Below the pieces are notes generated by a model, which saw only the letters and a program-made list of their open reading frames with translations, did no database searches and was not told where the DNA came from. From contig SYLX01000231.1 of the NCBI GenBank assembly GCA_005808505.1, forward strand, positions 1 through 64,000: DNA of 64,000 nt, given 5' to 3'. The DNA is from Bdellovibrionales bacterium. Its GTDB lineage: Bacteria > Bdellovibrionota > Bdellovibrionia > Bdellovibrionales > JAMPXM01. A program made the translations under genes and the position numbers. Positions 1-64,000 of the stretch are shown piece by piece (position 1 is the stretch's first letter; each line of letters starts with the position of its first letter).

Positions 1-42
1 CCTTTGCAGAAGCAGTGCGTGCACGCACTGCTTCTGCAAAGG
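1..42. repeat. Perfect 42-nt palindrome at the window edge
   Basis: CCTTTGCAGAAGCAGTGCGTGCACGCACTGCTTCTGCAAAGG equals its own reverse complement; it lies downstream of the tamB stop codon. Confidence 0.9.
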
Positions 43-60
43 GAAACGGGTACCACCCTC

Positions 61-2562
61 TTAAAACCGTTTTACCCACTCGATAAGGGCTAAAACGGTC
101 TGCTCGCCCGTCGTTCCTAGACGTTCGACTTCCGATCGGAAGACAAAACCCCGGCTCAATCGTTTATTGAAGCCTACGGTGGAGCTTCCGCCGCTGCCTC
201 CACCTAATTCCAACGAGGCCCCGCCCCCGAGACCTACCCGCGCCGAAACGATCCCTTTTTCGGGATCGTAACCGACCGATTCGATCGGCGTACTCGCGAG
301 AAGATAAAGAGACGAAATACCAAGCGCGGCATCCGCGAATGCTGATTTCAAATTACGAACGGAGCTTGCTTGATCTTCTTCGAGATCCGAGAGCGGACGA
401 CCGAAGAGAAGGACCGAGAGAATTTGGTCATCCTCAAGTGGCGGGTCGCTCGCAAAGCGCACTTGCGGATCCGCCGTATCGCCGAGAACGAGCATCACGA
501 TGTCGTAATCAAGATAGTGTACGGTAACTTGACCGTTCATGCGCTGCTGACCTGACTCCAAAAGGTCCAAGCGCAGCTCTTCGAGCACGGCATTCCGGCG
601 GAATAAATCGACCGGCGTTCGGCCGATTACGATTGAACCCGTAATCGGTGACGGCTCTTGAGCGCGCGCTTGCTCCTCTTGACTTGGCTTCACGGGAACT
701 TCGTTCGTGAGGCCCGAGGTCATTGCGGAAACCGATCCGCGAGCGTCGTCATCTAAGAGCTCGCGATTTGTATCGGGGCGCGCGCGGTCATTGTAAACGA
801 TATCCAGATCGATCGGGATCGCGCTCTTAGTCAGATTCGTCGCGATCTGAATCGCCTGAGGCTGCGTCGTCGCCACGCGAAGACGGAAGTCCATTGGTTC
901 GCGAGGCTTCGGCTTCTCTGCGGTTTTCGCTTGCTTGATTGGGCCAAAGCGAGCGTCTGGTGCAAAGCGCGGTGGAACTCGCAGATCGAAGCGAGGAGCC
1001 GAAAGCCTCAGACGATCGATGAAGAGCGTGGCGTTCGTTGAAGGAATGAGCGCCTCGTTCTTCTTTGAGAGCCCCGTCTCCCCTTCAAAGCGCAAATGAA
1101 TCGCTTGGAAACGCGAATCGAGACGTGTCGCAAGTTGATAGCGAAGAGCGCCTCCGCCCTCATTGATATTCGCTTGCGCGCGCAAACCAATGCCGCCATC
1201 CAACACGTTGAGAGGAGCAGGTACGGCAAACGGCGTCCTTCTCAACAAATCAACGATGCGCTGGAACTTGTCGCCAAGAATCTCGAGCGAACCTTCGACG
1301 GAGTAGCGTGGATCTTTCTCCGGCTCCATCAGGAAACTTCCGGCGAGATTCGTTTTCGCCTTCACGATTCCTTTGTGATCGAGATCCAGATCAAATTCGA
1401 AGTCCGCCTCTTTCGTATCGCCAAAAAGAATCCGGGTTAGGCGAAGCTCAAACGCCGGCGCAAGCGTGAAGAAGTCGCGGTTCTGGAGAAGGCTTTTCTC
1501 CTGAAGCTGCAAACGAACTGTTTGGGGGCCGCAGGAGAGTGCGCCCGTTTTTTCATCGACGTTTGCGCGGATTCCGCAATTCACGAAATCAAGGGCGCGG
1601 ACCTGCGAACCTTGCGCCCCGAACTTTGATGAGAACTTTCCATTGAAGAGGGCTTCGCGCAGCGCCCCTTCCAAACGAGCTTCGCGGATCGCTTTGATTC
1701 CTTTGAACTTCGTGCCGATGCGGAAGTCGAGCGAACGCCACGACTCGATATCGGCGTCCGCTTTCAAGTCGATGCTGGTGCGCGCTTTTAGACGAACGTT
1801 TCCGTCAGCAAAGAGCTTCCAGATCCTGGGTCCTTCCCCTTGCGCACCGGGATCTTTTAGAAAATTTTCGGGACGAATGAGACGGATCAAGGCGCCAGCG
1901 CGAAGTGGCCCGCCATCGGCCGCAAACTCACGAAGCTCGGCCCGAATTTCACGTTCAGGTTCGTTGGTCGTGAGATCAAACGAAGCCCGATAGGCCGTGT
2001 CAGGATTTAATTTGAGCGCCATCGATTTGATCTCGATGTGACTTCCTTCGATTCGCCACTTCGGGAGCACTTCTTTTCGCAAAAATTCTACTAGATCGAA
2101 CTGACTGGGCTCTTCTTTCTTTTCGCTCTCGGGAAATTTCGTGACGTCGACATTGACGTCTCCGCCCGTCATGACGATCGGGTCGATCCACGCAAGCTGG
2201 GGCATCCAGAACGGAGCTCCTTCAGGTCGATCGGCGCTGAAGCCACCTGCAAGGCCAAGCCGAATATCGGCAAAGCACGTGTCGACCGCTTCACCTTCGT
2301 ACCGCACACAGAGGTTCTTTGTTTGGAGCTTCAAGTATTTCGCAAACAAGCGATTTTCAGGGCGCAAAATTTCAAACTGCGCATCGTCGAATTTCAGTTC
2401 GACAGTTGCGGGCATCACCTTGGCGAGTGCCCACCGGATTCTATCGGGCCCGATTTTGAACTCAGGCGTGACAAAGAAAAATCCTACCAAGCCGACCACG
2501 AGGGTCACGACTACGAGCAGGAGGACCGCGAGGACCTTGATCAAACCTTTCACGACTGCCAT
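61..2562 (-). CDS. tamB: TamB-like translocation/assembly module protein (DUF490)
   Basis: 833 aa, N-terminal TM anchor, C-terminal TamB-type region (LLFGRPLSDL...GLGGGASLELGGG...RSEVERL); immediately downstream of an Omp85/TamA-like gene with TGATG overlap. Confidence 0.85.
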   Translation of the reverse strand: MAVVKGLIKVLAVLLLVVVTLVVGLVGFFFVTPEFKIGPDRIRWALAKVMPATVELKFDDAQFEILRPENRLFAKYLKLQTKNLCVRYEGEAVDTCFADIRLGLAGGFSADRPEGAPFWMPQLAWIDPIVMTGGDVNVDVTKFPESEKKEEPSQFDLVEFLRKEVLPKWRIEGSHIEIKSMALKLNPDTAYRASFDLTTNEPEREIRAELREFAADGGPLRAGALIRLIRPENFLKDPGAQGEGPRIWKLFADGNVRLKARTSIDLKADADIESWRSLDFRIGTKFKGIKAIREARLEGALREALFNGKFSSKFGAQGSQVRALDFVNCGIRANVDEKTGALSCGPQTVRLQLQEKSLLQNRDFFTLAPAFELRLTRILFGDTKEADFEFDLDLDHKGIVKAKTNLAGSFLMEPEKDPRYSVEGSLEILGDKFQRIVDLLRRTPFAVPAPLNVLDGGIGLRAQANINEGGGALRYQLATRLDSRFQAIHLRFEGETGLSKKNEALIPSTNATLFIDRLRLSAPRFDLRVPPRFAPDARFGPIKQAKTAEKPKPREPMDFRLRVATTQPQAIQIATNLTKSAIPIDLDIVYNDRARPDTNRELLDDDARGSVSAMTSGLTNEVPVKPSQEEQARAQEPSPITGSIVIGRTPVDLFRRNAVLEELRLDLLESGQQRMNGQVTVHYLDYDIVMLVLGDTADPQVRFASDPPLEDDQILSVLLFGRPLSDLEEDQASSVRNLKSAFADAALGISSLYLLASTPIESVGYDPEKGIVSARVGLGGGASLELGGGSGGSSTVGFNKRLSRGFVFRSEVERLGTTGEQTVLALIEWVKRF

Positions 2563-4439
2563 CAGAACTCCTCTCCGAAGGTGAAGCCGAAACGGAAGTT
2601 TCTATCGTAGCCCTGGGACCCAGCCGGTTCTTCCAAAGCGAATCTCTGCGCAACGTACGCACGCAAGGTACCCACGGGGGATTCCCAACGTACGCCGAGA
2701 CCTGGCGACATCAAAATGGGTTTTTCTAAAGCGAAAGATTTTCCGCCAAGTAAGCCCGCATCTAAAAATCCGAAGACGTCCGCGCGCCGGAAGAGAACTT
2801 TATGCAAACGGGCTTCAAAACCGGTGGTTGCTCCCGAGAGAGCACCAAGACCTGAGCGAGGAAGACTTCGAGATTCAAACCCTCTTAAATCGCGCTCGCC
2901 ACCGAGGAAAGTCAAAAAGCGGAGTGGGAGACGAGATTGAAGATCTCCGTCTTCCGGAGAGAAAACCGAGCTCAAGCTATAACGAAGACCGAGAATCAAT
3001 AGCGGCGGATCATAGCGTCCGATGTCCCAAAGTTTTTCGCCGCTGATTTCCAGTCGTTGTGCAGTTACGGGCGAAGCCCAGCTTCTTTGCGTCGCTAGGA
3101 AAGCTCCTCGCACAAACTCCCCTTTGCGCGGGCTTGTATTGAAGAACTCGAAGTCGTGACTGATCCACTCGGTGTTGACTTCCAAGAGTGCGAGCGAAGT
3201 ATCCGAACCTTCGCCGCGGAAAATCCGCTGCGCTTGGTAAGAGGGACCCACGCGAACTTCCAGCTGACCGTCGGTGAACTCGTGATTCCAGCCGTGGAAA
3301 AGACCGGGCGCCACGTTTTCGAAGTCGCGGGCACTCTCAGCCGTGTGCTCGTACGTAACGTTGGGTTCGAGAAATGACCTTGCCTCCGAGGTTGAGTAAT
3401 ACCAGCGGTAACGCGAGTTCAAGATCTGGCTGTTCACGTTCGGTTCGCGGTAAGACAAATTGAGGCGAGCTTCCGCGGAGGAAGCACTCTCCCCGATTCG
3501 GTTCTGTCGAAGGATCACGCGCAAACGCGCGCCGCGGTCGTTGCTGTAGCCAGCACCGACTCGAACCGTGCGCGAAGGACCAAGATTTACGTCACGAACA
3601 ATGGTGACGGTTGCGGGCTGACCGGGCGAAGTCGGAAGCGGCTCGCATCGGGCCGAGAGAAGGAGCGTTTGTAGAAAACCGTCTTCTTGAGTGCGACGGC
3701 GTGTCAGCGAGATCAGTCGTTCGCGATAAACTTGGCCGACCTTAAAGGCGTTGTAGCGATCGAGAACGCCGGGACGTAGCCCCGTGTCCCCCGTATCTTC
3801 AATGCCGCTGATAATGCGAAGTTCACCGGGCCTGAGTTCGACGACCGCTTCGCCCGTGAGAGGATCGGCACGGCTTTCTGCCGTCGCGCAGGCGTAGCCT
3901 TCGTCTTTGATCTGCGACAGCGCCCAACCTTGAAGATCGTTGAGTAGAGGCGGCGTAAGAGGTTGCCCGATGACGAGTCGGCGCGTGGGCGGAACCCATG
4001 TGGATGGTCCACCCGTGATCGTAAATTTCGATAATTTACTCTGCCCGCCCGGTCGAACAAACAGGATCTCGCCGTCTTGGATGAACTCAGGCTGGTGATG
4101 AGCCCGCGCCTGCAAAAATCCTTTTAGAAAATAAGCCGCTTGGTTGGGAGGAATAGTTGCCCAAGGCGTTCCCACGTTATCTTGCGTAGAGTCGCCGCAG
4201 AGAAGGCGAGTTTCCATCGGACCAAAATCAAAATCGCCGCGATTTTCCATGCGAATCGTGGGGCAAAGCTCGGCAAATGCACCCGCTTCGGGACGCGCGC
4301 GAAAACCCGGCTCAGAGCGAGGCAGAAGAGACGGCGTTGGAGCTCCTTCCTCAGGCGCTGGTGCTTCCTGCGCATGCGAACGGACCGAAGCCGCAAGCGC
4401 GAGGCTCACGGCAAAGAAAGCGAGAATAAAAAGTCTCAA
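2562..4439 (-). CDS. tamA: TamA-like Omp85 family outer membrane protein
   Basis: 625 aa, signal peptide, POTRA-like region then beta-barrel with FLGGERDLRGFESRSLPRSG, typical of the Omp85 C-terminal barrel. Confidence 0.85.
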   Translation of the reverse strand: MRLFILAFFAVSLALAASVRSHAQEAPAPEEGAPTPSLLPRSEPGFRARPEAGAFAELCPTIRMENRGDFDFGPMETRLLCGDSTQDNVGTPWATIPPNQAAYFLKGFLQARAHHQPEFIQDGEILFVRPGGQSKLSKFTITGGPSTWVPPTRRLVIGQPLTPPLLNDLQGWALSQIKDEGYACATAESRADPLTGEAVVELRPGELRIISGIEDTGDTGLRPGVLDRYNAFKVGQVYRERLISLTRRRTQEDGFLQTLLLSARCEPLPTSPGQPATVTIVRDVNLGPSRTVRVGAGYSNDRGARLRVILRQNRIGESASSAEARLNLSYREPNVNSQILNSRYRWYYSTSEARSFLEPNVTYEHTAESARDFENVAPGLFHGWNHEFTDGQLEVRVGPSYQAQRIFRGEGSDTSLALLEVNTEWISHDFEFFNTSPRKGEFVRGAFLATQRSWASPVTAQRLEISGEKLWDIGRYDPPLLILGLRYSLSSVFSPEDGDLQSRLPLRFLTFLGGERDLRGFESRSLPRSGLGALSGATTGFEARLHKVLFRRADVFGFLDAGLLGGKSFALEKPILMSPGLGVRWESPVGTLRAYVAQRFALEEPAGSQGYDRNFRFGFTFGEEF

Positions 4440-6751
4440 GTGGTTCTCCTCAACCGTTTGATGAGTCGGGGCAGTAAGAATGAGAAGAGGCTCAGGGCAA
4501 TCAAGACCCAGAGAAGTCCATACCAGCTTCGGGTATCTGACAAACCGACAGCTGAATTAGAAAGCAGTGTCAATGCGAGGACGCCAGGTGATAATCCGAT
4601 CATCGTGCCGAGAACGTAATTACGCAGCGGCACGCGCAAACCGCCCGCAACGATCCCCACGGCCGTAAAAGGGGCGATCGGAGCTAACCTTACGGCAACG
4701 ACCGCCCAAACCCCGCCGCGGCTCATTTGATCTGAGAGTTTCTGCACCCAAGGTCGATTGAGAACTCGACTCTTCGACCAAGCCCAGTAACGACCAATGC
4801 CGTACATCGCAGTTGCCGAAAGCGTTGCGCCTGCGAGCGCCAGCACCACGGCTTGCTCCGCCGGAAACGCGATCGCAACTCCGAGGATCATGGCGGTAAC
4901 TGGCACAAGGATCAGAGAACCAATCACAAAGCCGATGAGCACGACGGGAAACGCCCACGACTGCTCGCGAAAGGCTGCAAGCTGCGATGCGATCTTTTCA
5001 GCATCCCAAGATCGAGACCACATCCATGCGTTCTCAACAAGCTGCGCCGGGCTCGGCCAGTTAGATAATGAAGCAGGCAGTCTTCCTTGCGCTTCAAGAT
5101 GCGACATCAAGAAGAGTCCGAGGGTGACAACTAAAACAAGGGTAGCCGCCATCACGTGGCGCGCTCGCCAAAGACGATCGGCGAACCAACGCCGGATGCC
5201 GTTGGGCTCGCTCGGATCAACCCAATCTTTCGGCGGTGCAACTTTACGGACCCACTCTGGCACAGTCGGATGGATCGGCACTAAAGTCCGCTTACCACCT
5301 AAAAAAGATTCGACGGTTTTGACGAGCGAACCGTTGATTCTAAAACGCGCCTCGAATTCGTTACTCGCAACTCCTAGGTGTTCACCGAGAAGGTCCGCAC
5401 GAAGTTTTGCAAACGCCTCGCGCACCTCTTTGCGACCCAGAGCTTCGACCGACAGATCGCATTCGGTATCAAGCCCCATGGAGCGTGAATTCATATTTGC
5501 GGAGCCGATGCGCAAGAAGACATCGTCAACCACCATCACTTTTGAGTGGACTTTGACGTAGCCCTCTTCAAGGCCGGGTACGATCGGATGATAAGCGCGG
5601 AAGCGGCCGAAGCGATCCGCTTTCTCGACGATGCGAAGAGCTTCTGATCGAAGGAGGCCCATCGTGCTCTCCTCAATCCACCCCGTCTGGTCGCGCGGAA
5701 GAACCATCACGAACTCAGGACCTTCTGGTTCTTTGAGCCGATCGGCGATCGCGTGCGCCACGTCACTTGAGGTGAAGTACTGGTTCTCGATGTAAACGTA
5801 CTTTCGAGCCGATCGAATCGCATCCAGGAAAAGCTTCTGCACTTCGCAGACAGGCGTTTGCGCGCCGAACGCTTTTTCAGCGTAGGCAAGTGGAAGCGTG
5901 CGCGAGATCGCAAACTCAACATCGCGCAAGTTTTCAGATGCACCCGCGGGCCACGGAGCTTGCGTGTTAGCTCGAGGTGCCGAGCGGTCCAACACCTCTC
6001 CGGTCGCCACTTTCCACCGCTCGCGAACCAGATCTCCGAGTGTTCGTGCAACTTCACCTTCCACGCAGAGCTGAACGTCATGGAAAGGTCCGTAGACGTG
6101 ACCACCCGGATCCACCCGGCGCAGATCAACACCCTTGTGTTCGGGCGTATCCCAACGACGCTGCGTAATATCGAGGCCACCCGAAAATGCAACTTGATCA
6201 TCGACGACTACGATCTTCTGATGATGGCTAGCTAACGTCGGATGTTCGCGATCTAGAACAAATCGGAGTCGATCCGTGGAAAGAGAAGAATATTTGAAGC
6301 TCGGCAGCCCTTCGCGCTCAAAGAGATAGATGAAAGCGAAGTCCCAGCTCAAAACATAGATCCGGAGATCAGGTCTCGCATCGGTGAGGGCTTTTAAAAA
6401 AGTGCCGAGTTGAATCGACTCGCGCCATTCGTGACCGGGAACCGCTACGCCCTCTGGCCACGGAAGCTCCGTGCGCGTATCCGTATCCCAACCGACGATA
6501 ATGAGTTGCTTCTCGGCTTGCGCCGCGGCTTCTACAAAAGCGCGGAAGAAAGCATCGGCGTCGATCAAAAACGAGGCTCGTTTAGCCTTGCCAGCGAGCC
6601 AGAAATTTCTGTCGGGACGAAAGATCGATGATGGCAAAACGCTCGGCTCCTCGCTTTTCGCATGGCGTTTGAGGCGATGCAAACTGAGGGAGAAAAGAGA
6701 GTTCGCTAGCGGGTCGTTGATGGCTTCATTTTGAGTCTCTCCCGCTCTCAT
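4436..6751 (-). CDS. Phospholipase D / cardiolipin synthase-like protein with C-terminal VTT (DedA/TVP38-like) membrane domain
   Basis: Two HKD motifs (HHQKIVVVDDQVAFSGGLD; HSKVMVVDDVFLRIGSANMNSRSMGLDTE) followed by a polytopic VTT-type domain. Confidence 0.88.
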   Translation of the reverse strand: MRAGETQNEAINDPLANSLFSLSLHRLKRHAKSEEPSVLPSSIFRPDRNFWLAGKAKRASFLIDADAFFRAFVEAAAQAEKQLIIVGWDTDTRTELPWPEGVAVPGHEWRESIQLGTFLKALTDARPDLRIYVLSWDFAFIYLFEREGLPSFKYSSLSTDRLRFVLDREHPTLASHHQKIVVVDDQVAFSGGLDITQRRWDTPEHKGVDLRRVDPGGHVYGPFHDVQLCVEGEVARTLGDLVRERWKVATGEVLDRSAPRANTQAPWPAGASENLRDVEFAISRTLPLAYAEKAFGAQTPVCEVQKLFLDAIRSARKYVYIENQYFTSSDVAHAIADRLKEPEGPEFVMVLPRDQTGWIEESTMGLLRSEALRIVEKADRFGRFRAYHPIVPGLEEGYVKVHSKVMVVDDVFLRIGSANMNSRSMGLDTECDLSVEALGRKEVREAFAKLRADLLGEHLGVASNEFEARFRINGSLVKTVESFLGGKRTLVPIHPTVPEWVRKVAPPKDWVDPSEPNGIRRWFADRLWRARHVMAATLVLVVTLGLFLMSHLEAQGRLPASLSNWPSPAQLVENAWMWSRSWDAEKIASQLAAFREQSWAFPVVLIGFVIGSLILVPVTAMILGVAIAFPAEQAVVLALAGATLSATAMYGIGRYWAWSKSRVLNRPWVQKLSDQMSRGGVWAVVAVRLAPIAPFTAVGIVAGGLRVPLRNYVLGTMIGLSPGVLALTLLSNSAVGLSDTRSWYGLLWVLIALSLFSFLLPRLIKRLRRTT

Positions 6752-7122
6752 GTGAATTGATTAGCGGAACTCCAAGGAACGAGCAATAGACCAGGGACCG
6801 ACTCGATCGGATGTGGCGAAATGACTACAAATCTACAGACGTTCGCCCATTCGAGGTCACAGCGCGGAGGTACAAATCCTGTTGATGCCGAATTCACCCG
6901 CCTGAATTTTTGGCAATTCCGCAATAGAATCTCCACGCGAATCAAATGAGGCGCCCGCGGTTTTTTTTGCTACCGTCTGTCTCAGTGCTCAGCTCGATCG
7001 GCGTCAATGACTGACTAGATCGGTCTGACTAGATCGGACTGATGCGACGGCGAGAGTTTTCCAGCAAGCCTGACGAAAACACCTGGCCGAAACACATTGT
7101 CTAAAACACCCGGAGGTACAGC

Positions 7123-7824
7123 TTGAAAAACGTGAAGGGACGCACGAAGCATTGGACGGTGATCCTTTTGGCGATCGGGATTGTATCTTCATTCGGCGCT
7201 TCAATCGTGCGCGGTCAGAGCGCGCGTCAACCGGAAGCAAAACTTCTCCCTGTCTCTAAATCGCAAGCAACGGAAGTTGTCGGCGCTGACGTCGGTTCGA
7301 TTTCTCTTTCGACCAATTCTTTGGGAACTAGCGGACCGAGGGAGCGAACTTCGAGCTACGATGACCGACGAGTTTCCTCGCTTATCTGCACGATGAGTTC
7401 GTTTTTCTCCATCGATCCCGACGAGATCGTCGACAGCAAAGCGACTTTCGACGGACGCGGACTTTTAAGCTGCCGCAACGATCAAGGCTTCACGACGGAG
7501 CTTCCCGTTCTTGTCGACGTCTCGGCCGAGTTCGTCGGAAGCCAACGTGCACAGGGCGAGATCGCCGTCTCCGGAAACAGCTCGCCTTTTGTCATCCCTC
7601 GCGACGTCAATCAACTTCAAGATGCTTACGTGATTCGTTCTCCTGCGGTGACGACGGTAGCCGCGACGAACGAAGCCAACGACGCTTCACTTCTCTTGCG
7701 TGGTCTTCGCAACGATCTCGTGATGGAATTGAAATTGAACTCTCAAGCGAGCGATTTAAAGGCTTTGAAGATCACGAGCCTTCGCCTTCGCTTTGACGAA
7801 ACGGCCCCTGATTTCGCGCCCTGA
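7123..7824 (+). CDS. Secreted protein of unknown function
   Basis: 233 aa, TTG start after GGAGG, N-terminal signal-like segment; no family recognised. Confidence 0.6.
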   Translation: MKNVKGRTKHWTVILLAIGIVSSFGASIVRGQSARQPEAKLLPVSKSQATEVVGADVGSISLSTNSLGTSGPRERTSSYDDRRVSSLICTMSSFFSIDPDEIVDSKATFDGRGLLSCRNDQGFTTELPVLVDVSAEFVGSQRAQGEIAVSGNSSPFVIPRDVNQLQDAYVIRSPAVTTVAATNEANDASLLLRGLRNDLVMELKLNSQASDLKALKITSLRLRFDETAPDFAP

Positions 7825-7856
7825 CCTGGACCTTTTAAGGTTGTTTCTTCGTTCTG

Positions 7857-7906
7857 CCGACTCCGGATCTTGAATCTCGCTTAAGCACGATTCAAACTGG
7901 AGTCGG
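7857..7906 (+). promoter_or_regulatory. 5' UTR hairpin preceding the 140-aa secreted protein gene
   Basis: CCGACTCC...GGAGTCGG outer stem (8 bp) and TTGAATC...GATTCAA inner stem (7 bp); the 3' arm touches the GGAGGA Shine-Dalgarno. Confidence 0.5.
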
Positions 7907-7916
7907 AGGATCGCCG

Positions 7917-8339
7917 ATGCCATCACTACAGACTTCCCTTCTCGTTCTCGGTTTTTCGCTTTCGATCGCCTCGCCCGCCGTCGCGCAGGCTCCTAAAAAG
8001 AAAAGCAAAAATGAACAAGCCGAATCGGTGAAAACCCGCAAAGATTTGCTTGAGCAGACGATCATGACGCTGAACAAAAACAAGAAGTGCCAAGTCGATG
8101 GCGAATGCGAAGCGCTCGAGATGGGCTCGAGAATTTGCGGCGGCCCAAGTCAGTACTTGATTGTGTCGCTTTCGAATCCGCAGTTCTCTTCGGTGAAAGC
8201 AAAAGTCACTGAATACACGGCAGTTGAAAAGGAACTTAATCTCGTTGATCCGCCGAACGATTGCCCACCGGCACCGAATCAGCCCGACCCGAAATGCTCA
8301 AAAGAAAAAGAAGAGTGCTACAACGGACCTCGGCGATAA
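7917..8339 (+). CDS. Secreted protein of unknown function
   Basis: 140 aa with signal peptide and several cysteines; GGAGGA SD. Confidence 0.6.
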   Translation: MPSLQTSLLVLGFSLSIASPAVAQAPKKKSKNEQAESVKTRKDLLEQTIMTLNKNKKCQVDGECEALEMGSRICGGPSQYLIVSLSNPQFSSVKAKVTEYTAVEKELNLVDPPNDCPPAPNQPDPKCSKEKEECYNGPRR

Positions 8340-8363
8340 ATCGCGCGCTCCCTTTAGGCCAGA

Positions 8364-9347
8364 TCAGCTAGGCAGATCAGTTACGAGCGGCCCGCTTTGC
8401 ATATCGTACTTGAACAATCGATAGAGCTCTCGATTCACGGGCCCGATTTGACCGGGGCCTCCGCCGACCGCGCGGCTCTCAAAGAGCGTCACGGGTAAAC
8501 AGTCGAGAGTTGTTCCGAGCATCATGGCCTCGGCCGCATTGAAAACATCTTCTTTCGTGATGTGCGCGTTCCGCACGCTTCGCAAGATGCCTTTCGGAAC
8601 GAGATGTTTTTCCGCAAGCTCCATCGCGCGAACAGCGGTGACTCCTTTGAGAGTTCGCGAAAATCCGGGGACAAGAAAATCCCCCTCTTTCGTGACGATC
8701 GCAAAGTTTTCGGTTGATGACTCCGCTAAATATCCGTTCTCGTCCTTGGAGACCGAGAAGTCGACACCGCGGTCCATCGCCTCTTTTTTCATGAGAACAT
8801 TCGGAAGATAGTTGCAGCTCTTTACGGTAGCGAAAATCCCCTCTTTCACCGGGATGGAGCTCACCATCACGCTTACGCCTTTGTCGTACTTCTCCTGAAG
8901 CAAACTGCGAAGCGGCGTGATGACCAAGTAAACCTGCGCGGAGATGACCTCATAGGGGTTCGTCGTGAAACCTCCAGGACCTCGAGAGATGTAGAACCTC
9001 AGGAGAGCGTGGATCGCATTTGAAGCTTTCGTAGTCTCCACGCAGATCTCGCGTAACTCCTGAATGGAATGAGGAAGTTTGAGGCTCACCATTTCAGCTG
9101 AGCGCGCGAGCCGCTCCAAATGGCGATCGAGCGCGTAGATCTTGCAGTCGACGCATTTGATCGCTTCAAAAACGCCATCCCCCCGATGAACCATGTGATC
9201 ATCGATCGGAAGCATCATCAGCTCTGGGTCCGTCACGATGCCGCCGTACCAACTCGAGTACATAGCCATGTAGTCTTTTCGTGAGGGATGAGGAGTCTGT
9301 TCCAACCGACGAACGACATCATCGAAGCTGAGCCGTGTGAGTGCCAT
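8364..9347 (-). CDS. Class IV (branched-chain / D-amino-acid type) PLP aminotransferase
   Basis: 327 aa; GDGVFEAIK, KSCNYLPNVLMKKEA (PLP lysine region), ESSTENFAIV motifs of fold type IV aminotransferases. Confidence 0.85.
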   Translation of the reverse strand: MALTRLSFDDVVRRLEQTPHPSRKDYMAMYSSWYGGIVTDPELMMLPIDDHMVHRGDGVFEAIKCVDCKIYALDRHLERLARSAEMVSLKLPHSIQELREICVETTKASNAIHALLRFYISRGPGGFTTNPYEVISAQVYLVITPLRSLLQEKYDKGVSVMVSSIPVKEGIFATVKSCNYLPNVLMKKEAMDRGVDFSVSKDENGYLAESSTENFAIVTKEGDFLVPGFSRTLKGVTAVRAMELAEKHLVPKGILRSVRNAHITKEDVFNAAEAMMLGTTLDCLPVTLFESRAVGGGPGQIGPVNRELYRLFKYDMQSGPLVTDLPS

Positions 9348-9488
9348 CTCTCTACCTCATCTGTCTGCGGTTACGAGCTGATCTTCACTAAATTAAAACC
9401 TGGATCTTTTCCTTCAGCAACGCCCGTGTTTCGCAACGACCACTTACGATCGTTGACTTTGGCTACGTGCCCTCGGGACACTTGGGGA

Positions 9489-10295
9489 ATGGATTACCTA
9501 CACGCCATCATCCTCGCCATCATCGAAGGCTTAACCGAGTACCTGCCGATCAGCTCAACGGGGCATTTGATCATCGCATCCTCGCTCTTGGGGATTGCGG
9601 AAAAACCCTTCACCAAAGACTTCACGATCATCGTGCAATTTGGCGCGATCCTTTCGGTTTTGGTGCTTTACTGGCGACGCTTCGTCACCTCTCGCGAAAT
9701 TTACTTTAAGCTTCTCGTCGCGTTTGCACCGGCGGCGGTCATCGGGCTTGCGGTCAAGAACGTGATCGATCGGATCCTCGGTGACGTAACGGTCGTGGCC
9801 GTCGCACTTATCCTCGGTGGTCTAGTTCTGCTCGTAGTGGATCGGTTCTTTGCCGGTCAAGAAAAAGCACTTAAGGAATCCGGTAAAGGCACCGTGAACG
9901 AAATCACCTACAAACAAAGTCTCGTCATCGGACTTTTTCAATGTCTCGCTTTTATCCCTGGCGTGTCGCGCTCAGCCTCATCGATCGTCGGTGGTCTGTC
10001 GACAAAGCTGACCCGCGAAGCGGCGGCTGAATTTTCGTTTTTGCTCGCGGTGCCGACTTTGACGGCCGCAACGGGGCTCAAACTTCTTAAGCTCTACAAG
10101 ACGATCGAAGTTGAGCAGATCTGGGTGATCGTTCTTGGTAATTTCGTCTCGTTCATCGTGGGTGCAATCACCATCAAACTCTTTCTCGGGTTTCTCACGC
10201 GCCACGGCTTTTTTGTTTTCGGGATCTATCGCATTCTCGTGGGCGCGTTGATCCTGGCGCTTCTGGCGAGCGGGTATCACCTGCAGTTGATGTAA
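9489..10295 (+). CDS. uppP: Undecaprenyl-diphosphatase UppP/BacA
   Basis: MDYLHAIILAIIEGLTEYLPISSTGHLIIA and FIPGVSRSASSIVGGL motifs; start placed at ATG 9489 rather than the ORF-track start 9288. Confidence 0.92.
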   Translation: MDYLHAIILAIIEGLTEYLPISSTGHLIIASSLLGIAEKPFTKDFTIIVQFGAILSVLVLYWRRFVTSREIYFKLLVAFAPAAVIGLAVKNVIDRILGDVTVVAVALILGGLVLLVVDRFFAGQEKALKESGKGTVNEITYKQSLVIGLFQCLAFIPGVSRSASSIVGGLSTKLTREAAAEFSFLLAVPTLTAATGLKLLKLYKTIEVEQIWVIVLGNFVSFIVGAITIKLFLGFLTRHGFFVFGIYRILVGALILALLASGYHLQLM

Positions 10296-10326
10296 TTCAC
10301 GGAATCGCGATCGCCGGAGGTGAGCC

Positions 10327-10749
10327 ATGGCAACCCAAGCCCCTGCCGCAAATCAAGAAAGCGCCGTCATTTTTTTCGATGGCGTTTGCGGGCTTTGCAA
10401 CTGGAGTGTGGATTGGATCCTCAGTCACGACCGGCGCGGCTTTTACAAGTTCGCACCTCTTCAGGGAGATGCGGCCACTCGCTACCTAGAAGCGAGCGAT
10501 CGCGAAGATCTCGACTCCGTTGTCGTCTTAAAGAATTCGAAACTGTACCGACGATCTGAGGCGGTCGTGGAAGTCCTTCGCGAGATGCCCCCACCTTGGA
10601 ATTTGCTGGGCACCGGTCTCGCTTTTGTGCCTGGCTTTCTTCGAGATTTTGGCTACCGGTTGATCGCAAAGAATCGTTACCGACTCTTTGGAAAAAGAGA
10701 GACATGTCGCTTACCCACCCGTGAAGAGCGGGCCCGCTTTATCAATTAA
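10327..10749 (+). CDS. DCC-type thiol-disulfide oxidoreductase-like protein (DUF393)
   Basis: VIFFDGVCGLCNWSVDWILSHD: the D-G-x-C-x-x-C signature. Confidence 0.85.
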   Translation: MATQAPAANQESAVIFFDGVCGLCNWSVDWILSHDRRGFYKFAPLQGDAATRYLEASDREDLDSVVVLKNSKLYRRSEAVVEVLREMPPPWNLLGTGLAFVPGFLRDFGYRLIAKNRYRLFGKRETCRLPTREERARFIN

Positions 10750-10755
10750 TTGGAC

Positions 10756-13700
10756 TTACTTTCCGGATGCTGGCGGCATTTCGTGCGACGTTGCTGCCGC
10801 ATCATCGGCCCGCGAACCAATATACTTGAAGAAGTAGTGGTTCACCCACTCGCGGAAACGATCGATGTACGAGAACGCTGCAGGCACCACCACAAGCGTG
10901 AGGAGCGTTGAGCTGATCGTTCCGCCAATGATCGCAACCCCGAGTGAAGTTCGCTGTTTAGACGCCTCGTTCAAACCTACCGCAACCGGAACCATACCCG
11001 CAATCAACGCGAAGCTCGTCATCAAGATTGGACGTAGACGCGTGCGGCCCGCTTCGATGATCGCTTCGGCCCGCGATTTGCCCTCGTGCATGCGTTCGTT
11101 TGCGTAATCCACGAGAAGAATCGAGTTCTTGGTCGCAAGACCCAGGAGCATCACGCAACCGATCATCGAGAACAAATCAAGCGACTGCCTCGTGATGAAG
11201 AGCGCAATCAACGCTCCGCAAATCGCGAGCGGGAAAACGAGCATAATCGCAAAAGGTGTGATCGGTGACTCGTAAAGGGATGCGAGAACCAAGTAGATGA
11301 ACAAGATTCCGAGGCCCATCGCAACCAGCATGTTCACGATGAGCTCGCCGAAACGCTTGGCTTGCCCTTCGAAGCTGAAGGTCACGCCGAGTGGCGGCTT
11401 GATTTCTTCTTTCATCAAACGATTCACTTCCGTGATCGCACCCCCCATGCCGGGCCCATCGGGCGCGACATCGGCCGAAATCTGAATGTAGCGGCTGCGG
11501 TTTTCGCGCAAGATCGTTGCCGGACCCGTTGTCGAAATCGGCTTCGCGACGGCCGAGAGCGGAACGAGATTTCCGTTGATGTTCGGGATCATCATGGTCG
11601 CAAAAGATTTCCGCAGATCGCGCTGGTCTTCGAGCATTCTCACGCGGACATCATACTCACGATCGGCGACACGGAAGATGGCGGGCGTTTCGCCTTGGAC
11701 TTGAACGCGAAGCTCACTTCCGAGGACGGCCGTTTGCACCCCGAGCTGTTCGGCACGATTGCGATCGATATCCACTTGAATCTCGGGCTTTCCGGGACGG
11801 AAGCTCGTATCGACGTCTTTCAGCGAAGGGTGTTTTTTGATCTTCGCCAAAAGCTGGGACGAGATATCTTCGATTTGCTTAAGATCTGCGCCTTTGATGT
11901 TTACGCTGAACGGACGCCCCTGCCCGCCTTGCTGACCACCGTCCCCTACCTGCGGGTTCGCGAAAGCATAGGGTTTCAGTTGCACGCGCAGCTTGTCTTT
12001 GAACTGAGACGTATTCATCGTCCGCTGTTTTGCGGGAACCATGTTGATGAAAATCTCGGCCGCATTGGCTTCCCCGTTACGATTGCCGATCGTGAGAACA
12101 CTCTGGCGGACTTCCGGGTTCTTGCGAACAACTTCGTCAACTTTGTGACCGAGCTCGGCCATCGCGGTGAGCGAAGTTCCTGGAGGCAGATCAAGATTGA
12201 TCTGCACTTCGCCGTTGTCCTGCGCGGGAATAAAGGTTTTCGGAATATACTTCCCGAGCGAGAGGCTAAAGACGAAAATCAAAATATTCGCGAAAATCAC
12301 CGTCAGCGGCCAGCGAAGAACCCAGTGCAGAATTCGCTCGTAACCGTTTTCCAGCATGGTTTGGAAGCGGTCGAAGGCTTTGAGCATTTTCGTGTTCCAA
12401 CGAAAGAGAAAGAACTGCTTTTTAGGAACATGCCCGTGCGCATGCTTTCCACCTAGGTACGCCGACATCATCGGAGCGATCGTCAAGGCGTCGAAGAGCG
12501 AGATCAACATCGCAAAACAAATCGTGAGACCGAATTCTTTAAGGTACTGACCGACAATCCCTTGGAGGAATCCGATCGGACCGAAGACCGCAAGAATCGC
12601 AAACGTCGTCGCGACAACTGCGAGCGTTACTTCGGTGGTTCCGACAAGGGCGGCTTGGTGGGCTGTTTTTCCCATCTCGATGTGGCGGAAGATGTTTTCC
12701 CGCACGACGATCGCATCGTCGATCAAAAGACCGACCGCAAGCGAAAGCGCAAGCAAGCTCATGATGTTAACGGAGAATCCCGCAACCGCCATGAGGATGA
12801 AAGCACCAAGGAGAGAGTTTGGAAGAGCGAGCCCCGTGATGATGGTTGAGCGTCCGCTACCCAAGAAGAAGTAAACGACCACGACGGTGAGAATGATCCC
12901 GATGATGATGGATTCTTCGACGTCGTAAACGTTCGCGCTGATGCGGGCGGCACCGTCGCGTACGATCGCAAGGCGCGGTTTACCGGGCTGATCTTTGATC
13001 TCTTCGTTGATGACTTCGATTTTCGCCTTGAGCGCGTCGACAACGGCGATCGTGTTCGCCTTTGATTGACGGAAGATGTAGAGAAGCAAAGATTTCTTAC
13101 CGTCGACAAAAGTGCGCGAGGCTTCGTCTTGAAGGGTATCGACAACGTCCCCTAGTTGGTGGATCGATATCGGATTTTCGTTCCCCGCGAAACGAACGAT
13201 CGTGGAGGCCACGGTTTCTAGATCGCGATACTCGCCGACCGAACGGAAGACGGTCTCTTTCGGACCTTTATCGATCTTTCCGACCGGAATATTTTTTCCG
13301 GCTGAGCCGATGACTTGGACAACTTGGTTCGCCGAAATCTCGCGCGCGCGCAAAGCTCCGCGATCAAGCTGAACCTGGATCTCACGCTTACGGCCGCCGA
13401 GGATATCAAGCTGACCGACTTTATCAACTTGCGTGAGCCGCGGTTTCACAACTTCGTTTGCAACATCGTAGAGTTCGCCGTCAGGCAAATCGGCATTGAG
13501 CGCTACGACTAAGATCGGCTGATCGGCCGGGTCAACACTTCGAATGATCGGCTCTTCGATATCGTCGGGCAGACGGTTTCTTGCCGCCGCGACCCGGTCG
13601 CGGATCTGCTGTTCGGCGTACTTGACGTCGACTTTCAGATCGAATTCCACGATAATTTGGCTAACGCCCTCGCGGTTTTCCGAGCGCAGCGCTTCGATTC

Positions 13701-13926
13701 CGGCGACCGACGCGAGTTCGTCTTCAAGCGGTTTCGAAATCTGAGTTTCAATTTCTTGGGGTCCGGCGCCAGGATACGTCGTGCGGACCGTGACAACCGG
13801 GATCGTGACATCTGGAAAAAGATCGACAGGCAGTTTCGTAAGACTGATGTAACCAACGATCAACATCAACACGACGACGCAGCTGATGAAGATGGGTCGC
13901 TTGATCGAGAGCGATGCTAAATTCAC
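10756..13926 (-). CDS. RND-family efflux transporter, HAE1/AcrB type
   Basis: 1056 aa; typical start (MNLASLSIKRPIFISCVVVLMLIVGYISLTKLPVDLFPDVTIPVVTVRTTYPGAGPQEIE), conserved TM4 region. Confidence 0.93.
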   Translation of the reverse strand: MNLASLSIKRPIFISCVVVLMLIVGYISLTKLPVDLFPDVTIPVVTVRTTYPGAGPQEIETQISKPLEDELASVAGIEALRSENREGVSQIIVEFDLKVDVKYAEQQIRDRVAAARNRLPDDIEEPIIRSVDPADQPILVVALNADLPDGELYDVANEVVKPRLTQVDKVGQLDILGGRKREIQVQLDRGALRAREISANQVVQVIGSAGKNIPVGKIDKGPKETVFRSVGEYRDLETVASTIVRFAGNENPISIHQLGDVVDTLQDEASRTFVDGKKSLLLYIFRQSKANTIAVVDALKAKIEVINEEIKDQPGKPRLAIVRDGAARISANVYDVEESIIIGIILTVVVVYFFLGSGRSTIITGLALPNSLLGAFILMAVAGFSVNIMSLLALSLAVGLLIDDAIVVRENIFRHIEMGKTAHQAALVGTTEVTLAVVATTFAILAVFGPIGFLQGIVGQYLKEFGLTICFAMLISLFDALTIAPMMSAYLGGKHAHGHVPKKQFFLFRWNTKMLKAFDRFQTMLENGYERILHWVLRWPLTVIFANILIFVFSLSLGKYIPKTFIPAQDNGEVQINLDLPPGTSLTAMAELGHKVDEVVRKNPEVRQSVLTIGNRNGEANAAEIFINMVPAKQRTMNTSQFKDKLRVQLKPYAFANPQVGDGGQQGGQGRPFSVNIKGADLKQIEDISSQLLAKIKKHPSLKDVDTSFRPGKPEIQVDIDRNRAEQLGVQTAVLGSELRVQVQGETPAIFRVADREYDVRVRMLEDQRDLRKSFATMMIPNINGNLVPLSAVAKPISTTGPATILRENRSRYIQISADVAPDGPGMGGAITEVNRLMKEEIKPPLGVTFSFEGQAKRFGELIVNMLVAMGLGILFIYLVLASLYESPITPFAIMLVFPLAICGALIALFITRQSLDLFSMIGCVMLLGLATKNSILLVDYANERMHEGKSRAEAIIEAGRTRLRPILMTSFALIAGMVPVAVGLNEASKQRTSLGVAIIGGTISSTLLTLVVVPAAFSYIDRFREWVNHYFFKYIGSRADDAAATSHEMPPASGK

Positions 13927-13949
13927 GGATTCAAATCCTTATCTGATTC

Positions 13950-15422
13950 TCAACGGTTCCGATTCGTGGAACCTGGATTGACGAGTTCATCGCGAGCCGC
14001 CGCAAGCTTGTTGAGCGTGATGTGGTAGTTGCCTACCGTACGTGCCCGCTCAAGCTGCGAATTGAAAAGTTCGTTGTAAGCCCGGATCAACTCAACCAGT
14101 GGTTGACGCCCTTGGCGATATGCCGTTTCGAGTTCACGCACGACGCGCGCTCGCAGCTCTACGGTTTCGGCCGCTGACTTTGCGATTGCGTATTGACTCA
14201 CAACTTGTCTTTCAAGTGCCGACTGTTCGTCGCGGAGATTATCGAGTTCGACGGCAAGATCATTTTCGGCCTGACGCAACTGAACTTCCGCATCGGTGAC
14301 GTTACCGCGGTTGAGATCCGAATCGAGCGGCGATTCGAATTCGATACCGACGTAGTACGTTGGCTTCGTATTGGCCGTCATCTCGGCTAAACTTGCGCCG
14401 TTCTCATTTTCAACTCCGGTCGAACGAGCTCGAGCTACGAGATCGAAGCGCGCACTCGCGTTACTCTTTGCAGTACTCACGCGCCGCTCGGCATTGAGCT
14501 GACGAGTCGCGGCTGCGCGAATTTTTCGCAAGTTTGCCAAGTCCTTAGCGCGAAGCTGCGGAACCGGCGGGAGCTCCGCAGGAACTTCGAGCTCGACTTG
14601 TTCTTTTGTTTGAAACTGAATCGCGGTGAGCAATTTCTGCAGCGATTCGAGATACGCGGCTGAAGAGGACTTCACCTTTTGCTCGGCGCCCTCGAATTCC
14701 GCCTGTAGGCGGGGCAATTCACCTGGGGTCGATAAGTTAAAGCCTGCTTTGCGACGGACGTTTTTAACAAGTTGCTCGTACTTTTCCCGCGCTGCGATGT
14801 TTTCCTTAAGCTGTCTCTCCGCGGTGTAGGTGTCCCAGTATAGAGTCATCGCATCGAGGAGGATTTGCTCGAGATCCTCTTCACGCGTTTCAAGAGCGGC
14901 ATCGATTTCGGAGCGGCCGATGATCAGTCCCAACCGATCTGCGTAACCGAACGCGTTCCGCCAGAGGGCTTGGCGTACACCTACGCCCGCCGTGTTCAAG
15001 CTAACGTTGGCATCCAGTGCTGAACCCACTACGCGAGTGACGTTGTACTGCTCGTTTTGGAATTCGACGAGAAAGGTCGTACCCGTGCGAATTTTCTTTT
15101 CCAGCGAGGTGCTTACCGCGAAAGTTCGCGTTGCGAGATCATCATTCAAACGAACCGTTTGTGCTTCGGTGTACTGATAGTACGGACTCACTTTGAATTG
15201 AAAATCAAATACGCCGAGTGCTTGTTGCAACGTCAAATAAGCACGTTGGGCTTGAAGCTCGGCTCCGCGCGCACGACGGCCTTTGGTCAGCGCAAGGTCG
15301 ACAACCGTTTGGGGCGAGAGCTTTACTGCCGCGAGCACCGGCGTCGCCATGGAAGACGCAAGGAGCGAAGTCAGGATCAAACTAGTTCTCAAGATGTTTC
15401 GTCCCGATGTACGAAGCTGCAT
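13950..15422 (-). CDS. TolC-family outer membrane efflux protein
   Basis: Coiled-coil repeat architecture; start at 15422 (MQLRTSGRN...) with TAATG overlap to the upstream gene preferred over the ORF-track start 15533. Confidence 0.85.
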   Translation of the reverse strand: MQLRTSGRNILRTSLILTSLLASSMATPVLAAVKLSPQTVVDLALTKGRRARGAELQAQRAYLTLQQALGVFDFQFKVSPYYQYTEAQTVRLNDDLATRTFAVSTSLEKKIRTGTTFLVEFQNEQYNVTRVVGSALDANVSLNTAGVGVRQALWRNAFGYADRLGLIIGRSEIDAALETREEDLEQILLDAMTLYWDTYTAERQLKENIAAREKYEQLVKNVRRKAGFNLSTPGELPRLQAEFEGAEQKVKSSSAAYLESLQKLLTAIQFQTKEQVELEVPAELPPVPQLRAKDLANLRKIRAAATRQLNAERRVSTAKSNASARFDLVARARSTGVENENGASLAEMTANTKPTYYVGIEFESPLDSDLNRGNVTDAEVQLRQAENDLAVELDNLRDEQSALERQVVSQYAIAKSAAETVELRARVVRELETAYRQGRQPLVELIRAYNELFNSQLERARTVGNYHITLNKLAAARDELVNPGSTNRNR

Positions 15423-16339
15423 TACTGAAAGCCCCCTAAGATGCCGGCCACGATGTTTGATTTTTGGATGTCGAATTGAGTCGAAGCATTTTGGACAGGA
15501 ATGCGGTAATCGTATCCTGCGTACGCCGTCCATCGGTCAAAGAACTTGCGCTCGAAAGTCGCGCCTACGCTCGCGAAACGCACGGTGCCCGACATCGACG
15601 CAAATGCGGAATTCGATGATTGAGTCACGAGAAGTTGACCGTAGCCCAAAAGACCCCGCACGCCCCAAAGTGATGAAGCAGATGGTGACCAACCTAGCTC
15701 TGCACCGGCTTGAGTTTTGAGCGAGTGGAGCTCGGTGTTCTCGATCGCAAGACCGGTCGGACTCGTGAGGTTAACGCGATGTTGAGCGTAACCAACCGAG
15801 CCGAAAAGCCCGAAGCTTGCGGCACCCTTCATTTCAAAATCGAGCGGGAGCCAACGCAGTTCAAGCGCGAGCATTGGTTTTGCCGAAAGGCCGTCGAGTT
15901 CGTAGGGCGTGAGTGTCGGAAGTTCAACTCGTCCCATGGGCTGATACATCTGCGCCGATAAACCGATCTCGAAAAGTTTCGCTCCGAGAGGATTTTGAAC
16001 CGGCTCGATTTTCGAGAGCACCGTCGCGGGCGTTGGTAAAACATCTCGAGATCGCGCATCGGCGGGAATGATGAGTTCCGTTTGTGCCGCATCAGCCGTG
16101 GGCTTTTCGGGCGCCGCAGGTTTTGCCTTTGCAGCTCGCGCTTTCTTTCGCTCCACCGATGCTTCAGGCCCCGTTCCTTGTCGACGAATGATCTTCGTCT
16201 TCGACGAAGTTTGCGAAGTCGTTTGAGCTTCGACCGAGTTGATTCCAATGACGACAAAGAGACTAAGAAGGACCGATTGGGCGACCCGAGTTGAAATTCG
16301 AGTCACTCGACCTGAAGAGATGCTCAGCGCCACGTTCAT
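15422..16339 (-). CDS. Outer membrane beta-barrel protein, unknown function
   Basis: 305 aa, signal sequence, Lys/Ala/Pro-rich linker, alternating C-terminal strands ending in F-Q. Confidence 0.6.
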   Translation of the reverse strand: MNVALSISSGRVTRISTRVAQSVLLSLFVVIGINSVEAQTTSQTSSKTKIIRRQGTGPEASVERKKARAAKAKPAAPEKPTADAAQTELIIPADARSRDVLPTPATVLSKIEPVQNPLGAKLFEIGLSAQMYQPMGRVELPTLTPYELDGLSAKPMLALELRWLPLDFEMKGAASFGLFGSVGYAQHRVNLTSPTGLAIENTELHSLKTQAGAELGWSPSASSLWGVRGLLGYGQLLVTQSSNSAFASMSGTVRFASVGATFERKFFDRWTAYAGYDYRIPVQNASTQFDIQKSNIVAGILGGFQ

Positions 16340-16640
16340 GACGAACTCCCGCGACCAGAGGCTTGCGGCTTAAAGAAGCAAGCCAAAGAACGACCAAATA
16401 TTTGAGGCTTGGTACCACGATAGTGCTACTAAACTTTGCGGTAGAACTGAAGGCGTTTCGTTTGGGATTCCGTTGGTTTGGGAAATCCTTCACTCACGAC
16501 TTGCCATCGCCGGTGTCCTCACAAAGTCTTCGCAAATCACGCACGGCGAGTTCGCTTCGCTGGAACTCGAAATACCAGTTTTTCTCCACGCTTTTCCCGG
16601 CCGCTTGATTAATGCGGAAAAGGACGTTTTCATACCGCCG

Positions 16641-17342
16641 ATGTCTCATGAACCCCAAGACCGCCTCATCGCAGACTCAACCCAACTAGGATCTGAAAAC
16701 CCTCGTCGATTCTCAGAGACGCTGCACGCAATCCGCGAGAAAGCGAACGATACGAAGGTGGCAAGCAAACCAGAGGGTCGCCAGGGTCAAAACCTGACCC
16801 TTAACCACCTTCTTGAACTTGCGGGGCCTAAAGGCCACGTCTTCCTCATCGTCTTTCTGATTTTGCCGTTTCTTCAACCCATTCCGCTGCCAGGCCTATC
16901 GACGTTGGTTGGTCTCTCGATCGCGATGCTTGGAATCTTTATGGCGCTCGAACGACCGCCTAAGCTCCCCGACCGTTTAGGTAAGGCCGGAATCGATGCG
17001 GACATCATACTCAGGATCTCCGGGGTACTCGAGTCGATCATGACCCGACTTGAAAAAATTCTCCGCCCTCGAGGCCGTGCGCTCTTTCAGATGAGCTGGT
17101 TTCGGCGAGTGCACGGCGTTCTGCTCGTCATTCATGCGGCCTTGTTGTCGCTTCCACTCCCGATTCCACTTTCGAATTTTCTTCCCGCTTTCGTGGTCTT
17201 TTTGTTCGCGCTGGGCGTCCTCGAAGAAGACCTTTTGGTCCTTGTGGTCGGCTACATCGCGGCACTCGTAAATGCTGCTTTTTTCATCGCTTTGGTGGTG
17301 CTCCCCTACTTCGGCATCAAAGCGTCGCTCGCGAACGTCTAG
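16641..17342 (+). CDS. Exopolysaccharide synthesis ExoD-like membrane protein
   Basis: ALERPPKLPDRLG...PRGRALFQ and several TM segments typical of the ExoD family; start at ATG 16641. Confidence 0.75.
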   Translation: MSHEPQDRLIADSTQLGSENPRRFSETLHAIREKANDTKVASKPEGRQGQNLTLNHLLELAGPKGHVFLIVFLILPFLQPIPLPGLSTLVGLSIAMLGIFMALERPPKLPDRLGKAGIDADIILRISGVLESIMTRLEKILRPRGRALFQMSWFRRVHGVLLVIHAALLSLPLPIPLSNFLPAFVVFLFALGVLEEDLLVLVVGYIAALVNAAFFIALVVLPYFGIKASLANV

Positions 17343-17430
17343 AATGCGGCGCAAGGTGGACGGCTTGGGCTAACTCTTGTCATGATCAGGAGGTGAAACT
17401 TTTGATTGCGACGCCTGGAGGAGGACATCC

Positions 17431-18084
17431 GTGTTTCCATTTGATCCGACCCTGAACATGATCGCGCCGATGGTTGCGAATGATAAATCTGAAAAAGAAG
17501 AAAAAGGCTCTGATAAGCCTGAGAAGTCGACGGGCATGCAGGTTGAGCGCGAACTTTTCGAAGCGCGCATCGTCCTCATCTCTGCACCCGTGGATGCAAA
17601 GCTTGCTCACGCGGTGAATGCTAAGCTTTTGGCGCTCGAGCGTCACAATGACAAAGATCCGATCTATCTCTTCATCAACAGCCCGGGTGGCGAAGTTCAC
17701 TCTGGCTTTTCGATCTTCGATTGTGCGCGCTTCGTAAAGCCGCCGGTTGCGACGGTCGTTACGGGTCTTGCTGCGAGCATGGGCTCGATCATCACTCTTT
17801 GCGCAAAACCAGAGCGTCGATTCGCATTTCCGAACTCGAAAATCCTCGTCCACCAACCGTTGATCTCGGGTCTCGGTGGCTCGGTTTCAGATATCGAGAT
17901 TCACGCAAAAGATCTTCTCGAAACGAAAGATCGTATCATCGACATTTACGTGAAAGAGTGCAGCCGCTCGCGCGATGAAGTTAAAAAAGCCCTCGATCGC
18001 GACAACTGGATGAGTGCTGAGCAAGCCGTGAAATGGGGCCACATCTCGAAGATCGTCGCTTCGCGCGACGACCTGAAATTCTAG
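17431..18084 (+). CDS. clpP: ATP-dependent Clp protease proteolytic subunit
   Basis: 217 aa; PIYLFINSPGGEVHSGFSIFD, GLAASMGSIITL (Ser), FAFPNSKILVHQP (His), DRDNWMSAEQAVKWGHISKIV. Confidence 0.9.
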   Translation: MFPFDPTLNMIAPMVANDKSEKEEKGSDKPEKSTGMQVERELFEARIVLISAPVDAKLAHAVNAKLLALERHNDKDPIYLFINSPGGEVHSGFSIFDCARFVKPPVATVVTGLAASMGSIITLCAKPERRFAFPNSKILVHQPLISGLGGSVSDIEIHAKDLLETKDRIIDIYVKECSRSRDEVKKALDRDNWMSAEQAVKWGHISKIVASRDDLKF

Positions 18085-18109
18085 TTCGTTCAAGCTTTTT
18101 TAGGTTGGC

Positions 18110-18922
18110 CTAATTCAGGGCCAATCCCTCGCGGCCGATCCATTCGACCGCGACGCCAAACGCCGGAGCCAGCGGTTGCAAGCTGCTCCGGTGTACGCCT
18201 GCCGCGTAAGTCCACCGCCAAGCTCCTTGTCGATGCCCGCCTACTAAAGAGATTCGCTCGCTGAAGCTTCCTGTTCCGTGAGCTTCGGTTCTTCTTCCGC
18301 CGAACCCTATGAAAAAGTCCTCGAGCATCGAGTTCGGAATCTTTTTTCCTGCCGTGTAGGTCTGCTCAAAAGTGCGATCGTAGCCACGGCGACCGATGAG
18401 AACAGCTCCGTCTTCGTAAAAATCTTCGCCGTCACCCGAAGGCCAGAAATCGGTCCACACAAGATGCGTGACGACGAAGTAGCCTCTTGCTCCGAGAGTC
18501 AGATCGAGAGCCGCATACTTCGTGCGGAGATCTCCGTCACATTGATAGAGACTGCAATCCGTGTTGCCCGACTGATCTTTTGAACGATGCGTGATTGCGG
18601 AACCAAAGGTGAGACCTAGGAAGGAAACAGGGTAAACAGAAAGGAATGCGTCGGCCGCGTTGATTGAAATTGCGCTTGTGAGACGAACACCAGGCCGAAG
18701 ATATCCGTAGAAAACTTCATCCGGGTTCGCGTAGTCGCCATAGAGCAGATGATTGGAGCCCGCTTCGGCGTAGCCAGCAGCACCGAAGGGCATCGAGCGA
18801 ATTCCGAAGCCGGCGAAGTAATCGAGTCCGGAGTTTTTCTCAGCACCTCTGACCGGAATCGCGCTGACAATCAAAGCGAGGCAGACCAAAAACTTTTGAA
18901 TGAGAGTCATGTCCTCCTCCAA
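18110..18922 (-). CDS. Secreted / outer-membrane protein, unknown function
   Basis: 270 aa, signal peptide, aromatic-rich strands. Confidence 0.6.
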   Translation of the reverse strand: MEEDMTLIQKFLVCLALIVSAIPVRGAEKNSGLDYFAGFGIRSMPFGAAGYAEAGSNHLLYGDYANPDEVFYGYLRPGVRLTSAISINAADAFLSVYPVSFLGLTFGSAITHRSKDQSGNTDCSLYQCDGDLRTKYAALDLTLGARGYFVVTHLVWTDFWPSGDGEDFYEDGAVLIGRRGYDRTFEQTYTAGKKIPNSMLEDFFIGFGGRRTEAHGTGSFSERISLVGGHRQGAWRWTYAAGVHRSSLQPLAPAFGVAVEWIGREGLALN

Positions 18923-18975
18923 ATCACGGATCCAGAGCCTTGCATCCCTCGCGAGGCAAGGATAGAAGAATTCTT

Positions 18976-19932
18976 ATGTTGCGTGTTTTTTATTCCGACC
19001 GCATGACGATTCCCCTACCCGATGGTCACCGATTCCCGGTGGCGAAGTACAAAATGCTTCGCGAACAGTTAGTGAGTGAAGGTGTTTTGCGCGAAGAGGA
19101 AATTTTTGAATCTCCCTTCGCGACCCGCGAGCAAATTTGCCTCGCACACTCTGAGAATTACGTTGATGGCATTTTGAATGGAACGGTCGATCCGCAAATT
19201 TTGAAGCGTGTGGGATTTCCCTGGACGCCCGGGCTTGTTCAGCGTTCGCTTGCAACGGTTGGCGGTTGCCTTGCCGCCGCACGTTCCGCGCTCGAATTCG
19301 GAGTCAGCGGAAACCTTGCGGGCGGCACGCACCATGCCCATCGCGACGCAGGAGAAGGCTACTGCGTGTTCAACGACATCGCGGTGAGTTTTTTGAATTT
19401 GCGAAGTGAAGGACTCATCAAGCGTGCGGCGATCATTGATCTCGATGTTCACCAAGGCAACGGTAACTCGAGTATTCTCGGTGGCCGCGATGATGTTTTC
19501 ATCTTCTCGATGCACGGAGCGAAGAACTATCCGTTCAGAAAAATTCCTTCAACGCTTGATCTGAATCTTGCGGACGATACCGGTGACGAAGAGTTTTTGC
19601 GGTTGTTAGACGAAGCTCTTCCGCAAGTGTTTGCCTCTGAGCCCGAGATTGTTTTTTATCAAGCCGGGGTCGACCCGCTGAAGGAAGACTCACTCGGCAA
19701 ACTCTCACTCACGCACGAAGGCTTGATGGAGCGTGATCGAAAAGTTTTGAAGGCTTGCCGCGATCGCGGGATTCCCGTTTCGCTTTCGATGGGCGGCGGT
19801 TACGCAAAGCCAATTGAACTCACCGTGAAAGCTCACGTGGGAACGTACCGCATGGTGAAGGAAGTTTTTGGCGATCAGCTTCGCGGTGAGCGCCTTGCAC
19901 ATAAAGTGCGCTCACCGGAGCTTGGGATTTAA
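18976..19932 (+). CDS. Histone deacetylase / acetoin utilisation family amidohydrolase
   Basis: GGTHHAHRDAGEGYCVFNDIAVS, IIDLDVHQGNGNSSI, FYQAGVDPLKEDSLGKLSLT; start at ATG 18976. Confidence 0.92.
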   Translation: MLRVFYSDRMTIPLPDGHRFPVAKYKMLREQLVSEGVLREEEIFESPFATREQICLAHSENYVDGILNGTVDPQILKRVGFPWTPGLVQRSLATVGGCLAAARSALEFGVSGNLAGGTHHAHRDAGEGYCVFNDIAVSFLNLRSEGLIKRAAIIDLDVHQGNGNSSILGGRDDVFIFSMHGAKNYPFRKIPSTLDLNLADDTGDEEFLRLLDEALPQVFASEPEIVFYQAGVDPLKEDSLGKLSLTHEGLMERDRKVLKACRDRGIPVSLSMGGGYAKPIELTVKAHVGTYRMVKEVFGDQLRGERLAHKVRSPELGI

Positions 19933-21320
19933 TTGACGGTTTTTGCCGGAGATGAAGGAGCTGGCGCCGCAGGGGCTGGAGCAGGATCATTTGCTCCCGC
20001 TTTTTCCTGGGCACGATCTCGTCTGCGGCCTTTGATATAACCTTCGATTTGTTGCTGTTTCATGCACGCTTTTACGTAGTCATTCACGGATGCCACAAGC
20101 GATTTCATGTTTTCCCGTCTACCCTTGAGCGTTGGATCTAGAACGGAATCATCGGTCGTCATGTCGATCGCTAGGTGCGGTTTTGAGCCGGGATCGTTTT
20201 TGTCGTGCTTCGGATTCGGGACTTCGATTTCTTTGAGCGTTCCTTTGTCGTCGAACACAAGGCGGTTGAAGAGGTTGGCTTCGATTTCTTCCTGTTTCTC
20301 AAGATCGGTGCCGCCTTTAACGACGAGTCCTTTTTTGACTACGCTATCCGTCGGCGAAAACTCCATCTTCACGGTGAACCAATCGGCCTGGCGGACCCAT
20401 TTGCCGTTGGTGTACTTCACTTCGACGAGATCGGCGATGTACGTGTTTTCTTCTTTATCACCAGGGGATGGGCACTCTTTCGCGGGACGCGCGAACCAAT
20501 CCGTTTTTTCTTCCGTCAAGGTTTCACGAACGGTTTTTGCGGCGTTCACCGAAGGAGCGTTTCCAGTGAGTAGCGTTTTTTCTTTTTGCACGTTTTCCAA
20601 GTAGGCGGCGCAATATCCACCTAGGGTACTGCCGGCTTTTGTCGACGCCCAGCAGGTTGCGGATTCGAACGATTTCAAACCGATGTTCGTTGCGACCGTA
20701 AGAATAACAGGCGCCGCGATTTTGTGCTCGAGCATCCACGTCATGAAGGTGCCGATTCCCTTGCCCGCAACTGCAACCCAGGCGTTAGCCGGCGGAAGAG
20801 CCAGTTGAAGTAAAGCTGACTCGCGACGTTTCTTCTCGATCTCGATTTTCTTAACGAGCAGTTGGCTCTGCGAAAGCACCGACTTATTGGTAAGAACCCA
20901 GTCGATTCCGTTGACCTTGACGTTCGGCTTACCAAGATCGGGCCAATCGATTTTCATCGACTCGTAGGTGCGCCATTTGAACTCCATCGTCGTCCCGTTA
21001 ATGGCAAGCTTCGGTAGCTCGATGCCTTTGAGAAGTTCTTTGAGAATTTTGCGATCTGAGGTTGGTAATCTCGAGAGAATCAATCGATCGTAATCCTCAA
21101 GCGTCTCGATTTGATTGAAGCGATTCGCGAAGGCCGCGAGAACAGCTTCAGTCATGATGGTCTTTTGCGTTTCCGTGATGACGGGCGCTCGGTGTAAGCG
21201 AACTTTTCCTGGCGGTACCTGGCGCACGGAAGCAAGCTCGCGAAGAGCCTCACTCTGAGCCGGCAGCAAATTGACTGAAAAACCTACGAGAGCCGCGCAA
21301 AAAACAGACTTCGATCTCAT
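19929..21320 (-). CDS. Secreted protein of unknown function
   Basis: 463 aa, signal peptide, Ala/Pro-rich C-terminus; no family recognised. Confidence 0.6.
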   Translation of the reverse strand: MRSKSVFCAALVGFSVNLLPAQSEALRELASVRQVPPGKVRLHRAPVITETQKTIMTEAVLAAFANRFNQIETLEDYDRLILSRLPTSDRKILKELLKGIELPKLAINGTTMEFKWRTYESMKIDWPDLGKPNVKVNGIDWVLTNKSVLSQSQLLVKKIEIEKKRRESALLQLALPPANAWVAVAGKGIGTFMTWMLEHKIAAPVILTVATNIGLKSFESATCWASTKAGSTLGGYCAAYLENVQKEKTLLTGNAPSVNAAKTVRETLTEEKTDWFARPAKECPSPGDKEENTYIADLVEVKYTNGKWVRQADWFTVKMEFSPTDSVVKKGLVVKGGTDLEKQEEIEANLFNRLVFDDKGTLKEIEVPNPKHDKNDPGSKPHLAIDMTTDDSVLDPTLKGRRENMKSLVASVNDYVKACMKQQQIEGYIKGRRRDRAQEKAGANDPAPAPAAPAPSSPAKTVN

Positions 21321-21504
21321 CGGACCCCACCAAAAAAAGACGCAACTGAACTTTGACTTTCATCATAGCTCACGAGGTGAAACGACCCTAGATCCACCCG
21401 CCCATCTCCCGACCTCGGTCTGGGATTCGGCCAGCGAAAACTGTTGTCTCCAAGAAGTCCAGTTGGCGCGAAACTTTACCGGCTTTCCGTTACACTATCT
21501 GCAG

Positions 21505-22506
21505 ATGGAAATTTCCGTATTTATCAATAGCCGCGCCGGCCGCGCGGACCGGGAACTCATTGAAAAAGCGGTGCGCACGGCGCTCTTTCGTTGCAAGCTT
21601 CGTTTTCTCACGCCGACGAGCATTCCAGAGCTTCAAGCAAACGTTTTAGAGGAAGCAAAGACCGCCGACGCGTTGATGATCTGCGGCGGCGACGGCACAT
21701 TAAACGCCGCCCTCCAGCCGCTCTTAAGCGCGCGCGAGACGTTTGAACGTTTTCCGACGATCTGCCCTCTTCCCGTCGGCACGGCGAACGATTTCGCCCA
21801 AGAGCTCGGAATCGGTCACCGCATCGAACGAGCCGCGCGCCTTGTTCTTGAGGGTGAAATCCAAGACGTAGATGTCTTGCAAGTGACTTCGGGTAATAAC
21901 GAGGCCTTCATGCTGACCAACGGTGGGCTCGGAGTTCCTGCCGAAACGGCTGATCTCGTAAATCGGTTCCGCAAGTGGCTTGTCGAAACTTCGGAATGCG
22001 ATGATGTTAAAGCTCACTGGCGCCCGGTGCTTCAGCTCGGAAAACACGCGGTGAAAAAAGCGGGCTCACGGATTTACGAGCTGACACTCGCGGGGAAGTT
22101 GACCCAGTGGTCGATTAACGATTGGAAAGTCGAAGTCGAAATCCCTGGGCAAACGATCCTCACGACTCACGCACCGTTCATCATGATCAATAATCAAAAG
22201 GTCCTCGGAGCCAATTACCAAGCGGCCCCTCTGACGGCGAACAACGACGGCACGTTTAACATCATGCTCGTGACCGCCCTCACGTTGGCTGATCAAGCGA
22301 AAACGCTGATGAAGATTCGCAAGGGCGAAATCCCGAGCGAAATGGATTGTCCCCGCTTCGAGGCTTCGGAATGCACGATTCGTCGTCGCGGCGTGCGGCC
22401 CCTGACATTCTTCGGTGATGGCGAAATTCTCCACCGCGAGGTTGAAGAAGTTCATGTCCGCTGTTTGCACCGCGCGCTTCCAGTCTTTGTAAGAGGTGCG
22501 GCGTGA
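21505..22506 (+). CDS. Diacylglycerol/lipid kinase family protein (YegS/DAGK catalytic domain)
   Basis: MEISVFINSRAGRADR, MICGGDGTLNAAL, LPVGTANDFAQELGI motifs; start ATG 21505. Confidence 0.9.
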   Translation: MEISVFINSRAGRADRELIEKAVRTALFRCKLRFLTPTSIPELQANVLEEAKTADALMICGGDGTLNAALQPLLSARETFERFPTICPLPVGTANDFAQELGIGHRIERAARLVLEGEIQDVDVLQVTSGNNEAFMLTNGGLGVPAETADLVNRFRKWLVETSECDDVKAHWRPVLQLGKHAVKKAGSRIYELTLAGKLTQWSINDWKVEVEIPGQTILTTHAPFIMINNQKVLGANYQAAPLTANNDGTFNIMLVTALTLADQAKTLMKIRKGEIPSEMDCPRFEASECTIRRRGVRPLTFFGDGEILHREVEEVHVRCLHRALPVFVRGAA

Positions 22507-23528
22507 AGCGTCTTCAAATTCTCGTAACGGGCGGAACAGGTTTCCTTGGTAAATACGTGATGCCTCTTCTCGCTGCGGACTCTTCGGTGCACGCGACGGG
22601 ACTTTCACGTTCGCAACCCGAAACTCTCCGTGGTGATCTCACGAAGTGGGACGGCGGAATCGATGCTTCAAGTCTGCGCGGTGCCTTCGATGTTCTGCTG
22701 CACATGGCTGGACATTACGATTTGCGCGCGACGCAAGAAGAAGCATTTCTTCACAACATCGCCGGCACTCACAACGCGCTTTCGCTCGCGCAGAAGGCGG
22801 AGATTCCGCACATCGTCCACATCTCGACGGTTGCCGTGACGATGAGTCGATCAGGACAGCGCAAACCCCTTGGCCCTGAGGAACTCGACGTGATCGGCGA
22901 TTGGCCGGACGCCTACGCTGAAAGTAAAGCGCACGCGGAAAAAATCGTGCGGAGTTGGGACTCGATACACTTTAAATCTCGGTTGATTCTCCGCCTCGGA
23001 GTTCTCACTGGCGACACGCAAGGCGGCGCGATCCCGCGCATCGATGGGCCGTATCACACGGTCGAAAGCTTTCAGCGATTGCGAAAGTTCATCGAAAAAA
23101 TTCCGGGCCCCGTCCCACTGCCGGGTCGCCGTGGTCGACGACTTCCGATGGTTCCCGTAGATCGTGCGGCTGAAGCGATTGTGTCGCTTCTCCTCCGCTC
23201 GCGGAAAGAAAAATGGGAAGGTACCAAAAGCCTTTACGTCGTGAGCGATCGAGGTCCCACGGCCGAAGAACTTTTTCGTTCAACCTTCCGGCACATCGGC
23301 CTTCCTCGCGATGTGCAACTTCTTTCGGAACTCCCCTACGGCCTGGTGAAGTCCGCGGCAGAAAAGCTTACCGGTTTGCCTGCAGAGGAGCTTGAATACG
23401 TTTTGCGTTTCCCTCGGTTTGACTTAAGCGAAACCCGGAGCCTTTTGGGCGCGGAATGGTGCCCGGAGTTCTCTGACTACGAAGCTGCATTCTGGAGAGG
23501 CTATGAGTCGTACGTACAGAATCGCTGA
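22503..23528 (+). CDS. Extended SDR: NAD(P)-dependent epimerase / thioester-reductase-like protein
   Basis: ILVTGGTGFLGKYV Rossmann motif and YAESKAHAEKIV (YxxxK); GTG start overlapping the preceding stop. Confidence 0.85.
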   Translation: MKRLQILVTGGTGFLGKYVMPLLAADSSVHATGLSRSQPETLRGDLTKWDGGIDASSLRGAFDVLLHMAGHYDLRATQEEAFLHNIAGTHNALSLAQKAEIPHIVHISTVAVTMSRSGQRKPLGPEELDVIGDWPDAYAESKAHAEKIVRSWDSIHFKSRLILRLGVLTGDTQGGAIPRIDGPYHTVESFQRLRKFIEKIPGPVPLPGRRGRRLPMVPVDRAAEAIVSLLLRSRKEKWEGTKSLYVVSDRGPTAEELFRSTFRHIGLPRDVQLLSELPYGLVKSAAEKLTGLPAEELEYVLRFPRFDLSETRSLLGAEWCPEFSDYEAAFWRGYESYVQNR

Positions 23529-25650
23529 GCTTTCATTCGGCTCCAGCCGCTGGGATTCTTCTTACTCCTTCGACATCCACATCGATCGCTTCGAGGTGCA
23601 GCGCTTTGGCTGCGAATTCTCGGTGCCGATGGTGAAGTCTTTGATTCAAAGTCTTCGCTCGCAAGTTGATGCGTTTGCGATTACGTCTCTACCGAAAGAA
23701 ATTCGTTTCGATGATCGCACTTACGTCCACCGCCAAACCCTCGAAGTCATGTCGACGCCGTCGAGCGTTCCGATCTGTAGCGGCGAGCGATTGAAGGAGC
23801 TTGCGAACATCAATGGTCTCTCGCTTGCGATCAAAGAGAAGCGCATTGTACCGCAGGACGGAATTTATTTTCCGTTAGGACTCTTGAATCTTGAGTGTGC
23901 GAAGTTTCTCCACGAAAAACACAACGCGCGTTTACTGTATGGCGATCTCGCTTCGCTCTTTGGAATCCCGGTCATCGCGGATCCGCACTCGAAGATTCTC
24001 GCGGCGGTAAAATTTGGTTTGCACGCGGCGAACCTCACGGATCTCAAGAAGCTGGCACCGGGCCAGTCCTCGCGAGCGCGACGCTACATGGGAGCTGCGA
24101 GCTCTCTCGTTTCACTTCGCGACGTGCGCCACATCTTCGTGGACCTGCCGGTACTCTTGCTTTTTGAGCCCGCCCTTGAATTTGTGCGCGGAAAAGACAT
24201 CATCGTTCCGTACTCGCATCCGCGCATGGAAGAAGCTCTCGCTCCTTATAAACCGGCGTCTATTCAGAGCTTGTTCCCCGAGAATTTTAAATGGATTCAT
24301 CCCTACCTGAATTACTCAGTATTGGATGCGGCCTTGCGACTTTCGAACGGCGTGGATGCGCCTCTTTCGCTCGAAGCGTGGGAAGAGTTGCTCCAGACGA
24401 AGACGGAAGTCACGCAGGCGACGAAGCGCTACATTTTGGGTGCTCGTCCCTCAACCCAAGTGAAGGTCACCCAACGCGTTCGCAAATTCACTCGTCGAAT
24501 CAACGCGGAACGCGAACCCGATTTCGCATTCGTGGTTCATTGCCTTTCGTATGATCACCTCTTCCGCGCGCCCGTCGTGGGACCGCTTTTAAAGCGCGCA
24601 CCTCCGGAGTGGAACCCCGTCATTGAGAAGAACATCGCCAAACTTCCCGGCATCGTCTACGGACGTGCAAGTGGAATCGTGAGCCGCAAAACCGGCCGCG
24701 AAACGACCGGAATTTTGTACGGTCTTTTCGCGACTCCGAAGATCATGCGCGAAGAACCGCCGGAAGTGACGTACGAAAAGATTGAGAAGCTGTGCTATCA
24801 CGCAGCTGAACAAGGTGCGAAGATCATCGGACTCGGCGCATACACAAAAGTTGTGGGTGATGCGGGCGCCACGATCAATCGCAATAGTCCGATCCCGGTC
24901 ACCACAGGGAATTCTTTGTCGGCGTCCGCCACCCTTTGGGCTTTGTACGAAGCCGTGAAGAAAATGGATTTGCTCGTGCGCGATCCCGAGTCGGGCCGCT
25001 TCGACGCTACGGCGTGCGTGATTGGTGCGACGGGTTCCATCGGAAAAGTTTCGGCAAAGCTCTTGAGCATGGACTACAAGCGGCTTTGTTTAGTGGCTCC
25101 TCGCATGGAGCGGTTGCTCGAATTGAAAGCTGAGATCGAAATTCTGTCGCCCGGCTGCGAAGTCACCGTCTCTACAAAAGCAAACGACGTTGCCGCTGGC
25201 ATCGACGTTTTGGTCACAACGACTTCAGCTTTTGATCAGAAGATCGTGGACGTCGAACAGCTGAAGCCTGGGTGCGTCGTCTGCGATTGCTCGCGGCCGT
25301 TGGATTTTACTTTGGAAGATGCGATTAAGCGCCCCGACATCTTGATCATCGAGTCTGGCGAAGTGATTTTGCCTGGCTCCGGCCGGCAGTTCAACTGTGA
25401 CCTGGGACTTCCCGGTAACGTCGTGTTTGCGTGTCTCGGCGAGACGGCGTTGTTGTCGATGGAGGGCTTGCACGAACCGTTCACACTCGGACGAGAAATC
25501 GAGTGGTCGAAGGTTCGACGCATCGACCACCTTGCGCGCGAACATGGAGTGGAGCTCGCGGCGATCACGGGCCTGCACGGCCTGATTACCGACAAAGAAA
25601 TTGCGCTCACCCGAAAACTTGCGCTCGAACGCCGCCGTCGTGCGGGTTGA
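23503..25650 (+). CDS. Large dehydrogenase: C-terminal long-chain acyl-ACP reductase (AAR/COG5322)-like domain plus ~340-aa N-terminal domain of unknown function
   Basis: 715 aa; LGAYTKVVGDAG...VTTGNSLSASATLWAL, ACVIGATGSIGKVSAKLL, VFACLGETALLSMEG match the layout of cyanobacterial AAR as I remember it. Confidence 0.75.
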   Translation: MSRTYRIAELSFGSSRWDSSYSFDIHIDRFEVQRFGCEFSVPMVKSLIQSLRSQVDAFAITSLPKEIRFDDRTYVHRQTLEVMSTPSSVPICSGERLKELANINGLSLAIKEKRIVPQDGIYFPLGLLNLECAKFLHEKHNARLLYGDLASLFGIPVIADPHSKILAAVKFGLHAANLTDLKKLAPGQSSRARRYMGAASSLVSLRDVRHIFVDLPVLLLFEPALEFVRGKDIIVPYSHPRMEEALAPYKPASIQSLFPENFKWIHPYLNYSVLDAALRLSNGVDAPLSLEAWEELLQTKTEVTQATKRYILGARPSTQVKVTQRVRKFTRRINAEREPDFAFVVHCLSYDHLFRAPVVGPLLKRAPPEWNPVIEKNIAKLPGIVYGRASGIVSRKTGRETTGILYGLFATPKIMREEPPEVTYEKIEKLCYHAAEQGAKIIGLGAYTKVVGDAGATINRNSPIPVTTGNSLSASATLWALYEAVKKMDLLVRDPESGRFDATACVIGATGSIGKVSAKLLSMDYKRLCLVAPRMERLLELKAEIEILSPGCEVTVSTKANDVAAGIDVLVTTTSAFDQKIVDVEQLKPGCVVCDCSRPLDFTLEDAIKRPDILIIESGEVILPGSGRQFNCDLGLPGNVVFACLGETALLSMEGLHEPFTLGREIEWSKVRRIDHLAREHGVELAAITGLHGLITDKEIALTRKLALERRRRAG

Positions 25651-25702
25651 GGATTCGGGCCGGGGCGTGGTTTCGGGGTTATGATTGCGCGTCGCATCCC
25701 GG

Positions 25703-25721
25703 AAAGGTGCCAGGCACCTTT
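25703..25721. repeat. Small palindrome AAAGGTGCC-A-GGCACCTTT
   Basis: Perfect 9-bp inverted repeat between convergent genes. Confidence 0.7.
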
Positions 25722-25744
25722 TCGCGGGCCCCCAGCCCCAACGC

Positions 25745-26971
25745 TCAACTCCGCAACAACTCTGGAATCGACTTCCGCACAAGCCGCACGATCGGGATCA
25801 ACGACGCGATCACCGTCGTCACCGCAGGCAAGAGCAAAGCTTGCAGATAGTGTTGCCCTTGGATCTCCAAGAAGATCCGGAACTCGCGTGTGATCCCGGG
25901 TCCGGGCGGCATCGGGATGCCGCTGCGGAAGGCGAGGCGATCCAAGAGAACCGCGATCACAATCCCGACAATGCCACCCGCCACGCCAAGAAACGCGCTC
26001 TCACACAACAAAATGCGGAACAAACGACCGCGGCTCTCACCGTTTGCGCGCAATGCACCGACTTCGCCCGCGCGCTCGAGAAGTCCGACAGCAATCGTGT
26101 TGAAGATCCCAAGCGCCACGATCAAAAGCATGATCGAGCGAATGAAGCTGAATTGACTCTCCAGGAACTTCACCGCGTTTTTGTAGTAGACCGCATCGAG
26201 GTCATCGAACGGTTTCGCGTCAAGCTCCGGAAGAGCCGCGGTGATCGCCGCGTGCGCAGTCGGCCACGCCTCAACGCCGCTCGTCTGAATCGCGAAGTGC
26301 TCAACGCGATCCGTATCTAAAAGGCTTTGCGCACGATCAAGATCAATGCGGAAGAAGGAGTCATCAAACTCTTTCGAACCCGTATGAAAGATCCCGCGAA
26401 CCGTGAGCTCTAGGCCGTTCATCTGACCATGAACGGTCTGCCCAAGCACAGTGACGAGGTCCCCAACTTTCAATCCCAAACTCTCCGCCAATCCGCGACC
26501 GAGGATGATCTCGTCGGAACCCTCCGCGGAGCCTTCAAGATCACTTCCGGAGATGAAGTTCATCGCCGTGAAAAACGTGCGCTCGCGATTGGGGAGAATG
26601 CCCTCACCACGACCGGCGAGCGTAAGGCCACCCTTCATGAGGAAGGCGTAAAAACTCAAACGCGGAAAGACTTCAATAACTTGGCCGGTCGCCTTCAACT
26701 TCTTCTCGACGTCTTCCCGACCCGAGATCCAAGTCTTCCACGGCTCCTCAGTCTTTTTATCGTAGTAGCCCTTGGGAAAAACATAACCATGGCCGTAGCG
26801 GACACGAATCGTGTTCTCGCGGTACTGGTTCATGATGCCTTCGTTGAAGCCTTGATAAATCAAAAGTCCCGCGGCGCCGAGCGCTACAGTGAGAAGGCTT
26901 GCCGCCGTTCGACGTGGATTCCGAAAGAGATTGCGCCAGGCGAGGAGAACAAGCGTCGTAAGTGAATTCAT
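25745..26971 (-). CDS. ABC transporter permease, FtsX/LolE/MacB type
   Basis: 408 aa; AWRNLFRNPRRTAASLLTVALG N-terminus, large periplasmic domain, ERAGEVGALRANGESR coupling region. Confidence 0.88.
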   Translation of the reverse strand: MNSLTTLVLLAWRNLFRNPRRTAASLLTVALGAAGLLIYQGFNEGIMNQYRENTIRVRYGHGYVFPKGYYDKKTEEPWKTWISGREDVEKKLKATGQVIEVFPRLSFYAFLMKGGLTLAGRGEGILPNRERTFFTAMNFISGSDLEGSAEGSDEIILGRGLAESLGLKVGDLVTVLGQTVHGQMNGLELTVRGIFHTGSKEFDDSFFRIDLDRAQSLLDTDRVEHFAIQTSGVEAWPTAHAAITAALPELDAKPFDDLDAVYYKNAVKFLESQFSFIRSIMLLIVALGIFNTIAVGLLERAGEVGALRANGESRGRLFRILLCESAFLGVAGGIVGIVIAVLLDRLAFRSGIPMPPGPGITREFRIFLEIQGQHYLQALLLPAVTTVIASLIPIVRLVRKSIPELLRS

Positions 26972-27654
26972 GTCGACGCTCCTTTCTCCAAGAGACCATC
27001 CCGAAGTGTGAACAAAGTTTCCGCGTACGAAACGAGGTGCGTATCGTGGGTCGAAAAGATGAAACTCACGCCTTCTTTTTTCTGAAGATCTTTGAAGACG
27101 CCAATGATTGTTTCGCTCGTTGCGCGATCCAAATTCGCTGTGGGCTCGTCAGCAAGAATGACCTTCGGTCGTTTTGCCAATGCACGTGCGATCGCAACTC
27201 GTTGTCGTTGTCCGCCTGAAAGCTCACCCGGTCTCTTGTGTCTGTGTTCAAAGAGCCCAAGCTTCGCGAGAGTTTCTTCTCCACGAGCCAACGCTTCTTT
27301 CTTCGACAGACCGAGCGGGCCGAGAAAATAGGTTGTGTTCTCAAGCGCTGAGAGTGTCGGAATCAAATAGAAAGCTTGGAAAACGAAACCGAGATCCGCA
27401 AGCCGCATCGACTGAAGATCGTTCTCACCGAGTGCACTTACGTCGCGCCCTAGAAATTCAATCTTCCCGGCGTGCGGCTGATCGAGAAGCCCGAGCAAGT
27501 TGAGCAAGGTCGTCTTACCACTTCCCGATGGACCTACGAGGCAAACGAAGGAGTTCTGTGGTACCGACAAAGTGACACCTTTTAAAACCGGGACTTTCGT
27601 TTTCCCCCAGTCGTATCCGTATCCAAGTGAACTGATTTTGTAGAGTTCCGTCAT
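26968..27654 (-). CDS. ABC transporter ATP-binding protein, LolD/MacB type
   Basis: Walker A GPSGSGKTTLLNLLG, signature LSGGQRQRVAIARAL, Walker B VILADEPTANLD; start ATG 27654 (MTELYKISSLGYGYD). Confidence 0.92.
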   Translation of the reverse strand: MTELYKISSLGYGYDWGKTKVPVLKGVTLSVPQNSFVCLVGPSGSGKTTLLNLLGLLDQPHAGKIEFLGRDVSALGENDLQSMRLADLGFVFQAFYLIPTLSALENTTYFLGPLGLSKKEALARGEETLAKLGLFEHRHKRPGELSGGQRQRVAIARALAKRPKVILADEPTANLDRATSETIIGVFKDLQKKEGVSFIFSTHDTHLVSYAETLFTLRDGLLEKGAST

Positions 27655-27789
27655 CCTAGACCTCGGGACGAAGAGGAAGGCAAAAAGCAGGTACAGTTTA
27701 GGGCGGTGATCTCCGAAACACGAGTCGAGTTTCTCACTCGAAGCTTCGCAACGATGCGGAAGACTTGTAGAATCAGGCCTTGAAGGAGC

Positions 27790-28545
27790 TTGAGCCAAAT
27801 GAATATGCAATTCGCAGTTACGCCCATGGGATTCCTCATCTGCAGCGCAATTGCCACGGCGCTCGCTTCCAGCTTCATACCCGAAGCCTCGCTCGCCGGC
27901 AAAAGCAACGGCGAACAGATGCTCGCGAAAGCCGACCATATCCGCAATCCCTCAAGTTCCTACCGCATGCGCATTGGCGTAAAAAGCGAAGACGATGAAC
28001 GCGAATTTGACGTCTTTCTCAAAGGCACCGACAAGACCTTGATCGTGGCTAAAGAGCCAGCCCGCATGCGCGGACAAAACATGCTCATGCTCGATCGCGA
28101 CTTCTACGCTTACGTTCCGAACTTGAAGAAATCTCTTCGCCTGAGTCTGTCGCAGAAGATGATGGGACTTGTCGCTAACGGCGACATCGCGCGAACACGC
28201 TGGTCAGGCGATTACACCGTTTTCGTTGAAAAGGGCGACGCCAAAGAAACGCAGATGCTCCTAAACGGCACGAAGAAGAATCTCACTTACCAAAAAATTC
28301 GTCTCTGGCTAGACACCTCAACGTCACGACCTCTTCGCGCGGAATACCTTTCACTCAATGGTAAAGCCGTTTTGAAAAAAGCGGCTTTTGAGGAATACAA
28401 AACTCTCGCGGGAAGCCAACGCCCCAGCCGCATTCGTATCGAAGACGCCGGCGGCAAACAGAGCACGATCGTGATTCAAGATATGGAATCGAGCGATCTC
28501 GACGAGAGCACCTTCACGCTCGCGAATTTAGAGAAAGCAAAGTAA
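27790..28545 (+). CDS. Outer membrane lipoprotein-sorting (LolA-like, COG2834) protein
   Basis: 251 aa, signal peptide; DVFLKGTDKTLIVAKEPARMRGQNMLMLDRDFYAYVPNLKKSLRLSLSQKMMG is typical of this family. Confidence 0.8.
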   Translation: MSQMNMQFAVTPMGFLICSAIATALASSFIPEASLAGKSNGEQMLAKADHIRNPSSSYRMRIGVKSEDDEREFDVFLKGTDKTLIVAKEPARMRGQNMLMLDRDFYAYVPNLKKSLRLSLSQKMMGLVANGDIARTRWSGDYTVFVEKGDAKETQMLLNGTKKNLTYQKIRLWLDTSTSRPLRAEYLSLNGKAVLKKAAFEEYKTLAGSQRPSRIRIEDAGGKQSTIVIQDMESSDLDESTFTLANLEKAK

Positions 28546-29675
28546 TGCGCATTTGGGGGTCAGCCGTCACGCTCACCTCCTTGCTTTTTGCGACCGCACA
28601 TCCGTGTCTCACCTGGGCGCAATCGACTTCAGCCAAAAAGAGAAATCCTTGGGAAGTCTCGGCCGTGCTGAACCCGCGACTCACGGCACTTCAAGCCAAC
28701 GAAGGCGAGTTTTCTCGCGCGACGTTTCTTAAGTCTTCGCTCACCGCAAAAAAGGGCGGCTTCGGATTGTTCGCCGAAGGATTTGTAGAACACGATTTTG
28801 CGGAGTGGGACAAACAACCAACAGCGCTCGCATTACCCGAGCTCCGCAAATCGCGGGACACGGGTTACCTCCAAGAAGCTTATCTCGAGTATCAATACTC
28901 GCGCGTATCGATTCGCGCAGGTCGCCAGTCCGTGCGCTGGAGTCAGTCGTGGACCCTTCCGTCACTTGATGTGTTCACCGCGAGAAGATGGAACCGGCTC
29001 TTTCTTGATCCGTTACCTGAGCAGCTCGTACATTCGGATGGTGTACTCCTCAGCTACGCGGCGTCCGACATCGAGGCCGATCTCTTTCAAGTGATTCAGC
29101 CAGCGGAGAACTCTTTTCCCGAACCTCTCCCGAACGAAACACGCAAGCCCGAAGCGCAAACCGGCGCGCGGATCAAAGCGCGCGTAAAGGGCTTTGACGT
29201 CATGCTCATGGGACGAATCAAGCCGAACGAAGTTCTAGGCGGAGCCGCCCTTAGCTACGCGCTTGATTGTTGCGTTCTCAAAGTTGAAGGCGGCAAAGTC
29301 GAAGCCAGCAAAGGATTTTTCATCGCGGGTGTCGATGTCTTCCTAGGAGATTTCTCGTTTCAACCGCAAGCGACTTGGTTTCAAGATCCCGTGCTCACAA
29401 ACAAGGATATCGAAACGATCTTGTACGCCCCCCTTCGCTATACTTGGGGCCGCACGACGTTCGAGGCTCAATACTTCCGTTACATCGAACGCGAGGATCA
29501 ATTTGCTTCGGCCTTGATCAGCCGAGATCTTGGCGAGTGGGCGAAGAGTTCTTTCAAAATTTCAGCATTCATTCAAAACTACGAAGGTCGCGACGACCGA
29601 CTCTTTGGCATCTACCGATTGCAGACAAGCGGAACGGTCGGCGGCATCTCGCTCGACATCCTAACGTCGTTATAA
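28545..29675 (+). CDS. Outer membrane porin-like protein (DUF1302-like layout)
   Basis: 376 aa; signal peptide, VSIRAGRQSVRWSQSWTLPSLDVFTARRW, beta-strand pattern; TAATG overlap with the preceding gene. Confidence 0.65.
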   Translation: MRIWGSAVTLTSLLFATAHPCLTWAQSTSAKKRNPWEVSAVLNPRLTALQANEGEFSRATFLKSSLTAKKGGFGLFAEGFVEHDFAEWDKQPTALALPELRKSRDTGYLQEAYLEYQYSRVSIRAGRQSVRWSQSWTLPSLDVFTARRWNRLFLDPLPEQLVHSDGVLLSYAASDIEADLFQVIQPAENSFPEPLPNETRKPEAQTGARIKARVKGFDVMLMGRIKPNEVLGGAALSYALDCCVLKVEGGKVEASKGFFIAGVDVFLGDFSFQPQATWFQDPVLTNKDIETILYAPLRYTWGRTTFEAQYFRYIEREDQFASALISRDLGEWAKSSFKISAFIQNYEGRDDRLFGIYRLQTSGTVGGISLDILTSL

Positions 29676-29685
29676 CGAGGGAAAA

Positions 29686-30777
29686 ATGGCGTACTTCGAA
29701 GGCCTTAACTATTCACTCTCAAACGAAGACACCCGCATCGAACACACGTTACTACCGGAGGGCGCGGAGCGCGTTTTCTCGATTTGCGGCTCGGGCGCAC
29801 GTGTACTCCCCTTGGTTGCGAAAAACCCCATGCGCCTTGATTGCGTTGATCTCTCGCGGGAGCAGCTTCTCCTGTGCGAATTGCGCCTCGCCGCTGCCAA
29901 AGCTCTTTCGAACGAAGAGTATCTTTTCTTCCTCGGATACCGCGGCGGAGTTTTCTCAAACTCTGTAGTGGCGGACAAGCGTTCAACCCTCTTTGATCGA
30001 TTAAAACTTTCCCCCGAAGCCCATCAATTCTGGGCCGAGAGACGCCAAGGCTGGGAGCCGCGTGGTTTCATTTTCTTGGGAAAGTGGGAATCCCATTTTC
30101 AAAACTTGGGAAAGATCTTTCGCAATATCCTTCGGCTCGATATGCGGCCGATCTTCGAAGCCCACAGTCTCGATGAGCAACGAAGACTCTTCGAGAAGCA
30201 CTGGAAGCCTCGCGTATTCGCTACCTTCTTAAAAGTCGCGGCGAGCGAATACGTCTTCAACAAGTTTCTTTATAAAGGGCATTTCTCGGGCGCAACCGAA
30301 TCACGTACCGAGGCTCGCTCCCCGTCTACATTCATTGAAGAAGAGTTCACCCGCATCTTCAAAACTACCCTCGTTCGCAAGAACTACTTTATGCAAATTC
30401 TCTTCCTCGGCGGCATCTACTACGAAGAAGGCCTGCCGATCGAAGCGCAACCGATGTGTCTGGATAAAGTCCGCAGCTCAAAGACAGAGGTGAGTTTCTT
30501 GACCGAAAACCTCATTGAAGTTTTGAAGCGAGAAACTTACGACTTCGTCTCGCTTTCGGACACGATCTCGTATCTGCCGCATGACCTTGCGAGTTCGATT
30601 CTGCAACTGTTACCCGCAAATACGAAATCCGGCGCGCAGATGATCATTCGATCGTTTTTGCGTAAACCTCCGGGCTTGAACACCGAAGGATGGCGCGAGG
30701 AAATCGAGCTCAACGAGTGGGCAAAGAAGCTCGACACCACGGCCGTCTACGATTTCGATATCTTCTCAAAACTTTGA
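29686..30777 (+). CDS. DUF3419 family protein (BtaA-like SAM:diacylglycerol 3-amino-3-carboxypropyltransferase-like)
   Basis: AERVFSICGSGARVLPLVAKNPMRLDCVDLSREQLLLCELRLAAAKAL SAM-binding layout and a C-terminal DFVSLSDTISYLP segment. Confidence 0.75.
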   Translation: MAYFEGLNYSLSNEDTRIEHTLLPEGAERVFSICGSGARVLPLVAKNPMRLDCVDLSREQLLLCELRLAAAKALSNEEYLFFLGYRGGVFSNSVVADKRSTLFDRLKLSPEAHQFWAERRQGWEPRGFIFLGKWESHFQNLGKIFRNILRLDMRPIFEAHSLDEQRRLFEKHWKPRVFATFLKVAASEYVFNKFLYKGHFSGATESRTEARSPSTFIEEEFTRIFKTTLVRKNYFMQILFLGGIYYEEGLPIEAQPMCLDKVRSSKTEVSFLTENLIEVLKRETYDFVSLSDTISYLPHDLASSILQLLPANTKSGAQMIIRSFLRKPPGLNTEGWREEIELNEWAKKLDTTAVYDFDIFSKL

Positions 30778-30792
30778 TTTCGAAGCCCTGGA

Positions 30793-31836
30793 TCAGAGCA
30801 GCTTAGAAAATAGCGTGTACTCGTGCTCCCAGAGGAGGCTTCCTTTTTTCGCAAAGGATTCACTCTGGGCGCCGGTTTTTACGAGCGCGGTGATGTATTT
30901 GTTCACACCTTTTTTGAGAGCCTTTTCGGCCGCAAGGTACGCCACCGCATTAGAGATACCTTTGCCGCGAGCTTGCGGAACTACAGCTGTACTCTTGAGT
31001 ACAAGGTGCCCCTGATCTTCGTAGCAGAAGAAAAAGCCAACGCCTTTGCCGTCTTTATCGAACGCGATGTGCGAGAGCGAAAGATCAGATTTCCCGGCGA
31101 TAGGAACGTAGAGGGCGCGGAAGACTTCAAACGGAATTGGCTCGAACAGAAAATTGTCCTTAAAGCCTTGGCTGCTGATTTCGTAAAGAACTGGAACATC
31201 CTTCTCGAGGAACTGAATTGGTTCCACCGTGCGGAAGGTGTATCCCGCAGCTAGCGCCCCGTCATAAGCAGGTTTTGTCTTCGCCGCGAACGCATCGAGT
31301 TCGCCGTGCGCTTTGGTGGCGTAAAGTTCGCATGTTTCGTAACCAGCGGACTTCCAGATGTCGACGTATTCCGGAGGGTTCACCGGCTCCCAGCCAAAAA
31401 ATAAATCTTGTTTATCAATATTTTGCGAGGTGCGGAATCGATACGGGAACCAAGTGTTGAAGTTCATCGGACCGTAAGCTGTCTTAACACCTTTAGCTTT
31501 GAGCCACGATTCGGCCGCTTCGAGCAATTTACCTCCCGCTTCAATGCCGGCGGGGGTAGTCAGGTCACATTCAAAAAATCCGATGGCGCCTTCGTCCGCC
31601 TTCGTTGCGGAAACGTTTGCGCCGATGCGTCCCAACGCGCGACCGAGATCGTCTTCAACGATCCAGAATTCTTTTGCAAACTTCGTTGGCTGACAAATAA
31701 AGCCGATCCACACGGGAAAAGGAAGAAGACCCGTGCGGTACGGAGCTTGACGTACACCCTCCTGAAGCTTCGAGAATGAAGTCAAAAACCGATCGAAGTC
31801 AGCGCCGGCAAGATTTGAAAAACACTTCAGCCGCAT
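30793..31836 (-). CDS. GNAT-type N-acetyltransferase
   Basis: 347 aa; LVLKSTAVVPQARGKGISNAVAYLAAEKAL acyl-CoA binding motif. Confidence 0.75.
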   Translation of the reverse strand: MRLKCFSNLAGADFDRFLTSFSKLQEGVRQAPYRTGLLPFPVWIGFICQPTKFAKEFWIVEDDLGRALGRIGANVSATKADEGAIGFFECDLTTPAGIEAGGKLLEAAESWLKAKGVKTAYGPMNFNTWFPYRFRTSQNIDKQDLFFGWEPVNPPEYVDIWKSAGYETCELYATKAHGELDAFAAKTKPAYDGALAAGYTFRTVEPIQFLEKDVPVLYEISSQGFKDNFLFEPIPFEVFRALYVPIAGKSDLSLSHIAFDKDGKGVGFFFCYEDQGHLVLKSTAVVPQARGKGISNAVAYLAAEKALKKGVNKYITALVKTGAQSESFAKKGSLLWEHEYTLFSKLL

Positions 31837-31853
31837 GATCTAAAAACCCTTCT

Positions 31854-34664
31854 TTAAACCGCTTTTGTCTCGTTCGCGCCACTTGCGGCGGAAGAAACTG
31901 ACTCATCCGTTCCGAGAATGCGGACTTCACCGCGCGCACCATCAATGCGCACACGCATCCCCGTCTTGAGCTTCTTCATAAGCCCTCCGGTGATGCCCAC
32001 GATTGTGGGAAGACCCAGTTCCCGGGCGACGACCGCCGAGTGCGACAACAAGCTGCCTCGTTCGATCAAGAGCCCAGAGCACGATGGATAGAGCGGCACC
32101 CAACCTGGATCCGTACGCTCCGTCACGAGAATCTGTCCTTCAAGACCTTCCGCATCTTTGACTTCGCGTACGACGCGCACCACCCCCTCGACGACGCCGG
32201 GGCAGCAGGGTGTGCCGATCAAAACATTCGGATCGGTTGAAACCGGACGCTCAGAGCGCATGAGATCTTGTTCAACCAGAACTTGGGCGTAAGGAAGACT
32301 CACACCCACCGCTCCCGTCGTGAGGAAGCGATCAGGCGGAGGAAGACCTTTATCAAACTTTTTAAACTCTTCTTTACGAAGACGCGCGAGCGTCTTGAGA
32401 TCGATTTGAACCGTTCGTCCTTCGTTGAACGCAATCAGTTCTTCAACCGTGAGATAGAAGACATCGCGCGGCTGATCGAGAAGACCGAGGCGATAAAAGT
32501 TCTCGCCCATCGCGCGGAACAAACGGCGCGCAATTCCGAAGACTTTCGTGCGCGCAAAACGCAAGTTCTCGCGATTTCGCACGGCTTTGCGCGTTTGTTT
32601 TACGATCCAGAAATACGCATGGCGGCGTACAAACGAGAGCTTTGCACCGACCTCTTTTTCAGCTTTCGCGCGGATTTCGCGCTCACGCTCTTCCATCTTG
32701 CGGATATCGTAAGATTTCGTTTTGACGTAGCTTACGATCGACGAAATTGCGAACGCCGGATCATCGTGAAGATCGTTTTCTTCAAGCTTCAATTCATTGA
32801 TACAACGGAAGCCGTAGCGATCTAAGAAGTCGAAAATCAAAGCGCCGAATTCCGGGAACTTTCTTTTTTCGCTGAGCTCTATCCAAATCACCGAAGCGTG
32901 AGTCGAGAGGAACCACTCGCGAACAGGCCCGCCGGTTTGATCGATCTTCTCCGCGATTCGCATGAGCGTCTTTGTTGGCTCGGTGCTCTCGAGATCTCCC
33001 TCACCACAGAGTAAGTCGTTTTGAAGAGATGAGCCCACGTCACCGCTCGCAACCCACTTCTCCGTGAGCTTCTTCAAAACACCAAAGAAGACCATGCAAA
33101 GATAGTCGTTGATAATCGGCGCCTGCCACTTCTTTAGAAGCTGCTCTTCAAGCTCGTGATAGCTCTCGATCTGTTGGCTCAAAGAAAGAGCTTTAAAATC
33201 GCGCTTACGTGCAGCTTCGTAGACGTTTAAAAAGTGCGACTGGAATCCGCCCACGATCGAATCGATGCGACGAAAACGCGAGAGCGTTTGGAAGCCTAAT
33301 CCAATCTTGTGAGCAACGCTGTACCGAGGCGGATTTTTTACGAATTCAAAAAGTCCCGCGATTTGTTGCGCAACATCGGGACGGAGCCCTTGTCGCACGC
33401 CCATCATCGTCTCCATGAAACCTTTATTGGAGGACGAGCCTGGCAACATCAAAACGAGTTTGTACCAGTTGATGAGGTTGTAATAAACGCGGCCGCGGAT
33501 GAGACCGAGCATATTGCGGAACATCGGTTCCCGCTCTTCGATGAGAGACGCCGGAACGCCCATGACTTGGCAAAACTGGATGTAAACTTGGCGGTAAGCG
33601 CGGCTTGCAAACGAAAAAGTGAGCGGGGTTGTGACTCCGCTATAGCTCTCCACGATGTTCGAGTTATCCCAAAGAATCGGTTCAGCGCCGCGCACGGAAT
33701 CGAGATAAAATAGATCGGGCGGCAGATTCGTGATCGCGCGCGTTTGTACGCAATAGAGCTTCCCGGCCTCGAATGCCCACTCTAAATCCTGCGGAGCACC
33801 TAACTTTTCTTCGAGGAGCAACGCAAGCTTTGCGACTTCGACGACTTGCTGGTCCGTGAGGGATGAGACCTTTGCATGCTCGGCAGTTACTTTTACAACG
33901 TGAAGTCCGCCTTCAGGAGCCTGGCGAAAAGATTCCGATTTTTCAAGGATCTCGGCTTTGATCGCCATCGAGGATCGATCGACATCGTAGGTATCGGCAT
34001 CGAGAGCGCCACTGACGAGACCCTCACCTAAGCCGTAAACGGAGCTGATGAGGAGACTCTGCCGATCCAGCGACCGAATCGGATTTCGTGAGAAGGCGAC
34101 GCCGCTGGATTCCGCATTGACCATTTTTTGAATGACCACACCCACGTGGATCGGCCACAGCGGCAGCCCACGCTCCAGGCGATAACTGAGCGCGCGCTCG
34201 CTGAAACCAGAAGCCCAGCATTTTTTCAGAGAGAATAAAATTTCGGATTTCGATTTTTGAAAGAGATAGCTTGAGAACTGACCTGCAAATGAGTTTTCGG
34301 CTGAGTCCTCATCAAGTCCACTTGAGCGGACGGCAACGAAATGGTCATCGAGCCCGAGTCGCTTGAGCTCAGATTCGATGGCTTGCGAGACCTCGGGACT
34401 GACCGAACAGCCCACGATTCTTTTTTCAGCTTCTTGCGAGAACGAGCGAAGTCTTTCGGGCGTGATCTCGCCTTCCGTGATCGAAGCGAGGAAATCCTCG
34501 ATCATGTTGCCTTTGATGAATCGGGCCATCGCTTCACTCGAAACGCAGAACCACGCCGGCACCGGTGCTCCCAAACGCGCAAGGTGTGCCATATTGCGGG
34601 CTTTCCCGCCCCCTAGGAGCGAGAAAGACTCGATCGAGTCATCGGATTTCAAGATGAAATTCAT
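31854..34664 (-). CDS. PEP-synthase/rifampin-phosphotransferase-like enzyme (PPDK-N ATP-grasp plus mobile His domain)
   Basis: 936 aa; GGGKARNMAHLARLGAPVPAWFCV, FAVRSSGLDEDSAENSFAGQFSSYL, LLSHSAVVARELGLPTIVGI. Confidence 0.85.
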   Translation of the reverse strand: MNFILKSDDSIESFSLLGGGKARNMAHLARLGAPVPAWFCVSSEAMARFIKGNMIEDFLASITEGEITPERLRSFSQEAEKRIVGCSVSPEVSQAIESELKRLGLDDHFVAVRSSGLDEDSAENSFAGQFSSYLFQKSKSEILFSLKKCWASGFSERALSYRLERGLPLWPIHVGVVIQKMVNAESSGVAFSRNPIRSLDRQSLLISSVYGLGEGLVSGALDADTYDVDRSSMAIKAEILEKSESFRQAPEGGLHVVKVTAEHAKVSSLTDQQVVEVAKLALLLEEKLGAPQDLEWAFEAGKLYCVQTRAITNLPPDLFYLDSVRGAEPILWDNSNIVESYSGVTTPLTFSFASRAYRQVYIQFCQVMGVPASLIEEREPMFRNMLGLIRGRVYYNLINWYKLVLMLPGSSSNKGFMETMMGVRQGLRPDVAQQIAGLFEFVKNPPRYSVAHKIGLGFQTLSRFRRIDSIVGGFQSHFLNVYEAARKRDFKALSLSQQIESYHELEEQLLKKWQAPIINDYLCMVFFGVLKKLTEKWVASGDVGSSLQNDLLCGEGDLESTEPTKTLMRIAEKIDQTGGPVREWFLSTHASVIWIELSEKRKFPEFGALIFDFLDRYGFRCINELKLEENDLHDDPAFAISSIVSYVKTKSYDIRKMEEREREIRAKAEKEVGAKLSFVRRHAYFWIVKQTRKAVRNRENLRFARTKVFGIARRLFRAMGENFYRLGLLDQPRDVFYLTVEELIAFNEGRTVQIDLKTLARLRKEEFKKFDKGLPPPDRFLTTGAVGVSLPYAQVLVEQDLMRSERPVSTDPNVLIGTPCCPGVVEGVVRVVREVKDAEGLEGQILVTERTDPGWVPLYPSCSGLLIERGSLLSHSAVVARELGLPTIVGITGGLMKKLKTGMRVRIDGARGEVRILGTDESVSSAASGANETKAV

Positions 34665-34706
34665 GTTGCGTTTCCTGTCGGCAGTTCTTATTTGGCGTTC
34701 GGGCTG

Positions 34707-35564
34707 TCAACGCAACAAGCCGAGCCAATACGAAAACGCGATTCCCCATATGTGGAAGAGAAGCGAAAGGGTCGCGAGTCCTTCTGTTAGCTTGAAGGCA
34801 GATGGCGACTTGAACAAGCGAATTGCGCTCACCAAAACCAAGACTTCGGCCCACCACATCCAGAGACCTAGCCCTAAGCCTTGCGCGCCGATCGCCGCGA
34901 CGGCGTTGCAAACTAACAAAATCAGAAACACTTTTCTGATGCCGTACACGGCGAGGTACGTCCGCTGGAGTTCGTGGGCGGAGGGATCAAGCTTTCGCGA
35001 GACTTCGTAAGAGAAAAACGCGCCTAAAACTGCGAGTGCGAAAAACCACGCCGCAGCGGCCGATGGGGCTTGCGCCGAATGACAACTCACCGCAAATAGG
35101 CAAACGGGAACCAATATGAGTTGGTGCGAAATGGCGTAAAGGAGAGGACGTTTCGCTAGCCACTCCCCTAAACAAAATTCCTTGTACATCAGCCATAGCC
35201 AGACCGTGACGATGGCAAGCAATACACCTGCGGTGACGGACGTGATCAAACTCACAACGAGCGCATAAGTGAAAAGAGCTGTGGTGAATATAGGTATCTG
35301 CTTCGCCACTCTCTTCGCATCTAGAACGCCCCGAGGAAGCGGTCGCTCCGGATGAACGATCAAATCTTTTTCGTAATCTTTGAGTTCATCCATCAGGCGC
35401 AGGATGAAAAAGAAACCCAATAAACCAAAGAAGGTCAGAGCACTTGGTCCGACGCGAAAGCCAGGTGCGGCTAAGAAATTTCCGGAAAGGCTGATACCAC
35501 CGACAAGAAGGGCATAGACCGGGAGAGGAAAACGTTCTTTGATGTAAATCAGCCAGCTTGCCAT
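34707..35564 (-). CDS. UbiA-family prenyltransferase-like membrane protein
   Basis: 285 aa, multiple TM; first Asp-rich motif RLMDELKDYEKDLIVHPERPLPRG. Confidence 0.82.
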   Translation of the reverse strand: MASWLIYIKERFPLPVYALLVGGISLSGNFLAAPGFRVGPSALTFFGLLGFFFILRLMDELKDYEKDLIVHPERPLPRGVLDAKRVAKQIPIFTTALFTYALVVSLITSVTAGVLLAIVTVWLWLMYKEFCLGEWLAKRPLLYAISHQLILVPVCLFAVSCHSAQAPSAAAAWFFALAVLGAFFSYEVSRKLDPSAHELQRTYLAVYGIRKVFLILLVCNAVAAIGAQGLGLGLWMWWAEVLVLVSAIRLFKSPSAFKLTEGLATLSLLFHIWGIAFSYWLGLLR

Positions 35565-36982
35565 GGTTTCCTCGTTTTTGCCGAAGCCGCCCGGTCAATG
35601 CGGGCGCGGTGTCGTCGGTCACGCTGAATTTCAACTTCAAACAGTCGACTCGAAGCCTCGAGCGCTAAAAGTTTTTCGACTTCTTTACGTTTAGCACGAT
35701 CAATATCAACACAGATCTCGAATCGCCCGTCGGTCTCGATGACGAACGCTTTGCTTGATCCGAGGAGCGAGTAAACTTTTTGCTCAAGGTCAAAGCTCCT
35801 TGGGCTTTGCCCCGATCGCCCCGCGTACCACCACCCGCTCTCATCGGTCCGCACGCGGTCGCCCATGGAGTGCCACACGCGGCCCTCGGCGTCTTTTCGT
35901 TTGTGAAGGCGGTTTTCTTCTTCCCCACCGATGTAGAGCGGACAAACGTGAGGCCCCGCAACCCAGAGATTATCAGCTTCGATCTTCGCACTTATCGCGG
36001 AGACCGGTTGACCAAGCGAAAGAGCTTGGAAGTAGCCACGATCCCGCGAGCGACGAACGGATTCGCGTGCATCGATGAGACTCACCGGCTCCGCTTCGCT
36101 TGAGCCGTAGATGTGAACGACTTCGGATTCCGGGAAATGTTGAAACGCGTTTTCAAAAATCCAACAATCCGTGAGGGCACCACCTACGTGAATCGACTCT
36201 AAACTCGGCAAACGGCAGGTCTGCATGAGCTTGAGTAGAAACGCAGGCCCACAGGTGAGCGACTCCGGACGCAAATCTTTCGGAAGACTCTCAAGCCAAC
36301 GTAGATCTTTATTTCTCCATTTCGGTGGAACAAGAATCGTTCCCCGCCCCGACGCCAAATTCGCGAGTGCAAAATTCGCGAAGATGCAGAGATCTGGGCC
36401 CGCATGATCCTCGAGATGAAGCGCACTCGAGAGGATGCGGTGTTGCTCGATCATGTATCCCTGGCCGCGCACGACGCCTTTGGGCTCGCCCGTCGTTCCG
36501 CTCGTGAAGGTCAGAATGCCAGGAGTTTCCGGAGCGACTCTGATGATTTCAAGAGGAGAGTTCGTTTCGCCATCGATAGAGCTTGCGTGAAGCCATTTGG
36601 GAATCTCGCGCGCCGCCTTTAGCCGCGCGCCCCAAAGCCAGCCGAGCGTCGCCGCCGAAAAGATCTTTGGCTTTGCGAGACGCAGAACCTTATTGATTCG
36701 CTCAACCGGCATCCACGGCTCAACGAGAACCGCCGTTGCTCCCGTCGCTAAAATTCCAATGACAGATGCATACAGGCGAGGACTCAGATGATCGATCAAT
36801 AGAACCGAGTCGCCAGGCGCAAGGCCTGCGCGTCGGTATACGGCTTGTGCGTAGGATCCCCGTTTTAAAAGTTCACCAAAAGAAACGCCTTCGGAAAACG
36901 GCAGCTGAATGGCCATCTTCTCCGGGTGTTCCTGTGCATGCTGCTTGAAGAGTTCGACCGCATTCAGAACTGCTTTTTGCAC
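35549..36982 (-). CDS. AMP-dependent synthetase/ligase (acyl-adenylate forming)
   Basis: GTG start; LTFTSGTTGEPKGVVR, HIYGSSEAEPVS, MGDRVRTDESGWWYAGR motifs. Confidence 0.88.
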   Translation of the reverse strand: MQKAVLNAVELFKQHAQEHPEKMAIQLPFSEGVSFGELLKRGSYAQAVYRRAGLAPGDSVLLIDHLSPRLYASVIGILATGATAVLVEPWMPVERINKVLRLAKPKIFSAATLGWLWGARLKAAREIPKWLHASSIDGETNSPLEIIRVAPETPGILTFTSGTTGEPKGVVRGQGYMIEQHRILSSALHLEDHAGPDLCIFANFALANLASGRGTILVPPKWRNKDLRWLESLPKDLRPESLTCGPAFLLKLMQTCRLPSLESIHVGGALTDCWIFENAFQHFPESEVVHIYGSSEAEPVSLIDARESVRRSRDRGYFQALSLGQPVSAISAKIEADNLWVAGPHVCPLYIGGEEENRLHKRKDAEGRVWHSMGDRVRTDESGWWYAGRSGQSPRSFDLEQKVYSLLGSSKAFVIETDGRFEICVDIDRAKRKEVEKLLALEASSRLFEVEIQRDRRHRARIDRAASAKTRKPWQAG

Positions 36983-37286
36983 GCCTCTCCCTTTTTCGCG
37001 TGCATGAGCAGGCGAAAATCGTCGCTCTCGCTCAGAACTTCGCCGACGTCACGGTCGACTCTCGCCCGATTCGCAAACGATTCCGTCGCTCACGGTCGAA
37101 GCCTCAACGACAGTAGTTCTGCACGGTTACCTTGCGATGAAGTGTCTATTTTCTCTTCAATCGGGAAAAAAGGAGAGTCCGGTTTCTTTCTTGCTACCTC
37201 TCCCAGCGTCGAGTTTCGTAAGCACGATGCCGACAAATCTTGGGCGAGTTGTCTGCGCAAGATTTCATTGAGCCTTCAAACGGGAT

Positions 37287-38057
37287 TTGATTATGCGTAA
37301 GCCGAAACGAAATTGGAGCCTGGCTACTGTCGTGGCGACTACTTTGATGGCCGCCGTCGGTATCGGCGCCACGTCGACGGCCGAAGCCAAAACAGCTCGC
37401 AACTGCTTCCGCGATCACCTTCGCGACGCAATCGAAATCAACCGTGCGCGACTCCCTCTTTACGCCGAACTCACGAACTCCGAATCGATTCCAGTTTCGA
37501 TGAAGCTGATAGCGCTCGAAAAGCTCACGCTCGCGGCTTCAAAAGTGAAGTCGACCTACGGCATAGCTGTAGCTCCCTATCGGAAAGCCGGCGTCGATAT
37601 CCTCTGCGAGAATTTCGTCGATATGCGACAGATCCCTGCTTTTCACGATAGGTACGCTGCCGGCGCACCTGATCTATCGACTTTTGTGCAGCCGCATGGC
37701 TCGGATATCCGCAAGCGGATCCGCGTTGGTCTATCTAAGAAGGGTTTTCCTGGAGCGTACGCGGAAGCAGTCAAAGCTCTGCGCCAGATCGAAGACGAAC
37801 CGCGTTTCAACTGCATGTTGCGCCATACTCTCGAGTCGATCGCACGCATCGCTGCCTATGCGCCCAATCAGGAGGCGCGCGCTAAACGAAAAGGACTTCC
37901 CTCACCTGCTCGCATCTCGAAAGAGTTGATCGAGGATCACTTGATCATGCTGCGCCAGGTAATGGATTTAGATTGGAAGGCGGCATCCATCCAAGCGAGC
38001 GGAGTTCCGATCCTCTGCCAAGATGTGCCGCCAATCCAGTACTCTACTGCTCGCTAA
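37287..38057 (+). CDS. Secreted protein of unknown function
   Basis: 256 aa, signal peptide, cysteine pairs. Confidence 0.6.
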   Translation: MIMRKPKRNWSLATVVATTLMAAVGIGATSTAEAKTARNCFRDHLRDAIEINRARLPLYAELTNSESIPVSMKLIALEKLTLAASKVKSTYGIAVAPYRKAGVDILCENFVDMRQIPAFHDRYAAGAPDLSTFVQPHGSDIRKRIRVGLSKKGFPGAYAEAVKALRQIEDEPRFNCMLRHTLESIARIAAYAPNQEARAKRKGLPSPARISKELIEDHLIMLRQVMDLDWKAASIQASGVPILCQDVPPIQYSTAR

Positions 38058-38304
38058 AGCGATCTTTTTCGGCTGAGGGATGATGACCAGGACTACCCAT
38101 GGTCGGTTGTCCTTCGCTCATCGGACCCTGCTTTTGATTGGATTCTAAGATCTCGTTCGGATTTACGTCGTTCTCGATGTATTCCTCTTGAGGCTCTTTA
38201 AAGACACCAAACCAATTTGCATCACTGCTTTCCGGTTTGTTTCCGGGTTGAGTTCCATCTCCCGGCTTTGCGCCGCGACTTTTGCTGCGATTATGGCCTT
38301 GCAT
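38044..38304 (-). CDS. Small hydrophilic protein of unknown function
   Basis: 86 aa, strong SD AGGAGG upstream of the ATG; 3' end overlaps the convergent gene by 14 nt. Confidence 0.5.
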   Translation of the reverse strand: MQGHNRSKSRGAKPGDGTQPGNKPESSDANWFGVFKEPQEEYIENDVNPNEILESNQKQGPMSEGQPTMGSPGHHPSAEKDRFSEQ

Positions 38305-38521
38305 CGTGCCTCCTCATTTTCACCGCTGCGGATTATCCATCATCTAGCGCAAAAGCTTCCTGCAGAGCCGATCAAGGAAGTATTTAGTTTTCACCGCAAC
38401 GATTTCGACTCTCCTCAATTTAGCTAACAGCTAGACCATAGTCCGGAGATTTCCGAACTCACATCTTCGCCCTCGACAGAAGGCCGTGAGTCGCAGGACG
38501 CTCTTGCGTGGAGGGGGCTTC

Positions 38522-39814
38522 ATGAAAAACAAAATTCTTCAGCAGTTTTCACAAGGAACAGCGAAAACCGCACTTGCCGTTTTGGCCATGGGCTTTTTAG
38601 CTCATTCAGTCGAAGCGCAGGCGCAAACTCTCGTACGTGGCGAGCAGTCCAGCCGAGAGTTAAAGCCAATCTTGGCCGACATTGAAATGCTCGAAAAGAT
38701 CGGCGCCGTGATCGAAGCGCGGCAAGTAGAAACAGGTGTCGGGTTCGCACGGGTCTCGCCCGCTCAGGAGGCAGAACTCAGTCGCCTTTCGCACGAGAAG
38801 GGGCGCTGCGGAGGATTTGAGGCTCTTCCCGACTCGAATCTCGATGCGCGCAGTCCCTTGCTGACGCACGCCTTCGGTCAACTTGCCGAACAAGAAGCGC
38901 GCAATCGTCGGTTCGTTCCTTCGACAGCGCATTTCCGCTCGCTCCGTCAGAATGCGACGATCGAGAAAGCGGTTTCGGAAGTTTCGGAAGCTAACCTTCG
39001 CGCTACGGTGGAGCTCCTCTCGAACTACGAGTCGCGCGTGCATACGGCTTCGAATCCAAACGTTCACGTTGAAGCTTTGAAGACGCGACTAGAAGAAATG
39101 CTCAAATCGTCTTCGTTACCTACGCAAATCGATTTGATTTCACACTCATCGACTCGCCAGAAATCTTTACGCGTTCGTCTCACGGGCTCAAAACGTCCTT
39201 CGGAGATCGTGGTCCTTGGTGGGCATCTCGACTCCATCAATCAAAGTTGGTTTGGCGGCGGTCGCAATGCTCCCGGCGCTGACGACAACGCTTCAGGCTC
39301 AGCGAACTTGGTTGAAGCCTTGCGCATTTTACTCACGCAAGCGCAACCCGAACGCACAATCGAAATTTTCTGGTATGCGGGTGAAGAAGGCGGGCTCCTT
39401 GGTTCAGCGGAAATCGCCCGTTCGTATAAGTCGGAGAACAAAGACGTCATCGCAGCTCTCCAGCTCGACATGACGCTTTTTCCCGGTGAAGGCGAATTCG
39501 TCCTGGGTTCGATGACGGATTTTACAAGCGCTTGGTTCCGTTCCTACTTTGAAACCCTCAACGGCTATTACATTAAGGCTCGAATCGTCGAAGACAAATG
39601 CGGTTACGGCTGCAGCGACCACGCGTCGTGGCACAAGCAAGGTTACCCCGCTCTGATGCCGTTCGAGGCTACGTTCAACCGGATGAATCACAACATTCAC
39701 ACGGCTAAAGACATCATCGACTCAAACTCAAGCTTCCGCCACTCAGCGATGTTCTCGAAGATCGCCGTGGCGATTGCGATGGACCTCGGCAATTCGACGC
39801 TTCGTCAACCTTAA
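38522..39814 (+). CDS. M28-family secreted aminopeptidase/Zn peptidase
   Basis: GGHLDSINQ, PGADDNASGSANLVEALR, WYAGEEGGLLGS, CGYGCSDHASWHKQGYPALM; start ATG 38522. Confidence 0.92.
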   Translation: MKNKILQQFSQGTAKTALAVLAMGFLAHSVEAQAQTLVRGEQSSRELKPILADIEMLEKIGAVIEARQVETGVGFARVSPAQEAELSRLSHEKGRCGGFEALPDSNLDARSPLLTHAFGQLAEQEARNRRFVPSTAHFRSLRQNATIEKAVSEVSEANLRATVELLSNYESRVHTASNPNVHVEALKTRLEEMLKSSSLPTQIDLISHSSTRQKSLRVRLTGSKRPSEIVVLGGHLDSINQSWFGGGRNAPGADDNASGSANLVEALRILLTQAQPERTIEIFWYAGEEGGLLGSAEIARSYKSENKDVIAALQLDMTLFPGEGEFVLGSMTDFTSAWFRSYFETLNGYYIKARIVEDKCGYGCSDHASWHKQGYPALMPFEATFNRMNHNIHTAKDIIDSNSSFRHSAMFSKIAVAIAMDLGNSTLRQP

Positions 39815-39841
39815 GCTCGCGAAAGCTTAAATCGGATCCTT

Positions 39842-39879
39842 AAGCGGTGGCGCCTCATCGAGAGGACCGCCGCTTTTTT
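39842..39879 (+). terminator. Rho-independent terminator after the M28 peptidase gene
   Basis: AAGCGGTGG...CCGCCGCTT stem (one G-U) followed by a T run. Confidence 0.8.
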
Positions 39880-39934
39880 TATGCGAATCGAAATAAAATC
39901 GGCGCTGCCTAATTCACGCTGCTCGTTCATTTTT

Positions 39935-39954
39935 ATTTAGCTAATTCGCTAAAT
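39935..39954. promoter_or_regulatory. Candidate ArsR-family operator, distal copy
   Basis: ATTTAGC-taattc-GCTAAAT. Confidence 0.6.
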
Positions 39955-40060
39955 CTGGTTTTATGATTTTTTTGATCGGTTGATGAACAGCGACGCTCCT
40001 CGAACTGTTGAAGGATTCTCAGGACGACGAATCCTGTCGAGCAAAGTGATGAGAAAAGAC

Positions 40061-40080
40061 ATTTAGCAGCGAGGCTAAAT
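40061..40080. promoter_or_regulatory. Candidate ArsR-family operator, proximal copy abutting the start codon
   Basis: ATTTAGC-agcgag-GCTAAAT, ending one base before the ATG at 40081. Confidence 0.65.
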
Positions 40081-40452
40081 ATGGCAACAGCGGTCATGAA
40101 GCCAATTCTAAATTCTTTGTCTGAGCCTTCTGCCAAACCGGCATCAAAATCCGCGAGCAAGCCAACCAGCAAAACGGAGCAAGAACTCCGCGACTTTGAA
40201 GCGGTGTTCGCCGCGTTGTCTCATGCCTCAAGGCGAGTGATTCTCGTCGTTTTGAACTCGCGTGGAGGAAAGATGACAGCAGGAGAAATTGCCAAAAGCT
40301 TCTCCTGCGCGTGGCCGACCACGACAAGGCATCTCAAAGTTCTCGAAGCGGCAGGCCTTGTTCACGTTTGGCGCGAGGGACGCGAAATTTTTTACGCCCT
40401 CGATCGCGAAAGACTTAAAATCATTGAAAATTGGATGAACTGGTTTCGTTGA
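40081..40452 (+). CDS. ArsR-family winged-helix transcriptional regulator
   Basis: VFAALSHASRRVILVVLNSRGGKMTAGEIAKSFSCAWPTTTRHLKVLEAAGLVHVWREGREIFYALD. Confidence 0.9.
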   Translation: MATAVMKPILNSLSEPSAKPASKSASKPTSKTEQELRDFEAVFAALSHASRRVILVVLNSRGGKMTAGEIAKSFSCAWPTTTRHLKVLEAAGLVHVWREGREIFYALDRERLKIIENWMNWFR

Positions 40453-40456
40453 ATCG

Positions 40457-40783
40457 TTAGTCTTCGCGTTCTGTCGAGAACAGAAGCGGGTAACCCGCCG
40501 TCCGCGCATATTGATTGCACTGACGCGCTTTCGTTTCGGCGATGTCGCGCGTGTACTTCTCAACAACCCCGATCCCGTAATTGTGCGCAAGGAGCATGAT
40601 GCGAGTCGCTTCCGTATCGCGCTTGTTGAAGTACTTTTTCAGGACTTCAACAACGAAGCTTCTAGGCGTTACGGGATCGTTGTGAACAACGACGACGTAA
40701 AACGAAGGCGTCTTCGTCGCCTCACGAGTTTTTTCCTTACTGCGATCTTTGATTTCAAAATCGAATGAACCTGATCCCGCCAT
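40457..40783 (-). CDS. clpS: ATP-dependent Clp protease adaptor ClpS
   Basis: YVVVVHNDPVTPRSFVVEVLKKYF...ATRIMLLAHNYGIGVVEKYTRDIAETKARQ. Confidence 0.92.
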   Translation of the reverse strand: MAGSGSFDFEIKDRSKEKTREATKTPSFYVVVVHNDPVTPRSFVVEVLKKYFNKRDTEATRIMLLAHNYGIGVVEKYTRDIAETKARQCNQYARTAGYPLLFSTERED

Positions 40784-40871
40784 GTGACGGATTCTAATCA
40801 GATTCGCTCTCTCTCGCCAGCGAGAAAAGATGCTGTTGCGTTCATCTTAAGATAGGCGCAAATTAGGCCAG

Positions 40872-42050
40872 ATGAGTCGGCACCAAGTCGAAGTTCTCAC
40901 CTCTTTTTCCCAAATTACAGCTCAAGAGTGGCAAAGCCTTGATCGGGGCGACTTTATTTTTGCCGATTACGGTTTTCTAACCTCGCTTGAGGATGGAGGA
41001 GCGTTAGGACGGAGAACAGGGTGGTACCCACAGATCCTTGTTCTCAAAGAAGACGGCAACGTTCGCGCGGCCTGCCCGATTTTTCTTCGCTCCAATAGCT
41101 ACGGCGAATATATTTTCGACTGGTCATGGGCGAACGCCTCGGAGCAGGCTGGTCACGCCTACTACCCGAAACTTACCAGCGCCATTCCGTTTACCCCGGC
41201 AACCGGCCACAAATTCCTTATCCATCCTGATGAGAACGCTGAGCTAGCACGGGATCTGCTTACGGAGGCCGCCATTGGACTCGCGAGCCGCACTCATTCA
41301 AACTCCGTTCACTTCCTGTTCACGACTCCGGAAGAAAACGCGCAATTAGAAAAGGCCGAGTTCGTGATCCGTGAGAGCTACCAATTCCATTGGCGAAACC
41401 CAGGGTGGCGCGACTTTCAAGATTTTCTCGATGCTTTCAGATCGAAGCGGCGATCCGAGATTCGCCGTGAACGCGACGCCGTTCGAAGCCTTCCGCTCAA
41501 GATCGAAACCTTGACGGGCTCGGAACTCACGGTGGAACACGCGGGAATCATGCACGCTTTTTACGTTTCAACCGTAAGGAAGATGGGCGGAATCACTTAT
41601 CTGACGCGAAGTTTTTTCGAGCAACTCTTTGCGCGGTTGTCCTCTAACATCCTCTTTGTGGTGGCTTATGAGGGAGAAAAGCCGGTCGCGGGAGCCATCA
41701 ACTTATTTTCGGGGAAAACACTGTTCGGCAGACACTGGGGCTGTGCGGAGGAGTACCGCAATCTTCACTTCGAAGTTTGTTATTACCGCGCAATCGATTG
41801 GGCGCTCGCCAATGGCGTAACTCTATTTGAAGCCGGCGCGCAAGGTGAGCATAAGTTCAATCGCGGCTTTACGCCGAACCTCTGTTACTCGGCCCATCGT
41901 CTCTTTCATGAGCCCTTGCATCGAGCCGTTACATCCTTTATTGAAGAAGAAAAGACCGCCATTCGCGAGCTTTTCGCCGATTACGAAGCGCACGATCCCT
42001 TCAAGCGAGAAGTGGTAGCCACCTCGCCGAGGCTAGAAAACGGGCGTTGA
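40872..42050 (+). CDS. Peptidoglycan-biosynthesis/FemAB-like GNAT-fold protein (COG3146)
   Basis: 392 aa; RDFQDFLDAFRSKRRSEIRRERDAV and GRHWGCAEEYRNLHFEVCYYRAIDWAL...GAQGEHKFNRGF are typical of this family. Confidence 0.85.
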   Translation: MSRHQVEVLTSFSQITAQEWQSLDRGDFIFADYGFLTSLEDGGALGRRTGWYPQILVLKEDGNVRAACPIFLRSNSYGEYIFDWSWANASEQAGHAYYPKLTSAIPFTPATGHKFLIHPDENAELARDLLTEAAIGLASRTHSNSVHFLFTTPEENAQLEKAEFVIRESYQFHWRNPGWRDFQDFLDAFRSKRRSEIRRERDAVRSLPLKIETLTGSELTVEHAGIMHAFYVSTVRKMGGITYLTRSFFEQLFARLSSNILFVVAYEGEKPVAGAINLFSGKTLFGRHWGCAEEYRNLHFEVCYYRAIDWALANGVTLFEAGAQGEHKFNRGFTPNLCYSAHRLFHEPLHRAVTSFIEEEKTAIRELFADYEAHDPFKREVVATSPRLENGR

Positions 42051-42082
42051 AAAGATTCACTTTCATTCCTCAGAGGATGTCC

Positions 42083-42379
42083 ATGAGCGAGCAGAAACCA
42101 CCGAATCAACCTTTCGAAGTGATGACCGGCTTTTGGCTCGATCTAAAACCTCACGCCGAACGCGATGCTGTTTTCGTAGTCGCTCAAGATCTCGATCTCC
42201 TTGACGTTGGAACGACGATCGCAAAAGACGACGTCAAGCAAGTCACCGCGTGGATTCAAAACGGCGAACTAGCTCGACCGACCAGCGTCGCGATGGAAAC
42301 CTGGGACACTCAACAAGCTAAAGTCTTTCGGTTTTTGATCGTGCAGCCCTATGTCTTGATCCAAGAGGGCGGACACTGA
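42083..42379 (+). CDS. DUF2288 family protein
   Basis: VVAQDLDLLDVGTTIAKDDVKQVTAWIQNGELARPT; start ATG 42083 after an AGAGGA SD. Confidence 0.75.
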   Translation: MSEQKPPNQPFEVMTGFWLDLKPHAERDAVFVVAQDLDLLDVGTTIAKDDVKQVTAWIQNGELARPTSVAMETWDTQQAKVFRFLIVQPYVLIQEGGH

Positions 42380-42476
42380 CGGCAGCTCGGAACGCGATTT
42401 CTTCTCAACAACTCGTCTCAAGTTGGCATCCGCGGCACCGATAAATTCTTCACCTCGTCACGTGAAGGATCACACG

Positions 42477-43166
42477 ATGCTGGAAAACGGCCGCCCCTCC
42501 TCTCCCGCTACTTCTTATTCTTTTGAACAACTTCTCGGATGGTTTGGGCGCTTCACACCGCAGTTTAAATTCCGATTGCAATCTCTGCGTCGACAGCTCA
42601 CGGCGGATCAATTCGACAACTTCGTTCGCGAGAGTTTGAGCGTGTTCCGCGCAATGATGGTGGAGCTAGCGCGTGTTCCCAAAGGGCCCGAACGCGCTCG
42701 AAAGGTCTATCAACTGATCGATCAAGAGTTTCGCGCAACTCCACCCACCGGGATCTCGTGCGCAGCCGGTTGCGGTGCTTGCTGCCGATCTTTTCCTAAA
42801 CAAATCACCGATGACGAAGCGGATCTTCTCTCATCCCTCGTAAAGAGCGGTGAAGCCGCGATCGACCGCGAGGAATTAACTCGTCAAGTGGAAGCCCTGA
42901 ACTCGAATGATCCCGTTCTTCGCAAGTCCGCAGAAGGTGCGCCATGCATCTTCCTAGGAGCAGACAATAAATGCGGCGTTTATGCAGATCGACCCGGCGT
43001 CTGCCGCAAGTACCACGTCACGAGCCCAGCTTCGCAGTGCTCAACCGAAGGCCAAGGCGTCGTTCCTCGCATCGATCTGATGCCGGAGCTGATCGTAAGC
43101 GCGTCGATGAGCCTTCCCGACAACGGAATTGGATTCATGCCTGTGAAGATCAACGAGCGGCTTTAA
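42477..43166 (+). CDS. YkgJ-type cysteine-cluster protein
   Basis: CAAGCGACCRSFPKQITDDEADLL...PCIFLGADNKCGVYADRPGVCRKYHV. Confidence 0.85.
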   Translation: MLENGRPSSPATSYSFEQLLGWFGRFTPQFKFRLQSLRRQLTADQFDNFVRESLSVFRAMMVELARVPKGPERARKVYQLIDQEFRATPPTGISCAAGCGACCRSFPKQITDDEADLLSSLVKSGEAAIDREELTRQVEALNSNDPVLRKSAEGAPCIFLGADNKCGVYADRPGVCRKYHVTSPASQCSTEGQGVVPRIDLMPELIVSASMSLPDNGIGFMPVKINERL

Positions 43167-43168
43167 AT

Positions 43169-44368
43169 TCAAGGCTTCTCTTCGTAGCGGCGAAACCAAT
43201 TCGGTTCGGCAATACCGAGCACGATGAAGATCACCGCACTCCCTACTTTCGGATGCGCTTCGAGATGCTCGATCGTCATGACTTTGAAGGGAAGCTCGGG
43301 CGCTGATTCATGCGCTTCTTCCCCTTCGCCTTTCAGACTCATCCGCGAAACTTCAGCGAAGATGTCTTTTCCGGGCTTAAACATGCCTTGAAAGTTTGGA
43401 TCCGCCCACGCGCGACGAAGATAGCTCGGACGACAAGTCGATTCCGTATCTCTGACGAGCTTATCAAAGCGCGCAAACTCGGCCGGAAAATGCGGTTGCA
43501 CGATCCGTCTCGCCATCAGGTGTGTCAGAATCGATTCCCCGATTCTCGTGCACAATCCAACTTGAAATTTCATGCCCTTTTCAAATGCCGTGTTCGACAA
43601 GCGTATGTCGGTAAGCACCTGCTGAGCAAAGAAGTAGCGTTTAGCGGCCTCGCGCGCGGGCGCAAACGCCGCCGTCGTTCCCGTCGCGATGCCGACGATT
43701 CCCTGGATCGCGGTAGCGGTCATCGCGGCTACAAGATTATCCGTCGACATGATCAACCGCGCGAGTTGCTCAACGTCCCGCACGGCGTTTTTCATGTCAT
43801 GATCGTCGCGGCCTTTGAGCAACCGGATTTTCGCCCACTGAGTCAGCTGTGAGTAATTGGGAAGCGGCGACATAACGAGAACGTAGTCTGCATCCGGTCC
43901 AAAATGCGGAGGATGAAGGTCGTAGCTCCAGTGATCGAACTCATGAAGCTTCTTCATCCAATCGATGTCGATCTTTGTTTGCTCCCAATCGATCTTCGCT
44001 TTCGAGTACCAATCTGATGTTTTCAGAAGGTCGGTTACTTCGATCGGAAGTGCTAGCTTGCCGTAACTTTCTTCAGCACCAGACCATCCGACCTGTGCGT
44101 TAAGGAAGGGCCCAGCGTCAGCCTTGCCGTGGGAGTTCGCTGAGTAGAGGGAGTTTTTGGAGAGAAGTTTTTCATCATCTGAAAAAGCAACGAAGTGCTT
44201 TTCGAACTCAGGCTCTGGGCTTCGCGCGATGTAGGTCATCATGGCTTGGCGGCCGGGTTCTTCAAGGATCCATCCCGCGATCTGAAATCGCAGGAACCAC
44301 ATGGCAACCAGGATGAGGCCGCTAAACAAAAAGAGACCAATGAAGATGCGGAAAAGCTTTTTTTTCAT
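43169..44368 (-). CDS. Membrane-anchored protein of unknown function
   Basis: 399 aa with one N-terminal TM helix. Confidence 0.6.
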   Translation of the reverse strand: MKKKLFRIFIGLFLFSGLILVAMWFLRFQIAGWILEEPGRQAMMTYIARSPEPEFEKHFVAFSDDEKLLSKNSLYSANSHGKADAGPFLNAQVGWSGAEESYGKLALPIEVTDLLKTSDWYSKAKIDWEQTKIDIDWMKKLHEFDHWSYDLHPPHFGPDADYVLVMSPLPNYSQLTQWAKIRLLKGRDDHDMKNAVRDVEQLARLIMSTDNLVAAMTATAIQGIVGIATGTTAAFAPAREAAKRYFFAQQVLTDIRLSNTAFEKGMKFQVGLCTRIGESILTHLMARRIVQPHFPAEFARFDKLVRDTESTCRPSYLRRAWADPNFQGMFKPGKDIFAEVSRMSLKGEGEEAHESAPELPFKVMTIEHLEAHPKVGSAVIFIVLGIAEPNWFRRYEEKP

Positions 44369-44454
44369 TTGCTCTCTAGTCTCGCAAACGAAAAGGGCGG
44401 GCTCAAGCCCACCCTCCCTCGATCACGTCGAAAACTGGACCTCGGAACTCTTTG

Positions 44455-44865
44455 TTAGAGTTCTTCCGAAATGGTCTTCGTCCATTCCTTTGACCGCTCT
44501 TTGACCTTCTTCACGCTGATGTTGAATTTATGGCAAATGGTCAGGATGCCGTTTTCGAAGGTTGTATCCTTGGGCTCATAGCCTTTGGAGCCATCTACGA
44601 TCACTTTCTTCAGCTTGCGCTTGAGAGCTGCGCGTCCGATCTCGTCTACGCAAATATTTTCGAGCGCTTCGACGAGCGGCTGAAAGTAAACGGCTTCGTA
44701 GTTTTCAAAGTAGGTTTTTTTATCCTCGACCGTTTCGTCGAGTAGCGTATCCCACTTCACCTCGATGTAGACGTCAAAGCCCGCGGCTTTGTCGATCCGC
44801 TTTTGCCACTTCTCGAACATTTTTTCTTGGAACTCTTGGCTGATTCGCTTTTGTGCTAAACCCAT
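44455..44865 (-). CDS. Conserved-looking cytoplasmic protein of unknown function
   Basis: 136 aa, upstream GAAGGAGAAAG SD. Confidence 0.6.
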   Translation of the reverse strand: MGLAQKRISQEFQEKMFEKWQKRIDKAAGFDVYIEVKWDTLLDETVEDKKTYFENYEAVYFQPLVEALENICVDEIGRAALKRKLKKVIVDGSKGYEPKDTTFENGILTICHKFNISVKKVKERSKEWTKTISEEL

Positions 44866-45066
44866 TCTTTCTCCTTCAGATGAGCTGTCACTTGATTGAA
44901 TCGTCTTTTTTACCCTGAGCCCAGAACAAAGCAGTCGAAATCTCGATCTGATGCTGTCGAACTTTCTGACGCCTCATTTCAGATGTGAAAGATCGAAGGA
45001 TGTCCTCAGAACGAGAACTGCTTGTTTGGTTAACCCTGAACTTGACTGCATTTAGGGCGGCAGTTT

Positions 45067-45834
45067 TTAGAGCCGATTGGCCTTAAGGCGCTTGAGGACT
45101 TCTGGATTGCGAAGGTCATTTAAAACATCAAGGCTCGCGAGTTGGCGGTCCGCCCAAACCTTTAGTGATCCAACGTGCATCTTTCCTGAGCAGACACGAA
45201 AGCGCAGCGCGAGATTCACGTCGTAAAATTCAAGCCACTCGATATGCTCGTCGATCAGAGTCGCGTAACGTAGGGCCCTTCGCGTTAGCCGGAATGCGCG
45301 CAGCTCTTCTATTTGAACTTTTCGACGAAAGAACCAGAAGAACCAAGGCCTCCTTACCAGGGCACCGTTTACAATCTGAAAGGAAGTGGCGTCGCGAAGA
45401 GCAACCATGCCAATGGGGACCAGCACGAAGATAAAGCCTGCGTTGGGCCCGAAAATCTGTGCGGCATGTAGCATAAAGAACATGAAAAACGAAAAGCTGA
45501 CGAAGATCAGGAAGACCGCGATCTGTGCTTGCGTCGTGAGCCTAAACGAAGCCTGTTTGAGACCTTTCCGCGATGGCTGTTCGGACATCTGCGGGAGAAG
45601 CGCATCAAGGTCGGCCCGGACGATGTTCTCGGTCTGCCTCGAGAGGCGATAAACTTTTGCGGCCAAAACTAAAGCACCGAGACCTACGAAACCAAGGATG
45701 ATCTGTAGAACCAGTTCATCAATGAAAAATGCGAGACTACAGAACGACCACGTCAGGAATAAAAGCATTACTAGCTTCCACCGAGCCCGTCGAAAAAAGC
45801 GGCGAATGTTCAATTCCCGAGTTCTCACATCCAT
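45067..45834 (-). CDS. Polytopic membrane protein of unknown function
   Basis: 255 aa, about four TM segments. Confidence 0.6.
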   Translation of the reverse strand: MDVRTRELNIRRFFRRARWKLVMLLFLTWSFCSLAFFIDELVLQIILGFVGLGALVLAAKVYRLSRQTENIVRADLDALLPQMSEQPSRKGLKQASFRLTTQAQIAVFLIFVSFSFFMFFMLHAAQIFGPNAGFIFVLVPIGMVALRDATSFQIVNGALVRRPWFFWFFRRKVQIEELRAFRLTRRALRYATLIDEHIEWLEFYDVNLALRFRVCSGKMHVGSLKVWADRQLASLDVLNDLRNPEVLKRLKANRL

Positions 45835-45874
45835 GGCTCAATTATGGCACAGATGCGAACACGAAAGAAAGACA

Positions 45875-46576
45875 TCAGCGGTGTTTCGTGACGCCAACCC
45901 GTTCACAGTTCCCGTAAACAGGACATGTCGAGCAATGTGGGAGGGTTCCCGTGCAAACGTGCTTGCCGAAGGGCACGAGAAGCTCGTTGATTTCAACCCA
46001 ATGCTTTCGCGGAAGTTTTTGCGTTAGCGCATTCAAAGATTTTTCCGGAGTTGAAGCCGCGACGTAGCCCCACCGATTCGTGATGCGATGGACGTGGATA
46101 TCGACTCCAATCGCCGGCACGCCGCACGCAATGCCCAATACAAGATTCGCGCATTTCGGACCCACACCCGGAAGATCGGTGAGTTCTTCGAAGTTTCGAG
46201 GCTCATGCCCCCTCTCTTGAATTGCTTGCGCAATTTTTCGAAGAGTTGAAACCTTCTGATGCGCGAACGTACAGGTATGAATGCATCCGTAGATTTCCTC
46301 ATCGCTTAGCTTCAGAAGCTCTTGCGGAGTTCGCGCGCGCTCGAAAAGCTCGATGGAGGCCGGCAAGCTTGTTTCATCTAAAGTGCGGATCGAAAGCACG
46401 CACGCACAGAGCTGTTCAAAAACGCTATCGTAACCCTGTTCGTGGAGCTCAAAGAGCGTAGCGCGAGGATAAGGCGCAATCGAGCGACGTATCGCTTGTA
46501 ACATGCGCGGAATAGGATGCTGAACTTCGGTGGTCGGCGTCTCGGTTCTCACGCAGGCAAGCTTGCCTAATCGCAC
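45875..46576 (-). CDS. Endonuclease III-like HhH-GPD DNA glycosylase (paralog 1)
   Basis: LTDLPGVGPKCANLVLGIACGVPAIGVDIHVHRITNRWG and CTGTLPHCSTCPVYGNC [4Fe-4S] motif. Confidence 0.88.
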   Translation of the reverse strand: MRLGKLACVRTETPTTEVQHPIPRMLQAIRRSIAPYPRATLFELHEQGYDSVFEQLCACVLSIRTLDETSLPASIELFERARTPQELLKLSDEEIYGCIHTCTFAHQKVSTLRKIAQAIQERGHEPRNFEELTDLPGVGPKCANLVLGIACGVPAIGVDIHVHRITNRWGYVAASTPEKSLNALTQKLPRKHWVEINELLVPFGKHVCTGTLPHCSTCPVYGNCERVGVTKHR

Positions 46577-46640
46577 TCGACGGAGCCATGAAGGATCCGA
46601 GAAGAGGTTGTGGTATTTTATTTACCCAAGCCCACCGGGC

Positions 46641-49244
46641 TTAAATCGCCTCGATCGCCTCAAGCCTGAGAACGGGCCGCCCATCTGCTGCGCGCGTGGC
46701 TTCCACGTCCATCGTGACCACGAGTTGCCAGTCGTTGTGGGCATCAACATCAACAAGCGTCTGTTCAATACGCCAATTACCATTTTCTTGAGCGCCGTCT
46801 TCCTGAATCCGAGTGTTGTGCGCCCGTCGAGCTTCGGTATCCGTGCGAAGTCTTGAATGCCCGGCTTCTTTGTAAGCTTTGATGACGTCTTCAAGCCGCG
46901 CGACTGTCCAAAGGGCTCCCTCACGATCCGTCGGCTCTCCCCCGCCGCGCCAAGCACCAAGCACGGCGATGGCTTCTTCCAAATCGCCGGTCGCAAAAGC
47001 CCGAACGAAGCGGAAGACCTCGTTCATGATGCGAATTCGCATTTGCTTTCGGTCCGCCAAAGGATCAAGAGGCTTACGTGCAGCCGTAAGTGCCGACTCA
47101 CCTTGCGAACGCGAGACGTGATTTGGATTGCGGAGACGCTCCCACTCATCGATGAGACTTGAGTCGATATTTCGCACAATCGAATCAAAGTACTCGGTGA
47201 TTGCGTCGACTTCATCGGTTTTAGCCGCTGCCGGAACCGTTTGCTCAAGAGCACGATAGACATCACTGAGGTATCGCAACAGTAAACCCTCAGCCCGCTG
47301 CAGTTCGTACTCTCGCACGTACTCCGCGAAGCTTTGGTAGGTCTCGTACATTTCACGCGCGATCGACTTCGGGCGGATGTTCTCGCTTCCAACCCAAGGA
47401 TGTTTATCGGAGAACTCGTTGAACGTTGAGTAGATAAAGTCGCGAAGAGGTTTGGGATGCTCGCATTTCTCGAGCTCCTCCATTCGTTCTTCGTACTCCA
47501 TGCCGGCTTCTTTCATCTCCTGCATGCGAATCGTCTTCACTCGATCGAGCTGCTTGCGAAGAATGAGATCGGGGCTTTCCAGGATAGACTCAACAAGCGT
47601 CAACACATCTAGTGCGTACGTTTCGCCAGCCGCATCAAGGAGCGCAAGCGTATCGATCAAGTAGAGCGAGAGCGATTGATTGAGCGAGAAGTCGTCCTGC
47701 AGGTCGACGTTCACGCGAACCTTTTTCTGCCCGCGCCGCGCTCCTGGAATCAATTCGACAAGTTTTCGATCGAGAAGAGACCGGAAGAGCGTAAAAGCCA
47801 ATTTCCGATGTTTCTTCTTATTGGGTTCTGATTCGTGCGATTTGCGGATCAATTCTCGAGTCGCCAGGCAACCATCCTCAGTTTCGCGCGAAAGCAGATT
47901 CAAGAGCATGCCGTGCGAGACGCTGAATCGCGACTGCAAGGATTCGGGTTTTCCGTTCACCAAACGATTGAAGGTGCCTTCATCCCAATTGACGAACCCA
48001 CGTTCGGGAGGCTTCGCCTTTACGATCTTCTTCGCTTTCTTTGGATCCGCCTTCGCTTTCGCTTCAAGCTTTTTATTCTCGATCACGTGTTCGGGCGCTT
48101 GAACAGCCACCCGACCTTCGTTATCGAAGCCTTTTCGGCCCGCGCGTCCCGCGATTTGGTGGAAGTCGCGTGTGCTCAAGATCCCCGTCTTTTCACCGTC
48201 GTACTTACAGAGCTTCGTAAAAAGAACCGTGCGAATCGGAATATTCACGCCGACTCCCAGGGTATCCGTTCCGCAGATCACTTTGAGGAGACCGGTTTGC
48301 GCTAGTTTCTCTACGAGCACTCGGTATTTCGGCAAGAGTCCGGCGTGATGTAATCCAACCCCGTGCTTCAAGAACTTTTGAATTTCTTTTCCGTAGGGCG
48401 AGGAGAAGTCGACACCATAGATCGCATCTGCAATTGCCTTCTTCTGCTCTTTCGTACTGAAGTCGACGCTCATCAAATTCTGCGCTTCTTCAGCAGCTTC
48501 TCGCTGCGTGAAGCACACAAGGTACACGGGCGCTGAGCCATGATCGATCAACTCTTTGATCGTTTCGTGCAGCGGAGTTTCGCGGTACTCGTGGCGCAGA
48601 GGCACGGGGCGCTCGACGCGCGAAACGATCGTCGTCTCGCGCCCGTTGAGCGCCGTAAGTTCTTGCTGGAAAAAGTCCATCTCCCCGAGCGTTGCCGACA
48701 TCAAGAGAAAACGCGTGCGCGGGAGGGCCAAGAGCGGAACTTGCCACGCAACTCCGCGTTCACGATCCGAGTAATAGTGGAACTCGTCCATGATGACGTC
48801 ATCCACCTTCGCATTTTCGCCTTCACGATAAGCCATATTGGCGAGAATTTCGGCCGTACAGCAGAGAATCGGCGCATCGCGATTGACGCTGCCGTCTCCC
48901 GTCGACATTCCAACTTGGTCTGGACCGAATTCTTTCGAGAGCGCGAGGAATTTCTCGTTCACAAGAGCTTTGATAGGACACGTGTAAATCGAACGCTTCC
49001 CCATCGCGAGGGAGTGAAAATGCAATGCCATCGCCACTAGGCTTTTACCGGAGCCGGTCGGCGTATTCAGAATGACGTTGTGGCCTTCGAAGAGTGCGAG
49101 AATGGCCTCTTCCTGTGCGGGATAAAGTTCAAGACCCTTTTCAGACGCGAACTCCAAGAATCGATCGAGCACGAGTTCGTTGGTCAGCTCCTCAAATTTC
49201 GGGAGACGATGAAACAGCGGAAAGTTGTTTTTTGAACCACTCAT
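46641..49244 (-). CDS. DEAD/DEAH-box Ski2-like helicase with DUF3516-type C-terminus
   Basis: [42 protein letters not shown]. Confidence 0.9.
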
Positions 49245-50290
49245 TTGGCGGTCCGATTCGGGCCACTCATCGAGCCTGCCGCATCACCGGACTTCAACTC
49301 ATCGATTCGAACTCCGTAGACAACGAGCGACCCTTTCGAATCTGTCCGTACAACTTCGCCGTCAAAGTAAACGAGAGAAGCCGGATCGCTGCCGATCACA
49401 CCTTGGATTCGGTCACCGATCTTCAAATCATTTTCGAGACTTGGATTCACATCTCGCATCAGGAGACCGAACTGATTGTAATTGAGCGTTTCGTAGTCGC
49501 TCGGTCGCTCCCCTTTGCGACCTGCTGAAACCGGGAGCTTGCCTGAAAAACGCATGGAGATACGCGCAGGCTCATTGGGATCCTTGGGATAGAGCGCGGT
49601 TTCCCGACGTGAGAGCTTTTCAACTTGGTGAACGATGCGGCCAGGAAATTCCATAGCCGTGAGCTTTCCATCGTAAACGCAACCGGTGTCAAGGTTGATT
49701 CGATTCGGCTGCACATCGACTTCACGCACGGGCGTGTGGCCATGCACAACGACTTTTTCCCAGGGGTAGTGACTATTCAAGAACGGATAGCGACTCCACA
49801 ACATGTGCAGCTCGTGTTGTTTTTCGTCGAGCGTAGAGAGTGGTTGATTCGGCACACCGGCGTGAACAAAGAAATACTTTTCAGTTTCGTAAGAGAGCTT
49901 GAGGCCCCGAAAAAAATCCACGTGGGATTGAGGCATCTCGATGGAGCCTTCCGGGCCCGCGTAGTTTGCAAGCGTGCTCGTGCCTCCATTGAGAACAAAG
50001 AGCCCAGCTCCAGGCGATTCGGGATGCTCAAGAAAGTCGAGAAACATGGCTTCGTGATTGCCTTTGAGCGCTACGACTTCGCAACGCTCCTTTAACCGAA
50101 TCACGGTCTCGACGACTTGGCGTGAGTCAGGTCCGCGATCGACGTAATCGCCGAGGAAGACGACGAGATCTTCTTTTTGGATATTGAGCTTCATGAGCAG
50201 AGCTTCGAGCTCACGCGCACAGCCGTGAACGTCGCCTATGGCGAAGATGCGTCGGTCTCGATTCTGGACATTTTTCTGATCCGCTTGCAT
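49241..50290 (-). CDS. Ser/Thr-phosphatase-type metallophosphoesterase with C-terminal PilZ-like domain
   Basis: [38 protein letters not shown]-terminal RISMR...NYNQFGLL...[11 protein letters not shown]...VYGVRIDEL. Confidence 0.8.
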
Positions 50291-50343
50291 GATCCCCAGT
50301 TTACGGAAATCGCGCTTCCCTGGGAAGCAAGAAGGTCACGCAA

Positions 50344-51114
50344 ATGGCTCAACTCAAACCGGAGATCCTAGCCCTCGGGCACGGCTGGATCGCGATCGAC
50401 AAACCTGCGGGCATGAGCGTTCATAATGACGCAGACGGTAGCGATGCGATCCAAATCGTTCGGACTTGGCTCGAATCGAGTGATCCCGAAGCATTGAAAG
50501 CGGCTACCGCAACCCATTGGGAAAAAGCGAAATTTCCTCCGGCGCCCGTTCACCGGCTCGATCGCGAAACGAGCGGCATCCTCCTCCTGGCCACACGTCG
50601 AGACGAGGCAACTAAGCTTCAGCAAGCCATGGAAAAACGCGAAAGCCGGAAGATTTATCGCGCCATCTTGCGAGGAAAACTCCGCGAAGAAAGCGGCAAG
50701 TGGCATTGGCCTTTGAGCGACAAAGCCGAAGGACGCATGAACCCACAAGGCAAAGCTGCAGATCGCAAAGACTGTGAGACGCGCTTCCGGGTTTTGAGAG
50801 CGAACGACCACTTAAGTGAGATTGAGCTCGAACTCATAACGGGTCGCCAACACCAGATCCGCCGACATGCAGCCCTCGCAAAACATGCAGTCGTCGGCGA
50901 CAAACGTTACGGAGATATGAAGCACTCAAATTTAATCGCGAAACTCTTCGGCGTTGAACGCATGCTCTTGCACGCGTCGTCTCTGGAAATTTACATTGGC
51001 GAAACGTCTTATTTGAAAGTCGAAGCTCCCTTGCCCGATGAATTCTCGAAAGTGTTTGGAGTCCCGTCAGCGCAAGCCACATCAACGGTGCGGCCGGATC
51101 GAAAAGAGGGTTGA
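50344..51114 (+). CDS. RluA-family RNA pseudouridine synthase
   Basis: VHRLDRETSGILLLATRRDEA and ELITGRQHQIRRHAALAKHAVVGDKRYG. Confidence 0.92.
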   Translation: MAQLKPEILALGHGWIAIDKPAGMSVHNDADGSDAIQIVRTWLESSDPEALKAATATHWEKAKFPPAPVHRLDRETSGILLLATRRDEATKLQQAMEKRESRKIYRAILRGKLREESGKWHWPLSDKAEGRMNPQGKAADRKDCETRFRVLRANDHLSEIELELITGRQHQIRRHAALAKHAVVGDKRYGDMKHSNLIAKLFGVERMLLHASSLEIYIGETSYLKVEAPLPDEFSKVFGVPSAQATSTVRPDRKEG

Positions 51115-51950
51115 AGATGACAAAAAACGAGCGCGTCGAATTTGTTTTGAAGAGACTGAATGAACTTTATCCCGATCCACCGGTCCCTCTTGATCACACG
51201 GATGCCTACACGCTTCTTATCGCGGTTTTGCTGTCAGCACAGTGTACGGATGTTCGCGTGAACCTGGTAACGCCTCACCTCTTCACCCGTGCGAAACGCC
51301 CTGAGGATATGGTCAAAATTCCCGTCGAGGAGATCCAAGCCATCATTCGCCCGTGCGGACTTAGCCCGCAAAAGGCGAAAGCGATTGCGGGCCTCTCAAG
51401 AATTCTTCTGGATGAGCACGCAGGCCAAGTTCCCAACACTCTTGAAGCTCTCGAAAGGCTTCCTGGAGTGGGACACAAGACAGCGCAAGTCGTGATGGCG
51501 CAAGCTTTCGGTGTACCGTCTTTTCCGGTCGACACGCACATACACCGACTCGCTCATCGCTGGGGCCTCAGCGACGGGAAAAGCGTCGATCGAACCGAGA
51601 GAGATTTGAAGTCCGCGTTTCCCGAAGCCACTTGGAATAAGCTGCACTTGCAGATTATTTTCTACGGACGCGAGCACTGCACGGCCCGAGGTTGCGACGG
51701 AACCGTTTGCGAAATTTGCCGCACGCTATTTCCCAAACGAAAGACGCCGCTTGCGAATGCGTCAGGAAAAAAACCGCGCGCGAAAGATTCGTCTGAGTCG
51801 GTCACTCTGATGACCGCGAAAAAAGCACAACAGAAAGTCGTCAAAGCCGTTCGTGGAGCGAAAAAGCTGGCCAAAGCGACAGCGACTCCCGTCCGGAAAG
51901 CACTCTCCAAAACAAAAAGCTCGACCAAAGCCTTGCGCTCAACCCGCTAA
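51111..51950 (+). CDS. nth: Endonuclease III (paralog 2) with basic Lys/Ala-rich C-terminal tail
   Basis: LLSAQCTDVRVNLVTP, RLPGVGHKTAQVVMAQAFGVPSFPVDTHIHRLAHRWGL, CTARGCDGTVCEIC; tail KKAQQKVVKAVRGAKKLAKATATPVRKALSKTKSSTKALRSTR. Confidence 0.9.
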   Translation: MKMTKNERVEFVLKRLNELYPDPPVPLDHTDAYTLLIAVLLSAQCTDVRVNLVTPHLFTRAKRPEDMVKIPVEEIQAIIRPCGLSPQKAKAIAGLSRILLDEHAGQVPNTLEALERLPGVGHKTAQVVMAQAFGVPSFPVDTHIHRLAHRWGLSDGKSVDRTERDLKSAFPEATWNKLHLQIIFYGREHCTARGCDGTVCEICRTLFPKRKTPLANASGKKPRAKDSSESVTLMTAKKAQQKVVKAVRGAKKLAKATATPVRKALSKTKSSTKALRSTR

Positions 51951-52056
51951 AAGCCTTGCTCAGAGCGCTTTTCACGCGACCGAAGTCCAGTTTGGTTCCA
52001 TTTTGGAGCTTAGCTGTTCCCTAATTTAATTTCCCCTCGTTAGGCTGGTTGAGGCG

Positions 52057-52079
52057 GAAAAATCCGAGGGGGATTTTTC
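52057..52079. terminator. Hairpin GAAAAATCC-GAGGG-GGATTTTTC (terminator or 5' UTR element)
   Basis: Perfect 9-bp stem with 5-nt loop between nth and the metalloprotease-like gene. Confidence 0.5.
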
Positions 52080-52136
52080 TCGCCGCACACCAAGCAACTG
52101 CATCACGCAGCTATGGACATCTTGAGGGGGAAATCC

Positions 52137-53045
52137 ATGCGAGTTTCGACTCTTAAACTAGCGGCCTTCGCCGCGGTCGCGCTCACAGCGACAAGCTTTG
52201 CGTCGACGGGTCACGATCACACGCTCTGCTCGGGCTTTGTTCCTGAAAACGACATGAAGATTCCGGTCGGGCAAGTTCGCTCGCTCAATCGCATGGACAC
52301 TCCTACAGCCGGCATCAGCGAAGAGCAATTCAACCAAGTCATCGACCGCGTTGAAAAACTCTATGCTGCAGAATTCACCGAAGCTGGAGCAAAACTCCAA
52401 GCCAATCGCAAGTGGAATGACCCCACGGTTAACGCCAGCGCGCAACAATCGGGCACGACTTGGATCATCAACATGTACGGCGGACTCGCTCGCCACGCGG
52501 CGATCAACGTTGAAGGTTTCGCCCTCGTCGCCTGCCACGAAATCGGGCACCATATCGGTGGCGCGCCGAAAAAAGAAAGCTGGTGGGGCAGCGCTTGGGC
52601 GACAAATGAAGGCGGTTCGGATTACTTCGCGACTCTGAAATGCTTGCGCAAGTATTTCGCGGAAGACGACAACGAGACTATCATTGCCAACACCCAGATC
52701 GAACCTCTCGTTCAATCGAACTGCGAAACGCAATTTGCAACTCGGCAAGACCAACTCATCTGCATGCGCAGCTCGATTGCGGGCATGAGCGTAGCCACGC
52801 TTTTCATGGATCTTCGCAAGGAGACAAAGCAGCCTAAGTTCGATACTCCCGATACGAAAGTTGTGCGCCAGATGGACCACAACCATCCCGGAACGCAGTG
52901 CCGTCTCGACACATACTTCCAAGGTGCGATTTGCAAAGTGGACGTCTCGGCTCGGTTGAGCAACTCGGATTACCGCGAAGGCTCTTGCGCGGCCCCCGTT
53001 GACACGGTTGGTTTGCGTCCTCTCTGCTGGTTCAAGCCCGACTAA
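52137..53045 (+). CDS. Secreted HExxH metalloprotease-like protein of unknown family
   Basis: Signal peptide, FALVACHEIGHHIGGAPKKESWWGSAWATNEGGSDYFA; start ATG 52137 behind GAGGGGGA. Confidence 0.7.
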   Translation: MRVSTLKLAAFAAVALTATSFASTGHDHTLCSGFVPENDMKIPVGQVRSLNRMDTPTAGISEEQFNQVIDRVEKLYAAEFTEAGAKLQANRKWNDPTVNASAQQSGTTWIINMYGGLARHAAINVEGFALVACHEIGHHIGGAPKKESWWGSAWATNEGGSDYFATLKCLRKYFAEDDNETIIANTQIEPLVQSNCETQFATRQDQLICMRSSIAGMSVATLFMDLRKETKQPKFDTPDTKVVRQMDHNHPGTQCRLDTYFQGAICKVDVSARLSNSDYREGSCAAPVDTVGLRPLCWFKPD

Positions 53046-53077
53046 GGCGCTTGGACAACGATTCAAGGATTTCTAAA

Positions 53078-53106
53078 GCCGAGGGGGCGACTCCCTCGGC
53101 TTTTTT
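53078..53106 (+). terminator. Rho-independent terminator
   Basis: GCCGAGGG-ggcgact-CCCTCGGC followed by TTTTTT. Confidence 0.9.
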
Positions 53107-53155
53107 GTTTCTTCCGATGCTTTAGGGGGCATGCTACACTCAACCTTTTCTCCTA

Positions 53156-56100
53156 ATGGAAAGGTCCGACGCTTTGGCGGGTGTACGTCTCATAGCCGTT
53201 CTCTTCTGCGAACCCGAAGCTTTGCGCTTCACGGGCGAACGATTGAAGAGCGTGTTTGATCTCCCCGATTCGATTCCTGCAAGTCGGCCGCTTCTTGACG
53301 GCGAACTTGAGGCCAACTTCGTTTCGGCCCACTTGCGAGCAGCTGATGTGCCGCTCGCCTTTCACAGAGAATCACACGTTGGCACTTCCACGACCGGCCC
53401 CGGAAGTTTTACAAGTCGTCACGAAATGGCTTTAAAGCTCGAAGCTTACGGTCGAAAACTTCAGTACCTCTTTAGCGACGACTTGATCCTCACCGGTCAT
53501 CAAGTTCTCTTCCATCCCTACTCAAAGTTCGTTCCTCGCCATCTTCTTCCACTGAGCGTGAACGTCACGGGGGATCTTCGCTCGCGTCCGCGCTATGGTC
53601 GTTTAAGTGCGTGGCAGATCGAGGCCGATCAAGTTCTGATGAGCGTGATGCTCGCCGCCGCTCGCGCTTCGCGGCTTGCAGCCATGAGCGACGAGATGGA
53701 CCCGCTGTCGCTTTATTTTTGTCACGATGATCTCACACACGAACCGCGCCAAGCTTTGCGTTTAGAAAGCGTTGAGATCGGCGGCGAAGAATGGGGACCT
53801 TGGCGGCTTTCGTCAGCCATCCATGAACCCCACTCGGGTGTTCATTACGGACGCGCCCGCATTGAACTTGATCCTGATGAACTCGGTGACTTGCACGGTC
53901 TTGCGGAGAGTTTCTTTCTTGATCGCGAGCGCCGAAAAATTTTGTTTCACGGATTCACCGATCAACTCAGTCGCCTACGCGCTACTTTGCCTACGCATTC
54001 AAGCGGTGAACAAACGGGTCTCTCGATTCACCTCTCGGGCCATGCGCAGATCCAAGCGGCCATCTCGGAAGTCGATGAACTCATCTTCGGCGATGCAGAT
54101 TTGAGCGACGGGCGACATGCACTGAAGGTTCACCCCGCTTCGTTTGAGGTAGCGTCGGAAAAAGTTCGACCGAAACTTTCGATGACGGGTGATGGAAGCT
54201 TCCGCTTTCAAGCTGTGATTGAAACTCCCACGATTCGCTGGGAGGCCCATGGCCTCCCCCAGAGCATGGCGTATCTGCTCCTGAATTTGCAGCAAGGACT
54301 GGGCGCGACGACCGGTTATTCAAATACGCAAATCGCGCACGCCCGCAAAGGCGCCAAGCGCGAGCGCGATATGAAGATTTTAAAAAGCGTCGGCACGGCG
54401 ATTTTGATCTTTTTCGACGCCGCGAATTTTGCGCTCGGCCTGCCGCTCTCGGATGGGACGAAAGCTTCAAGCGAGAAAGAAGTTTGCGAATCGCTCTTCA
54501 ATCGGCTTGGCTCCTTGATCTTGAAATCAGAGGGTTGGCCCACTCAGACCGGTAGCCTCGCGGAGCTCTGCTCAAAGAACGTGACGACATTGATCGAAGG
54601 CTTCGTCAAACAAGTCGCGATGGATTTTCAAGGACGTGCGATTTCGCTCTTCCTCCCGGAAGGCGAGCTTCGCGTACAAGGTCTCTCTCGTCCGATCGCC
54701 TTGTTGTTTCACGCGATGGTCGCAGATCTTGCGCAGAATACGAACGGCACCTGCTTTACGAAAGCGCGCGCGAAGTACTTTGATGACTTCATGAATGGTC
54801 GGGCACATCCGGAACGTGAAGACATGGCGCTTCGCCATGAGGTTGCGCCTGAGGTTGCAGCCCGTATGGTTTATCAGCCCGGTATCAACGAGCGCTACCG
54901 GGCCCCTGAAGCGAGTCATCCTCCGCGCGGTGAACATTTGTTGGGGCTTCTGAATCAAGGTTTTGACATCACCATCGACGGGAAAGTCGTCGAAGAATTC
55001 AACGCCAACGAGTTCCGCCCCGAATTCACGATCCGTGATGCAGACGGAACACTCGGCCCAGATGAGGCGGTTCCTACCGGCGGACACAAGATCAACTGGT
55101 TTGAACTTCATCCGAAATTTTTCTTTAAGGGTGTCGAAATCTCGGGCGAGCAAGCACAGAAGCTCTCGCGCGAAGGCTTACTTGAGTTCAACGGAACTCT
55201 ATACCGCGTGAAGAAACAAGATCTTCCTTCGCTCCAGCGGCTGACACGCTTCTGGGCGAGCATTCAGTCTAACGATGCGCGACTGCCTAAGTCGAAACGT
55301 CGCAAGACGGAAGAAACGTACTATCAACTTCCTCGCAGCCAAACTCTCGAGCTACTCGCCCTGCGCGCGACAGGCGTGAAAATGCGAGGCGGCGCACGCT
55401 GGGATGAAGTCACGAAGTTTTACGACTCTCTCGACCAACCTCGCGAGAATCTAGAGCTGCCCGACTCCTTCAAGACGAATCTGCAGCCGTATCAAGTGAC
55501 GGGCGTCCAATGGATTGCCGACCTCCACAATCTAGGTTTAGGCGGAATTCTTGCCGATGACATGGGCCTCGGCAAGACGGTCACGAGTCTCGCTTTCCTG
55601 GAGCTACTTCGCGCTCAGGGGCGAATGGGTCATTGCTTGGTCGTCGTCCCGACTTCGCTCACCTACAATTGGCTATCGGAAGCCCAACGCTTTGCCCCCG
55701 AGATGAAGATGAGTATCTTCGCTGGTCGCGAGAGCGATGCGATGTTCGATTTCCTAAGGGAGAACGAGCAAGGAGTCGTCGTCTGCACGTACGGTCTTCT
55801 TCAGGAGCATGTTGAGGTCTTCCAACAAGTGCGCTGGTCGCTTCTGATATTGGACGAGGCTCAGAATCTCAAGAACATCACGACAAAGCGAACGACGGCG
55901 GCGAGAAAACTCGATGCCGCATTCAAACTTTGCCTGACCGGAACGCCTCTTGAAAACCATTACGGCGAGCTTTATTCACTCTTTGATCTGATCGTCCCGA
56001 GCTCGCTCGGAGATCTTGCGTTCTTCCGCGAAAAGTACGTGAATCCCGTGCGCGTGCTTCGTGAAGATATCGATTTCTTGAAGTTAAAGACAAAGCCTCT

Positions 56101-56887
56101 ACTGCTTCGCCGCACGAAATCGCAAGTCCTCCACCAATTGCCACCGAAAGTTGAGACGACGGTCAAATTGCCCTTTGATGAAGACCAACGGCGCATTTAC
56201 CGCGACATCGCTTCGAGCTATAACGAACAAGTCCAGATGCAAATCGCTCGTCAAGGCGAAGCGAAGAGTCAGCTGCAGATGTTGACGGCTCTTTTGCGTT
56301 TGCGCCAAGTTTGTTCGGATCCAGCCTCTATTCCGGGAGTTCGGTACGAAGGTGAGCCTCCTAAGATTTCGACTTTGCTCGAAGCCATCCGGGAGCTCAC
56401 CGAAGGTGGGGCGAGCGCTTTGATCTTCACGCAGTTTTTGGCGACGTACGAGCGGATTCGCGCAGCACTCACGGAAGCCGGCGTCCGCCATTACGATATC
56501 AACGGTGCCGATTCGAGGCTCAATCGTGAGAAAAAGCTCCGCGCTTTCCAAGATGAGGAAAAAGGTGCCGTCATGCTCATGACGCTGAAAACCGGCGGCG
56601 TGGGACTCAATCTCGTGAAAGCAAGCTACATCTTTCACGTTGAACCTTGGTGGAATCCGGCGGTTGAAAACCAAGCGACCGACCGCGCCCACCGCATTGG
56701 TCAGACTAAAACCGTGCAAGTCTATCGCTACATCATCAAAGATTCGGTCGAAGAGAAGATCGAGCTTTTAAAAGACATTAAGTCGAAGCGATTCGATGCG
56801 CTCTTTGCGGTGAGCGAAGCCGACACGGAACTGGCGAATGGTTCAAGCGCGTTGACGCAAAAAGATTTCGAATTCCTCCTGAGCTAA
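53156..56887 (+). CDS. SNF2/Swi2-family helicase-like ATPase
   Basis: 1243 aa; LGGILADDMGLGKTVTSLAFLELL, LILDEAQNLKN, LTGTPLENHYGELYSLFDLI, ATDRAHRIGQTKTVQVYRYI. Confidence 0.93.
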   Translation: MERSDALAGVRLIAVLFCEPEALRFTGERLKSVFDLPDSIPASRPLLDGELEANFVSAHLRAADVPLAFHRESHVGTSTTGPGSFTSRHEMALKLEAYGRKLQYLFSDDLILTGHQVLFHPYSKFVPRHLLPLSVNVTGDLRSRPRYGRLSAWQIEADQVLMSVMLAAARASRLAAMSDEMDPLSLYFCHDDLTHEPRQALRLESVEIGGEEWGPWRLSSAIHEPHSGVHYGRARIELDPDELGDLHGLAESFFLDRERRKILFHGFTDQLSRLRATLPTHSSGEQTGLSIHLSGHAQIQAAISEVDELIFGDADLSDGRHALKVHPASFEVASEKVRPKLSMTGDGSFRFQAVIETPTIRWEAHGLPQSMAYLLLNLQQGLGATTGYSNTQIAHARKGAKRERDMKILKSVGTAILIFFDAANFALGLPLSDGTKASSEKEVCESLFNRLGSLILKSEGWPTQTGSLAELCSKNVTTLIEGFVKQVAMDFQGRAISLFLPEGELRVQGLSRPIALLFHAMVADLAQNTNGTCFTKARAKYFDDFMNGRAHPEREDMALRHEVAPEVAARMVYQPGINERYRAPEASHPPRGEHLLGLLNQGFDITIDGKVVEEFNANEFRPEFTIRDADGTLGPDEAVPTGGHKINWFELHPKFFFKGVEISGEQAQKLSREGLLEFNGTLYRVKKQDLPSLQRLTRFWASIQSNDARLPKSKRRKTEETYYQLPRSQTLELLALRATGVKMRGGARWDEVTKFYDSLDQPRENLELPDSFKTNLQPYQVTGVQWIADLHNLGLGGILADDMGLGKTVTSLAFLELLRAQGRMGHCLVVVPTSLTYNWLSEAQRFAPEMKMSIFAGRESDAMFDFLRENEQGVVVCTYGLLQEHVEVFQQVRWSLLILDEAQNLKNITTKRTTAARKLDAAFKLCLTGTPLENHYGELYSLFDLIVPSSLGDLAFFREKYVNPVRVLREDIDFLKLKTKPLLLRRTKSQVLHQLPPKVETTVKLPFDEDQRRIYRDIASSYNEQVQMQIARQGEAKSQLQMLTALLRLRQVCSDPASIPGVRYEGEPPKISTLLEAIRELTEGGASALIFTQFLATYERIRAALTEAGVRHYDINGADSRLNREKKLRAFQDEEKGAVMLMTLKTGGVGLNLVKASYIFHVEPWWNPAVENQATDRAHRIGQTKTVQVYRYIIKDSVEEKIELLKDIKSKRFDALFAVSEADTELANGSSALTQKDFEFLLS

Positions 56888-56898
56888 ACTCAGAGCCC

Positions 56899-56938
56899 AA
56901 ATAAAAACGGCCACCGCAACGGGTGGCCGTTTTTATTT
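56899..56938. terminator. Bidirectional Rho-independent terminator between convergent genes
   Basis: AAATAAAAACGGCCACC-gcaacg-GGTGGCCGTTTTTATTT, perfect 17-bp stem. Confidence 0.92.
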
Positions 56939-56949
56939 AGATCCCCGTG

Positions 56950-57049
56950 AGGGGATGCTTCTTTGCAGCTCCGCAAGGAATCCTTCTGTGCGGCCCTTCA
57001 AGGGATCTTTCTCTGCGGCCCCATAAGGGATCTTTCTCTGCGGCCCCTT
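56950..57049. repeat. Tandem repeat, four units of 25 bp
   Basis: Units at 56950, 56975, 57000 and 57025; consensus AAGGGATCTTTCTCTGCGGCCCCWT; the last two units differ only at their final bases. Confidence 0.88.
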
Positions 57050-57623
57050 AAGGGCCGACGTAATCCACTTCAACGGCGATCGAACAGGTTGGATCGCTTC
57101 CGTAACTCTCGCACTTCACGTACGGAGTCATGGCTCCAGAATCCCCTTGCGCCACTTGGAAGCCAAAGAGCAGTTCGCGCAGTTTTTCCGCGTCGGCGCC
57201 CGTCTTCACCGTGCGCTTGCGGCCCTTTACGCTCTCAGGTTGGTTGAAGAACTCGCAATTTGAAACCATGTCCTCGCCATTCTTTGTCGGCTTCATCGAG
57301 CAAGTTAAATCAAATACGGCGAGTGATTTGCCGTCCGTTTTTTTAACTTCCTTTGCTCCGACTTTCAAAAGCGCTTGGTAGAGTTGCGGGCTACGTGCGG
57401 GCTTCTCCGCTGGAGCACCTTCCGGAGTCTCCGGAGACTTTGCAACTGGAGCCGTTTGCGCCGTGGGTTTCGCGGCAGCGGCGTTTGCTTCCGGTTTTGC
57501 CGCACCGGATTTTGTCGCACACGCGGGAGCGATTCCCAGTAGCGAAATCATGACCATCGCCGTCGTCGCCGACATGAGAGCTGTTCCAAGTCCTTGCGCT
57601 TTAACTGCTTTGCTAATTTTCAT
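57048..57623 (-). CDS. Secreted protein of unknown function
   Basis: Start ATG 57623 (MKISKAVKAQGLG...) with GGAGGC SD; Ala/Pro-rich region near the N-terminus. Confidence 0.6.
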   Translation of the reverse strand: MKISKAVKAQGLGTALMSATTAMVMISLLGIAPACATKSGAAKPEANAAAAKPTAQTAPVAKSPETPEGAPAEKPARSPQLYQALLKVGAKEVKKTDGKSLAVFDLTCSMKPTKNGEDMVSNCEFFNQPESVKGRKRTVKTGADAEKLRELLFGFQVAQGDSGAMTPYVKCESYGSDPTCSIAVEVDYVGP

Positions 57624-57662
57624 TTTGCCTCCACGGCGTTGGTTTCTTTCGAACTCCAAACT

Positions 57663-58598
57663 TCAGTAGCGAACCCGTACTTCAATATCCGTTTTTGCCG
57701 GCGGATGGTAAGCCATGATGCCGCGCTCAACGCAAGATCTTAGGCGATCCGAAAAGCCATTGGCTTCCTGACGATCCTTCATCTCCGCAAAACGCCCTTG
57801 CTTGTAGAGAGCCGTGTATTCAAGGCGACCAAAACGCAACGGATCCGCAACGCCTTCGTCTTTTGCACAAGTCTTTAGGGAGTTGATCAGTGGCTCGAGA
57901 GTTTTCTGCGGATCCGAAATGCCTTTTGCGTAGACATCGAAGCCTTCAAGATTTTCTCCGCTCTCGATCATCTTGCGATCGATTGGCTTGCCCGTGAACC
58001 CTGAGATGTAGGTCATCCCTTCCGGATTGATGCTTGAGGCGGCTTGCGTAAAAGCCTGAGCGCTATCTGCTCGAGGGGCTTTTCGAACGGTGTCGAGATT
58101 GCCATTTTTGAATTCAAGCGAGAGGCGACCGATATAACTAATTTGGCCAGCTTCGATGCGAAAGCCTTCTTTGAAGACGTCATCCAGATCCCAAACTTTT
58201 GAAATGCCGCAACCGAGACGACCCGTTTTGTACGTTCCTGGATCTAGTTTCTCGAAGACCGTATTTTGCCCGGCTTTGACATTAACAAAATAACTCTTTT
58301 TATTTTCGGTGTTGATGAAACGCCAACGGCAGGCGGCATCGTTTGCGAGGCCTGTTCCCTTTAATTCCGCGATCAACAACACCGCGCCATCACCTTGGCC
58401 CGCACGCGAAGCCGGGACCGGTAAAACATTTTTTGTTTGTATGTTCTCGCCCCCGCGCTCAGGAGCCGTGGAAACTGTTTCGCAACCCGTTAGGCCGAAC
58501 GCTGCAACTAACGATCCCGCAAAGAAGAGAAGAGAAGTACGGAGCAACAAGTTTCGTCGACGTTGCAAACGCGTCGCGCGATGAATTGAGAACGTCAT
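57663..58598 (-). CDS. Putative lipoprotein of unknown function
   Basis: 311 aa, lipobox-like FGLTGCETV. Confidence 0.65.
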   Translation of the reverse strand: MTFSIHRATRLQRRRNLLLRTSLLFFAGSLVAAFGLTGCETVSTAPERGGENIQTKNVLPVPASRAGQGDGAVLLIAELKGTGLANDAACRWRFINTENKKSYFVNVKAGQNTVFEKLDPGTYKTGRLGCGISKVWDLDDVFKEGFRIEAGQISYIGRLSLEFKNGNLDTVRKAPRADSAQAFTQAASSINPEGMTYISGFTGKPIDRKMIESGENLEGFDVYAKGISDPQKTLEPLINSLKTCAKDEGVADPLRFGRLEYTALYKQGRFAEMKDRQEANGFSDRLRSCVERGIMAYHPPAKTDIEVRVRY

Positions 58599-58676
58599 GC
58601 TGAAAGTCTCCCTGAATCAATGAGTCGAGCCTACAAGCCCGACATGGTCGCTTGAATCAGAGGATCGATCAAGAGC

Positions 58677-59438
58677 TTAACGCGAAGCGGATTCGGCTTT
58701 CGTCTTTGCTTCAGAGAGTCGCAGCGAAAGCGGTCGCATCAACCACCGTCGAATAAATGGGACTTCCTTGCGATAATCGAAGTCATGACCTTTTGAAAAT
58801 TCGCGGTAAAGAACCGGAACTTCGCCCGCCAAGAGTTGGGAGACGTCTTGACGGATTTCACGCGGAAAAATCACTCGATCCCGCGTTCCGTGGGTGAGGA
58901 GCCAGGGTGTTCGCAGCGCACCGGAGTTCAGGGCTTTCTGACGCCAGCCCTTAAAAAACCAGACGTAGCCGCTGACACCAACCAAACCGCCAAAAGAATG
59001 CGGATGATTCAACACGAGATCACAAGCAACAAGGCACCCTTGCGAGTGTCCCAACCAGAAGAGATCTTCCGACTTCCAACCAGCTTTATTGAGCTCGCGC
59101 ACCAAACGAAATAAGCGTGCGCGAGTTTCCCGGATGCTGCGCCCATGCCTAGGCTCCGAAGGGTACCAACTAAAACCGTCGAGGTATTTCTTCGGAGCTT
59201 GAAGCAGCAGGTAGTTCATGCCGGGCGCATTGAGCTCTTCACGCAGGCTTTCGAAAGAACGCAGGCTGTCGCCTTTGCCGTGAAGCACGATCATGAGTTT
59301 CTGCCGCGCACGAGGGATTGTCCCCGTCGCCGGTACCCACGCCGCTTCGAAGAGTTTCGTTTGAAACTCTCGAAGCCCCGCCTTCGCATCGCTCATCCGT
59401 TTCGAGTTCGCACTCAAGGAAAAAGCCATACCCGCCAT
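58677..59438 (-). CDS. Alpha/beta hydrolase, phospholipase/carboxylesterase type
   Basis: LMIVLHGKGDSLRSFESL, LFWLGHSQGCLVACDLVL (GxSxG), LLTHGTRDRVI. Confidence 0.82.
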   Translation of the reverse strand: MAGMAFSLSANSKRMSDAKAGLREFQTKLFEAAWVPATGTIPRARQKLMIVLHGKGDSLRSFESLREELNAPGMNYLLLQAPKKYLDGFSWYPSEPRHGRSIRETRARLFRLVRELNKAGWKSEDLFWLGHSQGCLVACDLVLNHPHSFGGLVGVSGYVWFFKGWRQKALNSGALRTPWLLTHGTRDRVIFPREIRQDVSQLLAGEVPVLYREFSKGHDFDYRKEVPFIRRWLMRPLSLRLSEAKTKAESASR

Positions 59439-59653
59439 CTTGTCCTAAATTGGAATGGCGTGATCCTACCATAACGAAGGCGGAAACACCCGATTCGGAT
59501 TCCTGGATCTTGATCTTTGAAAAGAATCCTCCCAAAATCTTCTTCACTGAACAAAACTTTGGCAGCCCGGCGACCTAACCCGTGCGCAACGGGCCTGTAA
59601 ATGCTCGCAGCTTCAGGTGCTTCACTTAATTGACTTCGATAGAGGAGACTTCC

Positions 59654-60319
59654 ATGCGTTCGACGATGACAAAGCCGATGTTTGGCAAATCGATGACCCT
59701 AACCTTTTTGGCCGTGGCCGTCGCCACGGGCTGCACGTCCCCCGGTAAAAAAACCGCGATCGGCGCTGGCGTCGGTGCCGCGGCCGGTGCCGCCGTGGGC
59801 GCCATTATCGGACACCAAACAGGTGCTCGTGGACAAGGAGCTCTCATCGGGGGCGCTGTCGGTGGACTCCTTGGGGGGACGATCGGCAATCGCCTCGACA
59901 AACAGGCAAAAGAGCTTGCCGCCATCGCGGAAACGAAGCGGACCGAGCAAGGGATCATCACGAAGCTCAAAAGCGATATCCTCTTCGACACGGGTAAATC
60001 GGATCTCAAGCCTACTGCGACCACGAATCTCGCGAAGATGTCTGAGATCTTGAAGAAGTATCCTGAAAACGTGCTTCGCATTAAAGGCTACACAGACAAT
60101 ACCGGCTCAAAGAAACGCAACCTCGAGCTCTCGCAAGACCGAGCTGATTCCGTTCGCAAGCAACTCGTCGCCGGCGGAATTCCTGCAAATACAATTTCGG
60201 TTGTGGGCCTTGCCGACGCCGATCCGATCGCGCCGAACACATCTCCCGACGGTCGTTCCCAAAACCGCCGCGTGGAAGTTGAGATCAGCGTCGACGAAAG
60301 CAAAGTCCCCCAAAGCTAA
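59654..60319 (+). CDS. OmpA-family lipoprotein with glycine-zipper segment
   Basis: Lipobox VAVATGC, glycine-zipper GAGVGAAAGAAVGAIIG, OmpA motif LRIKGYTDNTGSKKRNLELSQDRADSVRKQL. Confidence 0.9.
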   Translation: MRSTMTKPMFGKSMTLTFLAVAVATGCTSPGKKTAIGAGVGAAAGAAVGAIIGHQTGARGQGALIGGAVGGLLGGTIGNRLDKQAKELAAIAETKRTEQGIITKLKSDILFDTGKSDLKPTATTNLAKMSEILKKYPENVLRIKGYTDNTGSKKRNLELSQDRADSVRKQLVAGGIPANTISVVGLADADPIAPNTSPDGRSQNRRVEVEISVDESKVPQS

Positions 60320-60473
60320 ACGCACGCTACGCGTTCCAAGTTGAGGCTATTGACCTCAAGCGCCGGCGCTTTGGCCCGGCGCTCTCGTAGAATTTAGCAA
60401 AATGTGCATGGCCCTTTGCCTCACTGACCCCGTTTCGCTTATCGCTTGAGGAAACGGATCAGAGAGGAGCCAC

Positions 60474-60788
60474 ATGCGAAAACGCAAGCACAGCCGCAAA
60501 CAAACCAACCGCCGCTCTCGCATCACTCATTATCAGCCAGGAAAGCGTCGCAAAACTTTCGTACGCTTTGCGATGGCGCTTGTTGGATTGATGGCGATTT
60601 CATTGATCTTCCAAGGCTACAACTCACGCGCCACGGCAGGCCAGCCGCGCGCAAGCTCATCGGGAACATCGCAAGCGCAGTCGAAATCGGAGCAAAAAGA
60701 AAATCCCCTTAAGCTTAAATCTATTCGAGTCGTTCCGAGTCAGGACGCAAAAGCCAGCGAGAAAGACAAAGCTTCGCTTGTAAAGTAA
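60474..60788 (+). CDS. Small basic single-TM protein of unknown function
   Basis: 104 aa, Arg/Lys-rich N-terminus then TM; GAGGAG SD. Confidence 0.55.
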   Translation: MRKRKHSRKQTNRRSRITHYQPGKRRKTFVRFAMALVGLMAISLIFQGYNSRATAGQPRASSSGTSQAQSKSEQKENPLKLKSIRVVPSQDAKASEKDKASLVK

Positions 60789-60816
60789 GCGACGCTCGCG
60801 GGAGACTCGTTACCAC

Positions 60817-61887
60817 GTGACTGCTCCCTACTCCCATCATGCCGTTCGCGAACTTGCCTGGGCTTTCGAGGGCCCGGGGCTTCTTGCGCATGACGTCTTT
60901 CACTCTAACGTCGAATCTGACGCTACGATGCGCCAATGGGTCGAACGCCACCGCGCACGGATCAACGCGCTAGAGCAAGATCCAACTCCCCTCTTGCGTT
61001 ACCTATCAGGCGTTGCGATCTACGACCGACTCGGTCGCTACTTCGAAGCACTCCTTCGTTACTTCCTCGTGGAAGTCGAAGGAGTCTCGAAACTGCTTAC
61101 AAACCTTCAGGTAAGGGAAAAGAAAGCCACGATCGGTGAACTTGATCTCGTCTTTCTCTCAGCGAGTCTGGCTTCAGTGCGCGCGCGACATTGGGAAGCG
61201 AGCGTAAAGTTTTACCTCTGCACGGCACTCGATGAAGACGAAGCCCGAGAGGAACGCTTCTTCATGGGCACCCTCGTAGAGGATCGGTTAGATCGAAAAC
61301 TCCATAAGCTTTTGGAAAAGCAGTTGAAGCTTCCGCTTCTACCGGCAGCTCACGCGCTCCTTTCGGAGGCGGGCTTGGCATCACCAGAGAGCCGCGCGCT
61401 GCTCAAAGGCTTTCTCTATTACGCAAGCGATAAGGATTGGAAAACGTACCCGCATCCTTCCACGATTTCGGTCAATCATGTTCACGGCTGGTGGACGACT
61501 TCCGATAAACTTTGTTTGCCGCGAGAATCATCGCAATCACGCTACATCTTGCTGGAACCCGCAAGGTGGCTTGCACCTTATTACGGCTGGATCCCGTGCA
61601 ACAACGTTCTCACCCGAGAATCTCTTTCGGATCTTGTGCGAGAGGTTTTCTCAGGCCCTACGACCGAACGCTCGGTCTTTCGCGAGATGATGGTGGCCGA
61701 AGTCGAGCCGGAAGCCGAAGCCGATGGGACTCTTCGTGTGCGGGAACTCAGTCGCGGCAACATCCTCCACGCCGAGTGGCCGAAACTTGCGCGAACGGCT
61801 TCCGAACCCGACGAAGGGTTGACGAGGTTTCTTACCGCGCTCAGAATATCGGAAGACCATTCGACTTCCAGAACAGAGCCCAATTAA
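60817..61887 (+). CDS. DUF1853 family protein
   Basis: 356 aa, GTG start; HHAVRELAWAFEGPGLL N-terminus typical of the family. Confidence 0.7.
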   Translation: MTAPYSHHAVRELAWAFEGPGLLAHDVFHSNVESDATMRQWVERHRARINALEQDPTPLLRYLSGVAIYDRLGRYFEALLRYFLVEVEGVSKLLTNLQVREKKATIGELDLVFLSASLASVRARHWEASVKFYLCTALDEDEAREERFFMGTLVEDRLDRKLHKLLEKQLKLPLLPAAHALLSEAGLASPESRALLKGFLYYASDKDWKTYPHPSTISVNHVHGWWTTSDKLCLPRESSQSRYILLEPARWLAPYYGWIPCNNVLTRESLSDLVREVFSGPTTERSVFREMMVAEVEPEAEADGTLRVRELSRGNILHAEWPKLARTASEPDEGLTRFLTALRISEDHSTSRTEPN

Positions 61888-61912
61888 TAGGGCGTAATCA
61901 ACAGGTACGATC

Positions 61913-62407
61913 ATGAGCGGCATCCGAATTTTCTTCACCGGCGGCACCTTCGATAAAGAATACGACGAGATTAACGGGCGACTTTTCTTTAAAGACTCCC
62001 ACGTGCCCGAGATGTTGCGTCTGGGCCGATGCCATTTGCCGATTGAACTCCGGACTCTCATGATGGTCGATAGCCTTGAGATGACCGATGAAGATCGCAA
62101 TCTCATTTTAGAAAGCTGCCGCAAGGCCAAAGAAGATCGCATCGTGATCACGCACGGAACAGATACCATGGACGAAACCGCGCGCGTCTTGGGAGGAGCG
62201 GGCCTTCAGAAAACCATCGTTCTCACGGGCGCTATGGTGCCTTACAAATTTGGAAGTTCGGATGGACTCTTCAATCTCGGAAGCTCGCTTGCCTTCGCGC
62301 AAACGCTTCCGCACGGCGTGTACGTCGTCATGAACGGCCGTTACTTCAACTGGGACAACGTTCAAAAAGATCGCCGTACCGGCGAATTCCGGGAGAAGAC
62401 CAAGTGA
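61913..62407 (+). CDS. Short asparaginase-domain protein (N-terminal domain only)
   Basis: 164 aa; IFFTGGTFDKEY and IVITHGTDTMDETA catalytic motifs, no C-terminal domain. Confidence 0.85.
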   Translation: MSGIRIFFTGGTFDKEYDEINGRLFFKDSHVPEMLRLGRCHLPIELRTLMMVDSLEMTDEDRNLILESCRKAKEDRIVITHGTDTMDETARVLGGAGLQKTIVLTGAMVPYKFGSSDGLFNLGSSLAFAQTLPHGVYVVMNGRYFNWDNVQKDRRTGEFREKTK

Positions 62408-63180
62408 AGAATCGTCGCTGGGTCATCAAAGCTGGTAGCAACATGGTTTGCAGTGGCGGGCCGCTCCTTCTTCGCTCTTGGATGGCGCAGGTAGCGCAAC
62501 TCCGCAAACAGCACGCCATCGAAGTGATCTGGGTCACCTCGGGCGCCATTCCCTCGGCGGTCGATCGTACGAGCTATAAAAAAAGGGAAAAATCGCTTCC
62601 TGAGAAACAAGCTTTAAGTGCCATCGGACAGCCGATCGTAATGGATCTCTACAACTTAGCGCTGAACGCGCAAGGACTTCTCGGTGCGCAAGTGTTGCTC
62701 ACGGCAGGCGATATGCAAGAGAGCAAACGTCGCCGAAATTTGCAAAACACTCTCGAGCAACTTCTAAAGTGGCAAGCGGTGCCGATCCTCAATGAGAACG
62801 ACGCGGTTGCGACCGCCGAAATCAAGTTCGGCGATAACGATACTTTGTCTTCGATGATCGCGCGGATGATGAAGGCCGAACGCTTGGTGCTTTTGACCGA
62901 CGTCGATGGACTCTACGATAGCGATCCGCGGAAAAATAAGACTGCTAAACTCATCGATTACCGCCGAAAAGTTTCGTCTGAGGATTTCGCAAAAGCCGGT
63001 AAAAGAGGCGGTAGCTCACGCGGAACCGGCGGAATGTATTCAAAACTTCTTGCGGCCGAAAACGCGCTAAAAGGCGGTATCGTCACTCACCTTGTTCGTG
63101 GGGATGTGCCGTCGAACCTTCTCCTCTTGGCTCAAGGCAAGCGTCTCGGCACCCAAATCGGAGGCCGCCTCGATGCCTGA
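62404..63180 (+). CDS. proB: Glutamate 5-kinase
   Basis: WVIKAGSNMV, VTSGAIPSAVDR, LNENDAVATAEIKFGDNDTLSSMIARMMKAERLVLLTDVDGLYDSDP, GTGGMYSKLLAAENAL. Confidence 0.92.
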   Translation: MKNRRWVIKAGSNMVCSGGPLLLRSWMAQVAQLRKQHAIEVIWVTSGAIPSAVDRTSYKKREKSLPEKQALSAIGQPIVMDLYNLALNAQGLLGAQVLLTAGDMQESKRRRNLQNTLEQLLKWQAVPILNENDAVATAEIKFGDNDTLSSMIARMMKAERLVLLTDVDGLYDSDPRKNKTAKLIDYRRKVSSEDFAKAGKRGGSSRGTGGMYSKLLAAENALKGGIVTHLVRGDVPSNLLLLAQGKRLGTQIGGRLDA

Positions 63181-64000
63181 AGAGAAAAACGAAATCCCAA
63201 AAACGATCGCCGAAAGTTTTTTTCAACTGCGTCTGGCAGCGAGGACTCTCCGCAAACTCGAAGGCGAGAAGAAAAATCAAGCGCTCGAAGCTCTCGCCGA
63301 CCGTGTCTTAGCGGAGACTCAAAATCTCCTTAAAGCCAACAAAGAAGATCTCGCGAGGCTACCGCAGGACACAGCTTCCGCTTTCCGCGACCGGCTGACT
63401 CTTGATGAAAAAAGAATCGCCCAGATGGTCGAGAGCTTGCGTCAAGTTGCGAAGCTTCCAGACCCCGTCAGTGAGGTGGTAGAAGAACGGAGTCTTGCAA
63501 ATGGTCTTCGCTTAAAGCGCGTCAGGTCACCATTTGGGGTGATCTTTATGATCTTTGAATCACGTCCTAACGTTGTGCTAGAGGCGTTCTCCCTTGCCTT
63601 TAAGGCGGGCAATGCGATTGCTTTACGCGGCGGCTCGGAATCGAAATCGACTGCCCAGGCGCTCTACACATTGATGAATGAAGTTATGCGGGAGCGCGAC
63701 ATCAGACCCACACCGTTTTTTGGGATGAACGACTACGACCGCTCGCTGGTTGAAAAGCTTTTGCGTCAGAAGGCGTGGATTGACGTAGTCGTGCCGCGTG
63801 GAGGCGATCGCCTCATCGATTTTGTCGAAAAAACGGCCGTTATGCCGATCATCAAAAACGATCGCGGTCTTTGCCACGCCTACGTGGACGACGAAGCCGA
63901 TCTCGAAATGGCCGTGAAGATCGTGGCGAATGCAAAAACCCAGCGACCGGGCGTCTGTAATTCGTTGGAGACGGTGCTTGTGCACGAGAAGGTCGCAAGC
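63173..64000 (+). CDS. proA: Gamma-glutamyl phosphate reductase, truncated by the window end
   Basis: ATG 63173 overlapping the proB stop; translation includes VRSPFGVIFMIFESRPNVVLEAFSLAFKAGNAIALRGGSESKST and VVPRGGDRLIDFV. Confidence 0.93.
   Translation, partial: MPEEKNEIPKTIAESFFQLRLAARTLRKLEGEKKNQALEALADRVLAETQNLLKANKEDLARLPQDTASAFRDRLTLDEKRIAQMVESLRQVAKLPDPVSEVVEERSLANGLRLKRVRSPFGVIFMIFESRPNVVLEAFSLAFKAGNAIALRGGSESKSTAQALYTLMNEVMRERDIRPTPFFGMNDYDRSLVEKLLRQKAWIDVVVPRGGDRLIDFVEKTAVMPIIKNDRGLCHAYVDDEADLEMAVKIVANAKTQRPGVCNSLETVLVHEKVAS

Follow-up and report, generated by a model that had tools for sequence, protein, structure and literature searches.

The Caulobacter ceramide-phosphoglycerate genes include a DagK-family kinase, an SDR, a GNAT and an AMP ligase, families that also occur in the locus described here; none of the window's scanned proteins was a serine palmitoyltransferase, the window being the whole 64,000-nucleotide stretch of DNA that was analysed. 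In the betaine-lipid pathway, BtaA converts DAG and SAM to diacylglyceryl-homoserine (PMC10685587). The acyl-thioester residue of the cyanobacterial acyl-ACP reductase (AAR) is C294 (PMC7089970). Predatory bacteria have been reported to possess unusual membrane lipids, for example by Muller et al. 2011, whose title, as cited in PMC7529429, says so; the envelope-lipid part of the B. bacteriovorus metabolic model has been described as incomplete. Limited, open-access-only literature searches found no earlier description of the present locus.

The locus consists of 12, probably 13, neighbouring genes and is conserved throughout the Bdellovibrionota, including the predators Bdellovibrio and Bacteriovorax. 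In one contig scan, which listed the 80 best of at least 440 relatives, it was absent outside this phylum. We think it rather likely that the block is one functional locus making an unusual amine-bearing envelope lipid that is moved to the outer membrane. The gene families named in a sequence-only reading of this DNA were all present where it had placed them:

Gene 1, 21505..22506, + strand: YegS/DagK-family lipid kinase, 333 aa (PF00781, 72 bits, plus YegS_C)
Gene 2, 22503..23528, + strand: extended SDR (NAD_binding_4 / 3beta-HSD-like) with a YAESK motif; 4-bp overlap with gene 1
Gene 3, 23503..25650, + strand: two-domain acyl-ACP/CoA reductase with AAR and PigE-N similarity; catalytic Cys C644
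Gene 4, 25745..26971, - strand: FtsX/MacB/LolCE-type ABC permease (PF02687, PF12704; LolCE model 98 bits, cut-off 362)
Gene 5, 26968..27654, - strand: LolD-type ABC ATPase, 228 aa (LolD model 204 bits, cut-off 308; LSGGQ signature)
Gene 6, 27799..28545, + strand: LolA-like periplasmic lipid/lipoprotein carrier (PF17131, 116.7 bits, cut-off 30)
Gene 7, 28545..29675, + strand: porin-like outer-membrane beta-barrel, from an AlphaFold2 model and Foldseek
Gene 8, 29686..30777, + strand: DUF3419 (BtaA family) protein (PF11899, 182.5 bits, cut-off 28.2; GSGxR motif)
Gene 9, 30793..31836, - strand: GNAT-fold acyltransferase, cassette version A (PF00583)
Gene 10, 31854..34664, - strand: dikinase-type phosphotransferase/ligase (PF01326 and PF00391 only; HSAVVARE motif)
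Gene 11, 34707..35564, - strand: UbiA-superfamily membrane prenyltransferase-like protein (family profile match)
Gene 12, 35549..36982, - strand: AMP-binding (ANL) ligase with a short C-terminus (PF00501)
Probable gene 13, 37287..38057, + strand: member of a family with no Pfam or NCBIfam match

These genes had been read as three operons; they form four transcription units instead, DagK-SDR-AAR (+), ATPase-permease (-), LolA-barrel-DUF3419 (+) and ligase-UbiA-dikinase-GNAT (-), and functionally a core, a transporter and an exchangeable cassette. The window derives from a MAG (93% complete, 7% contaminated), and its gene order recurs in relatives, single-contig genomes among them. Adjacency of the block genes was far above the chance level. 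In other species, same-strand runs mix modules from all three of the originally proposed operons, with the orders 1-2-3-8-12-11-10-5-4 (L134), 1-2-3-12-11-10-9-8 (L088) and 4-6-barrel-1-2-3-8-12 (L091). The gene 13 family adjoins the cluster in nine other loci (L042, L044, L053, L069, L076, L077, L088, L092, L122), and several of its members have a hydrophobic N-terminus and look secreted.

Independent phylogenetic distributions of the operons had been named as the observation that would speak against their linkage; we looked for them and found that the modules were distributed almost identically in relatives. Among 157 relatives, AAR, DUF3419, UbiA and dikinase genes were each carried by 31, the permease by 30 and the barrel by 27, with all six present together in 26; AAR and UbiA had 30 carriers in common and the UbiA and dikinase sets were identical (31/31), the Fisher P values for this co-occurrence being ones that ignore phylogeny. 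Across 359 Bdellovibrionota genomes, the reductase was found in 108, UbiA in 107 and both in 95, and 65 of 66 reductase-UbiA pairs on the same contig lay within 20 kb of each other. Modules that are not adjacent were still present together (G150, where they are 1.17 Mb apart, G031 and G102), and the same held for modules on different contigs. Exceptions were G141, which has the AAR and only a weak UbiA match, and genus g81, in which most genomes have UbiA without the AAR; these suggest that some lineages may make variants or two linked products.

The ligase-UbiA-dikinase-GNAT operon was found to be an exchangeable cassette. Version A, as in the window, carries the GNAT, and version B a formyltransferase, with a conserved N-H-D triad, plus an alpha/beta-hydrolase. 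GNAT and formyltransferase occurred in 20 and 22 loci, respectively, and never both in one, and each of the 31 UbiA-positive relatives in the set of 157 had exactly one of the two versions. Mapped on the reductase tree, the versions required seven changes, at least six of them forced by well-supported branches. Two genomes of one genus, G055 and G047, illustrate the exchange: their AARs are 85% identical and their dikinases 44%, and the dikinase of G055 matches that of the window at 66% identity. Version A is also carried by G041 and G055, and version B by G047 and G114. The cassette was swapped as a unit, and the core beside it was unchanged. Together with the near-identical distributions and the same-strand runs elsewhere, this supports the original suggestion that the operons work together.

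The same exchange could also reflect two co-inherited systems, in which genes 1-8 make one lipid and the cassette a second compound, the two being co-located because both serve the same envelope. The cassette does move independently of the core, lies far from it in G150 and G031, and is carried without the AAR by most g81 genomes. We nevertheless regard this explanation as unlikely, since the cassette almost never occurs without DUF3419/AAR, or these without it, a replacement cassette inserts beside the same core, and the g81 member examined (L056) keeps DUF3419 with the cassette.

The transporter genes bear on a different explanation, in which the locus is a specialised Lol system for lipoprotein sorting and the lipid enzymes merely adjust the membrane or the lipid anchor of the lipoproteins. 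LolD-, LolCE- and LolA-like families are indeed encoded, but the permease and ATPase scored below the curated equivalog cut-offs given above, on which grounds canonical LolCDE was rejected. A barrel is present, no LolB-like gene is annotated in the locus, and the transporter is tightly bound to the lipid enzymes in all lineages, so that we consider a Lol sorting function improbable. For the barrel, neither Pfam nor NCBIfam gave a match; AlphaFold2 predicts a beta-barrel (mean pLDDT 75) for which Foldseek matched the porins OccK, chitoporin and OmpC. In some genomes, including G070 and G150, sequence comparison detected no barrel ortholog.

Gene 3 has an N-terminal domain (about residues 1-335) followed by an AAR domain. 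Its structural model matched the AAR structures 6jzy and 6jzu in Foldseek, and C644, invariant in 25 sequences, aligns to C294 of the cyanobacterial enzyme. On its modelled Rossmann AAR fold and catalytic cysteine, gene 3 belongs with the acyl-ACP reductases, although it scored 53.3 bits against the cyanobacterial AAR equivalog TIGR04058 (cut-off 449.7). The N-terminal domain had no match in a PDB sequence search, and Foldseek matches to the whole model were dominated by the AAR half. In L106, a related two-domain AAR adjoins Fe-ADH and WS/DGAT, which points to fatty-alcohol chemistry. The nearest families of the gene 12 ligase are OleC/PRK09274. Its A10-like lysine is replaced by Arg, as in all version-A enzymes compared, so the version-A ligase may differ from ordinary adenylating enzymes; the version-B ligase is fused to the alpha/beta-hydrolase. 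Ligase-UbiA fusions (L076, L087, L108, L122) and UbiA-GNAT fusions also occur.

Wax-ester or hydrocarbon synthesis by the AAR and SDR with an OleC/OleB-like ligase and hydrolase would draw on this AAR family, the WS/DGAT neighbour in L106, the nearness of the ligase to OleC/PRK09274 and its version-B hydrolase fusion. It seems very unlikely, however: WS/DGAT, ADO and OleA were not found in the locus, the ligase reached only 77 bits against an OleC cut-off of 900, SDR scores for OleD were far under the cut-off, and DUF3419 and the transporter would be left without explanation.

The dikinase-type protein of gene 10 combines an ATP-grasp (PPDK_N) and a swivelling His domain (PEP-utiliser). It was rejected as a PEP synthase since no PEP/pyruvate-binding barrel was matched, although NF004881 scores 901 vs 883. 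Both the dikinase (to PigC/RedH) and the AAR (to PigE-N) resemble prodigiosin enzymes, but a prodigiosin-like secondary metabolite is scarcely credible given scores far under the curated cut-offs (PigE 152 vs 850, PigC 320 vs 1300 bits) and a locus in which no genes for pyrrole formation were found; the Ole, prodigiosin and wax-ester identities were all dismissed because curated cut-offs were missed or partners were lacking. That unrelated lipid genes lie side by side by chance, or through simple synteny, has nothing in its favour except that genes generally tend to cluster. This is ruled out because the flanking HDAC, M28, ExoD and FemAB genes rarely or never adjoin the block in relatives while the block itself is kept, and it is already refuted by the co-occurrence and the repeated cassette exchange.

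In our reading of the block as a locus for one amine-bearing lipid, the amine would come from gene 8, DUF3419 being the BtaA family. Gene 8, the sole DUF3419 copy in the genome, belongs to it by a PF11899 score over the cut-off and a SAM-binding GSGxR motif, and is predicted to be a SAM-dependent 3-amino-3-carboxypropyl transferase. The GGDGT motif of the gene 1 kinase was present in the window copy and in 58/58 orthologs, and gene 2 is a candidate aldehyde or keto reductase. The gene 11 family profile matched DGGGP synthase 6m31 (E 2.8e-6), while the single sequence had no Pfam match; its D59-x3-D63-x3-D67 motif is invariant and the second Asp motif is not conserved, which makes prenyl transfer uncertain.

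We infer a single lipid end product that is exported, with the following substrates, step order and export direction. The AAR-like enzyme would load an acyl chain from ACP or CoA on Cys644 and reduce the chain, forming a long-chain aldehyde that the SDR may in turn convert to the alcohol. From SAM, the DUF3419 protein would move the 3-amino-3-carboxypropyl group onto a hydroxyl of a lipid, so that a homoserine-type headgroup carrying a free amine results, and the DagK-family kinase would phosphorylate a lipid intermediate. The AMP ligase, UbiA and dikinase of the cassette would complete the molecule, and the amine, presumably the one derived from DUF3419, would be capped according to the cassette, with an acyl group by the GNAT in the window and a formyl group by the formyltransferase in version B. 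The LolCDE-like ABC pair would then lift the lipid out of the inner membrane and the LolA-like protein would ferry it across the periplasm to the barrel as outer-membrane receiver; the ABC and LolA-like proteins could alternatively carry lipoproteins. More tentatively, the product may represent a new envelope-lipid class, found mainly in Bdellovibrionota, with a homoserine headgroup, a chain derived from fatty aldehyde or alcohol, an isoprenoid or ligase-dependent decoration, its own LolCDE/LolA/barrel route to the cell surface and two strain-swappable, 'serotype-like' forms (N-acyl and N-formyl).

With this locus, a defined set of genes that could be deleted is at hand for one unusual lipid, and in genera with which laboratories already work. 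Two lipid versions are predicted inside the genus Bdellovibrio, and strains with complementary cassettes form natural pairs that can be compared by lipidomics without engineering. It is also a candidate for a dedicated inner-to-outer-membrane lipid route with a terminal barrel; for lipids other than LPS, little is understood of this step.

Compared with the OleABCD olefin pathway, the locus has a ligase closest to OleC/PRK09274 and, in version B, a hydrolase fusion that recalls OleBC, but it has no OleA, and in its version-A ligase the usual lysine is missing. Gene 3 shares its fold and catalytic cysteine (C644/C294) with cyanobacterial AAR, from which it differs by the extra N-terminal domain of ~335 residues, and no ADO was found. 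The LolCE-like permease, LolD-like ATPase and LolA-like carrier are common to LolCDE-LolA-LolB lipoprotein sorting; here they score below the equivalog cut-offs, the locus has an outer-membrane barrel in place of LolB, and the system is tied to lipid enzymes. With the BtaA/BtaB betaine-lipid pathway, in which BtaA moves the aminocarboxypropyl group of SAM to DAG, the locus shares the DUF3419 family. No methyltransferase family, and no BtaB-type N-methyltransferase, was recognised among the genes of the locus, which has instead a GNAT or formyltransferase, together with an AAR, a DagK, a UbiA and a dedicated transporter.

The window derives from a 5.0 Mb metagenome-assembled genome whose best-matching relatives are Bdellovibrionaceae/Bdellovibrionota records. 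Twelve genes at 21505-36982 form four transcription units, and a thirteenth gene follows.

Transcription units and the adjoining gene
DagK-SDR-AAR-like reductase, + strand, genes overlapping by 4 and 26 bp
ATPase-permease, - strand, 4-bp overlap
LolA-like-barrel-DUF3419, + strand, 1-bp overlap and 10-bp gap
Ligase-UbiA-dikinase-GNAT, - strand
37287-38057, gene 13, of an unnamed family whose members adjoin the cluster in nine further loci

Family searches of the window proteins bore out the families that the sequence-only reading had assigned to the twelve genes. Its side-by-side block of lipid-type genes also stood, and its three operons gave way to four transcription units. No published description of the locus was found in open-access papers. 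Two further runs lie on the minus strand: 61-6751 (TamB-like, Omp85, and PLDc/VTT-domain proteins), a candidate second, separate envelope-lipid operon, and 10756-16339 (AcrB-like RND efflux pump and OEP channel, with a probable adaptor that has no Pfam match).

The linkage of the block is established as well beyond chance. The whole block was found again, in permuted order, in relatives from two families, where the flanking genes were mostly not kept beside it. The reductase alignment was scanned against 84,980 species genomes; among the best 80 of at least 440 relatives were loci of Bdellovibrio, Bacteriovorax, Halobacteriovorax, and Oligoflexales MAGs, and the majority of these loci contained the cluster. 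The relatives listed from other phyla were two-domain or AAR-only, with the partner genes absent. Genes of the core (DagK, SDR, AAR-like reductase, and DUF3419) and of the cassette (the ligase-UbiA-dikinase-GNAT unit) formed single same-strand runs in loci L088 and L134, the latter also holding the ABC pair, and L091 carried permease, LolA-like, barrel-like, DagK, SDR, AAR, DUF3419, and ligase genes in one run. Ligase and UbiA were fused in L076, L087, L108, and L122, and UbiA and GNAT in L059.

The proposal that the operons jointly build and export one lipid would be contradicted by independent phylogenetic distributions, and independence was not seen. When six proteins were searched in one set of 157 genomes with score thresholds, the distributions of AAR, DUF3419, UbiA, and dikinase (31 carriers each) nearly coincided; permease had 30 carriers and barrel 27. 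The UbiA and dikinase sets were identical, AAR and UbiA occurred together in 30 genomes, and all six proteins in 26. Absences of AAR and UbiA coincided: G007 lacked both while its congeners G003 and G010 were carriers, as did G034, G067, and G112, which have many congeneric carriers. Core and cassette were both present in G150, separated by 1.17 Mb, and on different contigs in G031, G043, and G102. Across 359 Bdellovibrionota genomes, 108 had AAR, 107 UbiA, and 95 both, and 65 of 66 same-contig AAR/UbiA pairs were at most 20 kb apart. Fisher P values for phylum-wide co-occurrence reached 1e-58 but ignore relatedness, unlike the reductase tree result described below. The cluster was absent from G020 (genus g15; 2.7 Mb, one contig), whose size is like that of the epibiotic predator Pseudobdellovibrio exovorus, so that cluster presence might track periplasmic predation, which we regard as only a lead.

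The cassette exists in two versions, A (window) and B, the latter typical of most Bdellovibrio and comprising formyltransferase, alpha/beta-hydrolase (often fused with the ligase), full-length ligase, UbiA, and dikinase. GNAT was found in 20 loci and formyltransferase, with a conserved N-H-D triad (N132, H134, D169), in 22, none with both; a genome-wide search found exactly one of them in 31/31 UbiA-positive genomes. On a maximum-likelihood tree of 48 core reductases, in which some branches are long and single placements unsure, the version switched seven times, at least six forced by well-supported branches. Within one genus, G055 and G047 shared 85% identity in AAR and DUF3419 and 73% in the barrel vs 44% in the dikinase, and the G055 dikinase was 66% identical to that of the window, which belongs to another family. 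The core stays the same while the whole cassette next to it is repeatedly replaced, an argument for core and cassette acting on one product or in one pathway. In seven loci (8095-9789 in L056, 12909-14288 in L076, 19673-20992 in L088, also L092, L122, and others), but not in the window, the cassette was accompanied by a cytochrome P450 with kin among terpene oxygenase families.

The C-terminal half of the reductase has an AAR fold (Foldseek matches 6jzy and 6jzu), and its invariant C644 aligns with C294 of cyanobacterial AAR, which bears the acyl thioester (PMC7089970). In Inhella (L106, 8611-13880), a related two-domain AAR adjoins an iron alcohol dehydrogenase (Fe-ADH) and lies near a WS/DGAT wax-ester synthase, which supports a fatty aldehyde or alcohol as the likely product. 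Separate matches of ~310-330 residues in G186, G259, G325, G332, and G344 were confined to the N-terminal domain of the AAR-like protein, and this domain may thus also occur on its own.

Genes 4-7 resemble LolCE, LolD, LolA, and an outer-membrane barrel; in model searches they did not reach the Lol equivalog cut-offs. The barrel had no family match, and its model was a porin-like beta-barrel. The LolA-like/barrel-like neighbourhood was kept in L068, L069, and L091 despite barrel sequences diverged beyond recognition. Lipid export to the outer membrane would be the simplest reading. The reading that best suits the locus as a whole is that it makes and exports a single envelope lipid, and we consider this somewhat probable.

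The UbiA protein, which keeps the first Asp-rich motif and has an altered second one, is similar to the ether-forming prenyltransferase DGGGP synthase. In the dikinase, family searches matched ATP-grasp and swivelling-His domains and no PEP-binding barrel, the layout of rifampin-phosphotransferase-like enzymes. At the A10-like lysine position, version A ligases have arginine and version B ligases lysine (RHRARIDR in the window ANL ligase, 35549-36982, vs RHHSKVEY); since the lysine was lost in all version A members compared, their ligase may not adenylate normally. DUF3419 is the BtaA family, and BtaA converts DAG and SAM to diacylglyceryl-homoserine (PMC10685587). No N-methyltransferase was found among the locus genes. 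Compared with the BtaA pathway, the locus has an acyl- or formyltransferase in its place, which would fit capping of the amine by GNAT or formyltransferase.
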